From Pomacea canaliculata (Eukaryota; Mollusca; Gastropoda; Architaenioglossa; Ampullariidae), in contig NC_037598.1 of assembly GCF_003073045.1 (NCBI RefSeq), positions 8,153,842 through 8,217,841 of the forward strand: a DNA stretch of 64,000 nt. The letters are read 5' to 3'. Numbering within the stretch: position 1 is the stretch's first letter; each line of letters begins with the position of its first letter. Both the position numbers and the translations under genes were made by a program. This document shows positions 1 to 64,000 of the stretch, piece after piece. A model generated the notes under the pieces. That model was given only the letters and a program-made list of their open reading frames with translations, made no database searches and was not told where the DNA came from.

Positions 1-53
1 GTGTGGGCGAAACATCGGCGACAAACTCCGAGAACTTGGAGTGGGTGTTGCGG
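1..53 (+). CDS. possible end of a coding exon cut by the window edge
   Basis: Frame 2 reads CGRNIGDKLRELGVGVA and then meets a possible donor, GTATGT, at 54. The residue pattern looks like an amphipathic helix followed by a strand, as in P-loop ATPase or helicase C-terminal parts. That would fit the helicase-like relic about 1.1 kb downstream, but the piece is only 17 residues. The gene, if real, lies mainly outside the window to the left. Confidence 0.2.
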
Positions 54-1006
54 GTATGTCAGCGACTAGCAAGTTTATGTCTGTATGTCCTACCCAAATT
101 CTATTCTCCGTCAGCATTTTTCTATAGTTGCTAATTTTCTAAGCAAGGAGACAGTCGCACAGCCGTTAAAGAGTGAGACTGCACTCAGGGCCAGTCCATA
201 TTCTGTACCTTCATTACTCTTCCCAACCTTCCCAGGGAGCAGGTACCCGTTCCACAGTTTGGTCAGCTTGTCATGGGCTATCAAAGCGGCTAGTGGACAC
301 GCCTTAGCTCGAAAGTCTCTGCTCTAGCTACTAAGCTATCCTCTTTCATGTTGTCAAGGGAAATAAAAAGTTGTTTAGAGTTTGTTATCTCCCCTGGCTC
401 ACATTTGAAGAGACTCTGCATAATTGTTGGGTTCTGTAAGTTTTTTTTTTTTTTAAAGTCATCATCAGTCAGGCTCTAAATTTCATAACAACAGCAAAGC
501 ACTGAAAAATATTCAGAACTGTGAAATCATTTAAGACAATCTAAATACAAAAATTGCCCTATAATACTTTTGTAGCATTAACAAAGTCACTTGTCTAGTC
601 GGTGGCTAATTATCTGACCGGCATATTAACTGTTTTCAAGCAAGTTTTTTATACGTTAATAACATACTTTATATCACTTTCATTATTCTCATAGTTCTTA
701 TATTGTGAAAAGTGAACAAGATTAAATACTTTTTGCAAGTACTCTAGTGTGTTGTAAAATATTGCCTCAAACTTTCATGTCGTTCTTTATTGTATTGACA
801 CACAGAGGGAAACGCATGTTCTTTGATCCTAACAGAAAAAAACTGGCCGACGTCTGGCCTTCCAAGACCTAGTACCATGGCTAGTGTTGCGACGCCAGCA
901 CCATGTCCATCGCAACCCTGCGAGTCGAACCCTGTCGTCAGAGACAGCGACGGTGACCACCCTGATGACGATGTCACGAGCTGCACCACAGCTGGAGACT
1001 TGACAT

Positions 1007-1027
1007 CAGCAGCAGCAGCAGCAGCAG
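1007..1027 (+). repeat. (CAG)7 microsatellite
   Basis: Seven uninterrupted CAG units, followed by further CGGCAGCAGC-like sequence. It lies just upstream of the helicase-like relic. Confidence 0.85.
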
Positions 1028-1103
1028 CACTTTAGCGGCAGCAGCGACTCCCACGACAACACCAGCGACGCCCTCGAGAGGAAAGTCCATCAGGCGGACC
1101 CGA

Positions 1104-1498
1104 ACCGTTAGACTTTCGTGACGTCTTCGTGTTGACAAACAGCCATGACGTGAAAGACGACCCAGAGTCAGGTCACGTGAATGAAGTAGTCTTGGGCATG
1201 CGCGAGGTGGGAATGGAGGTGCGCGTGGTGAGGAGCATGGCGAAGGACCGGATGGCTGGAGAGTGATGTCGAAGACACGGCCACCGCCGTCACGGATAAG
1301 GTGACGTTCTCACACATGGGTGACGTGTCGGGTATGGAGAGGAAGGTGGTGGTGTGGCTGCCGAGTCTGAGGGAGGGCATGGATACCGACAAGTTTCCAT
1401 TGGATGACATGGGCTGCTTGTACGCCATCTCGCGCTGTGTCGTCCAGGCCATCGTGGTTGATGTGACACGGGCGTCCCCACCTCGTAATTCGACATAG
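1104..1498 (+). pseudogene. relic of a UvrD-like helicase / P-loop ATPase C-terminal exon
   Basis: One frame reads DFRDVFVLTNSHDVK, then VVLGMREVGMEVRVV, up to a stop near 1263. After a one-base shift the next frame continues with VTFSHMGDVSGMERKVVVWL and then LYAISRCVVQAIVVD to a TAG at 1496. The patterns GMERKVVV and LYAISR resemble the G-E-DVV and LYVA(I/M)(T/S)R motifs at the C-terminal end of UvrD-like helicases. Many such genes in marine invertebrates are multi-copy. The two frames and the lack of clear splice sites between them suggest a decayed copy. An unannotated short intron or a sequence error cannot be excluded. The family call rests on motif memory only. Confidence 0.3.
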
Positions 1499-1499
1499 A

Positions 1500-4400
1500 C
1501 AGTTGTGAAAACAATTTACAAGTCATCTGGAGAAATTATCTCGCAAGCCGACACGAATTGCTGACAACTCACACAAGTCAACATGTTGTGGAGTCGAGTG
1601 ATAATACGTCTTGTAAAATCAGCTCACATGTTGACTTGCCTTTTAAATATGAAAATTTACTATGCATGTAAGTTTGTATGTGCCCTGGTGGACTGACGAC
1701 TCAATACGACAAGTCCGGATGTTTACAAAAAACAACACTTCAAAGGGAAACCGAAGCCTTCATTTTATCAGCAATATATTACATATTAACTGGTTTTGGA
1801 GCCGGTAAAATACCGTGTAAATATACAATGCTGGTGTCTATGAAAAGCATGGAGACCTACTAGTATGGGTTTTTTTTCGGAGCTCCCAACAAAGAAAAAT
1901 GTCTATGTCTCTTGCCACCATAGACAATAAAGATGTCTTGTATCTTGTATCTTGTAAGACATGACAGCAAAATATTTATGAGCTCCCATCCCCCCTCTTC
2001 CAGCCGTATAATTTATCCTCAAGGTTTACTTGTTGTTTCTTTTACGAGCAAGTATATGCTTCTGATATCTTACATGGGATTATAGTTTTGTAAACACAGT
2101 ACCATGTGCAAACTTAAATATTATTTTTGATGTATTTACTTCTAGTGCAATTGAAGTTTTCATCTTTTATAATCAAGTATAATTCTCATCTTACGTGCAA
2201 GTAAAACCACATCATTTCTTTGTAAACATTTTACATGCAATCATGCAACCGGGGAAAAAAGCAAGAAATATCATAAATATTATATTTTCGTGCAGATATA
2301 GACATCACTTTGTTTTTGAAGTGTATTCTTAATCTTTTTCGTGAATCTTTAGTGCAATTGTAGACCTCGTATTTAAATTCGTGTTGTTTTGTATAAAAAA
2401 ATTATTGATTAATTGTTATGTATGCTGTATAGATTATAATTAATTTATAATTTTTAACGTTAACTTTATTTTTACTTCATTAACTTATTTTTACTTATTG
2501 TAATTGTTTAAGAAAAATTTACAAGTGTACTTTTCAGCTTATCATGTGAGTGCGAAAAATTGTACCCATCTTTAACAGGCATTCGTAAAGAAGCAATCAC
2601 CCGAGTACAAAAATGGACCTAATGTATGAAGCGAGACAATCAAAGTCCGATATAGACAGGCCGGGATTTGAACTCCCTGCCTTTGTCCAGAAAACGCGAT
2701 GACATCAAATTAACACACATCTATAAATATAAACGCTCGTACTTTGCGCGTGTATAGTCTCGCACTGCACCCACTCTCCGATTCATACTTTAACCTCACA
2801 AGGTTGTGTTACCTGGCTTCTGTATGGAGTTTGTGGCATTAACACCTCGTCAATTTAGTGATGTAGCTTGTATATCATTATTATCATGGACTGAATCAGG
2901 TTTATCTGCTGCTTCTCTCCCTATTTATGTCGTTATTCCTTCCAGTCGCCGGGACAGTTGCACTTCAGTGACTACACTCTACTTTCCTTTGGGCTTTTGG
3001 TATTCTCGGTTCATTCGTTCGTTCAAACTGCTTTGCATATTAATTAGAGTTTGTAGCCTTTCTCCACTTCCTTCGTCACCGAAATTCACAGGTCCCTTTA
3101 GCAGTAAGAAGTTTGCACACTACAGACGAATTCTCGGCTATGAATATCCGTTTGCTGAACATTTTTTTTTTTTTTAAGTGGGTGAGGGAACAGGAGTTAA
3201 AGGGAGAAAGAGTCGCAGAACAGGTTTTGAAAGGTAGGGTGGTAGGGAGTGGCACTGTCCGCCCAAAGGACCCACCTGCCTGAGGTGTGCTAACACGGCG
3301 TATAAGGAACACACTATGGCGCATAAACGGTCAACTGCTCAGTCAGTTGTTAATCTCTCTTAATACGCCGGTATCCTGTGTCACCATTAGGCAAAATTTA
3401 GTAAGGGTATTTCAGGGTGGTGTGACTGACTCTTTAGGTACTTTTTACTTCCTGAACTTTAGAAACGCGGATCCAGTATAAGTATTGGTGTTGGGAGAGA
3501 TATGCCCACCGCGGTATTGTTAGGATAGCTATAGTCATGTATTTAGGATAGCTATAGTCATGTAGCAGGGAAAGATACTGCGAAGTACTTTCTTGCAAAG
3601 ACTACTTCATGCTGTTTGACTAATGGAAGTCAGCAAGGTTAGACAGTCTCGTTGTTACCTGAGTTTGTTAAAAAAAAGTTTTGTTGTACCGGTCTGTTTT
3701 AAACTTATTGTGGAACAAGAGTAAAATGTAATGGCGGAGTTTGTGTGATTTTATTATTTTGTGTCGTCCATAAGGAGTTCAATAACTGCATCACATTATT
3801 GCATATTATTCAATCGGTAATCCTAGCTGTAGCTTTGTGTGTTTCCACCTTTGTGGAGAGCAAACAACTTCAAATAAATCAATAATTAAAAAAATGCTTT
3901 GTTACTTTTGGGGTTACATCAATGATAACTGGGATCACAGAGCACGGATAAGCATATCGGGGCAAACGATTTTCTGAGAACAATGAATAGCTAATGGTTA
4001 GACAACAAAAATCAATAGTCAGCAAAAAGCATGGCAATAAATAAATCATGATCAGACGAGCCTAGTCCACACAAACACGCTCTTCTGATCTTTCAGTCTT
4101 CCTCTGTCCTTTTAATCTCTTTCTATTCTCCGTGTCATGTGTTCGTTATTACTTGCGGAACAATAAGAGCACGATAATAAACACAACATTAATTAACGCA
4201 CATACACATTTCCAATCAGGAAAGTAGATACTTAAAATTGTATGGGAAATAATTAATCCCCAGATTTATTGTTCAGCTTAGCAGTTACTGTTGTATGAGT
4301 TAATGTACATGTAATGGCTCAGTTCGAGATCGATCAAACGGTTTTTAAAAAGTGTGACCTACCTTAAACTTGAAATAATTGATCGTGTTGTATTGAGCGA

Positions 4401-4780
4401 GGAGCGAGTGTTGCAGTTATTTGTTTTTGTTTGGGTGTGCATGTAAATAGACACCCGAGTAAAGAGAGAGAGAGGCGGGGGTGGATGTAGGCGGGGAATG
4501 TGACTATGCAAGATGGACGCAAAAAACACTCATTCATTATCTGACATTAATCACGATTGCAATGATTAAAACCACATTCAAACTACATCAAATCCTATAT
4601 ACTTAACAGCATCTGAGCTTCCGCTGGACGAGAAAAACTACATCAAAATATTATCCAAGGGTCAACTCTAACGACCTCAGCTAACAACCAATAAGACCGA
4701 CGAAATAAAAGTTTGACAGCATGTTTCCCCGAAAGATAACACAAGCAAAGATTTATTTTAACCACCTCGGCGGAGACACG
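1500..4780. other. intergenic stretch, no gene seen
   Basis: Mostly AT-rich sequence with frequent stops in all frames. Near 1905-1960 an AATAAA (1925) is followed by a short TCTTGTA array, which could be the tail of an old LINE or just a polyadenylation signal. Another AATAAA lies near 3875. A short direct repeat is listed separately at 3521. No coding region can be supported. Confidence 0.5.
3521..3564. repeat. 21-bp direct duplication
   Basis: The 21-mer that starts TAGGATAGCTATAGTCATGT occurs at 3521-3541 and again at 3544-3564. The two copies are identical and separated by 2 bases, so the duplication is probably recent. Confidence 0.9.
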
Positions 4781-4790
4781 CCTTTTAAGG
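4781..4790. promoter_or_regulatory. CArG-box consensus upstream of candidate gene A exon 1
   Basis: CCTTTTAAGG matches CC(A/T)6GG, the serum response factor site, exactly. It lies about 330 bp upstream of the donor of the candidate first exon of gene A (5122). SRF sites are common in promoters of actin-cytoskeleton genes. About five such matches are expected by chance in 64 kb of this composition, so the position is the only support. Confidence 0.3.
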
Positions 4791-4899
4791 CTTTTAAAAT
4801 TATTGAAGGAGCCTTTAGCCGAGCGGGTGACCTCCTTCTGCACACATCGCTCTGGTGTAGAGATATCTTTCTCTCGGACCGCTGCCACTTCAGCTTGAA

Positions 4900-5122
4900 A
4901 GCAGAGACTGAGCAGACGATGTGTGGCTTCTGAACCACCAGGGCGCAGACGAGAGACTGGAAAGTACAGGTTCAACTCCTGCTCCCTCTGGTCCGTAGGC
5001 GGAAGAAATATCCGTGAGGTCTATTTTTCCAGCCAGTCCACCTTTACTTCCGCCTCGCACTCGTGATCGCATTACCTGGCTGATTTGTCGTCTGCACCGC
5101 TGACTGTGCTGCACTTTTGCCG
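4900..5122 (+). other. candidate non-coding first exon of gene A
   Basis: The coding start exon of gene A (15398-15447) begins with a clear acceptor (TGTGTGCAG), so a leader exon must lie upstream. A strong donor, CCG|GTAAGT, stands at 5122/5123 behind a GC-richer stretch that contains inverted GGCGGAAG / CTTCCGCC boxes. This is the best candidate seen, but the start is a guess and the intron would be about 10 kb. RNA evidence could place the leader elsewhere. Confidence 0.3.
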
Positions 5123-5980
5123 GTAAGTGGCTTCGTTTCTCCAAAGTTTTTGGATATTATATTAACGAAACATCTACTAGTGTTCGAGAAAAATCTTCCG
5201 GAAGACACTTTGTTTGAATAACTAAGAAATTTTCTCCTTGTAAAAGTGCGTTTGTACAGGTTGTAGTCTCGAATGAAAGAGGTTAGGAGGCTACACCGGT
5301 TGGTCTTTTAATTAATCAGTGTGCGAATGCAGCAAGTGTGGTGGTCCGTTCATCGCTCGGATACCTTGTCGTCAGCCAAGAGGGAAGTTACAACCGCTGT
5401 GTCACTATGGCCACCTCTGTCACACTTCTGACTGCGTCAATACCAGCTTCGGTTGATTTTTTTTTTCTCTCAAGCCACAGTCCCGGTCGATATGATGTGT
5501 CATGTTTGATGAGTCTGTCAGGCCTCAGTCGCTCATGATGGCATTAGAACAGCGCTGGAGGCTAGTTGAACGAGTGTGTTACACTGTGACAGTGTGTTAT
5601 ATTGTCATTACAGCCACGTGATGCCAACAGTCGTTAATTAGCTGCTGCCAGTCTATCGCTGATTAAGGTTTAAAAAAAAAAAAGCGCTTTCAGTCTCTTA
5701 TCAAATATTGTGCAATGTACCAAAGTCTTGTATAGATACAGGGCGAGGCATGTGAATAACACAGTTTGCTTTTGGAGGGGACAAGTTTAGAGTTTTTTTT
5801 TCTTATCGCTTTATGATGTGACACGAAGAAGCAACAAAATTGATGACAGATTTTTTTCTCAGCCTTAAACTCTATCGTGGCTTTCTGCTATTCAAAGTAA
5901 ATGAAGAGTCTTTTGGAGAAAAAAATTAGAAGTAAAAGAAATAGAAGAAGGTACAAGAAGTAGAAGTAAAAAAAAAAAAA

Positions 5981-6066
5981 AGAAGAAGAAGTAGAGGAAG
6001 AAGAAGAAGAAGAAGAAGAAGAAGAAGAAGAAGAAGAAGAAGAAGAAGAAGAAGAAGAAGAAGAAA
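5981..6066. repeat. (AGA)n microsatellite
   Basis: About 85 bp of AGA units with a few interruptions near the left end. On the minus strand the tract gives a spurious poly-serine reading frame. Confidence 0.95.
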
Positions 6067-7968
6067 CAAAGAAAGAAAAAAAAATTGTTTCATTAATTGA
6101 TCTACTTCTTTCCTTCACCTTATCTACCTTCAGATAAACCAGATCCACACCCTCGACAACACCTCAGCTTCAGAAGAATTGCGTAGCAGGGCGCGGCTGT
6201 TAGAGACTTAGGGGGTAGTTAGAGAGGTTAACAGACTTAACTGGTCTACTGTTAAGAACATGTGATAATAATATCATCAACCTGGCCTACACACACGCTT
6301 TGAGAAAAGTTGCACAGGAAGATAGGTGTGCAGACGATGATACTTTGCATTGTAACTGTGTTGGTCTTGTAGAAGGAACGGTCGAATGATACAAGCAAAT
6401 ATAAAAGAAAGGATTTTTTTTTTTTTACCTATAATAGGCAGGCTGGGAAAAGTCATGTATCGGAATCACGTGTTCTAAAGGTGGACAAGAAGATTGGTCT
6501 ATAACCATGAATACCCTAAAACTTCCTGGTTGCTATTAACAGAGTCCTTAGAAAAACCTAGGAAAGACTGAATAAAAAGTTTTGCATTTTTTTCTGTTCA
6601 CAAAAGAGTTTAGTATCTTCACTCGTGCGTAGAAATTTTCTGACTCTTTATGTGCGGAAAGGAGATACGAACACTCATGAAACCCATTTATTCAGCGGCT
6701 ACATGAGGGCACCAAAAAATTTAGCATATTTATTTCTGTGAATCATCTGAGAAAAAAATGCTGTTGTATGATACGAATTGTATCGTGCAAATTGATTTAG
6801 AAAACAAAAAGGTTTGCTGCTCAATTCAGCTTTCTTAGGCCAATTGACATAGCCTGGTGTGCAGTGATTAAAGTGTGTGAAGATTTCAGATGGTGCACTG
6901 AGGTTGGTGAGTTGGATGGCCATGGCTAAATGTGTGTATGTGAGTAGTGGTGGGCACGTGTTTGTCTGCTAGTGCACGAGACAGAGAGGGAAGTGGAAAA
7001 ATACATCTGTTGGAAGGTTGTCAGGCAAAGATTTTTTATGCGACTGACAAGGAACAAAATGCATGGTATGGGAAAAGCCCATGCATTTTCTCCTAAATAT
7101 CCCGTAACTGAAACTTAGGAAGTGAAAAGGCTGGTTGCACCACTATAAAGGAATTATTTTTTTGACACACACGTACAGGGATATCATTTACCTAGCTTTA
7201 ATCCCCTCCCCTCTCACACACACACATAAGCTCTCTCTCACACTCACATGTCTGTACATCAACAGTATATCCACGCTTGCACGCGCAGGTTGACATGTCA
7301 CCACAAACGCGCTCGCCTACAAGAAAGCATGAACGCACTTGACCTCTCCTGTCAGCAGCTCTCTACAGCAAACACACAGCAGACGATGGCAACGCCCAGC
7401 ACCTCGCCATGATTGCAACACACCCCCCTCGGCTAATAAGCCCGACACGTGTATAATAATATAATATCTCATCCACACAGCCCAAAACTCGACATGAGGA
7501 TTTTTAACCCGCGTGAGAGCTTAGCACGTTCCTCCTGAGCAAGGGAGAGCATATCGGGTTAAGTGAGAAATAACTTCTCAAGTTTACCATCTGAAGTAAT
7601 AAATTCAACCGAATCAAGCTAATTTTTAAGTAATAAACATTTTTAAATTGTGCAAACGATTTTTGCATGTTCAAGCATGCATGAACAAACACATTCAGCC
7701 GTAAGTTATTTTGCGCAAAGCCAATAAAAGCCGCCGGCTTACAGGTTAATGTGCACTTCTGTATTTTTAGTTCGTAGCCTCTACTGTCACCTTCGTTTTT
7801 TTCTGCAAGAAATATCTCATATTGTGGGGAATTTATCTTGTCTCGGTGTTATCTCCTACCACGAGTGATGCATCCTTCTTTTCGGGGTGCCCACCTGTCA
7901 GATGTCTTCGTCTCTAGGCAGAACAATGGACGACTTTAGGTGTAATGAAATCACTTTGCTGACGATAC

Positions 7969-8395
7969 ATGTTCCGATATATCGCAAAATCGCACCTGGG
8001 TACAGTAGTGTTTCTTTATATTGCAAAAATGTTTATGGGTACCATCTTAGTCCTTTATATCGCAAAACTATTCGTAGACACGTGTTGTATCTTTGATACT
8101 GCACACCTGCTCTCTTTATTGCAGACCTACTCGTCAATACGGTTCTTTTGTTTGTTTGTTTCAAAATTGCGAGTAGGAAGTGTCCTGTTTCGTTATTTTG
8201 CAAACTTAAGTTTGGGCATTGTATCTCTCTTTTATCATTGCAAAGCCACCTTTGGGGAGTGTCCTTTTTATTATACTGCGCGTTGGCAGTGTCCTGTTTC
8301 TTGATATTGCAAGATCACATGTGGGCACTGTCTTTTTCATTTTAAGTTACAAACCTACATGTGAACACTTCCTGTTTCAGTAACTTTTGAATTTC
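7969..8395. repeat. degenerate minisatellite, ~39-bp period, about 10 units
   Basis: Units follow the theme GTCCTGTTTCTTTATATTGC-AAA-CTACATGTGGGCACT. The core TATATTGCAAA or TATCGCAAA recurs roughly every 38-41 bases, for example at 7977, 8018, 8056, 8190, 8235 and 8303. Because 39 is a multiple of three, the + strand keeps a 111-codon open frame with repeating YIAK-like words. That frame is explained by the repeat and is not called a gene. A similar pair of units may lie near 13750-13815. Confidence 0.7.
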
Positions 8396-11300
8396 TTGTT
8401 CAAAATTCCTATATTATCTACACGCCCATCAACACTAATGCCGCTTCCCACCTACACCCACGCAACCACTCACCACCATCATAGCTCCCAACAAATTGCT
8501 TTGTTTCACGGTGCTGGATCGTCCACAGCTAAATAAAATAATGTAATTTTCTTTGATTTCTGTGAGAGTGCACGTGCTCTGTCCTTTATTTTCCAAGCTC
8601 AGAAAGGTTATCTTGTCAACATCGTCATTCTATGTTCGGTGTTCTGTCGCGATGTAGCAAAAAGTTAACAGAGTGGCGGAATAGCAAGTTACCCTTCCTT
8701 CAAGCTGCTTTTCTTGCCTTCTAATTGTTTCTAATGTGTTGTCTTAGGGTATTTCAGACAATCTTTTCCAAAGACGTAGTCCAATAAGGCAGCTCGAAGT
8801 CTCAACCACTAGCACCACTAGCAAGAATAATATTTTCTGCCAAAGACTGATGAATAAAACAGCTTCCCTGCTTTAAGGAAGGAATGGGTGAGGGTTGCAT
8901 TCTGGTGTAAAAATTTCTCATAAAAAAGCGTGGCATTACTTTTATAAAGATAAAGATACAGTAGAGTACAAAAGTAATAAAGCAAGCCAAGCACAGATTA
9001 GTGAAATATAGTCATAGAAACTACAACAAGCCTTTTCAGATGCAGAGAATGATCAGAGGATGATAACCATTTTAACCTAAACCATCCATTGACAGTTGCA
9101 GACTGTAAACTTTTTCAATAAACCATTTTTATTCGAGGGTCAGCCCAGGGACTGTTCTCCCATAAGTCAATGGACTCTTCTCCTTTAGGTCAGGCAAGCT
9201 TTTCTTGAGCGCACCTGCGAAGGTCGATTAGTCCATATCCTATGCAACGTTTCCCAAGCTGCATCACTGCGTTTCGTCTCCATGGAAACTCACCGTTGTC
9301 AGACGAAGGCTTAGCTGTCAGTACAGCAGGTATGTTGGAATATTTGTAGGTCGCTTTGTCGTTCCAGTATTTGTTTCTGATATTTATTCTGTCTTTCTTG
9401 CCCTGGTGTTATCAGCGTGTCAGGGATCGACCGTTTAGACAGACAAGAGGTTAATTTACCATCGCCTTGTGACCACGCGCCATCTGCGATATCGGCTTTT
9501 GCTTTGTTCATAAAATTTAAGATATGGTCATTTGTCTCTGCCAGCTTGTTTCTCTCACCGAGATTCCGCGCGATCACACAGAAGAATGTGTATATCTCTC
9601 TTTACCTGGTTCTGCGGTGCGTACACGCATTTGTTTCTATTGCGCATGCGTTCGATTTGAGAGTCATGCGTGCGACTGTTTGCGTGTTTGTGAGTCTGTG
9701 TGTATGTGTGCAAACTCTTTTGCCAATCTGCAACAGCTGGTTCGCTTTGCCCCGAGTTGCCGTGCTCGTTGACATCATGGCGGCTGACCTGACAGGTAGC
9801 GGCCTATTGATGTTGTAGTGAGTCACTCTCAAAGGCCGAAGCATGTAAAATGCGGGCAGGAAGTTTGCTTACACTGGTGGCTGATAAGCAGTCATTGACG
9901 ATGATTAGCACATGACGAGCTGTTGCAGCTCTCGCGATCGACCTTCTCATCTGTACATTTCTCAGCCTGACCCTCCTGTTCAGTCTGTAGTGCTCACACC
10001 GAGCCCACTCCACGAAGCTCGAATGTCGCGTGCTCGTCTGCTACCGGTCGCACATTGCTTGGTGTCGAGCTCAAATAGTGGAGTTGATCGGTCCTGTGCT
10101 TTAATGATAGGTCATTCAAGTAGCAGATTCCTCCCTGTTTGCCTGTTTGTTTGTCTTTCCGTTCGTGTGCAAAAAGATAGATAATTAGCAACCTTCAGTT
10201 TTTCCTCATTTTTACATTGAAGCTATTTATTTATATTTTTCATTATTTCAACCTGCAGTTGACTTCTTTAGCTTGTCTTGCTTTGTGCTCTGACTAGCCC
10301 ATGGCCATGTACATAGTTCTTTAGATAAACCCCTGCATTTCCGCTGAACAAGGAATTTCCATAACACTGTTTCCTTCTTTCTTTTCAAAGAGGAAATCAT
10401 GCGTGTTCCCTAAGAGCAGTCAGTCAATACACACTCCTGTCAAGACCTGAAAGGAAAAGATGGATGTGAAACGAAAAGACCATTTTATGACAGATCGCTT
10501 CTGGTGATAGACAGCACTGCAAAACTTTGTTATATTATGATTGTGTCCGTGTCTGTTCTGTTGAGAAAAAAAGCACCATCAAACAGTTCATCACTCCCGC
10601 CGAATATTCTCTAACAGTTGATTGTCTTCCAACTGATCAAAACAGTAGTGATAGGAATGGGCACAATTATTTATTGTCCACAAGCTTTGTTGCCGAAACA
10701 CTGCAGTAGATGGCAATAAAAAGAAGAGATATCCAAACCGTATATAGTTTATGTACCGTCCTAATCTCAGCCTTGCAGTTGGGGAAAAGGTGTTCTGGGG
10801 AATATGTGTTCCTTGTACAGGTAGGGAAAGGGAATGTTTCGCAATAGCTTCAGTTCACGGGTTAGATGACTACAATGCCTGTAATTCCGTGGGCTACAGA
10901 CAGAAACACCCGACAGAAATTATTAATGCGCCTAACCGCTGGGTGGCCGCTAAAATCAAACACGGCAAATTTACGTTACCATGGTGACAAGTTAACAGGA
11001 GTAATGGTGGCACCAGGGTAAAGCTGTTTTCCCATTTACCCGCGTTTCAAAATATATTAAGCAGGAACATCCTTCCTGGACCCACACATGTTAATAGTTC
11101 TTATTGCAAGAGTTACTACTCCTAAACCACTTTTATTTTTAAAATTTTGTATCTGGGTCTAACTGCTTATTCAAACTGATTTTTCGAACTGTTGCTCGGT
11201 TTATCATTGCTATGACATGACATTCCAGCCTGTCGCAGGAGTTGGTAAACGCCCTTTCATCGTGAGTTAATTTATTTCTCCATGTCCACCTTCAACGTGT

Positions 11301-12344
11301 GGGCGTGTGTAGTGGGCGGGGTCGGGTGGCTGTGCGGGTGCGGTGTATGAGCATTTCAGCTTGAACTTTTATGGGCTTTTGAGTGTAATAGCCTCGGTCT
11401 TCAGTTTGCATTCTGTTGATATGCCTCAGGCAAGTGATGTAGCAGTATTGTGTCATTGTGTGGCGCAGGATCACAAGCAACCCATGATGTATGCTAATTT
11501 GATTCTTTTTGGGGGGATGGAGAAGTAGAAACAAAGACATAAAGACAGAAACACACTTTTTTTCCCTGAGATATCTAAATCGAATAGTGTACCGAATTTG
11601 AAAATAAATATCTCAGACTTACTAGCTACTCACTCCTGCTTCCTGTTCCACCTTCACCAACTCACTCACACGGTCAATGTGTCTCTTTATGTGTATTGAA
11701 AATAGAAATAGAACGGGAAACAAATGAGAGGAGAGGAGAGGAATAAAGATTCAATGGCTGTAAATCTTCTTTGCCCACAGAGCTATTGATGTTCATACAG
11801 CAGAAACCATGTTCCCTACCTTATTTACCAAACAGCATTCATTTACCTGCTATCTTTTCTGACACGAGGGCATGACCGAATTGGATGGCAAACCTTTTAT
11901 CTGTTTTTTTTTTCTGCTTCTTGCCCCCTAGGGTGACTGAAGCCTTTTATGGTTCTTCTTTCAATACATTTGAAACGGAATTTACAACTACTGTACTGAT
12001 CACCGGCAGACCCTAGACTAGCCCTACTACCTTCCTGGTTCGTGTTATATATTTTAAAATATTGTTTTTCAGAGTACTCAATGTAAATTTTTTTTCTTCG
12101 CCCTGCCGGATCTCTTGTCTCTTATCCGATAACGGTCTTCCGCACTCTGACTTGGAGTAGGATTTTGTTTCAGCTCAACTGCCCCAACCACCGAAACAGC
12201 ATCGTTAACGCTCATCTTATCGTTAGAAAGTGTCATTGACTGGCGCTTCGATAATGTCATCCATTCCAAGAACTGAATGAGAATTCTATGCAAGGTGCAA
12301 TCCAGCTTTAGGTCAAACAAAGCAAACTGTGTAACGGATAACGG

Positions 12345-12542
12345 AAAACAGTGGTTAGAGTCATCTGAAAGTTGTGCTGGTTCGATACTCGTGTGGCACA
12401 GCAAACCTCAAGTCGTCAGCTGTCAACAGAACAGGGGAAGTAGAGTAGTGAGGGAGACGAGATGACCACCGCCCTCCTATAAAGCTCGCTCCGAGAAAAC
12501 TGCGGTCTCATCACCTCACTCCCCAACGACAAAAAAAAAAAA
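12345..12542 (+). repeat. tRNA-derived SINE with A-tail
   Basis: An A-box-like TGGTTAGAGTC at 12352 is followed by a B-box, GGTTCGATAC, at 12379-12388. A body of about 140 bp follows and ends in a run of 12 A at 12531-12542. The spacing and order fit an RNA polymerase III SINE. The family is not recognised, and no clear target duplication was found. Confidence 0.55.
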
Positions 12543-12979
12543 TGCTTATAGACACTTACCTTCTACGTGCCACGGAAAGGGCAAAAGAAAAAAGCAGGGC
12601 ATAAGGGTACTGTGAGATACAATGGGTATGTCTGAGTCATATGGGAGTAAAGCAAAGGGACATGCTTTTCAAGAATGTAACAGGACTGTCATATATTTCG
12701 AACTTGTCTCATTACTTTTGTACTGATCTTCATGTCACTACGTGATGTAGGCGAACGGCTGGAGTATTAAAGGCAACACGAACTCCTGTTATCATTTTAA
12801 AGTTCCTCTCCCTACACGGCTTCGTCTTCTTTTTTAAACTAGCTTTAACAGCGAGCCAGCAACGAATGATGTAATGGTAAAGCAACCACAGGAGAAAAAA
12901 AGGTAGAGAAAGAACAGAAATGCCGAGACGAGATCGGAACACAAGATTCTCGAACCTCAATGTATTGATTTCTACCCCT

Positions 12980-13190
12980 TTAGCGCCTGTCACCAATACA
13001 GTGAAGGTTGGCTGTCCTGGGTTCAACTCTCGTCTCGGGTGGCACCTGTTTACAGGGCTGGCTGCCTTGCCGTGATATAGCCATAGTTGCTGGCACGGCG
13101 TAAAACACCAAACCCACCACCGGACCAGCCCCGAAAAAATAAACATGCAAACAAACGAAAACACAACAAACAAAAAACAAAACTCTTACA
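12980..13190 (+). repeat. tRNA-derived SINE with a molluscan-type 3' domain
   Basis: A B-box, GGTTCAACTC, lies at 13019-13028. The following part (13061-13115) contains TGCCGTGATATAGCC and GGCACGGCGTAAAACACC. This resembles the conserved GCCGTGATAT...ACGGCGTTAAACACC block found in many mollusc SINEs. The 3' end runs into an AAAC-rich tail (13134-13190). The 5' boundary is approximate, and the family name cannot be fixed without a repeat library. Confidence 0.6.
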
Positions 13191-15440
13191 CAAATAAAGT
13201 CTGTTTTGTTCTCAATAAAGAAAGCCCCATTACTATAAATACCTTTTGTTATTGCTACCGCTATTTGTCATTTATTATATGACCCAGACAAGTCTGATAT
13301 CTCGAGAAAAAGTAGACCTCATATCCTGGGGAGATAAAAATTAACGGACTCAACGGGAGTAAAGTTCAGCGGTAGTACGGCCGTTTGTCTCTGTTAGGAT
13401 ACTTTAAAGAGAAGTGGTTTAAATATGTTTAAGGGCCATCTTAGTCGGCAACATATTTGATAGTCAGTACCACTGAGAAATCTCTGTAGTGTGTTCGCGA
13501 GCCTCTGTTAGTCGTTTGGGGGTTGCGGTGATGGTGGTAGGCGGCGATGGCGGTGGTGATGAATCTACAAGGACAAATATCTTTGTTTTTGTTATACAAT
13601 GTTTCTAAACAGACTTTTTATCAGAACATATTTCTACAATTCTAAATTACCTGTTTTTCACCTGATATATTCTGCATCAACATGTTGTACACACCTTGCG
13701 AATGTTTTTTGTGTTTTAATTTTACCCCAAGCTTTAGAGTTGTGCAGCTCCTGTATATCGCAATAATGTTCTCAAAATTTGACTGTTTTTGTGATGTTGC
13801 AAACTAAACTCGGTTATTGGATCAGTTTTTATAGTGGTTAATCTTGTGCTATATATAACGATTTTTTTTCTAAAATATGTTTTGAAAAGCACTTGGTGCA
13901 GCCATGAGGACATTGCCTGTGGTGTGTGTGGATCACTCTTAGTTTCTCGCTTAAATGTGGCCTGCTTCCGGCATTGATGTAGCACTGCCAAATGTTGCCG
14001 CAAGCTAGGCCACGAACACTCCCCAACTATCCCCCACTTCTTTAAGAGAGAGAGAGAAAGAGAGAATGAATAGTAATCCGTGGTGTTATGTTAGCAACAT
14101 TGAAGCGGCAATACAAATTAAGCTTGAATTTTTTTATTAAAAAACTCGCACAACACCTATGTTTTAATAAACTCTGCATATACTGTGAAAACTCACCAGT
14201 GATTAGGTCACTGTGGTGAATGAATACACACATTTCCAGGGCTGGCCCCTAAAGAATTTATGAAAAATGCTTCACACGCTCACAAGAAGACCGTTTTCAA
14301 ACTATTTAACAGCTTAAAAGATTTACATACTGATGATTGGTTGATTGGTTGTAAAGCTCTAAATCATCCTCTCTCATAAAACCCCTTCCGTATGGGATGA
14401 AAGGTATTCAACAAAACAGCTTTAGAATTGTTCTTGTGGGTCCCTTTAAACTGCCAAGAACGATTTAGCCACCACAGTTCAGAGAGGAAATAGAAATAAA
14501 ACTGTTATGTGAAAAATAGAACTTGAGAGGAGAACAGTTTCTTTGCACTCTTCTCTCTCTCCACAAAGACCATGGTTTTACAGCCTGCCGCTGGTTCACT
14601 GTTTGTTGCGAACAATACTTTACCGGATGCTTTGAAGAAGTTAGCAGTATCAAATGAATAAAGAAGAAAAGATTTAAACTAAACTACCTGCAGAGTAGGC
14701 CAACAATCCTGTGCAACTAAGTTTCAAGCACTACATATTTACACTCATGGGACAGGAAGGAGGTGTGTGGGAGTACAAATAGTTGTCGTACCTGTTGGTG
14801 TCATGGCAAGCAGGGGCTGGGGAAGGGGACTCGAACGTGGGTGTGACTAGCGTGCACCTTGAGTTCTTTCACTGCAGCTCTCGCAGTCAACTGCTGATGA
14901 CAGACACTTGAAATAATCTGGATTCACGAGCTGAGGAGACAAGAGAGATAACCCTTCGAGGGTGATCTTGTGGGGGATAGCTCTAAGAATCTTATTTTGT
15001 CCAAAACAAATTTTCTACCTTGCCTGGAACTGATAGCACCTGCACACGTGTTAACCATGCTTCCTTTTCAAATGCAGAGACAGAGGAAGAACTTGATAAA
15101 CACTGTTATTTTGTATCACATGCGGCAAATGTACAACAGTAATGTAGTACATACTATGTTTGAAAAATTCCCAATTTCTTTGTCATATCTAACAGTCTAG
15201 CATTAGCTGGTTCGCATTTCCTAGTAGGACGGCGAGAAGATAGTCGCATTTTTTCGACAGATTTTTCCTCGGGGTCAACAGTTAGTCTCAACACTAAAAT
15301 CTCAGCTCTTCAGGGACTAAACTCCCGAAATAATATGTGCAAATGTATAATAAGTTTCACATCATTGTTCATTTGTTTCCTTTTTGTATGTGTGCAGCAT
15401 TTTCTAATCGGAAGAGACCTGCAAGAGGCGCGAGACAACC

Positions 15441-18400
15441 ATGTCAGGTAAATCTTCCTAAATCCTACGATGTAAACAATTATGGAGATAAATGATATTA
15501 TAAAACACATCAGGTGAATGACATTAAAATGTCGTCTCATTTATTAAACTGATGGACTAATAAAAGACTCACCAAGAGATTAGAAATAAATGGATGGGGT
15601 AGAGTTGAAGGTGAAAGGATGGAAAAAGATTCGGAGCTTGTTTGAATGATTATTTACTTCAGATTATTTTCTGAATTAGGTCCCGTTAGATACATGGTGA
15701 ACACACTAGAATGTATGGCCGGCATGTTCAGACATTTACCTGTGGACAAGAAAAGTGTCGATCGTTGTGTGGTGGCCGTGAGGGGGGAGGATGGGATCAA
15801 ACAAGGCGATTTTAGAGTTCCTTGCCTTTGGACTTCCTTTTCTCCGAGGACCAATTCCGAAACCATGTTCTGGACTCGAATCCTGTCACACACTAGCGAA
15901 CAATAAGCAAGAATCAATGTTAAGGGGGAAGGGGGATAAGGATAGGGTTTCTGTTGTAATCCCTCGACTTCCTGTTTGTATTCCAGGGCTCGTCAAGGCT
16001 AAGAAGTACGATTGGAAGGATTCCAATATGGTTCTAGTTGGGTCCGAGACGGATAGGAAAGTAAAAAGTAAGTATTGAGTTACTTTCTTTGTTGTGCATG
16101 GGCTTCGTCTGTCGCTCTACCACTCACTCAGCAAAAAAAGGATTTCAAAGGCAATGAACTTTGCACTGCTGTTTCATGTGTTCTTTCTCTGTGTCCTAGT
16201 GTGTGCACACGAACGTATATCCCCATGGTGTGTGTGTGAGAGAGAGTGTGTGTATGTGCGCGCGCGCACGAGCACATGGCATGTTTATGTCACTTATCTC
16301 ACTGCCTATTGGTCTGTATCACATCTTTAAAGTTGTCTCTGTTGCTGCTGCTGATTGTGAAGATTGTCCTTCTTTTCCTCCATTTCTTCTTCTTCGCGGT
16401 TTTCATTTAACCGTTTTGTATCCAAACCAAGATTTTGCTAACTAAAAGACATTTCTTACCAAAAATACTTCCTCCCGTTGGCAGAGGCCTCAGCAGAGAC
16501 TGAACCAGCCTGGAAACAGGCCGGCAAGAAACCCGGGATACAGATATGGAGGATAAACGTAGGTATTACCATGGTTTCAAAAGGGCGAGCACGCTAATAA
16601 TAAATTAATGTCTGCGCATATACTTCATCATAAAAATCTCACCTGCTTTTGGCTTTAAGATATGCACTACTCCAGAGTATGCAAAGTGATACATTTGAGG
16701 GCGTGTGAGCGAATGATGGATTCAGGGAACAAATAAAAAAATAATATCCTACAGGGATTTCTTGTCATCAGAGCTATAACTGACGGCTGGGTGAATGTCC
16801 CTCTCGATTCATAACTTAGTGTGAATTGATACCAAATCACACACAAGCAGAGTAAAATAGTTCTATCCAAATTCTAGGCTGCAGGACCAAGTGGCATAAA
16901 TATATGACCAAGACCTACTCCAATCGTACCAAGCAAAATAGTTTCGTCCCAACTATCTGTACAGATTTTTTTTGAAAATTGTTGGTAAACTTTCTTAGAT
17001 GTTTACTTAAGAGTTTTGTGTCCTTTTAGTATAAGGATCGGTGTGATATATTTATATTTTACCGGTTTGGTTGAAAATGCTGTTGAAGTGGTTGCAAACA
17101 TCAGAGACCAGCTCAATCCAGTAATTTTGTTTGTTTGTTGCTCAAATCTGTATTTTTTTGTTTCAGAAATTTAAGGTTACCACATGGCCCACTGATGACT
17201 ATGGATCATTCTACAGCGGTGACTCTTATATTATTCTTAATGTAAGTTGGCTGGATGCTATTCACACATATGGACACACGTTTGACCAAGTTTGGCAAAG
17301 TTTTAAATAACTGTCATGTAAAAAATGTACCAAACTTTCTCAAATGTTTATCTTTATTTGTCACATTATTAATGCTCTTGATGCGATCTATTGAAAGACA
17401 ATGGGAGATAAAGCCGAGAATTTGTTCAGCCAAAGGTACACATGGATGATACAAATACCTTTTGGAGCTTGCAGGTTGCATGCTTGTCATCTTATGGTCA
17501 TATATACGAAATAGTATCGCTTGACTGTAGTACAGGATAATCACTTAAGCATCTGGGCTGATGTGCACAAGCGAACTTAAATTTCTTACTTAAGTTGGCC
17601 GACTTAACCGCAAACTTTACTCAGCTGAGTTCGCTGCTGGCGAGAATTCTCATCGGTGTGCACAAGCGGACTCAACTGCTTGCTTACTTAAGAAATGGGT
17701 CAAGACAGTGACCTCTCGTCCTTTTCGGAATTGCCCGGGAATTCTCTCGCGTCACTGGCTATTTATAGACAAACAGCCAATCAACAATCGCTTTGTTCGT
17801 GTGTTACGCTTTTATGTTTGGTCTTGTTCAGTCTTTTCAACCACGATACTATCTTTTGAGATTGAGGTATTTGCCTGAAAAAATGGAAACAATTATCAAA
17901 AAAAAAAAAAAAAAAAGACCTACGTAAAAGACGGTATAAAATTAAACTACGATAGCAAACTTGCTAAAATAAGAATGTTGTACAAAATATGATTAAAGAG
18001 ACAGTTAATTAACTCCATTAGGGAGAGTAGCAATACTTATAAGTCCTTAATTTTATCAAAACTAGTACACCTTTGGTTACTACTACCTGACCCTCCAGAC
18101 TTTGTTATAAATGACATACAGAAATCTATCTTTAGGTTTGTATGGAATGGGAAAAAATTATAAAATTAATAGAAAAATATCCAGGCTGGAGGCATGGGCA
18201 TACCTGATGTTAAAACTTATATGAATGCGTTAAAATTATCATGGCTGCATGGTTTGTCTTTTAGTTGTAGCCTACACAAATATTGATAGCTTTCAACATA
18301 CATCAATAAATAACACATATTTCAGGCAGTTCGCACATTTCAACTGTACACTGAACTTATACTTATCTATACATTTATGACATTAGCTACATCTGAGGCA

Positions 18401-21400
18401 TAGCTCACCCATATATTATCTTCACGTATACAAATACCAAATCAGGGAAGGAAAACATGTCTATTCACACACATTTTCAAGTAGGTATAGGGTATCCAGA
18501 CTACGAGGAGACATAAGGGATACATGATTATTTAGAGATACATAACAATATATGTATGCATAACTAACAAGCAATATTTTACAATATACCAACATAAAAA
18601 ACAAACATATACACATAAATTAACAAACATTTTAAGAATACATACATCTGCCCAGAGAAGCCACACAAATAAAGCAATCATCATAGAATGCACCTTGGAG
18701 CCCATGTGTCATAGGATGACAGCACAATATTAATATATACCAAGACATATGTAGTTTTTGATAATCAAGATCAGATAAATGTATATAATCAGTATTTAGT
18801 TTAGTTAACAAGATGTTCACAGGATAGCCAGTGTTTAGCGAACTTTTCTTCAGTTAATTCTAAACATGCATTAAATTTTTCAATTCAGTATCTGTGTTTC
18901 AATATTTGGATATAGGGTAATTCTAACTGGGGGATAACTTTTTTAAATATACAAGAATATATGTATGCTTTTGCCAGCAATAAAATTAAATCAAGTGGAC
19001 CATCTGTCTCAAAGTTATTATTGCATCCAAATAAAATCAAATGTTCACTAAAAGTTATCTTAGGAGCATTTGCACATTTGTCTAATATACAATTTTGTAA
19101 GTTTTTCCAAAAAAAATTAACAAATTTACACTTCCAAAAAAATATGCTGAATATTTTCTTTATCATCTCTGCAAAGGCTGCAGACATCATCCTCCTCTAG
19201 TCCCATGTGGAATAATATTACTCTTGTCGCCCAGATTCTATGTAACACTCTGATTTGAAGCCGTTTTAATTTAATATCTTTTATATTAGCCATTGCTTTA
19301 AATATAACATGCCAATCAACATTTCTATTTATCCTTTTATCCCAGTGAAAGCAACAGTTTGGTATACATGCGTTAGATAATATTTTATCATAATATGGTC
19401 TTGCTCCTTTCTGTATTGTTCGAATTATTCTTAGAGTTTTGTTTGTGTCATATGTAGAAGGAGATAAATCTGTTTTATTCCTTCTATTTAAGTTTATGTA
19501 TGTTTTTATGGCCTTTATGCAACCATTAAAAGAGACAAAGTCAATGTTAACATCATAATTATTTTTAAAAGCTTGATATGATAGAAAGTTTCCTCTTTCA
19601 TCTGTCAAGTGTTTGAGTATACATCTTTCTCCACCCATCTTCTATACAGAATTGGCTTATTCCCAATTGTTATTCTATCGTTACGAAAGATAGGTTCTGA
19701 CAAAATTTCATGTTTATCACACACTATATTCTCTCCAAAAATCCTGTATGCTTTTAGTATATCCATCCAGAAGCTTTTTGCATTAATATACATGTAGTGG
19801 CAAACTGCAGGGCCCAGTTTGTCCAAATAACCTATTATTTTATGTGTAGACAGAAGATTTTTTTCCAGTTGTGGTTACTTTTCTTTATTTTCTGCAGCCA
19901 TGATAATTTTAACTCATTCATATAAGTTTTAACATCAGGTATGCCCATGCCTCCAGCCTGGATATTTTTCTATTAATTATATCATTTTTTTCCATTCCAT
20001 ACAAACCTAAAGATAGATTTCTGTACGTCATTTATAACAAAGTCTGGAGAGTTAGGTAGTAGTAACCAAAGGTGTACTAGTTTTGATAAAATTAAGGACT
20101 TATAAGTATTGCTACTCTCCCTAATGGAGTTAACTGTCTCTTTAACCGTATTTTGTACAACATTCTTATTTTAGCAAGCTTGCTATCGTAGTTTAATTTT
20201 ATACAGTCTTTTACGTAGGTCTTTTTTTTCTTCTTTTTTTGATAATTGTTTCCATTTTTTCAGGCAAATACCTCAATCTCAAAAGATAGTATCGTGGTTG
20301 AAAAGACTGAACAAGACCAAACATAAAAGCATAACACACGAACAAAGCGATTGTTGATTGGCTGTTTGTCTATAAATAGCCAGTGACGCGAGAGAATTCC
20401 CGGGCAATTCCGAAAAGGACGAGAGGTCACTGTCTTGACCCATTTCTTAACTAAGCAAGCAGCTGAGTCCGCTTGTGCACACCGATGAGAATTCTCGCCA
20501 GCAGCGAACTCAGCTGAGTAAAGTTTGCGGTTAAGTCGGCCAACTTAAGTAAGAAATTTAAGTTCGCTTGTGCACATCAGCCCTGGTCTTTAAAATTGTT
20601 TAGATGACTGATGTGCATTTCAGACTTACAAAGACGAGCAGGGCGATAAGCTTCTGTATGATGTTCACTTCTGGATTGGAAAAGAGAGCACTCAGGTACA
20701 GCCATCTTCATTTTCTTCTTAAGCACACGCATAAAAAGTCATGAAAATAATCTAACTTAGGAGAAAAAACTGTCTAAGTTACTAATTTAAATGCAAACGA
20801 TTCCTTAGCCAATCTCTTAGTAATAGCAGTTTGTTTCCAGTGTCTGCCTTGTATGTTTTTCTTCGTTCTTTTGGGATCACCTCTGATATCCCTGTCATAT
20901 TATTACTTCTTGCCTGGCATATATCTCCATGGTTCAAGACAGACACGCAAGAACAGAAACAGAGCAAATGAAGGGTTAAGGAGGGAAGACATTGTGTGTT
21001 AAACAGGACGAGTATGGCACGGCGGCCTACAAGACGGTGGAGCTGGACACCCTGCTGGACGATGTCCCTGTCCAGCACCGCGAGGTGCAGGGCTATGAAA
21101 GTGATCTCTTCAAGTCCTACTTCCCCAAGATCACGTGTGTACACAATAAATAAATAAATATATATATATATAAAAGCAAAAACATATCACAAGGAGCACG
21201 CGCTCGTGTGTATCCTGTGTATGTCCACGCCATCTTATTGCTTTATGTGGATTTATACATTATATTGGATAAAAAAAGATATAATTAGCTTATTTCGATT
21301 TCAGTCTTGAGTAAGAAACAAAGAACAGAAAATCAACAAAGAAGTATTATTGACAAGATGTTCATCGGAAAAACGGGCATAAATGTATTTGGTGCAATAC

Positions 21401-23847
21401 CTCATGATATCGATACAAATAGGTCGTTCACTGGGCTTCGGTTTTAAATTTTATCATAATTTACAATGAATTTAAACATTTAGGGCTCATGACAAAGTGC
21501 CGCAGATTTCATATTTGATGATTGAGCTTATCATATCTAATCTTCAAGAATTTATAAATGTAGTTATTAGTTTATGAAAGACTGTGTGTGTGTGTGAGTA
21601 TTAATGCTTGTGGGTTTTTTTTTTTTCGTGCACCTTATTGCTTGTTCATGTGCATGTGTTAAGTTACTGGAAGGGAGGTGTGGACAGCGGCTTCCGTCAC
21701 GTGACACCCGAGAACTACAGACCACGCCTCCTGCAGATCAAGGGCAAGGGGAAACAAGTGGAGGCAAAGGAGGTAATGCGAGTACTGCAGTGATAGAATA
21801 ATTTAGGGACAGATAAGTTTGTGATAAGGACAGATAAGTTTTGGTTTTCTTAGACATTAGGTCTCATAGGAGCGGTTTTTCTACCTCCTATTGTCATAGA
21901 CATGTGTGATTACTACTCCAAGGTATGCAAAGTGGGACATTTGAGTGAGTGTGAGCGAATGAGGGATTCAGTGAACAAACAAAAATATCATAAAATGCGT
22001 TTTCTTATAATCAGAACTATAACACATTAACAATATCATTTAATGACTAAAATAATGCGAAGAAGCTCCGAGGCTGGTGTTTTACAAGGTGTAAACCAAC
22101 TCCTCTCATGTACCTATTGATAGTTGGATGGACGAATATGTGTGTATTTGTTTACAGATCACATTGAAGAAATCTAAGATCACCTCGGACGATGTGTTCA
22201 TCCTGGACGATGGCACCTGTCTCTACCAGTTCAATGGAAAAACGTGCAACAAAGATGAAAAATATAAAGTAAGCTATTTCTCTTTTCTTTCTTTCTGTTT
22301 TTCCTCTGTTGTTAATATTGCTTCAGTTACTACTCACGCTGTTCTCGGAAGCACGTGCAGGCCTTTCTTTGTTCAGTCCCTATCCAGCCTGGTAAAATAT
22401 CGTAAAATGTCATTAATTAATTAATATATAATTAGTTGGACAAAGTGAAAAGATAACTCCCACCTTTTACCAAAACATTGCCACCATTCCGGCATTCACA
22501 CCAATGCACTTAAACTAAGAAAAACAGAGGTGCACTCCCTTTAAAAAATGTTTTTCAAGTCGAGCAAGTTATTTGTTGATTTCTGCTATACCCTGCTATA
22601 CCCTGTGTTCTCTGGTGTTGCAGGCATCACAACTCTTGAGGGATCTCAAGTCTCAACGTCCCAAATGCCGTTCTGAGATTGTTGACGAAGAAGACGACGA
22701 TGAGCTAGTGGTATGCTGTTGTCTACTGACAATACGTCATAAACAGACACAACAGACAATCAACATTCGTGAATAACAGACTAACTAATCAGCTGATGTT
22801 TATTGGTCGGTTCTCTGGATAATTTAAGTTAACAATTATGTTTGCATTGTCTTTTTGTTAGAGGTTGGTGGAGTAATGAATCGGTTGATTCATTAATTGA
22901 TGGATTGATTGATTTTGTCTTAAAGCAAAAGTTCTTCAAGGCTGTGGACGAAGCGGATATGAAGGTCGATGATGATGATGACGACGACGAGGTCAAGACT
23001 CCCACCATCGTGACGGGGCCCCCTTCTTTGTACAGGTAAAAGAAAAGTGAGATTAGGTCTGTGTCTGTCTTTGTTTTGTAACTTGAAAATATCTATTTTA
23101 AAAAGATTCAATCTTCATGTTGCCATCTGACCGCATGTTCGATGTTCTCTCCCCTGCCTCTATTACCATTTCTGTTTATCTGTCCTCATTCACACAGACT
23201 CACTGACAGCGGAGGCCAACTGGCGTTCTCCAAGACCAAAGAGGGACATGATATCAGCAAAAAGGATTTCAAGAGCAATGTGAGTGACCTTCGCCCTGCT
23301 TTTTTTACTAACGATTTTTTCCCCATACTGAATTGTTTATCACCTCAGACTTCTATGATCTCAGAAGTCTGTCTTCCTCACAGTTCATAACTCTAGCCGC
23401 CACTTCTTTCTTTGTGGTGCAGGATGTGTTCATTCTCGACACCTTGAAGGATCTCTTTGTCTGGATCGGCAAAAATGCTTCAGAGACTGAGAAAGGCAAC
23501 GGTCTGACATATGCTCATGTAAGTAGCACGTACGTGTGCGTGTTTGTGTGTGCAGCACGTGAGCGCGCGCGTGAAGGGGAGAGAAATTAATCAGGAATAG
23601 CTCATGGTTTTCTTGGCCTAAGTTAAAATAGGGTATTGGAATACTTATCAGTGCCTGCCTTATTTGCTTATTCTTGTCTTTGTCGACGGCGTTAATTGTG
23701 ATGATAATGATTGTGACCATCGTGGAAACGGGCTCTGTGTGTGTCCAGAATTACCTGATGAAGAGCCCACACCCTTTCTTACCTGTCACCTGCTTGAAGG
23801 AAGGCATGGAGAGCAAAGCTTTTCAAACCGCCATCACCGCGTACTAA
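15441..23847 (+). CDS. gelsolin-like actin-binding protein, gene A (13 coding exons, 376 aa)
   Basis: Coding exons: 15441-15447, 15987-16067, 16485-16558, 17167-17241, 20624-20695, 21007-21134, 21664-21772, 22158-22268, 22624-22710, 22926-23035, 23198-23279, 23423-23518 and 23749-23847. All joins use GT..AG and keep frame, giving 1131 nt. The protein starts [16 protein letters not shown]. Repeat G1 (about 43-160) has [26 protein letters not shown] and [14 protein letters not shown], then [12 protein letters not shown]2 (about 170-245) has [10 protein letters not shown]. An Asp-rich linker (about 262-272) leads to G3 (about 283-376) with [20 protein letters not shown]. Three repeats and about 370 residues match severin/fragmin-type proteins, which cut or cap actin filaments in a calcium-dependent way in the cytosol. 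The start ATG follows an acceptor at 15397. Function is inferred from the family. The 3' end of the mRNA was not determined. Confidence 0.93.
16666..16780 (+). repeat. dispersed repeat, copy 1 (intron 3 of gene A)
   Basis: About 115 bp running from ACTACTCCAGAGTATGCAAAG to AGAGCTATAAC. It is matched in the same orientation by 21912-22023 (intron 7 of the same gene) with moderate divergence. No coding content or target duplication was seen, and the family is unknown. Confidence 0.7.
17556..18249 (+). repeat. left arm of the long inverted repeat
   Basis: Matches 19893-20582 in reverse complement, apart from an A-tract length difference near 17900 and scattered substitutions. Its inner third (about 17940-18249) encodes, on the + strand, a copy of the LINE segment also present in the right arm, with words such as FVWNGK and [12 protein letters not shown]. 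Similarity stops abruptly at 18249. Confidence 0.85.
18808..20200 (-). mobile_element. 3' half of an L1/Tx1-like LINE ORF2, inside the inverted-repeat element
   Basis: On the minus strand, from about 20200 downward, the frames give [22 protein letters not shown] and [17 protein letters not shown]. These are followed by [55 protein letters not shown] and [17 protein letters not shown]. This order of motifs is typical of the region after the reverse transcriptase of L1/Tx1-type LINEs, including the Cys-rich C-terminal part. The coding part ends near 18808 and a probable 3' UTR runs to 18250. It is 5'-truncated, and one frame change lies between about 19605 and 19640. Other stop codons are present, so it is not active. 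Confidence 0.8.
19893..20582 (-). repeat. right arm of the long inverted repeat
   Basis: Reverse-complement partner of 17556-18249. Read on the minus strand, it passes from the element end directly into the LINE coding segment, which then continues past the arm into the centre of the element. This arm therefore looks like the original copy and the left arm like its inverted duplicate. Confidence 0.85.
21912..22023 (+). repeat. dispersed repeat, copy 2 (intron 7 of gene A)
   Basis: Direct-orientation partner of 16666-16780. It shares GTATGCAAAGTG, ACATTTGAG, TGTGAGCGAATGA and GGATTCAG, and ends in TCAGAACTATAAC. Confidence 0.7.
22968..22988 (+). repeat. coding GAT/GAC tract, seven Asp codons
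   Basis: Four GAT followed by three GAC codons in exon 10 of gene A encode an acidic run in the linker between repeats G2 and G3. The same linker is acidic in gene C ([12 protein letters not shown]) but without a simple repeat. Confidence 0.9.
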
Positions 23848-26800
23848 TGCCACTCACCTGGCTCGTCACCCAAGTCTCGTCTGATGCCATCTGTGCCTGC
23901 CTCGCCTCAGAGACGCCTGCAGGGCCAGCAACATGACAGAAACAATACCAACATCTTTAGGCACTACTACGCCATTACATGACATTGCAGCTGCAGTCAC
24001 GTGACGCATTTTGTAGCTATCTCCTCTGTTACAACCATCCACTTTACACCTATATCTATCATCTGCGAGGGGTTCTTAAAAATTGAAGCATTGTCGCACT
24101 TTCACTGTTTTCTCTGTGTTGTAGACAATAAGTGATAGAAGTGATAAATCGCAGAAAACTTTAAAAAAAAAATCACGAGAATGATAATTCCGACATCCTA
24201 GGCGTGTTTCGTACCACTGTACATTACATTGCGAAAATGTGGAGAAATGGGCAGGTAGAAAAAGCACGTGCGAAAAAGAAAAAAAAAATGAGCAATGCAT
24301 GATAATACCTATTTAATCTTAACCTTTTTTCTCCCCACCTGTACTGTCTCAAGGATCTCCGCGTGTCTGGGTCCGCAGAGTTGTATTTAGCTGGATAGGG
24401 CTGGAAACATAGCAGGAGAAAGGTTTATGTAAACAATGGCTATCCTTCTTATTACTTTTAAAATTCACATCACTATGTATATACTAATCAGAGACATGCT
24501 TTAGATGCAAGCAAGAGAAAATGCAAATGGCTGCTTTCTGTTGGCTTACCTCCAGCTTGCTGTGCTCAGATGCTGGAGGTATATGTCATCCTGAAATGCA
24601 GCAGTGGTCGAGGTACTTCAAGAGATGTTTGCTGAAGCGATGTGTGACTGGTGCCCCCTCTGTCAAATGCCCTCTTCCTTGCGAAATTTTCGACTTTGTA
24701 AATTTGGGTACATAATACTTTTGTTCTGTTTAACCCTTTCAGTCCTGATGGCACTGTAGCGTGCTACAACAAAGTGCATGCTGTATTATGGATGTTCAAA
24801 TTAAATAGGTTATACCTCCAGAACACCTTATCCACTGCCGTATTTTTTTCCCATTACTTCAAATTGCCATTTACAGGTTTCGGATGTCTCTAAAGTTACA
24901 AAAAGTAGCATGATCATTTCTCGAATGAAAAATTCCTAGAAGTGTTAATCCATTTAGAATGTCTAGTATTATCTTTGCTGCTAGAAAAGCGATTAGTGCT
25001 TTTTACAAGCACTTGACTGTGATTTAAATGGACTTCAGGAAGCCCAGGCTGTTTGTTTAACACTGTTTGCAGTATTGTGAAACAGACTCTCACCGAAGAG
25101 TAGATTCTCTTTCTTTGTTTCATGATTGTTTTTGTTAAAATTAATAACCATCTATCAACTGGAGGTCCTTTAAATTAGGTTTCTTCTTTTATTTTTAATT
25201 CAACCGTTTTTAACATTGTTGTGCACACAGCTCAGGAACATTAAAGTATTTATTTGCTACTTTCGAAGATTATGTTCTACACCATCTGCAACTCTGCTTT
25301 TAGCCATCAAAGCTCTAGGCTCTGGTTCTGTGACTATAACTGTAAACTGCTCCTTGTTCTTGTGTAAGAAAAGAACTAAGCAACAGTTGAAACTTTTGGT
25401 GATTTCACTTAAAGCCTGATGGACACGAATTTCAAGTACAACTCACAATTGTTATTTTGTTGTGCTGTTTTTATTTTTCTTGTACACAATATAACCATAT
25501 CTTCACTAGTGGTTTTATCTGTTCAGTCTCATACTTCCATATACCTACCTGCCTTACATGTTTCTGAAAATTATGCTAAATGATAGTTACTTACTAACTT
25601 TAAATGAACGACAGGCTAAAGATTTTTTCAAAATTATTCATATTTTTCTTGAGTATTGTGGCCTTTAACCACGGGATCTCAGATATTTTTCGCAAATGTT
25701 TATGGATTGTGTATAAAGATCTTAAAGGGAGATGCCAGAAGGAAAGCCAAACATTTACACTGAAGATATAAAGAGTGGAGCTTTCATGTATCCACAAGCA
25801 TTCAGCACCTAAAAGTTGTAAGTGGTGTGTTTAGAGCACACCACCCTGAGATGAACTCAGGACATGTGACTGAATGGAATAGGAAGATTTTCTTATATTT
25901 CTTGACTTTTCCCTTTTGTGGGTCTGCCATTGTCAGAAATCTTCATCTCAGTATCAGTATGAATCTCTCTTGAAGGGCCTTGCAGAGATCTGCCATCAGA
26001 AACTTTACATCCAGTTATTTGTTGATCTGCCTTCAAAAATCTGAATTAAATTCTTTGAGGAACATTTGTCCCAAGCACTAACATGCTGATTTTATTCTGT
26101 CTCTTAGTAATGGATGTTTCAAAACTGTTATTTTGTATCTAACGATTTTATGAAAAACTGAGCATAATTATATAAAGTGTAGAGAATGCTCTCCACAAAC
26201 TATGTTTCAAATAGCTGCCATGTAGCTAATCTAGGTGTTGACGAGTAGGTTGTAAAAGAACTGTTGGATACTGATGAAATTGTGAGAACTTGCTTCTTCA
26301 TTTTCTGCTTTTTTTCTAAAACATCTTTTCTACAAATGTTATCTTTAAAGACTGTAACAATCTACTTTTCAATCATTTAATATTTTTTCAAACGTGTAAT
26401 GTTCTGTTCTTAAACGTATTACATTTTATTTCTGAACAGTCAATTTTGAAAGTAGTGAATTTTGAAAGTTTATTTTATTTATAGTGCACATGGGCACCAG
26501 GATAGTAGAGTTAGATGGCTTTCTCATACTGTCGTGGCAATGCGAGGAGACAACCAGATATATCACCATAAAATATACAGTGAATTTAGAAAGATTTTTG
26601 AAATGATTGCTTACTACGGAATATATATATAACTGCAAAAGAATCAAGCATGTTTTGTTTCACATGTACTATTAAAGTATTTTTAAAAGGTCGTTACTGC
26701 GTGTCTTTCGTCCTGTCATAAATTGTTTGTCCTACGGCCTTCTCTATCTCTTTTATTACTTCCCTCCATCCTCCTTCCTCCACTCTCTCTTTCACTTGAG

Positions 26801-29150
26801 CGAGCTTGAACGAATTCTTAATTTCTCCATTCCTAATATCTTTTTAGCTTTCTCAGCCATACCTCTCACCCTCTTTTACTCTCAAACACGACCAAGCATG
26901 CAAAATCACACACACACTGTGACACACACAATATATTTCCTATCGCCTCTGTCTCTATTCCCTTATTTTTTGTCATGGGAAATAAACCGGGAAACGCTTC
27001 ACCCAAGGGACAACTCTTACACCCTGTGCAAGGGAGACAACCACTAGATCGTAAATGACGTGCAGCGCGAGTGATGGTTACTCGTGTCTTCCATTTAGTT
27101 TCGGTTAAATTAATAACAGTAGCTCTTTATTGTGTTTTTTCTACAACGAACAATCCGAAGAATGTTAAAAAGTAAAAAGTAAAAATAATTTTAAAAAAAC
27201 TTTCCCGGACAAGCATACCTGGAATTCGTGCATGACCATCATTTGAGAACAAGAATTTTTCAGAGGGCCCCATGATCTATGTTTACGCAAATTCTGGGCC
27301 GAGAGAAGAAATAGAAGAACTGTATGACAACCACCACCCCTTGTTCCCCGTCCACTCTTTTCCCAAACAAACATCGCTAAAACATTCACAGGTGATTTTT
27401 GGAGTAGCTCCTGCTGGCTCTTTAGTGACTCGTCACATTTTTTTTTTTTTAATTACAGAGCGGCAGGTGTTTCTAAGGTCCACCGCTCGTATTACATTAC
27501 CGATGGCTTACTGGGCGCTGATACCAATAATAGACCGTTGTAAGCGGATTCTCATCAAATGTCGTTACCGCTCAGCTCACTTGCTCACGTGTCGTGCAAG
27601 CTGAGGGACAGTGGCGACAGCGTGCACGTGCAGACAAATGGTGGCGATCTCGTGCATGCTGCGCGTCCTCGTGCCGCACGGCTTACTGCAGTGCTGCATC
27701 ACCGCCCGAGCGTGTCTGTGTGTGTGTGTAGACGACGACAATGATAAATAATAATTATATAATTAATCAAAGCATAGCAAGCAGTTTTTTCTGTCTACTT
27801 TAGTTGACCCAACGCAGAGCACGCAGTTTGTTCAATCCTAACCAAATTTTGCAGAAATATTATTTTTGACAAGGTATATATAGTCGGCCATGTTTTGTAG
27901 GTGTACATTTCTCGCGGCTTGTTTATTGTTAGTGTTTTTGTTTTCTTCTTCCTAAACTTTTGCTGGTGTGTTCAAGCAAAATAATATGAGGAAAAAAATT
28001 GTGATGTTCGTACACCACGCATGCAATTTTTTTGTTGTAATTTAAGGGTAGGGATAAATAATAAGAGAGTGGGACGGAGTCTACTTTTATCTTCTCTTTT
28101 ACTAAAGGCCATTCTTAGCCGGGCAAAGTGTTGAAGTGGCCTCAAATCCCATTGTATTGGCAGTTGTACTAACAAAGCATTGATAAGCAAGTTTGATCTT
28201 TATCTTGAACAAAGCTTAAGTGTCACAAAAGTGCCCCTCCCCCCCAAAAAAAAAAAAATACAAAGCAAAAAGTATTCATTTCCTGTTACCTTCACACACA
28301 ACTTTGCCAATCTTCGTCAACATTTTGAAATTCGCCTGGCTGACAGCAAACTAGGCTAACCAAACACACATCGTTGAATATGTGGCTATTTGTCAGATTT
28401 TCATATGACTGGTGTTCAACGACCATTCAGTTTGTCTGTCCATGTACTAAATGACAACAACACTAAACTGCATTCTAAACTAAACTGAAATAAGTACAAG
28501 ATAGTAGGGAACGCCTGGTCTCCAGCTGCACACCACCAGACTTTTATCAAGTTTGTGTGAAAAGATCGTCGAGCTTTTATATCTGCCTTGCTCTACTTCC
28601 CACATTAATTGGAGAGAAGTATCACATAGATTTTCAAACCGGGTGCAACTTGCACTCACCTAGTCACACTCCCCTAGGAACATGTAGAGTGCATAAACAA
28701 CATTCTATCAATACAGAACAAGAATAATGAGACTAACGAGGGGTTTGTTTGTTTTTCTTTTTTTAAAATGGGAGTGGCAAATGATAACCTCGCATGTTTT
28801 CCCCTTTCACTTGTCGACTATTTTCACTTTACAACATTAAGTGCATATAAATAGCTAACGACATTTAAAACAGTATAAAAGCGACACCCCACTCGATCAC
28901 AAGGCAAGCAGGAAAGATCATGCTCATCTTTCCTGCTTTACACCCAGCAAGGGATGTGTGTGAGAGAGAGACAGAGAGAGTTTCTGTGTGTGCTAGAGAG
29001 AATTTGTGTAGTTGTGTGTAGTATATGTATAGATGCATATATGTGAATAGTACCTACCAATCTGCAATATCTTGTCATCAGACCGTAAAACATGTTTGAA
29101 TATCTCTTTCGTGAGAGAGAGAATGTGCGTGCATATCTGTGTAGTGTATG
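23848..29150. other. 3' UTR of gene A and A-B intergenic DNA, no further gene seen
   Basis: The first part after the TAA is probably 3' UTR. No single polyadenylation signal stands out; an ATTAAA lies near 26671. The rest is AT-rich with CA and GT runs, such as 26911-26920. Open frames are short and without motifs or splice context. Confidence 0.5.
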
Positions 29151-29599
29151 CTTGTCTGCAGGGCCGCCGAGAGCCAGCCCGGGCCCCGGGACAGACCTCT
29201 CCGGGCCCCTTGTACTTGTAATCGTAAATTATTTTCCCAGTATATAATGTATATTTACAATTCGAATCTCAATATCTACACTCAAACTCAACTTCTGCAT
29301 GTGTAATGCTTGGGTGTTCTGTCCTTAGACCTTTCTTTAAAAGAAAAAGAAAAGGAGAAGAAAAAAAATTTACTGACCAAGGCCGGGCCCCCTTGACAGC
29401 CGCGGGCCCGGGTACACCAGACCCCCCTGTCCCCCACTCTCGTCAGGCCTGCTTGTCTGCATGTGTGCGAATAGTATTTGTCAGTGTTTGTGCACGATAT
29501 GTAGAAAGACAAGTAGAAGGGATAGAAACACAATGTGCGAGATTTTATATAGTGTAGGTATATTATGCATGTGCGTGAACAGCACTTACCTATCGATCG

Positions 29600-29600
<1 letters not shown>
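29010..29600 (+). repeat. degenerate tandem repeat, ~110-130-bp period, three units
   Basis: Three related stretches read GTAGTATATGTATAGATGCA..GTGAATAGTACCTAC (near 29018), GTAGTGTATG..GCATGTGTGCGAATAGTATTTG (29141 plus 29460) and TAGTGTAGG..GCATGTGCGTGAACAGCACTTACC (near 29551). The middle unit is split by the 293-bp element at 29159. Removing that element restores the unit. Confidence 0.5.
29159..29451 (+). mobile_element. non-autonomous hAT-type element (293 bp) with 8-bp target duplications
   Basis: The left end CAGGGCCGCCGAGAG and the reverse complement of the right end, CAGGCCTGACGAGAG, match at 11 of 15 positions. The 8-mer CTTGTCTG flanks both sides (29151-29158 and 29452-29459) without mismatch. 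Both ends are GC-rich, with GGGCCCGGG runs, and the centre is AT-rich. An 8-bp duplication and CAGGG-type ends fit the hAT superfamily. It has no coding capacity. It lies about 420 bp upstream of the TATA box of gene B. Confidence 0.8.
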
Positions 29601-29632
<32 letters not shown>

Positions 29633-29635
29633 TGC
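29600..29635. repeat. (GT)n / (GC) microsatellite
   Basis: Alternating GT with a short GCGCGC interruption, a possible Z-DNA-forming tract, about 240 bp upstream of the gene B TATA box. Confidence 0.9.
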
Positions 29636-29870
29636 ACGCGCCTGTATGTTTTCAATGAAGTCTGCAATACCAATGCAAGTAGTCTCGGGGAGAAATGTCA
29701 CTACATACGCTTTTGTCATTGCCAGCAACGACCGGCTGACTCGCTGCGTGCAGTTATCGATGATGACAGGTTAACTGCCTGGCGACAACCGAGCAGTCAG
29801 TTGGAGAGAGCTTTTGGGACAGGTCGTCTGCATTGCTGGCTGCATGTTACACAATCCGGAAGACACACAG

Positions 29871-29877
29871 TATAAAA
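29871..29877 (+). promoter_or_regulatory. TATA box of gene B
   Basis: TATAAAA lies about 30 bp upstream of a GC-rich leader that ends in a donor at 29945. An ETS-like CCGGAAG lies 14 bp upstream. The arrangement is what a TATA-driven RNA polymerase II start would show, with transcription predicted from about 29901. Confidence 0.5.
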
Positions 29878-29900
29878 GTCCTGCCGCGACCCACGCGCCG

Positions 29901-29944
29901 CGCACTGGCACAGTTGGGAAGCAGACGACACAGCGCTTGCTAAG
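29901..29944 (+). other. predicted non-coding first exon of gene B
   Basis: A GC-rich leader follows the TATA box and ends CTTGCTAAG|GTAGGA. The next exon (33896-34024) opens with an acceptor, TTTTAG, and 41 nt of leader before the ATG. The intron would be about 3.95 kb. The start point is inferred from TATA spacing. Confidence 0.45.
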
Positions 29945-32900
29945 GTAGGATGCACATCAATTGCTTAATTTGTTTTAAAAATAGTTTGATAACTGAATGT
30001 CCTGTCTCTTTCCTTTGTTCGATTGTTGGGAAAAGGATTACAATTATTAGATGTAATAAATAAGAGCTTCCGTTAAAAATTAAATTTTAAGAATTTCCGC
30101 TAAAAACGTTGAGTTACGAGAGGATCGTTCAAAGAGGCTGATGCTGGTGGATTGATCCTGGAGGCATTGTTTCCTCAAGCCTGCAAAAAAGCCGTTACCT
30201 AACTGGTTGTATGCCTAGGTGTAAAATATTTGTCAATACATACCAGTGAACTGGAGAGCTAGTCTGGAACATGCAAACACATGAATGTTGGCATGTTGAT
30301 GCAGAAGACTCTTTTCCTACACAAGGAATTTTGTTCTTAGAGGCCCTGGCAGACATATGAATATGTCAGTTGGTTTAGTGGCCATCAGACATAGTCACAG
30401 TATGTGATATTTCCATATTAGTAAATGTCCATTAACGAAGACCTTTATAAGGAGAAGCACAGCCTCATTGGAAAGATTTGCCTTAAAATGACCGACTCTC
30501 CTCAACCTGTGTCTGCGCCCTCTGAGAATTGAATGTTATTTCTTGAACAGCGACAGTATACCTTTATCTCTAACAGTATAGTTTTGCACTCAAGTAGCCT
30601 TATCTGCTTGGCGGTAAATGTTGTAGTTGTCCTCTACGATTGACCTTAATTCTTGGCAGTTAAATAGTTCTGATTGTTGTTGCTGTAAGCTTAGGGTTCC
30701 TTTCGCTCTCAACCCCCAGCTCCCAACTATCTCTCTCTCCTCCCCACCCCACAAAAGAACTAAAATATCTAGTGTTAAATAATCAATGTTATTAAAGAAC
30801 AAGTAAACGTATTTCAGTTTTGTGGGAAATGGCCGCCGTTGGTAACTCCTAGGTGGAAGCTCATGAAGTCACTGATAGGCTGTAATCCACCCGTCCACCT
30901 GTAATATTTCAAAGGTGACTACGGTTGTAAAACTAGACTCGTCAGTACTTCCTACTGAAAACACACACACACACACTCTGTCATTCCCACTTGACTTCTG
31001 TCTTTAAACGCACATAAATTTATGACATCAACACACAAGTACAAGTTCTGAACAAGGTCAACCCAAAAGTAAAGAAATACTGTCACTCGTGAACTCTTCC
31101 ATACATTTGTACACTTAGAAAAAGGGAAAAAAAATCATTCGTGAGATATTGGATCATACCGGTTAAATCAGACTGACTGCACAGAGAGGGAAGGAGAATC
31201 TTTTAAACGTTTGAACTGAAAGTCCGTTATCAATCGTTAGTTAATTTCCTCACTGGCTCAAACGATAGCAGGACATTTTTGTTATTGTTCTTGTCAATGG
31301 CAGTGACGCCCATCGTGGTCGGGGTGTGTCACCAGAATTCAAAGGTTGTTTGAACATTGTATTTCTTATGTTACTTGCCATGGAACAAGATTTGTCGAGC
31401 GTAGGGGTAAAATGTTGGGTAAGTTAGCTTATAGTAATTGTAAAGCAGTAGGCCTGTTGAGGTTTTACCTTCCGAGGAACACTTCCCTCGTGGAGAGATC
31501 TTAGCCGAAAACAAGGAGGAGATCGAGATCCTAGTCTGCTAAATGCGTTTCTATGGAAAAAGCAGTTCTTGAAAACGTGCAATGCCGGGACATTATGTAC
31601 TTAGGCAGACTATTCAAGAGACTGAGGACCTAAAGATTCTACAAGGATGTGTGCACCTCTGGACACGAGGCCTATTTTGATGACCTCTCGTGCGCAATTC
31701 CAAACTGCGAAGTCGGTAACTGGAGGCATCGATGAAGTGTAATCCCTGGGTCATCTTTCATTACTTCAGTCACCCCTCAACCTGCGAAATTTGAGGCTTG
31801 GTATCCGTAGTTCCTTGGGGCGATCGGTTTACCACAGATGGGGAAACTACCTTTGCAGCTCTGAAGCACGTTCTCAAGCAGCATTGTATCTTTCTTGATT
31901 ATCTGTGTCTAAACTACTTGAGATGAGGCCCAGCTGACCCTTTTAAAGGGACAAAATCGACTGCTTGTCAATGTAATCAAAGAAAAGCCTGATAATAGCG
32001 AAACATCTGATAAAATTGTTCACTGCTTTTACAAAATTTTGAAAGTCCGTGTTGGGTCTGAGTCAGTCACACCCCTTTTCTCAGAAACGGGATGGGTACA
32101 TGAAATGATAGTTTTGTAATCTGTCTTTTCAGTCTTAAAACCTCAACAAAAGGTGTCATAGCCGATTGCTGTCACTACAAAGAGGCAACACCTTACACCC
32201 AGCAATGGCTCCATGATGTCGTGTCCTTTATTCACACCGCCTACCTGTAATAAAACACAGATTGCCGGGATTTGTAATGGTGTCAGGTCTCGAGGATGTT
32301 CGTAAACCCTTATCAGCAATCACACAATCAATAGAACAGACTATGTTTCTCGCTTTGTCAAGCATATCTCGTATAGAAATGAAGATCGTTATTCAATTGT
32401 GGGAAGCAAAACTAATTTTTAACTTTTATGGAACATTTATTTTTGTAATCAAATAAACGTGTAAAAATCTAGTTTCATAAAAAAAACAATGCCTTAAATT
32501 TTCCTTCTTTAATTTTTGTCACACGGGTCTAAATAACCTCTTAATGTACTATTTATTCTCTCATAAAGGTATATATATATAAATGGAAGACCGCCGCATT
32601 ATCTTTCTTCAACTTTGTAACCCTCTTCAACGATTTATCCACATACATTAACACTCATTTCAAATGTGTCCATGGTTTAGCCAGGTTCTTTCATTATTCC
32701 TCTTCTTTCTTTCGCTCTCTCCATTTCGTGTTTCTTACACAAGCATTGCACGAGCTCATGCTCGCAGGAAGAAGGAAGAAATTTGAATCTCTCTCTCACA
32801 CACAAAAATGAGATGTAAGGCTTAGTCGCTTATCATGTAACAAACAGAATGAGCTTACATGACCAGGCTCATTCTTTTCCGGCTGAAATGATGATACTTC

Positions 32901-33895
32901 GCTATCTGTGGTATCATCTTTAATTTCTCAAATTTCCCATCCGTCTTCAGTTGCAAACCAAAAGTTTTCTACGAAGCAAAATGTAGGTCCGACTTGTAGC
33001 CCGCCTCGCTTTCTCCTTTAATGGTACTCCTCGATGTCTGCTGTCCAGACCAGAGACTGCTCATATATTACATACACAAAACACAGGAAAGACAGGAAAG
33101 AGCTAAAGCTATTTTGGATTCTGTAATTCCCTCTCAAGATCTCTAGTGTTTTTTTCAAATCGGAGATTGCCAGTGCTTTGATCACCCGGTGTATAATCGG
33201 ATTCATGCAAAGCTTGCGTGCATACCACACAGCTTCCATCACACCATCGATTACATACATACATATCCTGCGTCACTGCCATGTTGATTTTGTTCCCTCT
33301 TCATTCATGTAAGTGTTTTAGTGCAGGGAAGTCTACAAGAGTGGTGTTGCACTGCAGTTGCCTCATTAAAATAAAAAGGTTGGGGGGAGGTGCACGGGTA
33401 GACAAGCATGGAGGCAGGTAGGCAGGCAGCCAGAGAGCAGATAAAACAATCATGTCGCACCACCATCATCATCATAATTGACACAAAGAAGTGGGCGATA
33501 AAAAGGGAGAAATGTTTTCACATAAGGGCAGAATGTCAGCAGAGGGAAAAGGGGGATGGATAGATTATGGAAACGCGCGCGTGCACACACAATATATAAA
33601 TAAACAACACACAAACCCACTCAAAGAGAGAATATGTAAACAGTATATGTTGATATTCTCACATACGACTGACTGGGTGTCTCTCATGTCAATATGGTTA
33701 TTTGTATAATCTTTCAAAGAAGTGTATATATTTCTGTGAGTACGATACGTAAGATCTTTTTCACGTGTTGACTGTCTCATTTTCTCTGTCTCTCTATCTT
33801 TCTGACCAAGATCCACTGTCTTCTCTATGTCCACCGCCAATATGCACAGTTGTAATTTACCATTTTAATTTCTGACTCATTTTGCCCTGTTTTAG
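29945..33895. other. intron 1 of gene B, no further gene seen
   Basis: Low-complexity pieces include a CA run near 30960, TA near 32570 and a TC/CA mixture near 32790. No coding exon or recognised element was found on either strand. Confidence 0.5.
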
Positions 33896-33936
33896 GATAA
33901 CAGAATTTGAAACTTCAGCTGTCGCAGACACAAGAC

Positions 33937-36633
33937 ATGGAAGGTCTCATCAAGCCTAAACAGTACGACTGGAAGGATTCGAACCTCGCACTGTTTGGAT
34001 CAGACGTCGAAAATCAAGTGAAAAGTGAGTTGCCAAAACCTTCGTGCTAGCTGGTTTTTGTGTTTTGTTTTCGTCTCCTCGTCTTCCTGATTTCAGACTT
34101 GACAATAAATAATGTTTTCTCTAGCTCTTTCCTTAAAGGAACGTTACAAATTTTGTTTTCTGTCACATCTTGAAATGATTTGAATTAAACATACGAATAT
34201 ACATAAAGACTGTATCAATATTTATGGTCTTTGGTCAATGATATGCAATGTTTGTAAAACGTATTGAGTGTACAGTACAGTGAAAGTATGCATTAAATAA
34301 ATCTGAATTTTATTTTACTTATTTTTCCCCAGTATTTGAGGGTAGCTGCTGTTGTTAACTTGTGAGACTGTGTGTTTTCAGAGGAGTCGGCCGAGTGTGA
34401 GCCTGCCTGGCGGAAAGCAGGACAGGAGTTTGGTCTACAGATTTGGCGCATCGTCAAGTTCAAAGTGACTGAGTGGCCAAAGAGCGAGTATGGCAAGTTC
34501 TATAATGGAGATTCCTACATCATCTTAAATGTAAGGGTACCTCCAAGTATTTGTGTTCTTTTAAGAAGTCTTTGTTTTTTCCAATCTGTGTACATTTCCG
34601 AAGTCAATAACAAAGAAACTCTTCTTTCAACCATATTTGGGAAATTTACCAGGATTGCTGCACTTTTTTGGCAAGAGCTTGTAATGTGATCAAAGCTTCA
34701 ATGCCTAGTTCTTTTCTACTTGCTGGTTCCTCTCTCTCTCTCTCTCTCTGTGTGCCTTAATTTCCCTTTGTGTAAAAAAAAGAAGAAGCATATTAATTTT
34801 TTTTTTACAGGGAAGGGAAGTTTTATCGAATCGTTCCGTTAGACACATTCAAAATAAATGCTACACTTTGCCACATTTCTTTCAGCATGCTGTACTGTAT
34901 TATAGTTAGTAGTATTGCATTACAATTACTCTACAAGAAGGAGAGCTGGTATAATATATTTATATATTACTTATATGTACATGTATGTGTATCTGTGTCT
35001 TATGCGTGCCGTCAATAGCTTGACCTTTCTGTGTCTGGTGGTGTTTGTATGTATCTCGAGAACAGTACATTGAGATTTTGAGCTTTACCCAGACTAGAAA
35101 CAATTGCATCCAACTTGACCCTTAAAGACCGTACAATCTACTTTTTTCACTTGTTTGCTCATGTCTGTTTTGAAATCTCTGAATTTCTGTCATCAGACTT
35201 ACCAAGAAGAAGGTTCCGATCAACTTCTGTACGATGTTCATTTCTGGATTGGAAAGTACAGCACTCAGGTTAGCCCAGATATCATACGATTATCTTTCCT
35301 GTTTTCAATTTTTTTAGTTTACATATTTCCATGTTATTTAATTCTGTGTAAAGTTATAATATTGCATATAAAAAGTGACATTTTTAATGGCAGAAAAGAC
35401 AACGAGAGGCAAAAAACTTTGAGTCACACAATTTTTAAAATTAAGCTTGAAGATCGTGTAAACTAAAATTTCATCCATTCTGGCTTTAATGATAACAGTC
35501 TTGTTTTCATAAGAAGCCAGTGAATTATATACAGGGAAAGCTGACTGTTGAAACACAGGTGGCAGAGCCGTGTGATTATGGCGATATAGTTCGGAGGCAA
35601 AATGGTTGCCCACTTCTCAAACATCTAGGCTATTTTATTCCTTTATTTTCCCCTGCAGTCGAGGTTTTCACGCGAACGGTCGTTTCCCAGAAGTGACAGG
35701 TGGTGACGGTCTCAGTCATTTCTATGAAATGGTTTACCACCTGAGACATATCCTGTTAGTCCGGTTTCCATGTAAGACAACCTAGAAAAGCTATGAGCCG
35801 AGGAGGATATCAGTTAACAATGACTCAGGTAGTGAATCAACTAGAAACTTAACTTGCTCAAAACTACACTATCTTTATGGAATTGTTTTTTGAGGCCTCA
35901 GACACTGAACATAGACATTGATTTATGGCTGCTGGTGAGAGACGGAAAGTTTGAATTACTTCCCTATCCATTTGGTGAACAAGAGTTAATAATTTTCCTG
36001 TGTATCTTAGATAAGTCAGCGCTGCTATGCCGGCTCAGTGGACCTCAGTATGTTGAAGATTTCAAATGTCATTACAGATGAAATCTTTTGCTAATTCGAG
36101 TTCCTGTTTATCCTGTGGGGATGTTAGTGGGTGCGATGTCTATAAAGCCTTTGAGCCTATAGCAAGTGTAATCTTTTCCTGTTTATCAGAAATGTAGGCC
36201 GACTGTAAGCCTGATCACGAACTTGTATTACTGGAATGCTGGTAGACGATTTTTTTCCGGTTAACGACTAAAACGAGGCAGGTTTGCACAAAGCTTCCGG
36301 TTTAGTCACATTCTTTGTTACGGCTCGCTGAGACTAACAGCGGAGAACTTCGCAAGAGGCTAAGTGTTGGTCTCGGCAGACAGACAGCAGTCCACCTATA
36401 CACGTGGTCTGATCTAGAATATTGCTATAAAAAAAGGGGGGGGGGAATACGTCACGTGACTCGAAACAGGTGGAAAGGAAGTACAAACTGCCAGTGTATG
36501 TTAATTATTCCGCAGCTGCGCTTCCTTTTCCCTCTGTGAATGCGTGCGAAAGGGATATGTTTTTTTTTTCTACGGTTTCATTTTTACGTTTGTTTAGCTG
36601 TTACTTCCCTTTCACTTTCATAGCAAAAAAATA

Positions 36634-36675
<42 letters not shown>

Positions 36676-38505
36676 AAATCCGAAGTCATATACAACCCAG
36701 CCCAAGTTCTTTTCTGAAACAAAGCACGCTCCTTTTAGTTTAAGTTTCACTTCGAGGTTTACTGAGGGCGTGGATTGATGCTCCCATTGAATTAACATTT
36801 TTTTTTTTGCTCGTTGCCCGGTATATGGATATGAAAAAGTTGACAATACACTAAGTCCAGTCCATTTTTTTCAGTTTCCTCATAAAGACCTGTCAAAGAC
36901 GCATGGCCAACACGAAGTGTAACACGGCCCTATACTCGACCACGAAGGCTTGTTTATGATCTGTCAGGCTGTGGAGCAACCCACACATTCCCTTCACTTA
37001 GCTACATTCTCAGTTTGTTTCGACGCACATAATAACCAAGAGTCCTTGTTCTTTCCTACACCTACTTCACCGAGTATGGGAGAACACTCTAACTGATCGA
37101 TAATTAAATGTTTTAAATTAAATAATTAAGCACACACACACACACACACGAATATTGCCAATGAAACTGTCAGGCCATAATGACACGCGAGGTCTCAGTC
37201 CCTGTGAAAATGTTGTTTCATAATCACAAAATATCAGGTCATAAATAATGAAGGACTACTGGAATGAGAAGTGTGCAAGAATTTCCTCCTTCATGACAGA
37301 TTTACAGTGCCTAAAGTACCATTCTGAAATGTCTGCTCACCAGGATCACGCAGAACTAACTTCCTTAGTATGCACGTACTTGGACCCTGGTGGTATTACC
37401 TTTTTCCTGTTCATCACCATTGTTTCCCTTGACCAATACTTGCTGACCTTTGTTGGTAACTTCATTCCTACTGATCGTCGTGGACATTGTCTAGAGGCAG
37501 AGGCTGACAGACAAGGTTTGCTTCCTTGCAGTAGTCAAGTGCTGCATCAATCTGCCCTTCACCTCCCAATGCATGTCAAACGCATTCACCAATGCCGGTC
37601 TGCACAAAGTTTTCACTACAAAATATGCATTCTGGCTGATGATAACTACATAGCTAATAACAAATAAATTAATTCATCTCACACAACACACGTGAGGCCC
37701 CAAAAAATCCGAGGACCCACGATTTCCACCCTTTCTGCGGCAGAAGGGTAAGAACACAGGGACAGCTCTACCCCCGTCCTCCCTTTACCTGCCCTTACAA
37801 TGACAATTCAGTACTCGGAGAAATTTCCATGACATTTCACTGTTATCAAAAATGTGTTTATGGAACAAACGCTTGGTCAATTTAAAAAAAGATGTGGACA
37901 ATACATTGCAAGGCACAATTAATGTCACTGTAGAGAAACCAGATATGCTGGGTGCAGAATATTCTCAGTATCAACCTGAAAACAAACTGTTCTGTGAGAA
38001 GAAAAATCACCTTGTCCTTGCATTATAAAATGAAAAGGCAATGCAAAAAATAGTTCAAGCATCATCCAGTACCAACATATTGTGATGTTTGTCCACCACT
38101 GCATGCGGGTGGTGCTTTCATCACAACTGTTTGCTCCTGTCGTTAGGACGAGTACGGAACGGCGGCGTACAAGACAGTGGAGCTCGACACCTACCTCAAC
38201 GACGTTCCCATCCAGCACCGCGAGGTGCAGGACCACGAGTCGGCTCTCTTCCGGTCCTACTTTCCGACCGTCACGTAAGTGCAGGCTTATTCATGGTTGG
38301 TTCATCTTAAAAATTATTTCAAAGTAGAAGTTGCTTGTGCCTAATTCTTTATTATTTCACAAAGTGTTATCACAAATGAGTTCTTTAAGTTCTTTAAATT
38401 AAGTGTCTTGTGCTGAAAGTTGTTTACGTCTGCAGCTGAATCAGGTTCTGCTTTTTCCCTTAAGGCTTGTTAGTGTAGAAGGGTGAGAACGTCTTCACAA
38501 AGTTT

Positions 38506-38543
<38 letters not shown>

Positions 38544-41500
38544 GAGGGAAGGGGATACACATCCCTCTTTCTTTCTTTCTCTCCCACCTACTCCCACTGC
38601 TCACCTCCTTTTAGTCCATTCATTAACTACTTTCTGGGCTAGGTGTTAATACTTGCTATTAAAATTAGACTAGAGATGCAAAAAGCGAACATAGTGGCTA
38701 CAGTAAAAAAAACCAACATTTATCAATTATCATAACGATCCAAAAATAGTTATCTCCTTCCTGTTCTGGCTGTCTGGCCTAGCTAAACTCACGCAAGCCA
38801 ATGATGTCCTTCTAGTGTATTCAGCTGCGTTAAAAAGTAGTTTTTAATCTCTAAAACAAGGGAACTAGGAGTTAATGTTCAAGTCAGACAGTTTTCTGTT
38901 TTCGTTCTTTACAGAATTTTGGAGGGAGGCGCCGACAGCGGCTTCCGGAAGGTGAAGCCAGAAGAGTACAGACCACGACTTCTACATTTCCATGGTGACA
39001 AACATGGAGTCAGAGTCAGGGAGGTCAGTTGGATATCAGCTCATTTGGCTAGCAACACAATACACATACACTGAGGCTGTCACCCGTTCACGGATACGTG
39101 CCAGCTAAACTGAAAAGGCCTGTCAGCATTCCTGGAGACTGACGTCACAATATACCTGAACACCCCAACGGTTTTGTCCAGGAGAAGCCATATGCTGATT
39201 GTTAAATTAGTCTCATTTTCCCAGAAGGGTCTGATAGCAACGAAAGTTAACCCCCTTAGTTTCAGCAAATACTGTTTCTTTCCGATCTACAGACAGCCAA
39301 ACACCAAAGACATACTGTTTGTCCTCTTGGGGTATAGTTCGGGGAGTCAGCGAGAGATACCCTGCACCTGTGGGTGACTAACCTATGGCAAACGTAACCT
39401 CCATCCATCCAGTGCCCTACATGAGCTATATATCCTCCAGTTTTATTGCTGTATTACTCAGCCCTTTGCGTGTATCGTGCAGTCAGGTGCTTTGTCATGA
39501 GCATTATCCTCGAGTAACCCAATCACTCAAACTTTACGGAAACCTAACGGTGCTGAACTAAGAGGCAACCCGAGACCGCTCACGCCTCAAATAAGACCTG
39601 TATGAGTTTGATAAATCGCTGTATATTAACTTTACTACTATTATTTAGTGTTAGCACTATGATAGCAAAATAAGTGTTAGCGCTATATTAGCAAACTACA
39701 AAGTGTTAGCACTATGCTTATCCTAAACACAGTTCTGACGCGTTCTGTAAACAGGTACCCCGATGTCGGTCCCGGATAGACTCTACTGATGTATACATTC
39801 TGGACCTGGGATTGAGGCTCATCCAGTGGAACGGCAGAGGCAGTAACAAAGACGAAAGGTTCCAGGTCAGTAGCGGGCTTCATATTTCGCCTTTTCACCC
39901 GATATCACTGTAACACACTATAGATGTGGCATATAGCAAGACAGTCAACATCAAGCAGTCAGTCAAGTTGCTCTTAAAATTGAAAGACTTACCTGAGAGA
40001 GCAATTATATTAAAATAAGTAGAGTCTTAACTCATTAGCGAAGACTAATTTCCAAAATCTGAGTGACGAAAGTAAAACTTTGTTTAAGCATGATTGGTGA
40101 TCTGCCACAAACCTTGAAATACTACAGTTCTCATCTGGGCTTTAGAAAAAAAAGGTCCAAAGGTCATGTTCTGTGACGTAACAAAAGTAGGTTTGCTGAT
40201 TATGCAACGATTGATGATTGATGATGATTTTCCTGTGAAGCATACAGCTCTGTGATTTTTTTAAAAAGTACAGCACAATGCCAAAAATTTGAGTGTACGT
40301 GGGGTCGTCTTGTGGACGGAAAGAACAAGACTGGACCATTCAGTCTTGCGTTTGCTATTTAAAAGTGCTACAATGCAGTACATCATATGTCTCAAATCAT
40401 GTAATAATAACTGTTTGATCGTTATGAAGGCTTTGAGCTACAGCAAGCAGCTGGCCAGCGAGCGGGGAGGAAAGCCGAAAGTGGAGACAGTAGACGAGGG
40501 CAGCGATGCGGTAAGTTTCCTTGTTTACTGGTTCAGTGCGTATGTCTGTCCGTTCAACTGCCTATTATAACGTTTAAAGCGTGCTTTCGAAAGAGAAGGC
40601 ATACCCTTAAGCTTGATCATGTTGGTGCAGCAGGCTTCTAATAGTTTGCAGGCTGAAAGTCATGTCTATCACGAGATAAAACGACAAGAACTAAAACTGA
40701 AACCGGTGGATCAGATGGCCACCACCAGCACGATGACACTATTGGGTTTGACACAGCAGTGACTAGGACAACACTCCACTTCGACTTTTCTCTTTTTAAT
40801 GACCACACAAGCCATAACATTGTCGTTGCCTTCTGTGCAGTTTAATATTTCATTATGGTTGAAGCAGCTGGTAAAACGTTTAAGACACGTGCATATATTT
40901 TGTGGGTTCTTGTAGGTTTGTAACCATAAGTCTAATGATAGTTAAAGAGCTCTCTCTCATTTTGAAACGTTTTTGCGCCACCATAGCCGCGTGTGTTTCT
41001 CCAGAGACGTTATACCCGCTCTAGTTTCTCTAAATGAGACCGGTTGTTGTGGGGTGGGAGGGCGGGGAAGGACATGATGAGACGCAGCAGCAGCGAAGGC
41101 GCACCAACAGAGCGCATGTTGTGCCCCTCTTTGGAAGTCTCCCGTATGGCAGCCACTCAGCTCATTCATGTTAGTTAACCATTCTAGCGCTATACAAATT
41201 TAATTTTTTTTAAAGTGCCTGGGTACTTTTCCAACCTCGTTCCCGCCGAAAATTCTACAGCTGAACAGTGTTCACCAAATACTCTGTGTCACGTTTAACC
41301 CTTTTCCCGCTGACATTCTCATTCATTCTTCATTACATGTTATATACCTTTTGCAGTTCATAAGTAGCAAAGGGGTTAAAATAACCTAAAAACGTGGAGG
41401 CACAGACTGTTCCGTGACAGAACAATGTATCTTAATATGTCGCATCGATCTCATGGCAGAGGGAATTTGACCGGTACCTGGACAAGGAGAACGAGACAGA

Positions 41501-44439
41501 GGAAGAGTTCCTGGCAGCAGACAAAACCCCGGAGCTGTACAGACTGTCGGACGCCTCAGGCACCATGTCATTTAAACTGGAGAAACGGGGAAACGTATCC
41601 AGATCGGACTTTGACAGCAATGTACGTCTGTCTCTCTCCATCACTGTAACGTTTTCCGTTTTAATTTTAATATATAGATTTGTTTTGTTCTTGGATATGT
41701 CTCGACGATGCTCTATTTCTTTCAGTTCCAGACATGTCATTTAATTGGATAGTCCTTACCATCTTTGCTGCTGTATGTGTGTGATTTGCTTACGTTCAGT
41801 CCTAGATTATAAACATTTCATCCCCTTTCCACACAAAAATTCCCACTCAGTATGTTTGTTGTTACAATTTGTATTAATTCCGTTCTGGATGACGCCAAAT
41901 AACAACAATTTTTATCTGCTTTCTAGGATGTTTTCATTTTTGACACAAAGAGTGAGCTCTTTGTGTGGATAGGATGCGATACGACAGAAGCTGAGAGAAA
42001 AAATGCCATGGTGTATGCACACGTAAGCTGCTATTTGCTCTACTTTTACGATATATAACGGTGTTCACGTGTTGTACACGCCCCTTTACCAACTCTGATA
42101 TAACACAAAGGAAACAGTTTAGCAGACTGTTAAAAAATAGCCTCTCTATATCCTGCTTAAGACATACATAAATACGGTATTCTAAGACGATTACTTTTTA
42201 AGCAAACAATGTTTCTTTCTTGTTATTGCGTTTCGCAATACTGTATATTCAGGCTATCTGCTGCTAACTACAGTCCAAGGGAAATAACAAAGAAAAGTCA
42301 TTAAGTCATAGCAAAATTACTTCCCTTGATTTTTGAGCTCTGTTTTTATCATCGATTTGCTTAGAACAAAAAGCACGGAATACCTTCAAGTTACAGAAAA
42401 AGGGAACTGACAAAGAAAAGAATGTTATCATTTAGGTGCAGCTATACTACTTCCCTTGATTTGACACTTTTCTGTCGCTGTCGATTTACATGAGGCTACA
42501 TTGCAAGGGATGTAACAACGGAAAGAAGAGTGTCAATTAGGCGGGAAATTACTTCCCTTTATTTGTTGCACTGCAGAAAAACCATCATGTCAAAGAGCAA
42601 GGGAAGTACAATACAAATTTCTTAATCCACAAGGGCAATTCCAGATAGTACACGTACTAGCAATATATATATTGGAAATATGTTGAAATAATTTCTCTCA
42701 CACAGACTAGTGAACATATACATTATATACACACACACATTCCCAGCAACAGTAGTGACCTTAGGTCACCTCAGGCTAGTACAAGATGATGGCCAGTAAA
42801 TTTGATCAAGGAAATGGCATGTGGAATGAATGAGCTGCGGAGACGATTGGTTCTGCCTACAGGCATCGCGTACATACAGTCAGACCACAAGAGTGAAAAC
42901 ACATATCCCAGCACATGATCAGGAATAGAGAGGACGCAGGACTTCCTATGGATTTGTTGATGACAAAAGGCTGCCAAGTCCCTCTGCCTGATTCCTGATC
43001 TTGGAACAGATATTAACAAGGGAGACAAGACTGCCCCTGTTCCCTAGGGAGAGGCCGTGGAACCAATTTAAGCGATGAAAGAAAAAGTGATGAGACTTTC
43101 AATGAAGGACTGATAGAACCGAGTGAGGACTGCTGACAGAGAAAGATTTGATTGAGTTTCCGTTTAGGAGGTAAAGAAGTTGCTGGCTCATAAGGAGGAT
43201 ATCAGTGTTGATGTTCCATTTAAACTTGTTATCTACAACTATATTAGTTTACAATATGAATAGTAGAGAAGACAATCAGTAGCCTTGAGGGGAACCTGTA
43301 CAGGTGACAACACTAGGATCTAACAGAAGACCATTAACATAAACTCTCTGCAGCCTGTTTGTTACAAAGTCCAGGTTCCAGAGAGTTAGTTGGTGGGATG
43401 GATGAAAGTTTGAAACTAGACTCGATCTCTGCAAACAAGTGAAGTTGCACAGCATTCAAAACAGAAGAAAAATCAGAGAAGTCTGGCATAAGCTCTGGGT
43501 TTTTTCCTAGATGTTTGTACATCGTATTTATTATAAACAGCTTAAGCTAATTAGCATCATCACCTCCTCCAGCTCTGTAGGAAACTGCAGTGGGTCAAGC
43601 AGCAGTCACAACTTCAATCGCTCCTTAGTGAACTTACAATTTTCTCAAGTGATTTACATGATGGACGCAAGAGCGACTGGTCTGAAGTTGTTGGGTTGAC
43701 TGGGCCTAGTGAGTGGTGGGACAATTAATGTGCGAAAGTTTTCAAATATCAGGAATGTGACCAGAGACTACAAAGAGCTGGAATAGATGTTGTCAAACTC
43801 CACTTAGTTCATTGGCACAGTAATGAAGGGTGCGTCCACAGATGCCGTCTGGACCTGGAGCCTTATTAATGAGATCTTTGACAGAGGACTTCACACAACA
43901 CATACTCAGAGACAAGAGACTGTTTTAGCGTGGAAACATTGTGAGAGAAGTCATGTTTCTCAAAACGGGCATAAAGAGAATAAAGAGAAGCATGTTGGGA
44001 ATATCACATTCATCAACGCCTGAACGTGCCAATGGTTGTTTAAGAGCGTTTTCCTTGGAACAATAACAAATTAAGGAACCAAGGAAAGAGTGTCATTTAG
44101 GTGTTAAAGCATGCTCTTGAAAGAGTACCATTAGGCTTGGCCATGTTGGTGCAGCAGGCTTGTAATAGTTTGCAGGCTGAAAATCATGTCCCTTGACTTA
44201 TTGCACAAAGTTTTGTTAACCACCGAGTGATTTACTTGAAACGATAAAGAGCAAACTATATGCTCTAATACATTTCATATTTTTTTCTTTCCAATGTTCA
44301 ACATGTGGATGGTTTTTAATCAAACTTTTTCATGTTTCAGAGATACTTGATGGGTACAGACCACCCGATGCTTCCTGTCTCTTGCGTGTCGGAGAATGGC
44401 CGTCAAGCTCCAGCCTTTGTGTCGGCTCTTTCCTCGTAA
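33937..44439 (+). CDS. gelsolin-like actin-binding protein, gene B (10 coding exons, 364 aa)
   Basis: Coding exons: 33937-34024, 34382-34530, 35197-35268, 38147-38274, 38915-39023, 39755-39865, 40430-40510, 41460-41621, 41927-42022 and 44341-44439. The total is 1095 nt in frame. The protein starts [21 protein letters not shown]1 (about 43-160) carries [32 protein letters not shown] and [15 protein letters not shown]2 (about 170-245) carries [11 protein letters not shown]3 (about 270-364) carries [16 protein letters not shown] and ends FVSALSS. It is a severin-like, three-repeat member of the gelsolin family, probably a cytosolic calcium-dependent actin regulator. Exon 34382-34530 equals exons 3+4 of genes A and C, and 41460-41621 equals their exons 10+11, so two introns are missing here. 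Gene B lies in the same direction as gene A and converges with gene C. Confidence 0.93.
36348..36401 (+). repeat. short dispersed repeat, copy 1
   Basis: About 54 bp starting CTTCGCAAGAGGCTAAG and ending TCCACCTATAC. It is matched with about eight differences by 55077-55131. Origin is unknown, possibly a fragment of a SINE. Confidence 0.6.
36639..36678. repeat. (AAAT)n microsatellite
   Basis: About ten AAAT units in intron 4 of gene B. Confidence 0.9.
37606..38074 (+). repeat. dispersed repeat, copy 1, with a nested insertion
   Basis: Matches 48045-48420 in the same orientation over about 340 bp. Shared stretches include GCATTCTG, TAAATTAATTCA, AAGGCACAATTAATGTCACT, AAACTGTTCTGT and GCAAAAAATAGTT. 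It is interrupted by a 128-bp insertion (37677-37804). It lies in intron 4 of gene B and ends about 70 bp before exon 38147. No coding frame was seen. Confidence 0.75.
37677..37804. mobile_element. 128-bp insertion with AATTCA target duplication
   Basis: The sequence is absent from the paralogous copy at 48045 and is flanked by AATTCA on both sides (37671-37676 and 37805-37810). It contains GTGAGGCCCC and GCGGCAGAAGGGTAAG. There are no clear inverted ends, so a short SINE-like or retroposed piece is possible. Confidence 0.5.
38506..38544. repeat. (GTT)n microsatellite
   Basis: About twelve GTT units in intron 5 of gene B. Confidence 0.95.
39650..39716. repeat. short tandem repeat, ~28-bp unit, three copies
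   Basis: AGTGTTAGCACTATGATAGC-AAA recurs three times with small changes, about 40 bp upstream of exon 39755 of gene B. Confidence 0.75.
40573..40666 (+). repeat. ~90-bp dispersed repeat, copy 1
   Basis: Starts TTTAAAGCGTGCTTTCGAAA and ends GGCTGAAAGTCATGTC. It is matched in the same orientation by 44104-44190, where TTGGTGCAGCAGGCTT and TAATAGTTTGCAGGCTGAAA are conserved. The type is unknown. Confidence 0.75.
41294..41380. mobile_element. possible 87-bp MITE-like element
   Basis: Begins TTTAACCCTTTTCCC and ends with the near reverse complement AAAGGGGTTAAA. It lies in intron 8 of gene B. The ends are short and no target duplication was confirmed. Confidence 0.3.
42271..42610 (+). repeat. 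degenerate ~110-bp tandem repeat, three units
   Basis: Each unit has CAAGGGAAATAACAAAG near its start and ATTACTTCCCTTGATTTG in its second half, so it is itself bounded by inverted AAGGGAA / TTCCCTT. A fourth unit lies at about 44060-44240 and is split by the 90-bp repeat at 44104. This AAGGGA..TAAC motif is frequent in mollusc non-coding DNA. Confidence 0.6.
42771..43905 (-). mobile_element. antisense relic of a CR1/Rex-like LINE reverse transcriptase
   Basis: On the minus strand, 43840-43870 reads [11 protein letters not shown], the start of the reverse transcriptase of this LINE group. Further on come [19 protein letters not shown] (the D-FSSA-N region) near 43480, and LLWSDCMY then [17 protein letters not shown] near 42810-42890, which matches the C-terminal (L)P.GR..R....R.....F.P.AI pattern. 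Several frame changes and stops lie between these pieces, and parts are missing. It lies in intron 10 of gene B, opposite in direction to the gene. Confidence 0.7.
44104..44190 (+). repeat. ~90-bp dispersed repeat, copy 2, inside a tandem-repeat unit
   Basis: Partner of 40573-40666. On both sides the sequence continues as the ~110-bp repeat family of 42271-42610: GTCATTTAGGTG before it, and TCCCTTGACTTATTGCAC after it. The 90-bp piece was therefore inserted into, or exchanged with, that unit. Confidence 0.7.
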
Positions 44440-47400
44440 CAACGCACAGAGCCTCTTTGGAGGACCTATTGAAATCCATTCAGCAAATGTATTGGTACAG
44501 ATTTATTCATAGTGTAACGGTTGACAGACATTACAAAAATTACATTTAACTCAAATAGAGTACAACTTACGTGAGATCTTCTTTCTGTATGTAATGGACT
44601 ATAATATATACATATATATTTTTAAAGCATTTATATTCTTTACCCTAAAGGAAATATTTGAAAACAATTATTTCTGTGAACTGAATGTTTGAAAATCTTG
44701 TTGGTGATAGAGGCATATCAAACAAAGATGCCATTGTTGTTTAACATAGGTAAAATACAATCTGCCTTTCAAGTCTTTTTTAAAAAATTAATAATCTCGT
44801 TCACATGCTTTCTGTAGATAAACATATTATTGCACAATACCTCATAATATTCTTAGCTAAAAGCAGCATACAGCAGTTCAGCTAATCAACGTAAACACAA
44901 AAATTGAAAAAAAGTTTAAACATATAGAAAATGAATGTGAGACAAGTAGAATAAATCACAAAGTCAGCCAATAGAGGAATCTGTAATAATGTACAAATAG
45001 TGCTCAGATATTAGAATGGATCAATGGTCCAGTGCTTCACATAAGCGTAGGACTTCCGCTGTTGTTCTTCTTGTTTCCATCTGGTCCATGTTAATACTAC
45101 CTGTTGAAGAAGCATATACAAATAAGCTTGCACAAACCACATTTTAGGCTAGTCAGAATGAGAATCATGCAAGCTACAATTATTTTTTTATTATTTTAAA
45201 AATGTTTTTGGTACTTTCAGTTCTTTAGAATGGAAAATAATTTAAGCTATAAAATATGACCACAGTCAACACACCGAACAAATTGCTGGAAACAGCACAT
45301 TTAATGCATAATCAAATCATTGTATTCATTCAGTCATCATATTCCACCTCCTTCATCAGTTTAATAACATGAGCAACTTGTTTTTACAATTGTCTACTTG
45401 CTTAGAAACGGACAGAGAAAGATTGCATCTGCTGTTTGTAAAGTGCTTTACTGGAAATTTAATCATCTTTATGCAGCTCTTGTCAGCATGTGAGATTCTG
45501 CTTTATTTTTTAGCTTTCCTCTACTACCACCTTCACAAACTCTCATTGAAAACACATACACACCCTTTCCAGGCAATGTTTGCCTCAACAATTATGTGAC
45601 CTTTTTATTTTGATTTGAAAACCTAGCTAGGTTTTCCTGAGACCCTGAAAATGTAAAATAAAGGCTTTATCTGAGGAATTGTTAATGGATTGTATTAGTG
45701 AATGCCATGAATGTTAAAGTACTTCATTTACTTTGGTAAGACTTGATTTTGCAGTAAGTGATGGCAGACTGCATGTATTCTGAAAGTATGAAATATAATA
45801 ATAATAGAATTTATAAAGTATATTTTGCCTTGTGGATGCAGGCTCAATGTTCTGCACATAAAAAACAGTGAACTATACAAGAAACAACAGCATACAGACG
45901 ACACATGAACTAAGAGCATGGATGAAAAACTAAGTGTGAGTGGAATAGTATGCTGGTTTATTCATGATATTTCTTAGAGAGTTCAGGTTTTTTGGCCTGA
46001 AAGCTTTGAATGAGACAGTTTGATGAGAAAGCAGCAGAAATTCAAACAGTGGTGCCTGAGAATGAAAATAAGGATCTGTTAAATCTCTTCCATCTGATGA
46101 CTGGCCTAGAGGACGTAGAGGTGATGGCAGCAGGAGTGTCTTTTAACACCAAAAAAATGCAGACATTAAAAACGCACTCACACAGAGGAAGCACACATTT
46201 TTAGAAAAGAAACCATATATATATATTCATGCACACATGCTCACTTGCATGCACACCCACAGAGGGATGGAGGAAACTTTGAAGAAAATTGCAGTTGGTC
46301 AGATCTGTGAACAAAAAGAGGCGTGTTGGAGCCGGGATCCAAACAAAGAACTTATTTTTGTGGCGAATGCTTTAAGCCACTACACAGCCTTAATGACTGT
46401 TCAGTTTACCAGACTTTCAATTTTATCACATCCACTCTTCAGACTTATCAATAAGATTCATGACAAAGTTTATAGACTTTATTGACTAAAATAGTGTGGA
46501 AAAGCTGTATACAGATCAGTGAATTAAACAAGCAGACATTTGTTAAGTATAAAATAAGTGAAGACTGTCGGCGACTGCAACAATACTATGTCACCTTCTA
46601 CAGAGCAAAATAAAGCCTGGCAAAACTTTTTTTTTTAGTTAAATTTATCTAGAGATTGTTTTAGTTTCTTTTATCTATTGCACAAATTCTGCTTTGATAC
46701 ATTATAAAGGCTGATTCTGTGGTAGATCTACTGCTCATCATCCAAGTTCCTGGAAATGTGCAGCATTTTTGTTGTGCGCAATAGTCTCTTTTTGTGCCTA
46801 CTAAAAACCTGTTAGCTCAATCAGAATTCTGTCATTAACTACACTGGTAATAATTGTCTTTCAATGTCATGGAGGAGAATATAATGGATCAACCTGTCAT
46901 TTCTCATCACTTGATGCCAGAGACATCGCGTCTTTCACCTTCATTGCTGTGTATTTTGGTGACCTCTCCAGAATCAACATAAAAAGTCAAAAATCTAACT
47001 AGTTAATGACTTAGGGCCAACTCTAAGTTTTAATTAAATCCTTAGCTTGTGAAATATGTATGCTGCATGTCATCATATGAAAAAAAGTTCGGTTAGGTAT
47101 AACATAGCTTGTAATTTTCTTTTGAGTATTCAAGATAAAAATAAAGACTTGATATCATTATTAGCAGACCATGTAAAAAATGGTCATAAATACTTTCAGC
47201 TGGTGTATAATCTAAAGTGTTATTAAAGCAAACTGTTGTTACTGCACCTGACGCTATACTTTTGTAGTGATCTTTCGTCATTCCTCGCTACATAAAAATA
47301 GAATTCAAATTTGACTTTTGCTATTTCTATGTCTACTTTCCTAAGACATTTGAATTAAATAAGTTCATATGTCAAGGAATCCACTGATTGTATGGTTATG

Positions 47401-48997
47401 TCCTTTAAAGATCTAAACTCTGCCTTTATCAACATGCTTGGCATAATATTTTTACATTTTATATTTGATGTTAAAAAAATTAGTTATTTAAAAAATTTAA
47501 AACTGAGCTAAATTTTCTTATGATTTTTGTTTATTAAATCTTCACCACCTCTTTAATACATTTGCTTAGTATTCTTAATAGAAAAAGAATTTAATGTCCT
47601 GACCTATAACATCAGCAACTATAAAAAATATCAAAATACACTTCACAACTCACTATTTAAGCATATTAAACAAAAACATATTTAAAAATGTAAAATATTT
47701 TTGAAATGACCAGAAACTTGGTGGAAAATGAGACAAATCCCTGTAAACACATTACAGCAAAAGAAAAGGAAAAACAACATAACCACCAGTTCAAACAACC
47801 TGTTTAAAAATACTGAAGAACAACAAATTCTAGAAATGTCAAGTTTTCACTCACATTCAGGAATCACAATTTCCTACTCCTTAACATAAAATGGGGTAGG
47901 ACTTTGCGCTGTAGGCCATGACAGGCAAAGACAAATTCAAAGAAGGTGGAATGATCATGTCTTGGGCAGTCTTATGCTGAGTCCAACAATGTTGAAAAGT
48001 AGTTTTTTTTAACCAATCTAGCAACATTTTGAAGTGACTTTTAACAAAGTTTCCATTACAAAATAGTCATGCATTCTGACGAATAATAACTACTACTTAA
48101 AAATAAATTAATTCAATACTTGGAGAAATTACCATGAAATTTCATTGCTTTCAAAAGGTGGTTATGGAAAAAACATTGGGTCTATTAAAAAACAATTTTG
48201 AAGACCAGGCAATACATTACAAGGCACAATTAATGTCACTGCAGAGAAACCCTAAATACCAGTCAGTGCAGCTGGCTCAACATGCAGGTTGCATATTATC
48301 AGTATCACGGACCTTCATTAAACAAACTGTTCTGTTAGAAGAAAAAAAAAACCTTTTTCCTTGAATTATGAAGTGAGCAAGCTATGCAAAAAATAGTTAA
48401 AGTATCATCCATTACCAAGTATAAATTGCTATTACAAAACAAAAACAATTTAGCAACAGAAAGTATAGTATAAAGCACCAGCACTTTGTTACCAAAAAAT
48501 CTTACATAATTAGTTCTTGTACTTTTGCTTAAAATCTCTTGGGCAAATCAAGATAAGTCAAATTCCAAAAGAAAGAGCCTTTGCTTGTCTTCAGAACAAT
48601 TTTAATCTGTCTAAAAGATGGGATTTAATTTTCAGCACTTAATTCTATCCTAAATTAATCATAAAAAAGCATAGACAGACAAATTCTACTTCTTGATGTT
48701 TTATCGGAACATGAAATAATTGATATTATCAAATATTGGTATCTTATTCCTGTAGAATAAAAAATATCATCACTCATCATGTGGCATATTTTAAGCTAAC
48801 AAATGCAAGTATTTGTTCACCAGAATTCCTATTCATGGCCGTAATGAAAACAAAAATGTTTTCTTTTTAATGTACACAATCTACTATGCAACAATACATC
48901 TAATATATGAGCAAAGCTTTGATCATAAACTAAACTATTACTGATATAGCAGCACTGCTGCAAATAAGAGCACAAAGCACCTATAACTCAAGCTTAC
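44440..48997. other. 3' UTRs and convergent intergenic DNA between genes B and C
   Basis: On the + strand, AATAAA near 44951 and 45656 are candidate ends for gene B mRNA. A dispersed repeat copy lies at 48045. Near 46300-46400 a minus-strand stretch has weak tRNA-like boxes. The region is clearly AT-richer than the A/B exons. No coding region is supported. Confidence 0.5.
48045..48420 (+). repeat. dispersed repeat, copy 2 (uninterrupted)
   Basis: Partner of 37606-38074 without the 128-bp insertion; AAATTAATTCA runs straight into ATACTTGGAGAAATT. A 76-codon open frame here is incidental to the repeat. Confidence 0.75.
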
Positions 48998-49003
48998 TTT
49001 ATT
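48998..49003 (-). terminator. polyadenylation signal AATAAA for the distal last exon of gene C
   Basis: TTTATT on the + strand is AATAAA on the minus strand. It lies 87 nt past the stop codon of exon 13b. Confidence 0.5.
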
Positions 49004-49089
49004 TACTCAGCAATAAGAGATCTACTAAGTTGATACTAACAGATGCACAGAGAGACATTTTCCTTGATATGGGAGCCACAGATGTTAGC

Positions 49090-49185
49090 TTATGCTTTAA
49101 GGGCCTTTTCAAAGGCTTCGCTTCTGGAGCCTTCCTTGATCACAGTGAGGGGTCGCCATGGTTTACCAGATTTACTGACGTAGTT
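49090..49185 (-). CDS. gene C alternative last exon 13b (distal)
   Basis: Acceptor TTTGATGTACGCAG, then 31 codons beginning [19 protein letters not shown] and ending EKALKA, then TAA. It has the same length and entry phase as exon 13a and matches it at 16 of 31 residues. An AATAAA follows 87 nt past the stop. It replaces the last part of G3, including the C-terminal helix. Confidence 0.85.
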   Translation of the reverse strand, partial: NYVSKSGKPWRPLTVIKEGSRSEAFEKALKA

Positions 49186-52100
49186 CTGCGTACATCAAAA
49201 AAACTCAAAGCTCAGTATTAAGGCAGTATTATACACTACATATTAATAGTGATTGTAGAGTGAGAGTTTGTGTGTTTGTGCATGCACAAGTACAGGTGCA
49301 TGTGCATGCATATGTTCATGTTTGACCTTTCTCACTCTTGCTATCTTCTTATGCTCATCTGCATACATACACACATGTAGTAGACATATGCATATAGTAG
49401 ATATATATACACATGTAGTAGACATTACACATAATGCAGGGCATAATCAAAAGCACTGCTGAAAATAAAACATTAAATGCTTTAATATAAAATTTTGGGG
49501 GATCAGGGTTTAAGAACACATCACGTATTACATATATCACAGACAAAAAGAAGCTAGTGCTGCACTAACTGCTTCTGATCAGTAGGCCAGCAGGAACATT
49601 TAGTAAAGGCATTAGTTATCCAGCACCTAAATACAATGTAAATGCTGATACACCAATATCACAACTCTGGAGACATACTCAGGGAAAGACCAGAGCAACT
49701 AGAAAGATGGTCAACATCAAAAAGACTATGCAGGGAGAAACCAAACCCCTCTGCTTGCACAATAGAAATGGCAGGCATGTAAGAACATGGAAAACAACAA
49801 TGGGATACGATGAAGAGAAGAACAAAGTGGCGTGAAAATTCTGCAAATGAACTGCAACAAAAAAAGCAGTTCGCGAGCACAGAACTCATACACAAACTGG
49901 AAAGCAGCATGCGCTGATACCAAAATACAGCTAGCATTGTCATGCATGTTGATAACATTATAAGGTGAAAAAGAGTTGGGGTTTCCTCACACTGAGGCAA
50001 ACTTTTGAAATGAGAAAGGCTGTTGGTAGGCACATTAACCGCGGAGAGCAGCGGCAAAGGTTTCACACTTGGTTCCTTCCCGCAGCACAACCAAGGGGCG
50101 CCATGGCTGGCCAGTGCTGGAAATATAGTTCTGCCCAAGGCAAGAGAATGAACTGAGCATGCACACTCGAACCAGTCATGATTTATCTCACAGCAGCTTA
50201 GATACCAATGATACAGCTATTTTGACAAGATGCAATTAAGATTACAATGGAAGAACACATAAGAGAAAGAAAGAAATAGCTATTCATGAGGATGTCAATT
50301 AAAACATTACAAAGCTACCGCATTTAGATTGTAATCCATGTCTAATGGTTTTACTTTAGCAAATATTTTCCTAAAAAACTAAAACAATTATTAGGAAGGG
50401 TCTAGAAACTGACAAATTTACTTTATATTTTAGTAAAACAAATTTATTGTATGTAATGAGTAGCGAAGCAAAGGTTTTCTATTATAAAACAATATATTCA
50501 TTCCATTGTTGCATCTTTCCAATCATTAAAAACACTAGAAAAAGTGTTATTGTGTCCTTGTTATCTCTTATGAAATGTAAATTTATTCAGATCTAATGAG
50601 CAGAGTAAGAGCGAGATAAGCCATATACAGATGGTCTGGTGGTCCAAGTCAAAGTCAAGAAGACAAGAACTTAAAAAAAACAAACCCAAGCTATCACAAA
50701 ACAAACCTTTGTTGGAAATGGTCATCTGTCATAACATTTTATAACCAAAGGGAACAGACTGAAGGTTAATAAAATCACTGCCCTGAAGAAGACTATAGCT
50801 TAATATTTCACTGCTAGTAAAGCCAACCATTGACATAAACTGGTCTTATTCAATAAACTATTAGAGCTTTGTAGATCATCTGCCTAAAAGATAAGTACGC
50901 TGGAATTCACCATCACATAAAGAGAGTAGAGATAGAGGAATAAAACTCCATAGATGACTACATACATGTGCTAGGGGCAGGCCATTCTTTTTCTCATCAG
51001 GTGAAGCATTTGCACCAATCCACACAAATACTGCCTGACCATTATCAAAGATGAAAACATCCTGAAACACAAATGAAAGAGCACCATGCACCGGCCATCT
51101 TTGTCTGCTAACCATGTATTTTAACTTTACTGGGAGTCTGTGTTACTGCATTTGGAAATCTTTGAAATCTTCAAAACAATGTAAATCTTCATACAAGCAG
51201 TGTTTATCATTGCAACGGAAAATAGAATGCAATAGAATAACTCTATATGTTTAAAATCTATAGGCAGTTTGCATTATGGCATCAGAAAACAATCTGGTAA
51301 AGCTTAGATATGATCATAATAAATGAACTGAACGCTGTAAACATATGCAGTTTCCCCCATTCTCTCTAATTCTCTCTCACACACACACCCACACACACAC
51401 GTGCATGCAAAAAATTTTAAGTATAATTCATAAACTTTATACATATATATATATTCAGACAACATATATATGTGTGTGTGTGTGCTGCTTAGCCTTACTG
51501 ATAAATAACTTGTACAACAGCCACCATTTTCTCTTCAGCAATAATTTTTCTTTTCAATTTAATATTTTTTTTGTTCAATTTAATGTGCTAGCAGAATAAC
51601 ATCAGTACAAGTTTCTCTGTTTTAATGATGGTGTGTTCCAAATAATTTCAAAAGCAGCTTACATCACTCTTGAAATCATCCTGAGTTACGCCCCCTTCCT
51701 TCACCAGTTCATAGTCACGGGTATCAGTGTTGACTCTATAACAAAACAACAAACATGGTTTTTGGTTGTCATTTACATACGGCTTTTGCTTTTTAATCAG
51801 CATTTCTCACTACTTACTAACACAAGGTTTAATTTGCTCCATGTCAAAATATATTTAGGATTTTTTTTTCAAGGTGTAATCAGCTTGAAAAACAAGCAAC
51901 ATAAACAATATCAAGGATTTCTCACCTATAAAGCTTGTTATCTGCTGTGGGGTCTTCATTATCAGAGTCGTCATCATCATCAGGGTCTTCATTCAGATAA
52001 CCAAAGAAAGGGTGCTACAACATTTGGTAGATCAATATCAATGTAAGATGCAGCTGACCAGAGGAAGAATTAAGTAGATTAATAAATAAAGAATGTGCAC

Positions 52101-55100
52101 ATTGACTTAATATTACAATACATAACTGTATCAACATAGTCTGAAAAAGCTATCCTGCATTACAAGATTTTAGAAATATATTTAAAATGTTGGAAATAAA
52201 ATTATTTGTCAAAAATTACATCTTACATATAATTCATAAATGACGTAAAAATATGAACAACTTACACTGTCCGAAGTGCTATCCTCTTCTAAAACCACTG
52301 AAGAAACTTCACCACGCTTAGATTTGATTTGGCAAATAAAGTCACTTGCCTGCAGAAAGACGTAATTTGCTACATCTTTTCAGCAATACACATTTTTATC
52401 CACATTTTCAAACTTTTGAAACTAAGCTTACTGACATCAGTACTTAAAAACTCAATGGTTTTTTTCTGCTTTTTTTTTTTGCTGGCAGTATGATTTTCCA
52501 CAAATACTTGCAAAAGTGTGCAGTTTAAGCAAAATATGAGATACTGGTCTTTATTGTTCTTCATTTATCGTATGTGGTCACCTTATTACGCTCAAATGGG
52601 CTTGACTTGTTTCCATTCCACTGGTAGAGAATGTCACCAGCATCTAGAACGTAGACATCATCTGAGTTGAGTGGTAGCCTTCTGGGAACCTGCCAAAATA
52701 AAACATGTCTCTAATGCGACCATAAATGACTGACATGCTAAGAGCTAATCAGGATAATAAGTTAAAAACAAAAATACTAGAGAAACAATTAAACATATCC
52801 AAAAAGAACTAGAGCAGTTCTAAATGATGTGTATTGGCTCCAAAGATGCAGTAAATGAGTGAGAAATAAGTGCAAGAATGTTTTGGTGGCTTACCTCTTT
52901 CAATACCACCTTCTTGTTCTTGTCACGTGAAACAAGTGTCAGTCTGGGAATATACTCAGCCTTGTCTGCCACCCGCACAAAACCACTGTTGACACCACCC
53001 TCCATTATCCTATAAACACACATCATTCTATTTTAGTTCATAAATTTTGAAAAAAAACCAAACTGAAATAAATATAAAATACCTGTAACCTCTAACAAAG
53101 GAGGACTCAATCACTACTGTGAGGAGAAATACTCAGTTAATCTGTCGGCAAAGGACACTTAGAGTTAGTCCTGACCTTTTGCTAACAATTAATCCTGACT
53201 TAATAAGTATCCAAAGTACATTTTCCTAAATGACAGCATATTGATTTAATTAACAAAACTTATTTCTTTGTTTCTGGGGACAAACATTTTAACATACTTA
53301 CACCATTCCCTTGGGAAAGTAACTCTTAAACAAATCACTCTCATGACCTTGAACTTCACGATGTTGAACAGGCTTGTCGTCAAGGAAAGTATCAAGCTCC
53401 ACTGTCTTGTAGGCTGCTGTACCATACTCATCCTAACAATGCACCAGAAATACTATTGTATGCTATTATGCCATCCACAGCAAGCTAATAAGCACAAGTC
53501 TAAAAAAGGGATAATTATATGAGAAGAAATGTAAGAGAAGATAGGGGGAAAAAACCTGGCCTGATTGGCAACTTGGGTAAATCTGAAAATCATAAACACA
53601 TTGAAGCACCATATCACATATTAAACTTATGATTATGTGTGGAAAAGTGGTGAATAGCTTCTTGTTTGTTTGCACTGATTTATAAATATTACTAACAGAG
53701 AAATGTGATTGGCCAGGTCACTTTACCTCAAACATTCCCAGCATGCTCTGTCAAAAATGAAATGCTGGACTGACTTTAGGATGGTTGCTACTTATATAAA
53801 TGCCAGATCATGAGCCTGTTGTTGTTTTTGTTTGCTTTGGGGGTTTTTCTGTCAAAAACAAGAAACAGGGACATTGCAAACCAATTGCCATTGCTTACCG
53901 TAGAGCTGTACTTTCCAATCCAGAAGTAAACATCATAGTGCAGTTCATCACTATCCTTATCTTTGTAAGTCTGCAAAATATAAATTATAGTCAATTAAGA
54001 GAGAAGAATCTTGAACATTTGTAGTACTTTAAGTTTCTTTCTGTTATTCATTACTACAATGTCCCTTCAGTAAGAATTGAGAAAGTGCTCTGAAAAAAAT
54101 GTTTACTGAAAAGTTAAACTAAGAAAAAGGATGCAAGTTAAGCAATAGCGTTAATGAATTGGAATGTGAGTGTGGGGTGTTGGAAGAGACCTAGACCAAA
54201 ATCCTATACAGATGGTGAGAAATGGTTGTAATAAAGCAAAGAACTGGTAGGAATGTAGAGAAACTGAAAGCAGGTGATGATAAAGAGATGTAACAGCGAA
54301 GAGAAGTACTTATTTACTAACATTCAGAATAATGTAGGAGTCTCCACTGAAGAATTCTCCATAATCTTCCTTTGGCACATCTTTCACTTTGAATTGCTGC
54401 AATATAAGCATGGTTGTGAATCACTGTGCCTATGAAAGTACTATTCAGGCAAATACCTATGTCTGCATGCACCCATTCTTTGCATTTGTCATATTTAATG
54501 CACAATATGTATGAAAACAAACAAACACGCACATATCTTGGAAAATTAAAATAATTTTTCTAAATTCTGCATGAAAGAAGAGTTTTCACACCTCAATCCG
54601 CCAGATTTGAAGACCAGGTGCTCTGCCAGCTCCTTGCCATGCAGGCTCAGTTTTGGCAGACTCCTCTGTTGATGACAAAAACAGAAACCCTTGCTATTAT
54701 GGCAAAGCAAAAACACATTTATACACAAGCACACCTCCTTCTGTCTGACGTTTTATTTACTGCACTTAAGTCAGACTGGTACCATATGTTTAATTGTTCA
54801 TTAAAGTGCCTATAAATGATCTTAAAAATTGTTGATTAACCCCTCTATTCCCAATATTTTTTAATGAAATAGTCAATAATTTTTTAATTTACTTTTGTGG
54901 TTATTATTCTGGAAATCATTGGTTTAGAATTTTGATATTGAAAACCTGCTGTCTTGTGTCTGCAGCAGACCATAGGATATATAGCTACATTCAATTGTTG
55001 ATCCATCTGGATGGTCTGGTTACGTCTAAATGCAGTTTTTTCTACATTTTATTCAAGTACTGAAGTCTTCTAAAGTCTTCGCAAGAAGCTAAGCGCTGGT

Positions 55101-55913
55101 CTTGGCAGACAAGACAGCAATCCACCAATACAGGTCCATGGGTCTAACAGTTACATTCAAATTCCGTCATTTTAGGATCCCATAACAGGTAGCCCGCATG
55201 TTGGTTTCTCTTCCCTTACTTGGGACCCTTACTCTTACCGCCTCTCTTGCAGGATGGGATATTGATTTATTCAATGGGTAAAAGATACACAGAAATTGAT
55301 CATTGTAGACATCCAAGTTATAAAGTGTACACATGCTTTCTATCTTACTTCTACTGTTGAGGACACTTTTAAACCATATGGTCTATGCATCATGCCAAAA
55401 CATTTTTATCTGTACAGATATTTACAATATTGAACAATATCCAATGTGAACACCACAGATCTAGGTTTTTTTCACTTTTATAACATATCACTTGATTATA
55501 TAGCACTTACTCTTCACTTTTTTGTCAATGTCAGAGCCAAAGTTGGCAAGGTTAGTCTGCTTCCAGTCATACTTTGCAGCTTTTCTCAGACCTGAAAAAA
55601 ATTAACATATTCTATCTTACCTAAACATTATTAAATTAATACATTAAAAACATAAAAAAATCTTTATTTCCTCAAGACCTTCCACCAAGTTAAATCCTCC
55701 TTCATATAAACAATTTTAACTATGTTTTAAGAAAAAATTTTCTTTCTGGAAACAAAGATTACCTTGCAAGAGTTTTGTTTTAGACTTTTCATAAAGGTTG
55801 CTAAATCTGTTAAGTATAAACTAACATTCCATTAACAGTATTATATAACAAAAGCTAAATCAATATTTCTGTTTAATGTTGCTTATGTATGACTCACCTC
55901 GACTTCCAGACAT
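49090..55913 (-). CDS. gelsolin-like actin-binding protein, gene C (12 shared coding exons + one of two last exons, 369 aa)
   Basis: Coding exons in order of translation: 55913-55898, 55591-55511, 54665-54592, 54396-54322, 53970-53899, 53432-53302, 53009-52895, 52689-52582, 52349-52266, 52014-51926, 51735-51663 and 51061-50966, then 50130-50035 or 49185-49090. Either last exon gives 1110 nt in frame. The protein starts [20 protein letters not shown]1 (about 46-165) has [28 protein letters not shown] and [15 protein letters not shown]2 (about 175-250) has [11 protein letters not shown]. The linker is acidic ([12 protein letters not shown]). G3 (about 280-369) has [20 protein letters not shown]. 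Exon order and intron positions equal gene A. The leader acceptor is at 55966, giving 52 nt before the ATG. It is a three-repeat, severin-like actin regulator by family. Exons use more A/T-ending codons than A and B. Confidence 0.93.
49481..49486 (-). terminator. possible polyadenylation signal ATTAAA for the proximal last exon of gene C
   Basis: ATTAAA on the minus strand, about 550 nt past the stop of exon 13a and about 295 nt before the acceptor of exon 13b. Its position would allow a separate mRNA ending in 13a. Confidence 0.3.
50035..50130 (-). CDS. gene C alternative last exon 13a (proximal)
   Basis: Acceptor CTTGGGCAG, then 31 codons beginning [19 protein letters not shown] and ending AAALRG, then TAA. 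The length is the same as the terminal exons of 13b, and one codon shorter than those of genes A and B. Both C exons share PWRPL where A has PFLPV and B has PMLPV, so the duplication happened within the gene C lineage. Confidence 0.85.
   Translation of the reverse strand, partial: NYISSTGQPWRPLVVLREGTKCETFAAALRG
55077..55131 (+). repeat. short dispersed repeat, copy 2
   Basis: CTTCGCAAGAAGCTAAGCGC to ATCCACCAATAC, partner of 36348-36401. It lies in intron 2 of gene C, antisense to the gene. Confidence 0.6.
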
Positions 55914-55965
55914 GGTGATGAGTTTTATTGTATTTCAGCAGGACTAAATATCTCAAGAGACTGAC

Positions 55966-58900
55966 CTGAGAAGATTTTAAAATAATTGCATATATTTTAT
56001 ATTACAGAAAAAATGTTAAGTTCATTTGCTTCAATCATGATTGATCCCACAAAAATAACCACCATTAAATAACTTTTTTCCATTATGGACATAATAAATT
56101 GTGAAATAATTTGTCTAATATTTGTAAATTTATATTCATTGTTTTAGACCTTATTTTTAGTTAGTTTCTTCATATCTGCAATCATATACTAGCAGGGCAC
56201 TATGATTATAAGTTGTATAAGCTATTGAAAAAGGTGAAAAGGCAAGGCATTATAACCCAAAGGCCTTAATGGACAGTGTGCACCATGTCAACCTGCTGAT
56301 TTGTAACTTCCCTATTCAAGACCTAGCGGAGCCAAAATATTTTCTAATGATTGGGTAATACTTGGCGTAAGGTACTATTTCCCCAAATATGAATGAATAC
56401 ATCCCTTTCTTCATACTCATCTAGACACATCACCATGCACAGAAAAAGACCAACAAGTTAGGATCATATGCGGACACATTTACACTGACTGCCTCCCTGT
56501 CGGTGGGACAGCTGGGACCAGGTGTTATCTGTCATTATAGTTTTGACCTTTTTCTGTGCATAGTGATCTTGAGAACAGAAGGGGTGTACTAACCCATATT
56601 TTGAGAAATAGTACTCAGTTTTACCCATTCATTAAAACAAAATGCACCCAATTAGTCCTTGTGTTTACCTGTAGATGGCAGGTAGCCAGGGGAGTTGTCT
56701 AGACATATGTCAAAGCATGTTTCAAAACAGCCACATTGAAAATGACAATGACAATTCTTTATTTACGAGAGGTAAAATAAGCAAAAAAAAGAATTAGAAA
56801 GCTGGCCATGAAATGGTTGCTTCCTTAGATGCTGCTAGTGATGCTGATTCAAGTAGCTTTATCAGCTTGTATAGGCTGTTTGGTTCCATTTCAAACTGTT
56901 TCTATGGACGAAATTTGAGTGTGGGGAAAGAAGGTATGTCTCAGATTTTGCTCACTGTAAACTTCTCATCATTTAACTACCCAAGTCTCTAAATATAGGC
57001 TTTTATTCCCCCTTTCTGATGCATCTAATACTAAAAGGAAGTACTACTTTTAAATGCTGCAGCATCTGCAATACCGAATTCTGTGATATCAAAGTTTTTG
57101 TTTCAGAATGAACAGAAATTAAGTTCTAAATAAAAAAATTTTTATCACAGGGCTACAGTTAGAATGCTTGGTTTATAACACACACACACAGAAGTTGCAA
57201 TAGAAAACACAACCTTTTATGTTTGGCTATTTCTGCAGTGACATCATTGCACAAACAGTGAAGCAAGTTTGTACAGTCAGTGCATGTGTGTACACACAGA
57301 CCTATAAAATGTACATGTACACATTTAAATTTGTGCATACACTCAAATGCATGCATGCATGCACACACACATTCTTACAAAGCCAGTCACTAAGAAAACA
57401 ACTGACCAGAGAGAGTTGGGAATGTGTTTATGACTCATAGATCAACAAACTTGAATGTACTTAGCCAAGGGCATTCGTACTATATAAAAGCTCGCTGGAT
57501 ACAATGTTTGCAAGAAAGATGTGAGGAAGGAAGTGATACCCTTTGTTCCTTGTCTTCACATAATGATTTCACTTGTCAAAATTGAATTTGGTTTTCACAT
57601 GAGTCATCCACTCACCTCCAAGTATGTTTGTGCAAATGTGTTTGTCTGAAAATACATTAAGTAGACATGCATGGACAGCCATGCGTAACTTGGTGTGTGT
57701 GCACATATAAAGAGAGCGCATTTTGAATTTTGTATACTGTTACTGTTAGCATAAACTTGATGTGTACTTACATGCAGAGATATATATGTACTTGCACTGT
57801 TTTTAAAATACTATTTTTATATCACCAATAGTTTGGTGTTTTTTTTAACCCTACTTCAGTCTAGGGTTAACATGACCTAAAGAAGGAAGAGCATGCTGCT
57901 AATATAAAAAAAAACCAATGATTTTTCCTGCCTCAACTGCCCTTTTTAAAAAAAACAAAATGGAGGAAAATCTGGTATGAGCTTTTGCATGAAAGTATCA
58001 CTCTAATGCAGAGTCAACATTTTAAAGGTACTGGCCTTAGTGACAAAACCCTATACCTTTAGACAGCTAGTAAAACTTCCATCCTGTTAATGTTAAATAT
58101 GATGAATTAGTATTTCAGGCTAGTTTTTTTCATGGATACATTTACTATGTGCCTGAGATTCATTTACTGAAATTTGAAATTCAAGATGCTGCGCCTATGA
58201 TATCTGATGATCATGGACAAGAGGACTGAACGTGCAGCTGTACGTGTGGGAGTGCTAATTTGCATATGTACAACACAAGAATGTGTTTAAAAACCCTTAA
58301 AACTGCATTAACGTGTTATACCTGTGTCATTTATTCTGATTTGTGTGAATGTAGATGTAAAAGACGGAAACCTGTTGTTCCGCTAACCTGCATTAATTCG
58401 TCCAAACATTAATTATCACGACCCGTTTATTCTTAATTCTCTTCTTTCTGTCTACGACCACTCCCTTGTGACTGTAACTGCTATGTCACACGACTTTAAC
58501 TGCATCTCTGTCACATTATCATCTGCATGGGTTTTCCAAGTGTACGCCCCATTGGCATTTCCAGCAGTGTGCGCACGTACAATCGATGACTAATACCACA
58601 GATGTGTACTACACGTTTCGTGCTACTGCACTAGTATAGCTGTACAATGTACATGGTATATACGTCGCCTCCAGTATGACACTTCGATCGTTGAACTTCA
58701 CTGATATATGCATTTTTATCTTGCAACTTCTTTCTCTACAGGATGCGTAAGTAATTAAGAAAATCTTGTAAAGTGCACGGAAGGGAGCCACGTCAACATT
58801 CTCCACACGATACAAGGACGGGTGGAAAATCGACTGATCGACAGTTTGTGCAAGACATATGCGCTGCTGCACTGCCATTCGCAAACTGTTCACTGCACAG

Positions 58901-59385
58901 GTTTTCAAGAATCTAGGGGAACCCATGAACAGCAGCCATGAACGCAGCAGTTGAGAAAACCGCTACTTATGCGGAGAAAAACAGTGACGGACCGCTTCTA
59001 ACCAGTCATGCATGACAAACAAATTAAAAAGACTATAATAATGCTAAATAAATATTAAAAATATGTGTGTAATGTCGCATTTTATGCTCTTCATTTCTAT
59101 TTTTTCACGAGCTCTTCCCGAAGAGGGTGCTCATGACAAAAAAGAAGTAACTTCGCGGGTATACTCAAGTATAGGCTCGAGGGTGTGTCTCCTGTAAGTA
59201 CACAGACCAGACGCGAAAAACAAAGACCGTCAATGTTTGTTTTCACATCGCCTTCTTCCACAGCATTTCAATATGGTTGTAAAATTAATCTTTATCGTCA
59301 CATGACAACTGTCATTATTTTGAAAACATAAAAACAATCGCTTAATTGCACAGAAGTGAAAATGAGACAGAAAAACAATCCCTAC
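55966..59385. other. intron 1 of gene C
   Basis: Lies between the leader exon donor (59386|59385, GTAGGG on the minus strand) and the acceptor before the first coding exon (CTTCTCAG). It contains a CA run near 57180 and a TGCA/CA-rich tract near 57350. No exon or recognised element was seen. Confidence 0.5.
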
Positions 59386-59430
59386 CTGCAGCGTACTCGG
59401 TGGATGCTTGTGTGCAAAATAACTTCCGGA
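59386..59430 (-). other. predicted non-coding first exon of gene C
   Basis: On the minus strand the sequence ends GTACGCTGCAG|GTAGGG, a good donor. Transcription is predicted to begin near 59430, about 25-30 bp from the CATATATGG box. The exact start is inferred. Confidence 0.45.
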
Positions 59431-59481
59431 TGTGTGCTGACCCTGGTGCTACCATATATGGACGAGGGCTGATCTGATTGG
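59421..59481 (-). promoter_or_regulatory. promoter-like cluster of gene C: CCAAT, CArG, ETS sites
   Basis: On the minus strand, in order: CCAAT (59481-59477), the perfect CArG box CCATATATGG (59461-59452) and the ETS-type CCGGAAGT near 59421-59429. The donor of the leader exon follows at 59386. The AT core of the CArG box could also serve as a TATA-like element. SRF plus ETS pairing is a known design for growth-factor- and actin-responsive genes. Confidence 0.45.
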
Positions 59482-62400
59482 TTCTGGCAGGCTACAGGTC
59501 ACGCCTCAAGCGTTGATGTCGGCGCTGAGCAAGTGAAGTGTAACCAGAGCAAAGATATCTATCTTCTCTAATGTAACTACCGAATATAGGTCCTTGGTGA
59601 GACCATCTGATAGATTGATAAGCAATGTTGGAAATTATCAGTTAATGCAGTCAACAGCAGCTCCTCGCCTCAGCTACGCATGGTTGAACTTGTTTTCCCC
59701 AAGCAGTCGAAAAAAAGTAATGACGATCGACAGGGAGAGAGAGAGGAATGTCGATCTAGGAATGCAGAAGACCACAGTATACGTGCTACTGTGTATGTCA
59801 AAAGTATCATCGCATTTCTTTTTCTTTGATCGAAAGATGCAATCGATCACTGCCTCGGTCAAAATGTAAACGATCACAGGAGAGAATCAAGATGCCAATT
59901 ATAATTATAATCCTTTAGCCACGATTCTATAATGGTTCTGCAGGAGCTGATCAGATATATATGTATAGACTTAATATATCCAGAGGATGTATGATGTTAT
60001 CAGTTTTATCAATTCATCTGAGAAAATGATGACTATACACACCGGGGACGCTTCACTAAATAATAATAATGAAGCTTTATAGCGCGCGCCTTTCCAAAGA
60101 TTTTTTAATAGCGCTTTACATAAAATAAATCATGCATAGCTGACTAAATCATCAACAACCATGCACACACATTCGTATATAACAGACACGCTCACTTTTA
60201 CAACATGCACAAAGTAAATACATACACACGTTATGCACGCTAAGGTATGTTCACAATGCAAACTTCAGAAGGGCGCCAGTGCTGTGACCGACCAATGATC
60301 GACTTAATTATACATAACAAACAATTAATAAATTAAGCTTGAAGTGTGTTCATCTTAGGAAAGTCTCTCTACACGCGCACTTTCCTGTCTGGTGTTCTGC
60401 ACACACACACAGACCAAAGGTGTGATGTTCCAACCAGCCGGTGTTTTGCTCGTGTTGACCGAGCGTGAGAAAGAACACGTTGGCGTGAGGGACAGAGGCA
60501 GTGGTCAAGCCACAGTAAGTATTTGCCAGTGACGATCGTGAGGTCCCTTCATCACACATTTCCTCTTCATGACGCATTAAGAAAACGAGGTTTAAAATAA
60601 AGGTGATGCAAAAAGAATGTACATGGAAGAAAGGAAGAACAGTGAACGTGTCTGCGTGACTAACGTGGAGCAAATGACATGGTTCAAAGAACAAACACAT
60701 TAAACCTTAATTGTTCTCTCAAGCCAGCGCGAAATTACCGTAGAAGGAAAATCTTTCTAATCACGTGCTTACTTTTCACTATATCTGTTGCAGCCGTTGT
60801 GACCTTTGCTGACTACATACACTACTAGAGCACACAGAAAATCAGTTTCAACAAATTATAAATGTTATCTGTTTGAACATCACAGGAGCCCGCTCTCTCT
60901 CTCTCTCACACACACACACGTCGCGCTCGTGCGCACGCACACACATTCCCTTACACATGCATAAACCCAAACATACAATCACACGCAGTCTCTCTCTCTT
61001 ATACAGAAACATCTGACGATCTCTTTATTCTCATGTGTAAGCATGCCAAAAAATCGAAAACTTTTGTAGAAGAGTTAAGCAACAACGATCAAATGGTCTA
61101 AATTTTCCGTTATTGTACATTCTGAGTCTTCTCTATTCCCTTACCCATCTAATAATTAATTCATGTATTCTGTTGATTTTCTTTTCGCGCTGTTTCGAAT
61201 GGACTTGCAGTCTGCTCATTATTTGCTGAATATTTTCTTTCCCATTTCACCTGCTACCCCACACCCTCTTTTGCTTTTTAGGAGCTGTCTTCCTGTGTTA
61301 GGGGAAAAAAATAGGGACAGGAACATTTCCCATCTAAAACAGTAAACAACGACAAAAATAAATAATAAAATCAGGCAAAGTCAAACTCAGAACCTTCGTG
61401 TGGTCAGTCAATGATCATCTGTGTTATGCGGGTGACCTTTTAATATGGAACCGGTGCAATTCAGTTGCTTGGAAACTATCTGCTGTGACATTAAATTTTT
61501 TAAAATAATTTAAATTTCTACTCAGTCTTTCTAAAGGTGTAATCAAATGGACAAGACAAAAAACTTTGCTGTCCTTCAGCAGCGAATCGAACCAAGTTAC
61601 AATTTAAATCCTTGAATGACTATTCTTAGCTCCCTGACAATGGTGTGTACTCACTGTCCACTGTCTGTCATCTTTATCATTATGCTGGTCTGCGCGAATT
61701 ATTGGTCGTGGTGCACAACTATAAAAGATCGAGACAGCAGTTGATGGTCTGTTAATTGCCTTTTGACTGATTCCAGTTGGAGGTTCACGGAAAATAAGTT
61801 GGTTTATCTTACTCAGTCTCCTGTTCTCACTATGTATAATGTGCGCGAGGTCAGAGACGATTTTGCTGCATTCTGCGTGTCTGGAATACACGTACATCAT
61901 ATTACAGTGTCACACCCATGCAGTCACTATATTCCGACTCGTATATAATTTTACTCTTGACAATGAAGTTTGTTCAAACTTACCATCCTTCATGGCATAC
62001 AAATTTATTTCAACATCTTAGACTTCATGAACGATTGGTTCCAGTCATCATTATGCAATATTGTCTAAATATCTGTGGAAACAATAAAATGAGTCGATCA
62101 GCTGAGAAAGAGAGAGAAAAAAAAATCAGAAAGTCGCGCAATGAATGCAACAAGGCATACAACTTTTCATTCACTAAAAATTATGTGAAGAGTTTTTCCC
62201 CTTAGATTGACTCTTCTTCAGTGGAACACATTTTGCTTCCTGTAGCAGACTGCTTTTACGCGAAACCATATCGAGAATATGTGTAATTAGATCTACAGTT
62301 TTGATCGATAATTCACATATTTCAAAGAGGATCCAAAATGTTTCTTCGGTTGATTCTGATTTCTCTTTAGACGCTGAACATCATAATATCATCATTCATT

Positions 62401-64000
62401 TATCGAGGTTTCGTTTCGCAGGTACAGTCACTGTATTTTGTGAAGTGCCATGGCATGTTGATCGCACTAGCGAAAGCGATGAACTGAAAAGCATAGTCAA
62501 CAAATCGTCTCTACATGTTAATAATGCATGTAAATCAATGATTCAATCATTGCGGCAGCATTGGATGCAGCTAAAAGTAAAAGCTGATATTTGCAAACAG
62601 CATATTTGTCAAGAGGCATGTTAGATGTTTTCTTTGTGTGATTGCGTTGCTTGTGTTGCCCAATCACTTGATCAGAACAGCCTATCCGATAAGTTATCGT
62701 TGGTATAAATAATAAAGTAAGGAGCAGCAGCGTGATCGGAGGTAATTAACCAGAATCGTGCGTGAGATCGATCGCGAGATAAGGCTGTCAGGATTTTTAG
62801 CCATTTCTTAAAGACGCAGAGCTTACTAATCAGACTAACCAGACTCGACAGGGTGTCGACAATTACCAGCAGCTTTTCAGCCGCTCTGGGATCGAATTGA
62901 GTCTCAGCTTCCGCTAGTAAATTATTTATCGCGTGCTCTACAGCTGTGTCTCGCTTCTCACGTAGTCTGTTGTGTGCAGAAGTCAAGGCTGTGGTCGCTG
63001 GATGCATGTTCGTACTTTAAAAAAAGGCCAATTTATAATTTTATTTTGAAGTTGAGGCGACGAAGCAAGGGAATTTTCGAGTTCAGTGAGTGGGCTGGTG
63101 GTAATTAACACTCATATTATTGGAAACTGCTGAAACTTGTAGCTATGAATTCGTAGAGATTTCATTACTGCTTTTATTTTAATTAAAACTAAAATTTTTA
63201 ATGCATGACACTTTTTTCTTGCTAACTACAAATTAATGTAATGCTGTGCCAATTTTATGTTTTGTGAAGCTTTATCTTTTGAGTGTTTTTTTAGCATGCT
63301 TTATTTGAGCATATAAGTTTAAGGAGAGATTTTCATTATCAAACATAGCTGGAAAATTCAAAAATATATATAATTCTAATAATTTTGAGTTGTGACAACT
63401 TGTTTGCCATCTAAATAAACAACCACATACCCCTTAGCAAATTTTAAATTATTTCCTTTTTTGTATTTATGAGTTTTTAATGCCTAACACATTTCCATGG
63501 TATATATGCTTGCAATCTGAATGTTCATATTTATTCTAAATTTTCATCTCACTTTTGCAGACAGCAAACCAATCCACTCTTTTATGTTATCTTCACATCT
63601 CTTTCTTTTTCTGACTCTTGTTCTCTCTGGGATTGTCCCTTATTAGAAGAGTTTTTACAAGGCCAACTGATCTTGAAATATGCTCATGCTGTTTCAAGTT
63701 TCTCTTATTAATACTGATAATGAAGTCTTTCTGTGATTCAGTGGTTCTTTGATTCTGTTGAAGACATCTACACTAGGGATCTATGCATGAGATGTTTGAG
63801 ATCATAAGATATCATTTCTTCTGTAGCTCCTAGATTCTTTTGAGATCAACAGTGAGGCTCTCGATCTGGAGTGAGCATTTAGAACTAGTTATGATAATTT
63901 AACAAGCTTTGTCTTTGGTTTTTAGCAGACAGCAGGATGGCAATGCAAGATCCACCATTTCAGAAAGGGACAGCCAACATGCATTCCTCAAAAATAGAAA
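59482..64000. other. upstream of gene C, no supported gene
   Basis: It holds an AT-rich dispersed-repeat-like piece near 60060-60130 (TTATAGCGCGCG..AGCGCTTTACA, a theme common in marine invertebrate genomes) and a CT/CA microsatellite near 60893-60920. A minus-strand open frame at 62672-63007 (111 codons) and a + strand frame at 62301-62624 (107 codons) have ordinary composition but no recognised motif or clear promoter or splice context. They are left uncalled. Confidence 0.4.

Follow-up and report, generated by a model that had tools for sequence, protein, structure and literature searches.

Gene C, located on the minus strand of the 64,000-nucleotide stretch of Pomacea canaliculata DNA analysed here (C9:8153842-8217841, hereafter the window), ends in two tandem and homologous last exons, 13a and 13b. 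Judged from their sequence, these are probably alternative last exons of a single three-repeat gelsolin gene of the severin/fragmin type, which would give rise to two proteins.

Results

Exons 1-11 of gene C (51663..55913, minus strand; ATG at 55913) are common to both predicted isoforms. Exon 12 (50966..51061, minus strand) comprises 32 codons with phase 0 at both ends and provides the donor shared by 13a and 13b. An intron of 835 nt (50131..50965, minus strand) leads to exon 13a (50035..50130, minus strand), which has the acceptor ...ccttgggcag and 31 codons followed by TAA. Exon 13b (49090..49185, minus strand) has the acceptor ...gatgtacgcag and likewise contains 31 codons and TAA. Conceptual splicing joined exons 1-12 into 338 codons, with all joins in frame and phase 0 at the end of exon 12, and either last exon extends this to an isoform of 369 residues. 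Both isoforms contain three Gelsolin repeats (Pfam PF00626; 141.5 and 142.6 bits), and the gene C protein aligns over its full length with G1-G3 of gelsolin.

At the protein level the two last exons match at 16 of 31 residues, at the nucleotide level at 56 of 96 positions, and both encode PWRPL. Splicing and alignment thus bear out what a preliminary description of this DNA had claimed for the pair, from the coordinates and the AG to the 31 codons, the stop, the common phase and the shared residues. The resemblance is not a chance match, as shown by an E value of 6.75e-10 in a tblastn search that covered the window and ten further loci from the genome. The open frame alone is weaker evidence, since 70 of the 7862 AG-preceded 96-mers of the window likewise stay open for exactly 31 codons and then reach a stop. 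Collapsed or misassembled haplotypes were considered as a source of the pair and are unlikely, because the copies match at only those 56 nucleotides. Gene C therefore carries what is expected of homologous tandem alternative last exons, namely tandem homologues at the 3' end, each with its own acceptor and stop, of equal length and in a shared phase. No third copy of the last exon turned up at gene C, nor did gelsolin exons from a different gene in the interval separating 13a from 13b.

A protein search of the snail's own genome (440,159,624 bases, 24 contigs) returned 42 exon-level matches. Two paralogues lie on the plus strand of the window, A (exons 2-13, 15987..23847) and B (33944..44439, with exon 10 left out of the model), and the same contig carries a fourth three-repeat gelsolin gene, paralogue D, at a distance of about 5.7 Mb (C9:2450637-2456597). 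All three share the exon plan of gene C for exons 2-13 as modelled, including an exon 12 of 96 nt, and all three have one last exon of 32 codons in phase 0. Those of A (23749-23847, with PFLPV) and B (44341-44439, with PMLPV) had already been described as single. A scan of the gene strand in the 3' regions of all four genes, with all five last-exon sequences as queries, agrees with this: gene C has two copies, and A, B and D have a single copy each. Below these hits, the highest scores were -2.4 (C), 10.0 (A), 13.2 (B) and 10.2 (D), all of them below the chance maximum of 18.2 reached in 20 simulated 6.4-kb sequences; the value of 13.2 at B corresponds to B's own last exon, one codon out of register. 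Other gelsolin-type matches are located on contig C1. Last-exon queries against the C1 loci that were retrieved gave no match better than E 0.23, and these loci are therefore uninformative on the last exon.

Several other features of these genes and of the window were observed. Exon 10 (51926-52014, minus strand; 22926-23035, plus strand), located between repeats 2 and 3, encodes an acidic run. In paralogue B, the counterparts of exons 3 and 4 of A, C and D form one open frame (34366-34533, plus strand), and the intron between them seems to have been lost. Short motifs like ACTTCCCTTGATT recur in intron 12 of B (42250-42600 and around 44185, plus strand; read by eye) and are perhaps pieces of a dispersed repeat. 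An AGA tandem repeat of about 45 copies occupies positions 5928-6065.

Exons 13a and 13b (16 of 31 identical residues) differ to roughly the same degree as do the single last exons of the paralogues A, B and D when compared pairwise (13 or 14 of 31), which suggests that the last exon was duplicated probably at about the time of the gene duplications. Identity among the genes over exons 2-12 is 53 to 61% (values for B are rough). Synonymous change between 13a and 13b is saturated (NG86 dS 1.88, dN 0.47); a dS value was obtained for the 13a-13b and 13b-A pairs and none for 13a against A. In an unrooted tree of the five last exons, the topologies that pair 13a with 13b were the best 3 of 15, and the other 12 were worse by at least 15.3 log units (AU test with fewer replicates than IQ-TREE advises). 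Being unrooted and limited to five exons, this tree is also compatible with a duplication before the split of A, B, C and D that was followed by losses. The sole non-self match with E < 0.1 between the two units (80 nt, 65%, E 2.4e-5) begins 4 nt upstream of exon 13a and otherwise lies inside the exon. Outside the exon, no match fell below E 0.1, so the flanks offered no homology by which to date the duplication.

Intact frames had been taken as a sign of selection on both exons, and our simulations of neutral divergence (four settings with 20000 runs each) support this. When copies drifted neutrally to 56 of 96 identical nt, the frame and the stop survived along with 16 or more identical residues in at most 0.00015 of the runs of any setting. 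Six residues (Y2, P9, P12, G19, F25 and A28) do not vary among A, B, D and one of the two gene C copies, and all six are kept in the other gene C copy, whichever copy serves as reference. The neutral probability of this is 0.00035 and 0.00025 in the two directions, and 0.011 if only the 16 of 31 matches are given. Differences between 13a and 13b number 13, 9 and 18 at the three codon positions, and the excess at third positions has a neutral probability of about 0.035. The simulations and the six invariant residues show that both copies were held to the family pattern, under constraint at the protein level, for most of their history.

Past constraint does not mean that both copies are alive today, since 61% of neutral copies still have their AG, frame and stop intact when 5 of 96 sites have changed, and 38% when 10 of 96 have. 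One copy, more likely 13a, could hence be a recently dead or unused relic, and a single protein would be made. The numbers of changes point both ways: with A as outgroup, 13a has 7 changes and 13b has 1 (binomial p = 0.07), as a decaying 13a would predict, yet with B and with D as outgroup there is 1 on each. While no AATAAA directly follows 13a, its acceptor outscores that of 13b. Scores against solved gelsolin-family chains are mixed, with 13b above 13a for gelsolin and fragmin (best 94.1 versus 87.6 bits; fragmin 6kwz 45.7 versus 38.0) and 13a above 13b for adseverin 3fg6 (65.2 versus 63.9 bits) and villin 3fg7 and 2llf. Long-term neutrality is excluded for either copy by the simulation and the six invariant residues. 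We consider a relic unlikely and favor two alternative last exons that are both in use.

The donor of exon 12 scores 6.89, which places it 16th from the bottom of 42 donors (median 7.77). Among 46 acceptors ranked with a leave-one-out matrix, that of 13a is sixth best and that of 13b sixteenth best. Among the 112 AG sites in 50945-48900, ranked with a matrix built without 13a and 13b, the 13a acceptor comes first and the 13b acceptor sixth, with four AG sites besides 13a scoring above the latter. A candidate distal poly(A) signal, AATAAA (48998..49003, minus strand), is positioned about 86 nt past the 13b stop. No AATAAA was found between 13a and 13b. This interval contains a candidate proximal signal, ATTAAA (49486..49491, minus strand; 548 nt past the 13a stop, with positions accurate to within a few bases), as well as ACTAAA, a weak variant, at 49604. 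The choice between 13a and 13b is probably tied to the choice of the poly(A) site. The lack of AATAAA between the two exons, the four AG sites that outscore the 13b acceptor and the slightly low donor score count against the use of both exons. Competing RNA pairing as a selector of the exons was rejected, as no pairing between intron 12, the intron separating 13a from 13b and the 3' flank stood above shuffled sequences; the best complementary stretches were matched by 3, 3 and 1 of 25 shuffles. Rfam gave no matches at the gathering score in the window.

Exon 13a might alternatively be an internal poison exon that is spliced on to 13b, so that its premature stop leads to transcript decay and sets how much protein is made, not which kind. 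Of 64 GT sites, the strongest, at 49374, scores 7.05, which lies above the lower quartile of real donors (6.9) yet under their median of 8.5. A poison exon would need neither all six family-invariant residues nor a bias in codon position. We regard such a role as very improbable and retain the reading of 13a and 13b as alternative last exons.

In alignments, the residues encoded by exon 13 fall at the end of the G3 core and match the end of gelsolin G6 equally well. Going by the gelsolin fold, the last 31 residues would complete the long helix of the G3 core and also supply its last strand and its short terminal helix. The net charge is +4 in 13b and +2 in 13a, and 13a contains a Cys. An effect of the swap on G3 itself, for example on its stability, or on the contact between G1 and G3 is possible, and binding of actin or lipids might be altered.

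The preliminary description had further envisaged a C-terminal latch as in vertebrate gelsolin. This is not supported for gene C, whose protein ends where the gelsolin tail would begin. Both isoforms stop 6 residues after the conserved Phe, whereas a 778-residue gelsolin chain runs on for 26 more; with no tail beyond the core of the last repeat, gene C does not belong to the latch-bearing gelsolins, and a latch of the vertebrate type is therefore absent. The acidic calcium ligands of the repeat reside in the part encoded by exon 12, which is common to both isoforms; this argues against altered calcium control through such a latch. In gelsolin, the latch is the tail beyond the G6 core and docks on G2 (passages in PMC13013752; docking also in PMC4654503). 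Altered calcium control through a latch of this kind would fit with the C-terminal position of the variable residues, and calcium control of a lily G1-G3 protein has been modelled as the release of a G1-G3 latch (described in part of PMC4654503). Set against the missing tail, these points leave it with hardly any probability. A somewhat less remote, although still unlikely, idea is that the swapped last strand and helix of G3 retune the G1-G3 contact and thereby the calcium concentration needed to open the protein, which would yield tissue-specific severing proteins that do without a tail latch.

Discussion

Our preferred reading of gene C can be put as a simple scheme. The last exon would have been duplicated in tandem long ago, giving 13a and 13b, and the donor of exon 12 would be joined to the acceptor of either one. 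Transcripts with 13a would either stop at the proximal poly(A) site, for which ATTAAA around 49486 is the candidate, or extend to the distal one, and transcripts with 13b would skip 13a and end after the AATAAA near 49003. In its simplest form, splicing and polyadenylation at 13a would compete with skipping to 13b. Should the proximal poly(A) site fail, a longer transcript would still encode the 13a protein. The two predicted proteins of 369 residues would be the same throughout repeats 1 and 2 and over the greater part of repeat 3, and would differ in their last 31 residues.

The pair had been called mutually exclusive, and this is correct insofar as the two ends exclude each other in a protein. 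As a class assignment it needs to be changed, since homologous 3'-terminal exons are grouped with multiple poly(A) sites and not with strict mutually exclusive exons in the relevant passages of PMC3228551. Compared with the definition given there, gene C agrees in length, splice sites, frame and similarity, and departs from it in that the coding exons are not internal. Because 13a and 13b are terminal and both contain a stop codon, they do not form a strict mutually exclusive cluster.

Among the best-ranked matches in the open-licence literature, we found no paper that reports alternative last exons for a gelsolin of molluscs, which does not imply that none is in print. Passages on gelsolin-like proteins of snails and other molluscs in PMC8533556, PMC9829102 and PMC4657243 leave the last exon undescribed. 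Pomacea gelsolin-like protein 2 (XP_025106310.1) is cited without an isoform suffix in the passage of PMC8533556 that names it, and this would count against two isoforms if that protein is the product of gene C. An Aplysia protein appears in PMC4657243 as 'gelsolin-like protein 2-like isoform X1' (XP_005100380), a name that hints at several predicted isoforms in that animal.

Fragmin, severin and gelsolin G1-G3 have three repeats like gene C, and exon 13 corresponds to the end of the third (PDB matches). For these proteins, no description of an alternative last exon was found in the literature searched. Gelsolin isoforms of lobster and earthworm are possible parallels. In lily, ABP29 and ABP135 are gelsolin-family isoforms that arise by alternative splicing and differ around G3, as predicted for gene C; however, ABP29 lacks G3 entirely, whereas gene C would exchange the end of G3 only (passages in PMC4654503). 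If both forms are made, one gene would supply two three-repeat gelsolins that differ only at the end of G3. This would amount to a natural chimera experiment on a repeat whose biochemical role is described in part of PMC4654503 as poorly understood.

Homologous terminal exon pairs are a recognised class, to which the gene C pair is an addition in the gelsolin family. Of the human tandem duplicated exon substitutions reported in PMC9741552, 77 of 236 are C-terminal, a class that the passages in question call "highly enriched", and most of the events are old. Like the predicted gene C isoforms, the resulting human proteins are identical except for one homologous region; the human events were annotated from transcripts and concern other gene families, whereas the gene C pair is known from sequence. 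In Drosophila, pip, PGRP-LC and CG42235 contain tandem terminal exons or exon groups that are picked singly, and competing RNA pairing has been proposed for these genes (sections of PMC9013439), unlike gene C, where no pairing exceeded the shuffles. Two actin regulators are close in principle. In human capping protein beta, homologous 3'-terminal exons occur together with multiple poly(A) sites (listed in PMC3228551), although this protein has an unrelated fold and no gelsolin repeats. In tropomyosin, the alternative homologous C-terminal exons 9a, 9c and 9d change actin affinity (parts of PMC8152229 and PMC9741552). Tropomyosin thus resembles gene C as an actin regulator with swapped C-terminal exons (PMC8152229, same part) and differs from it in being a coiled coil in which the exon alters the end-to-end overlap, while in gene C the exon contributes to a globular core. 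If our reading is right, an actin-severing protein would join tropomyosin and capping protein beta among the proteins with swapped C-terminal exons.
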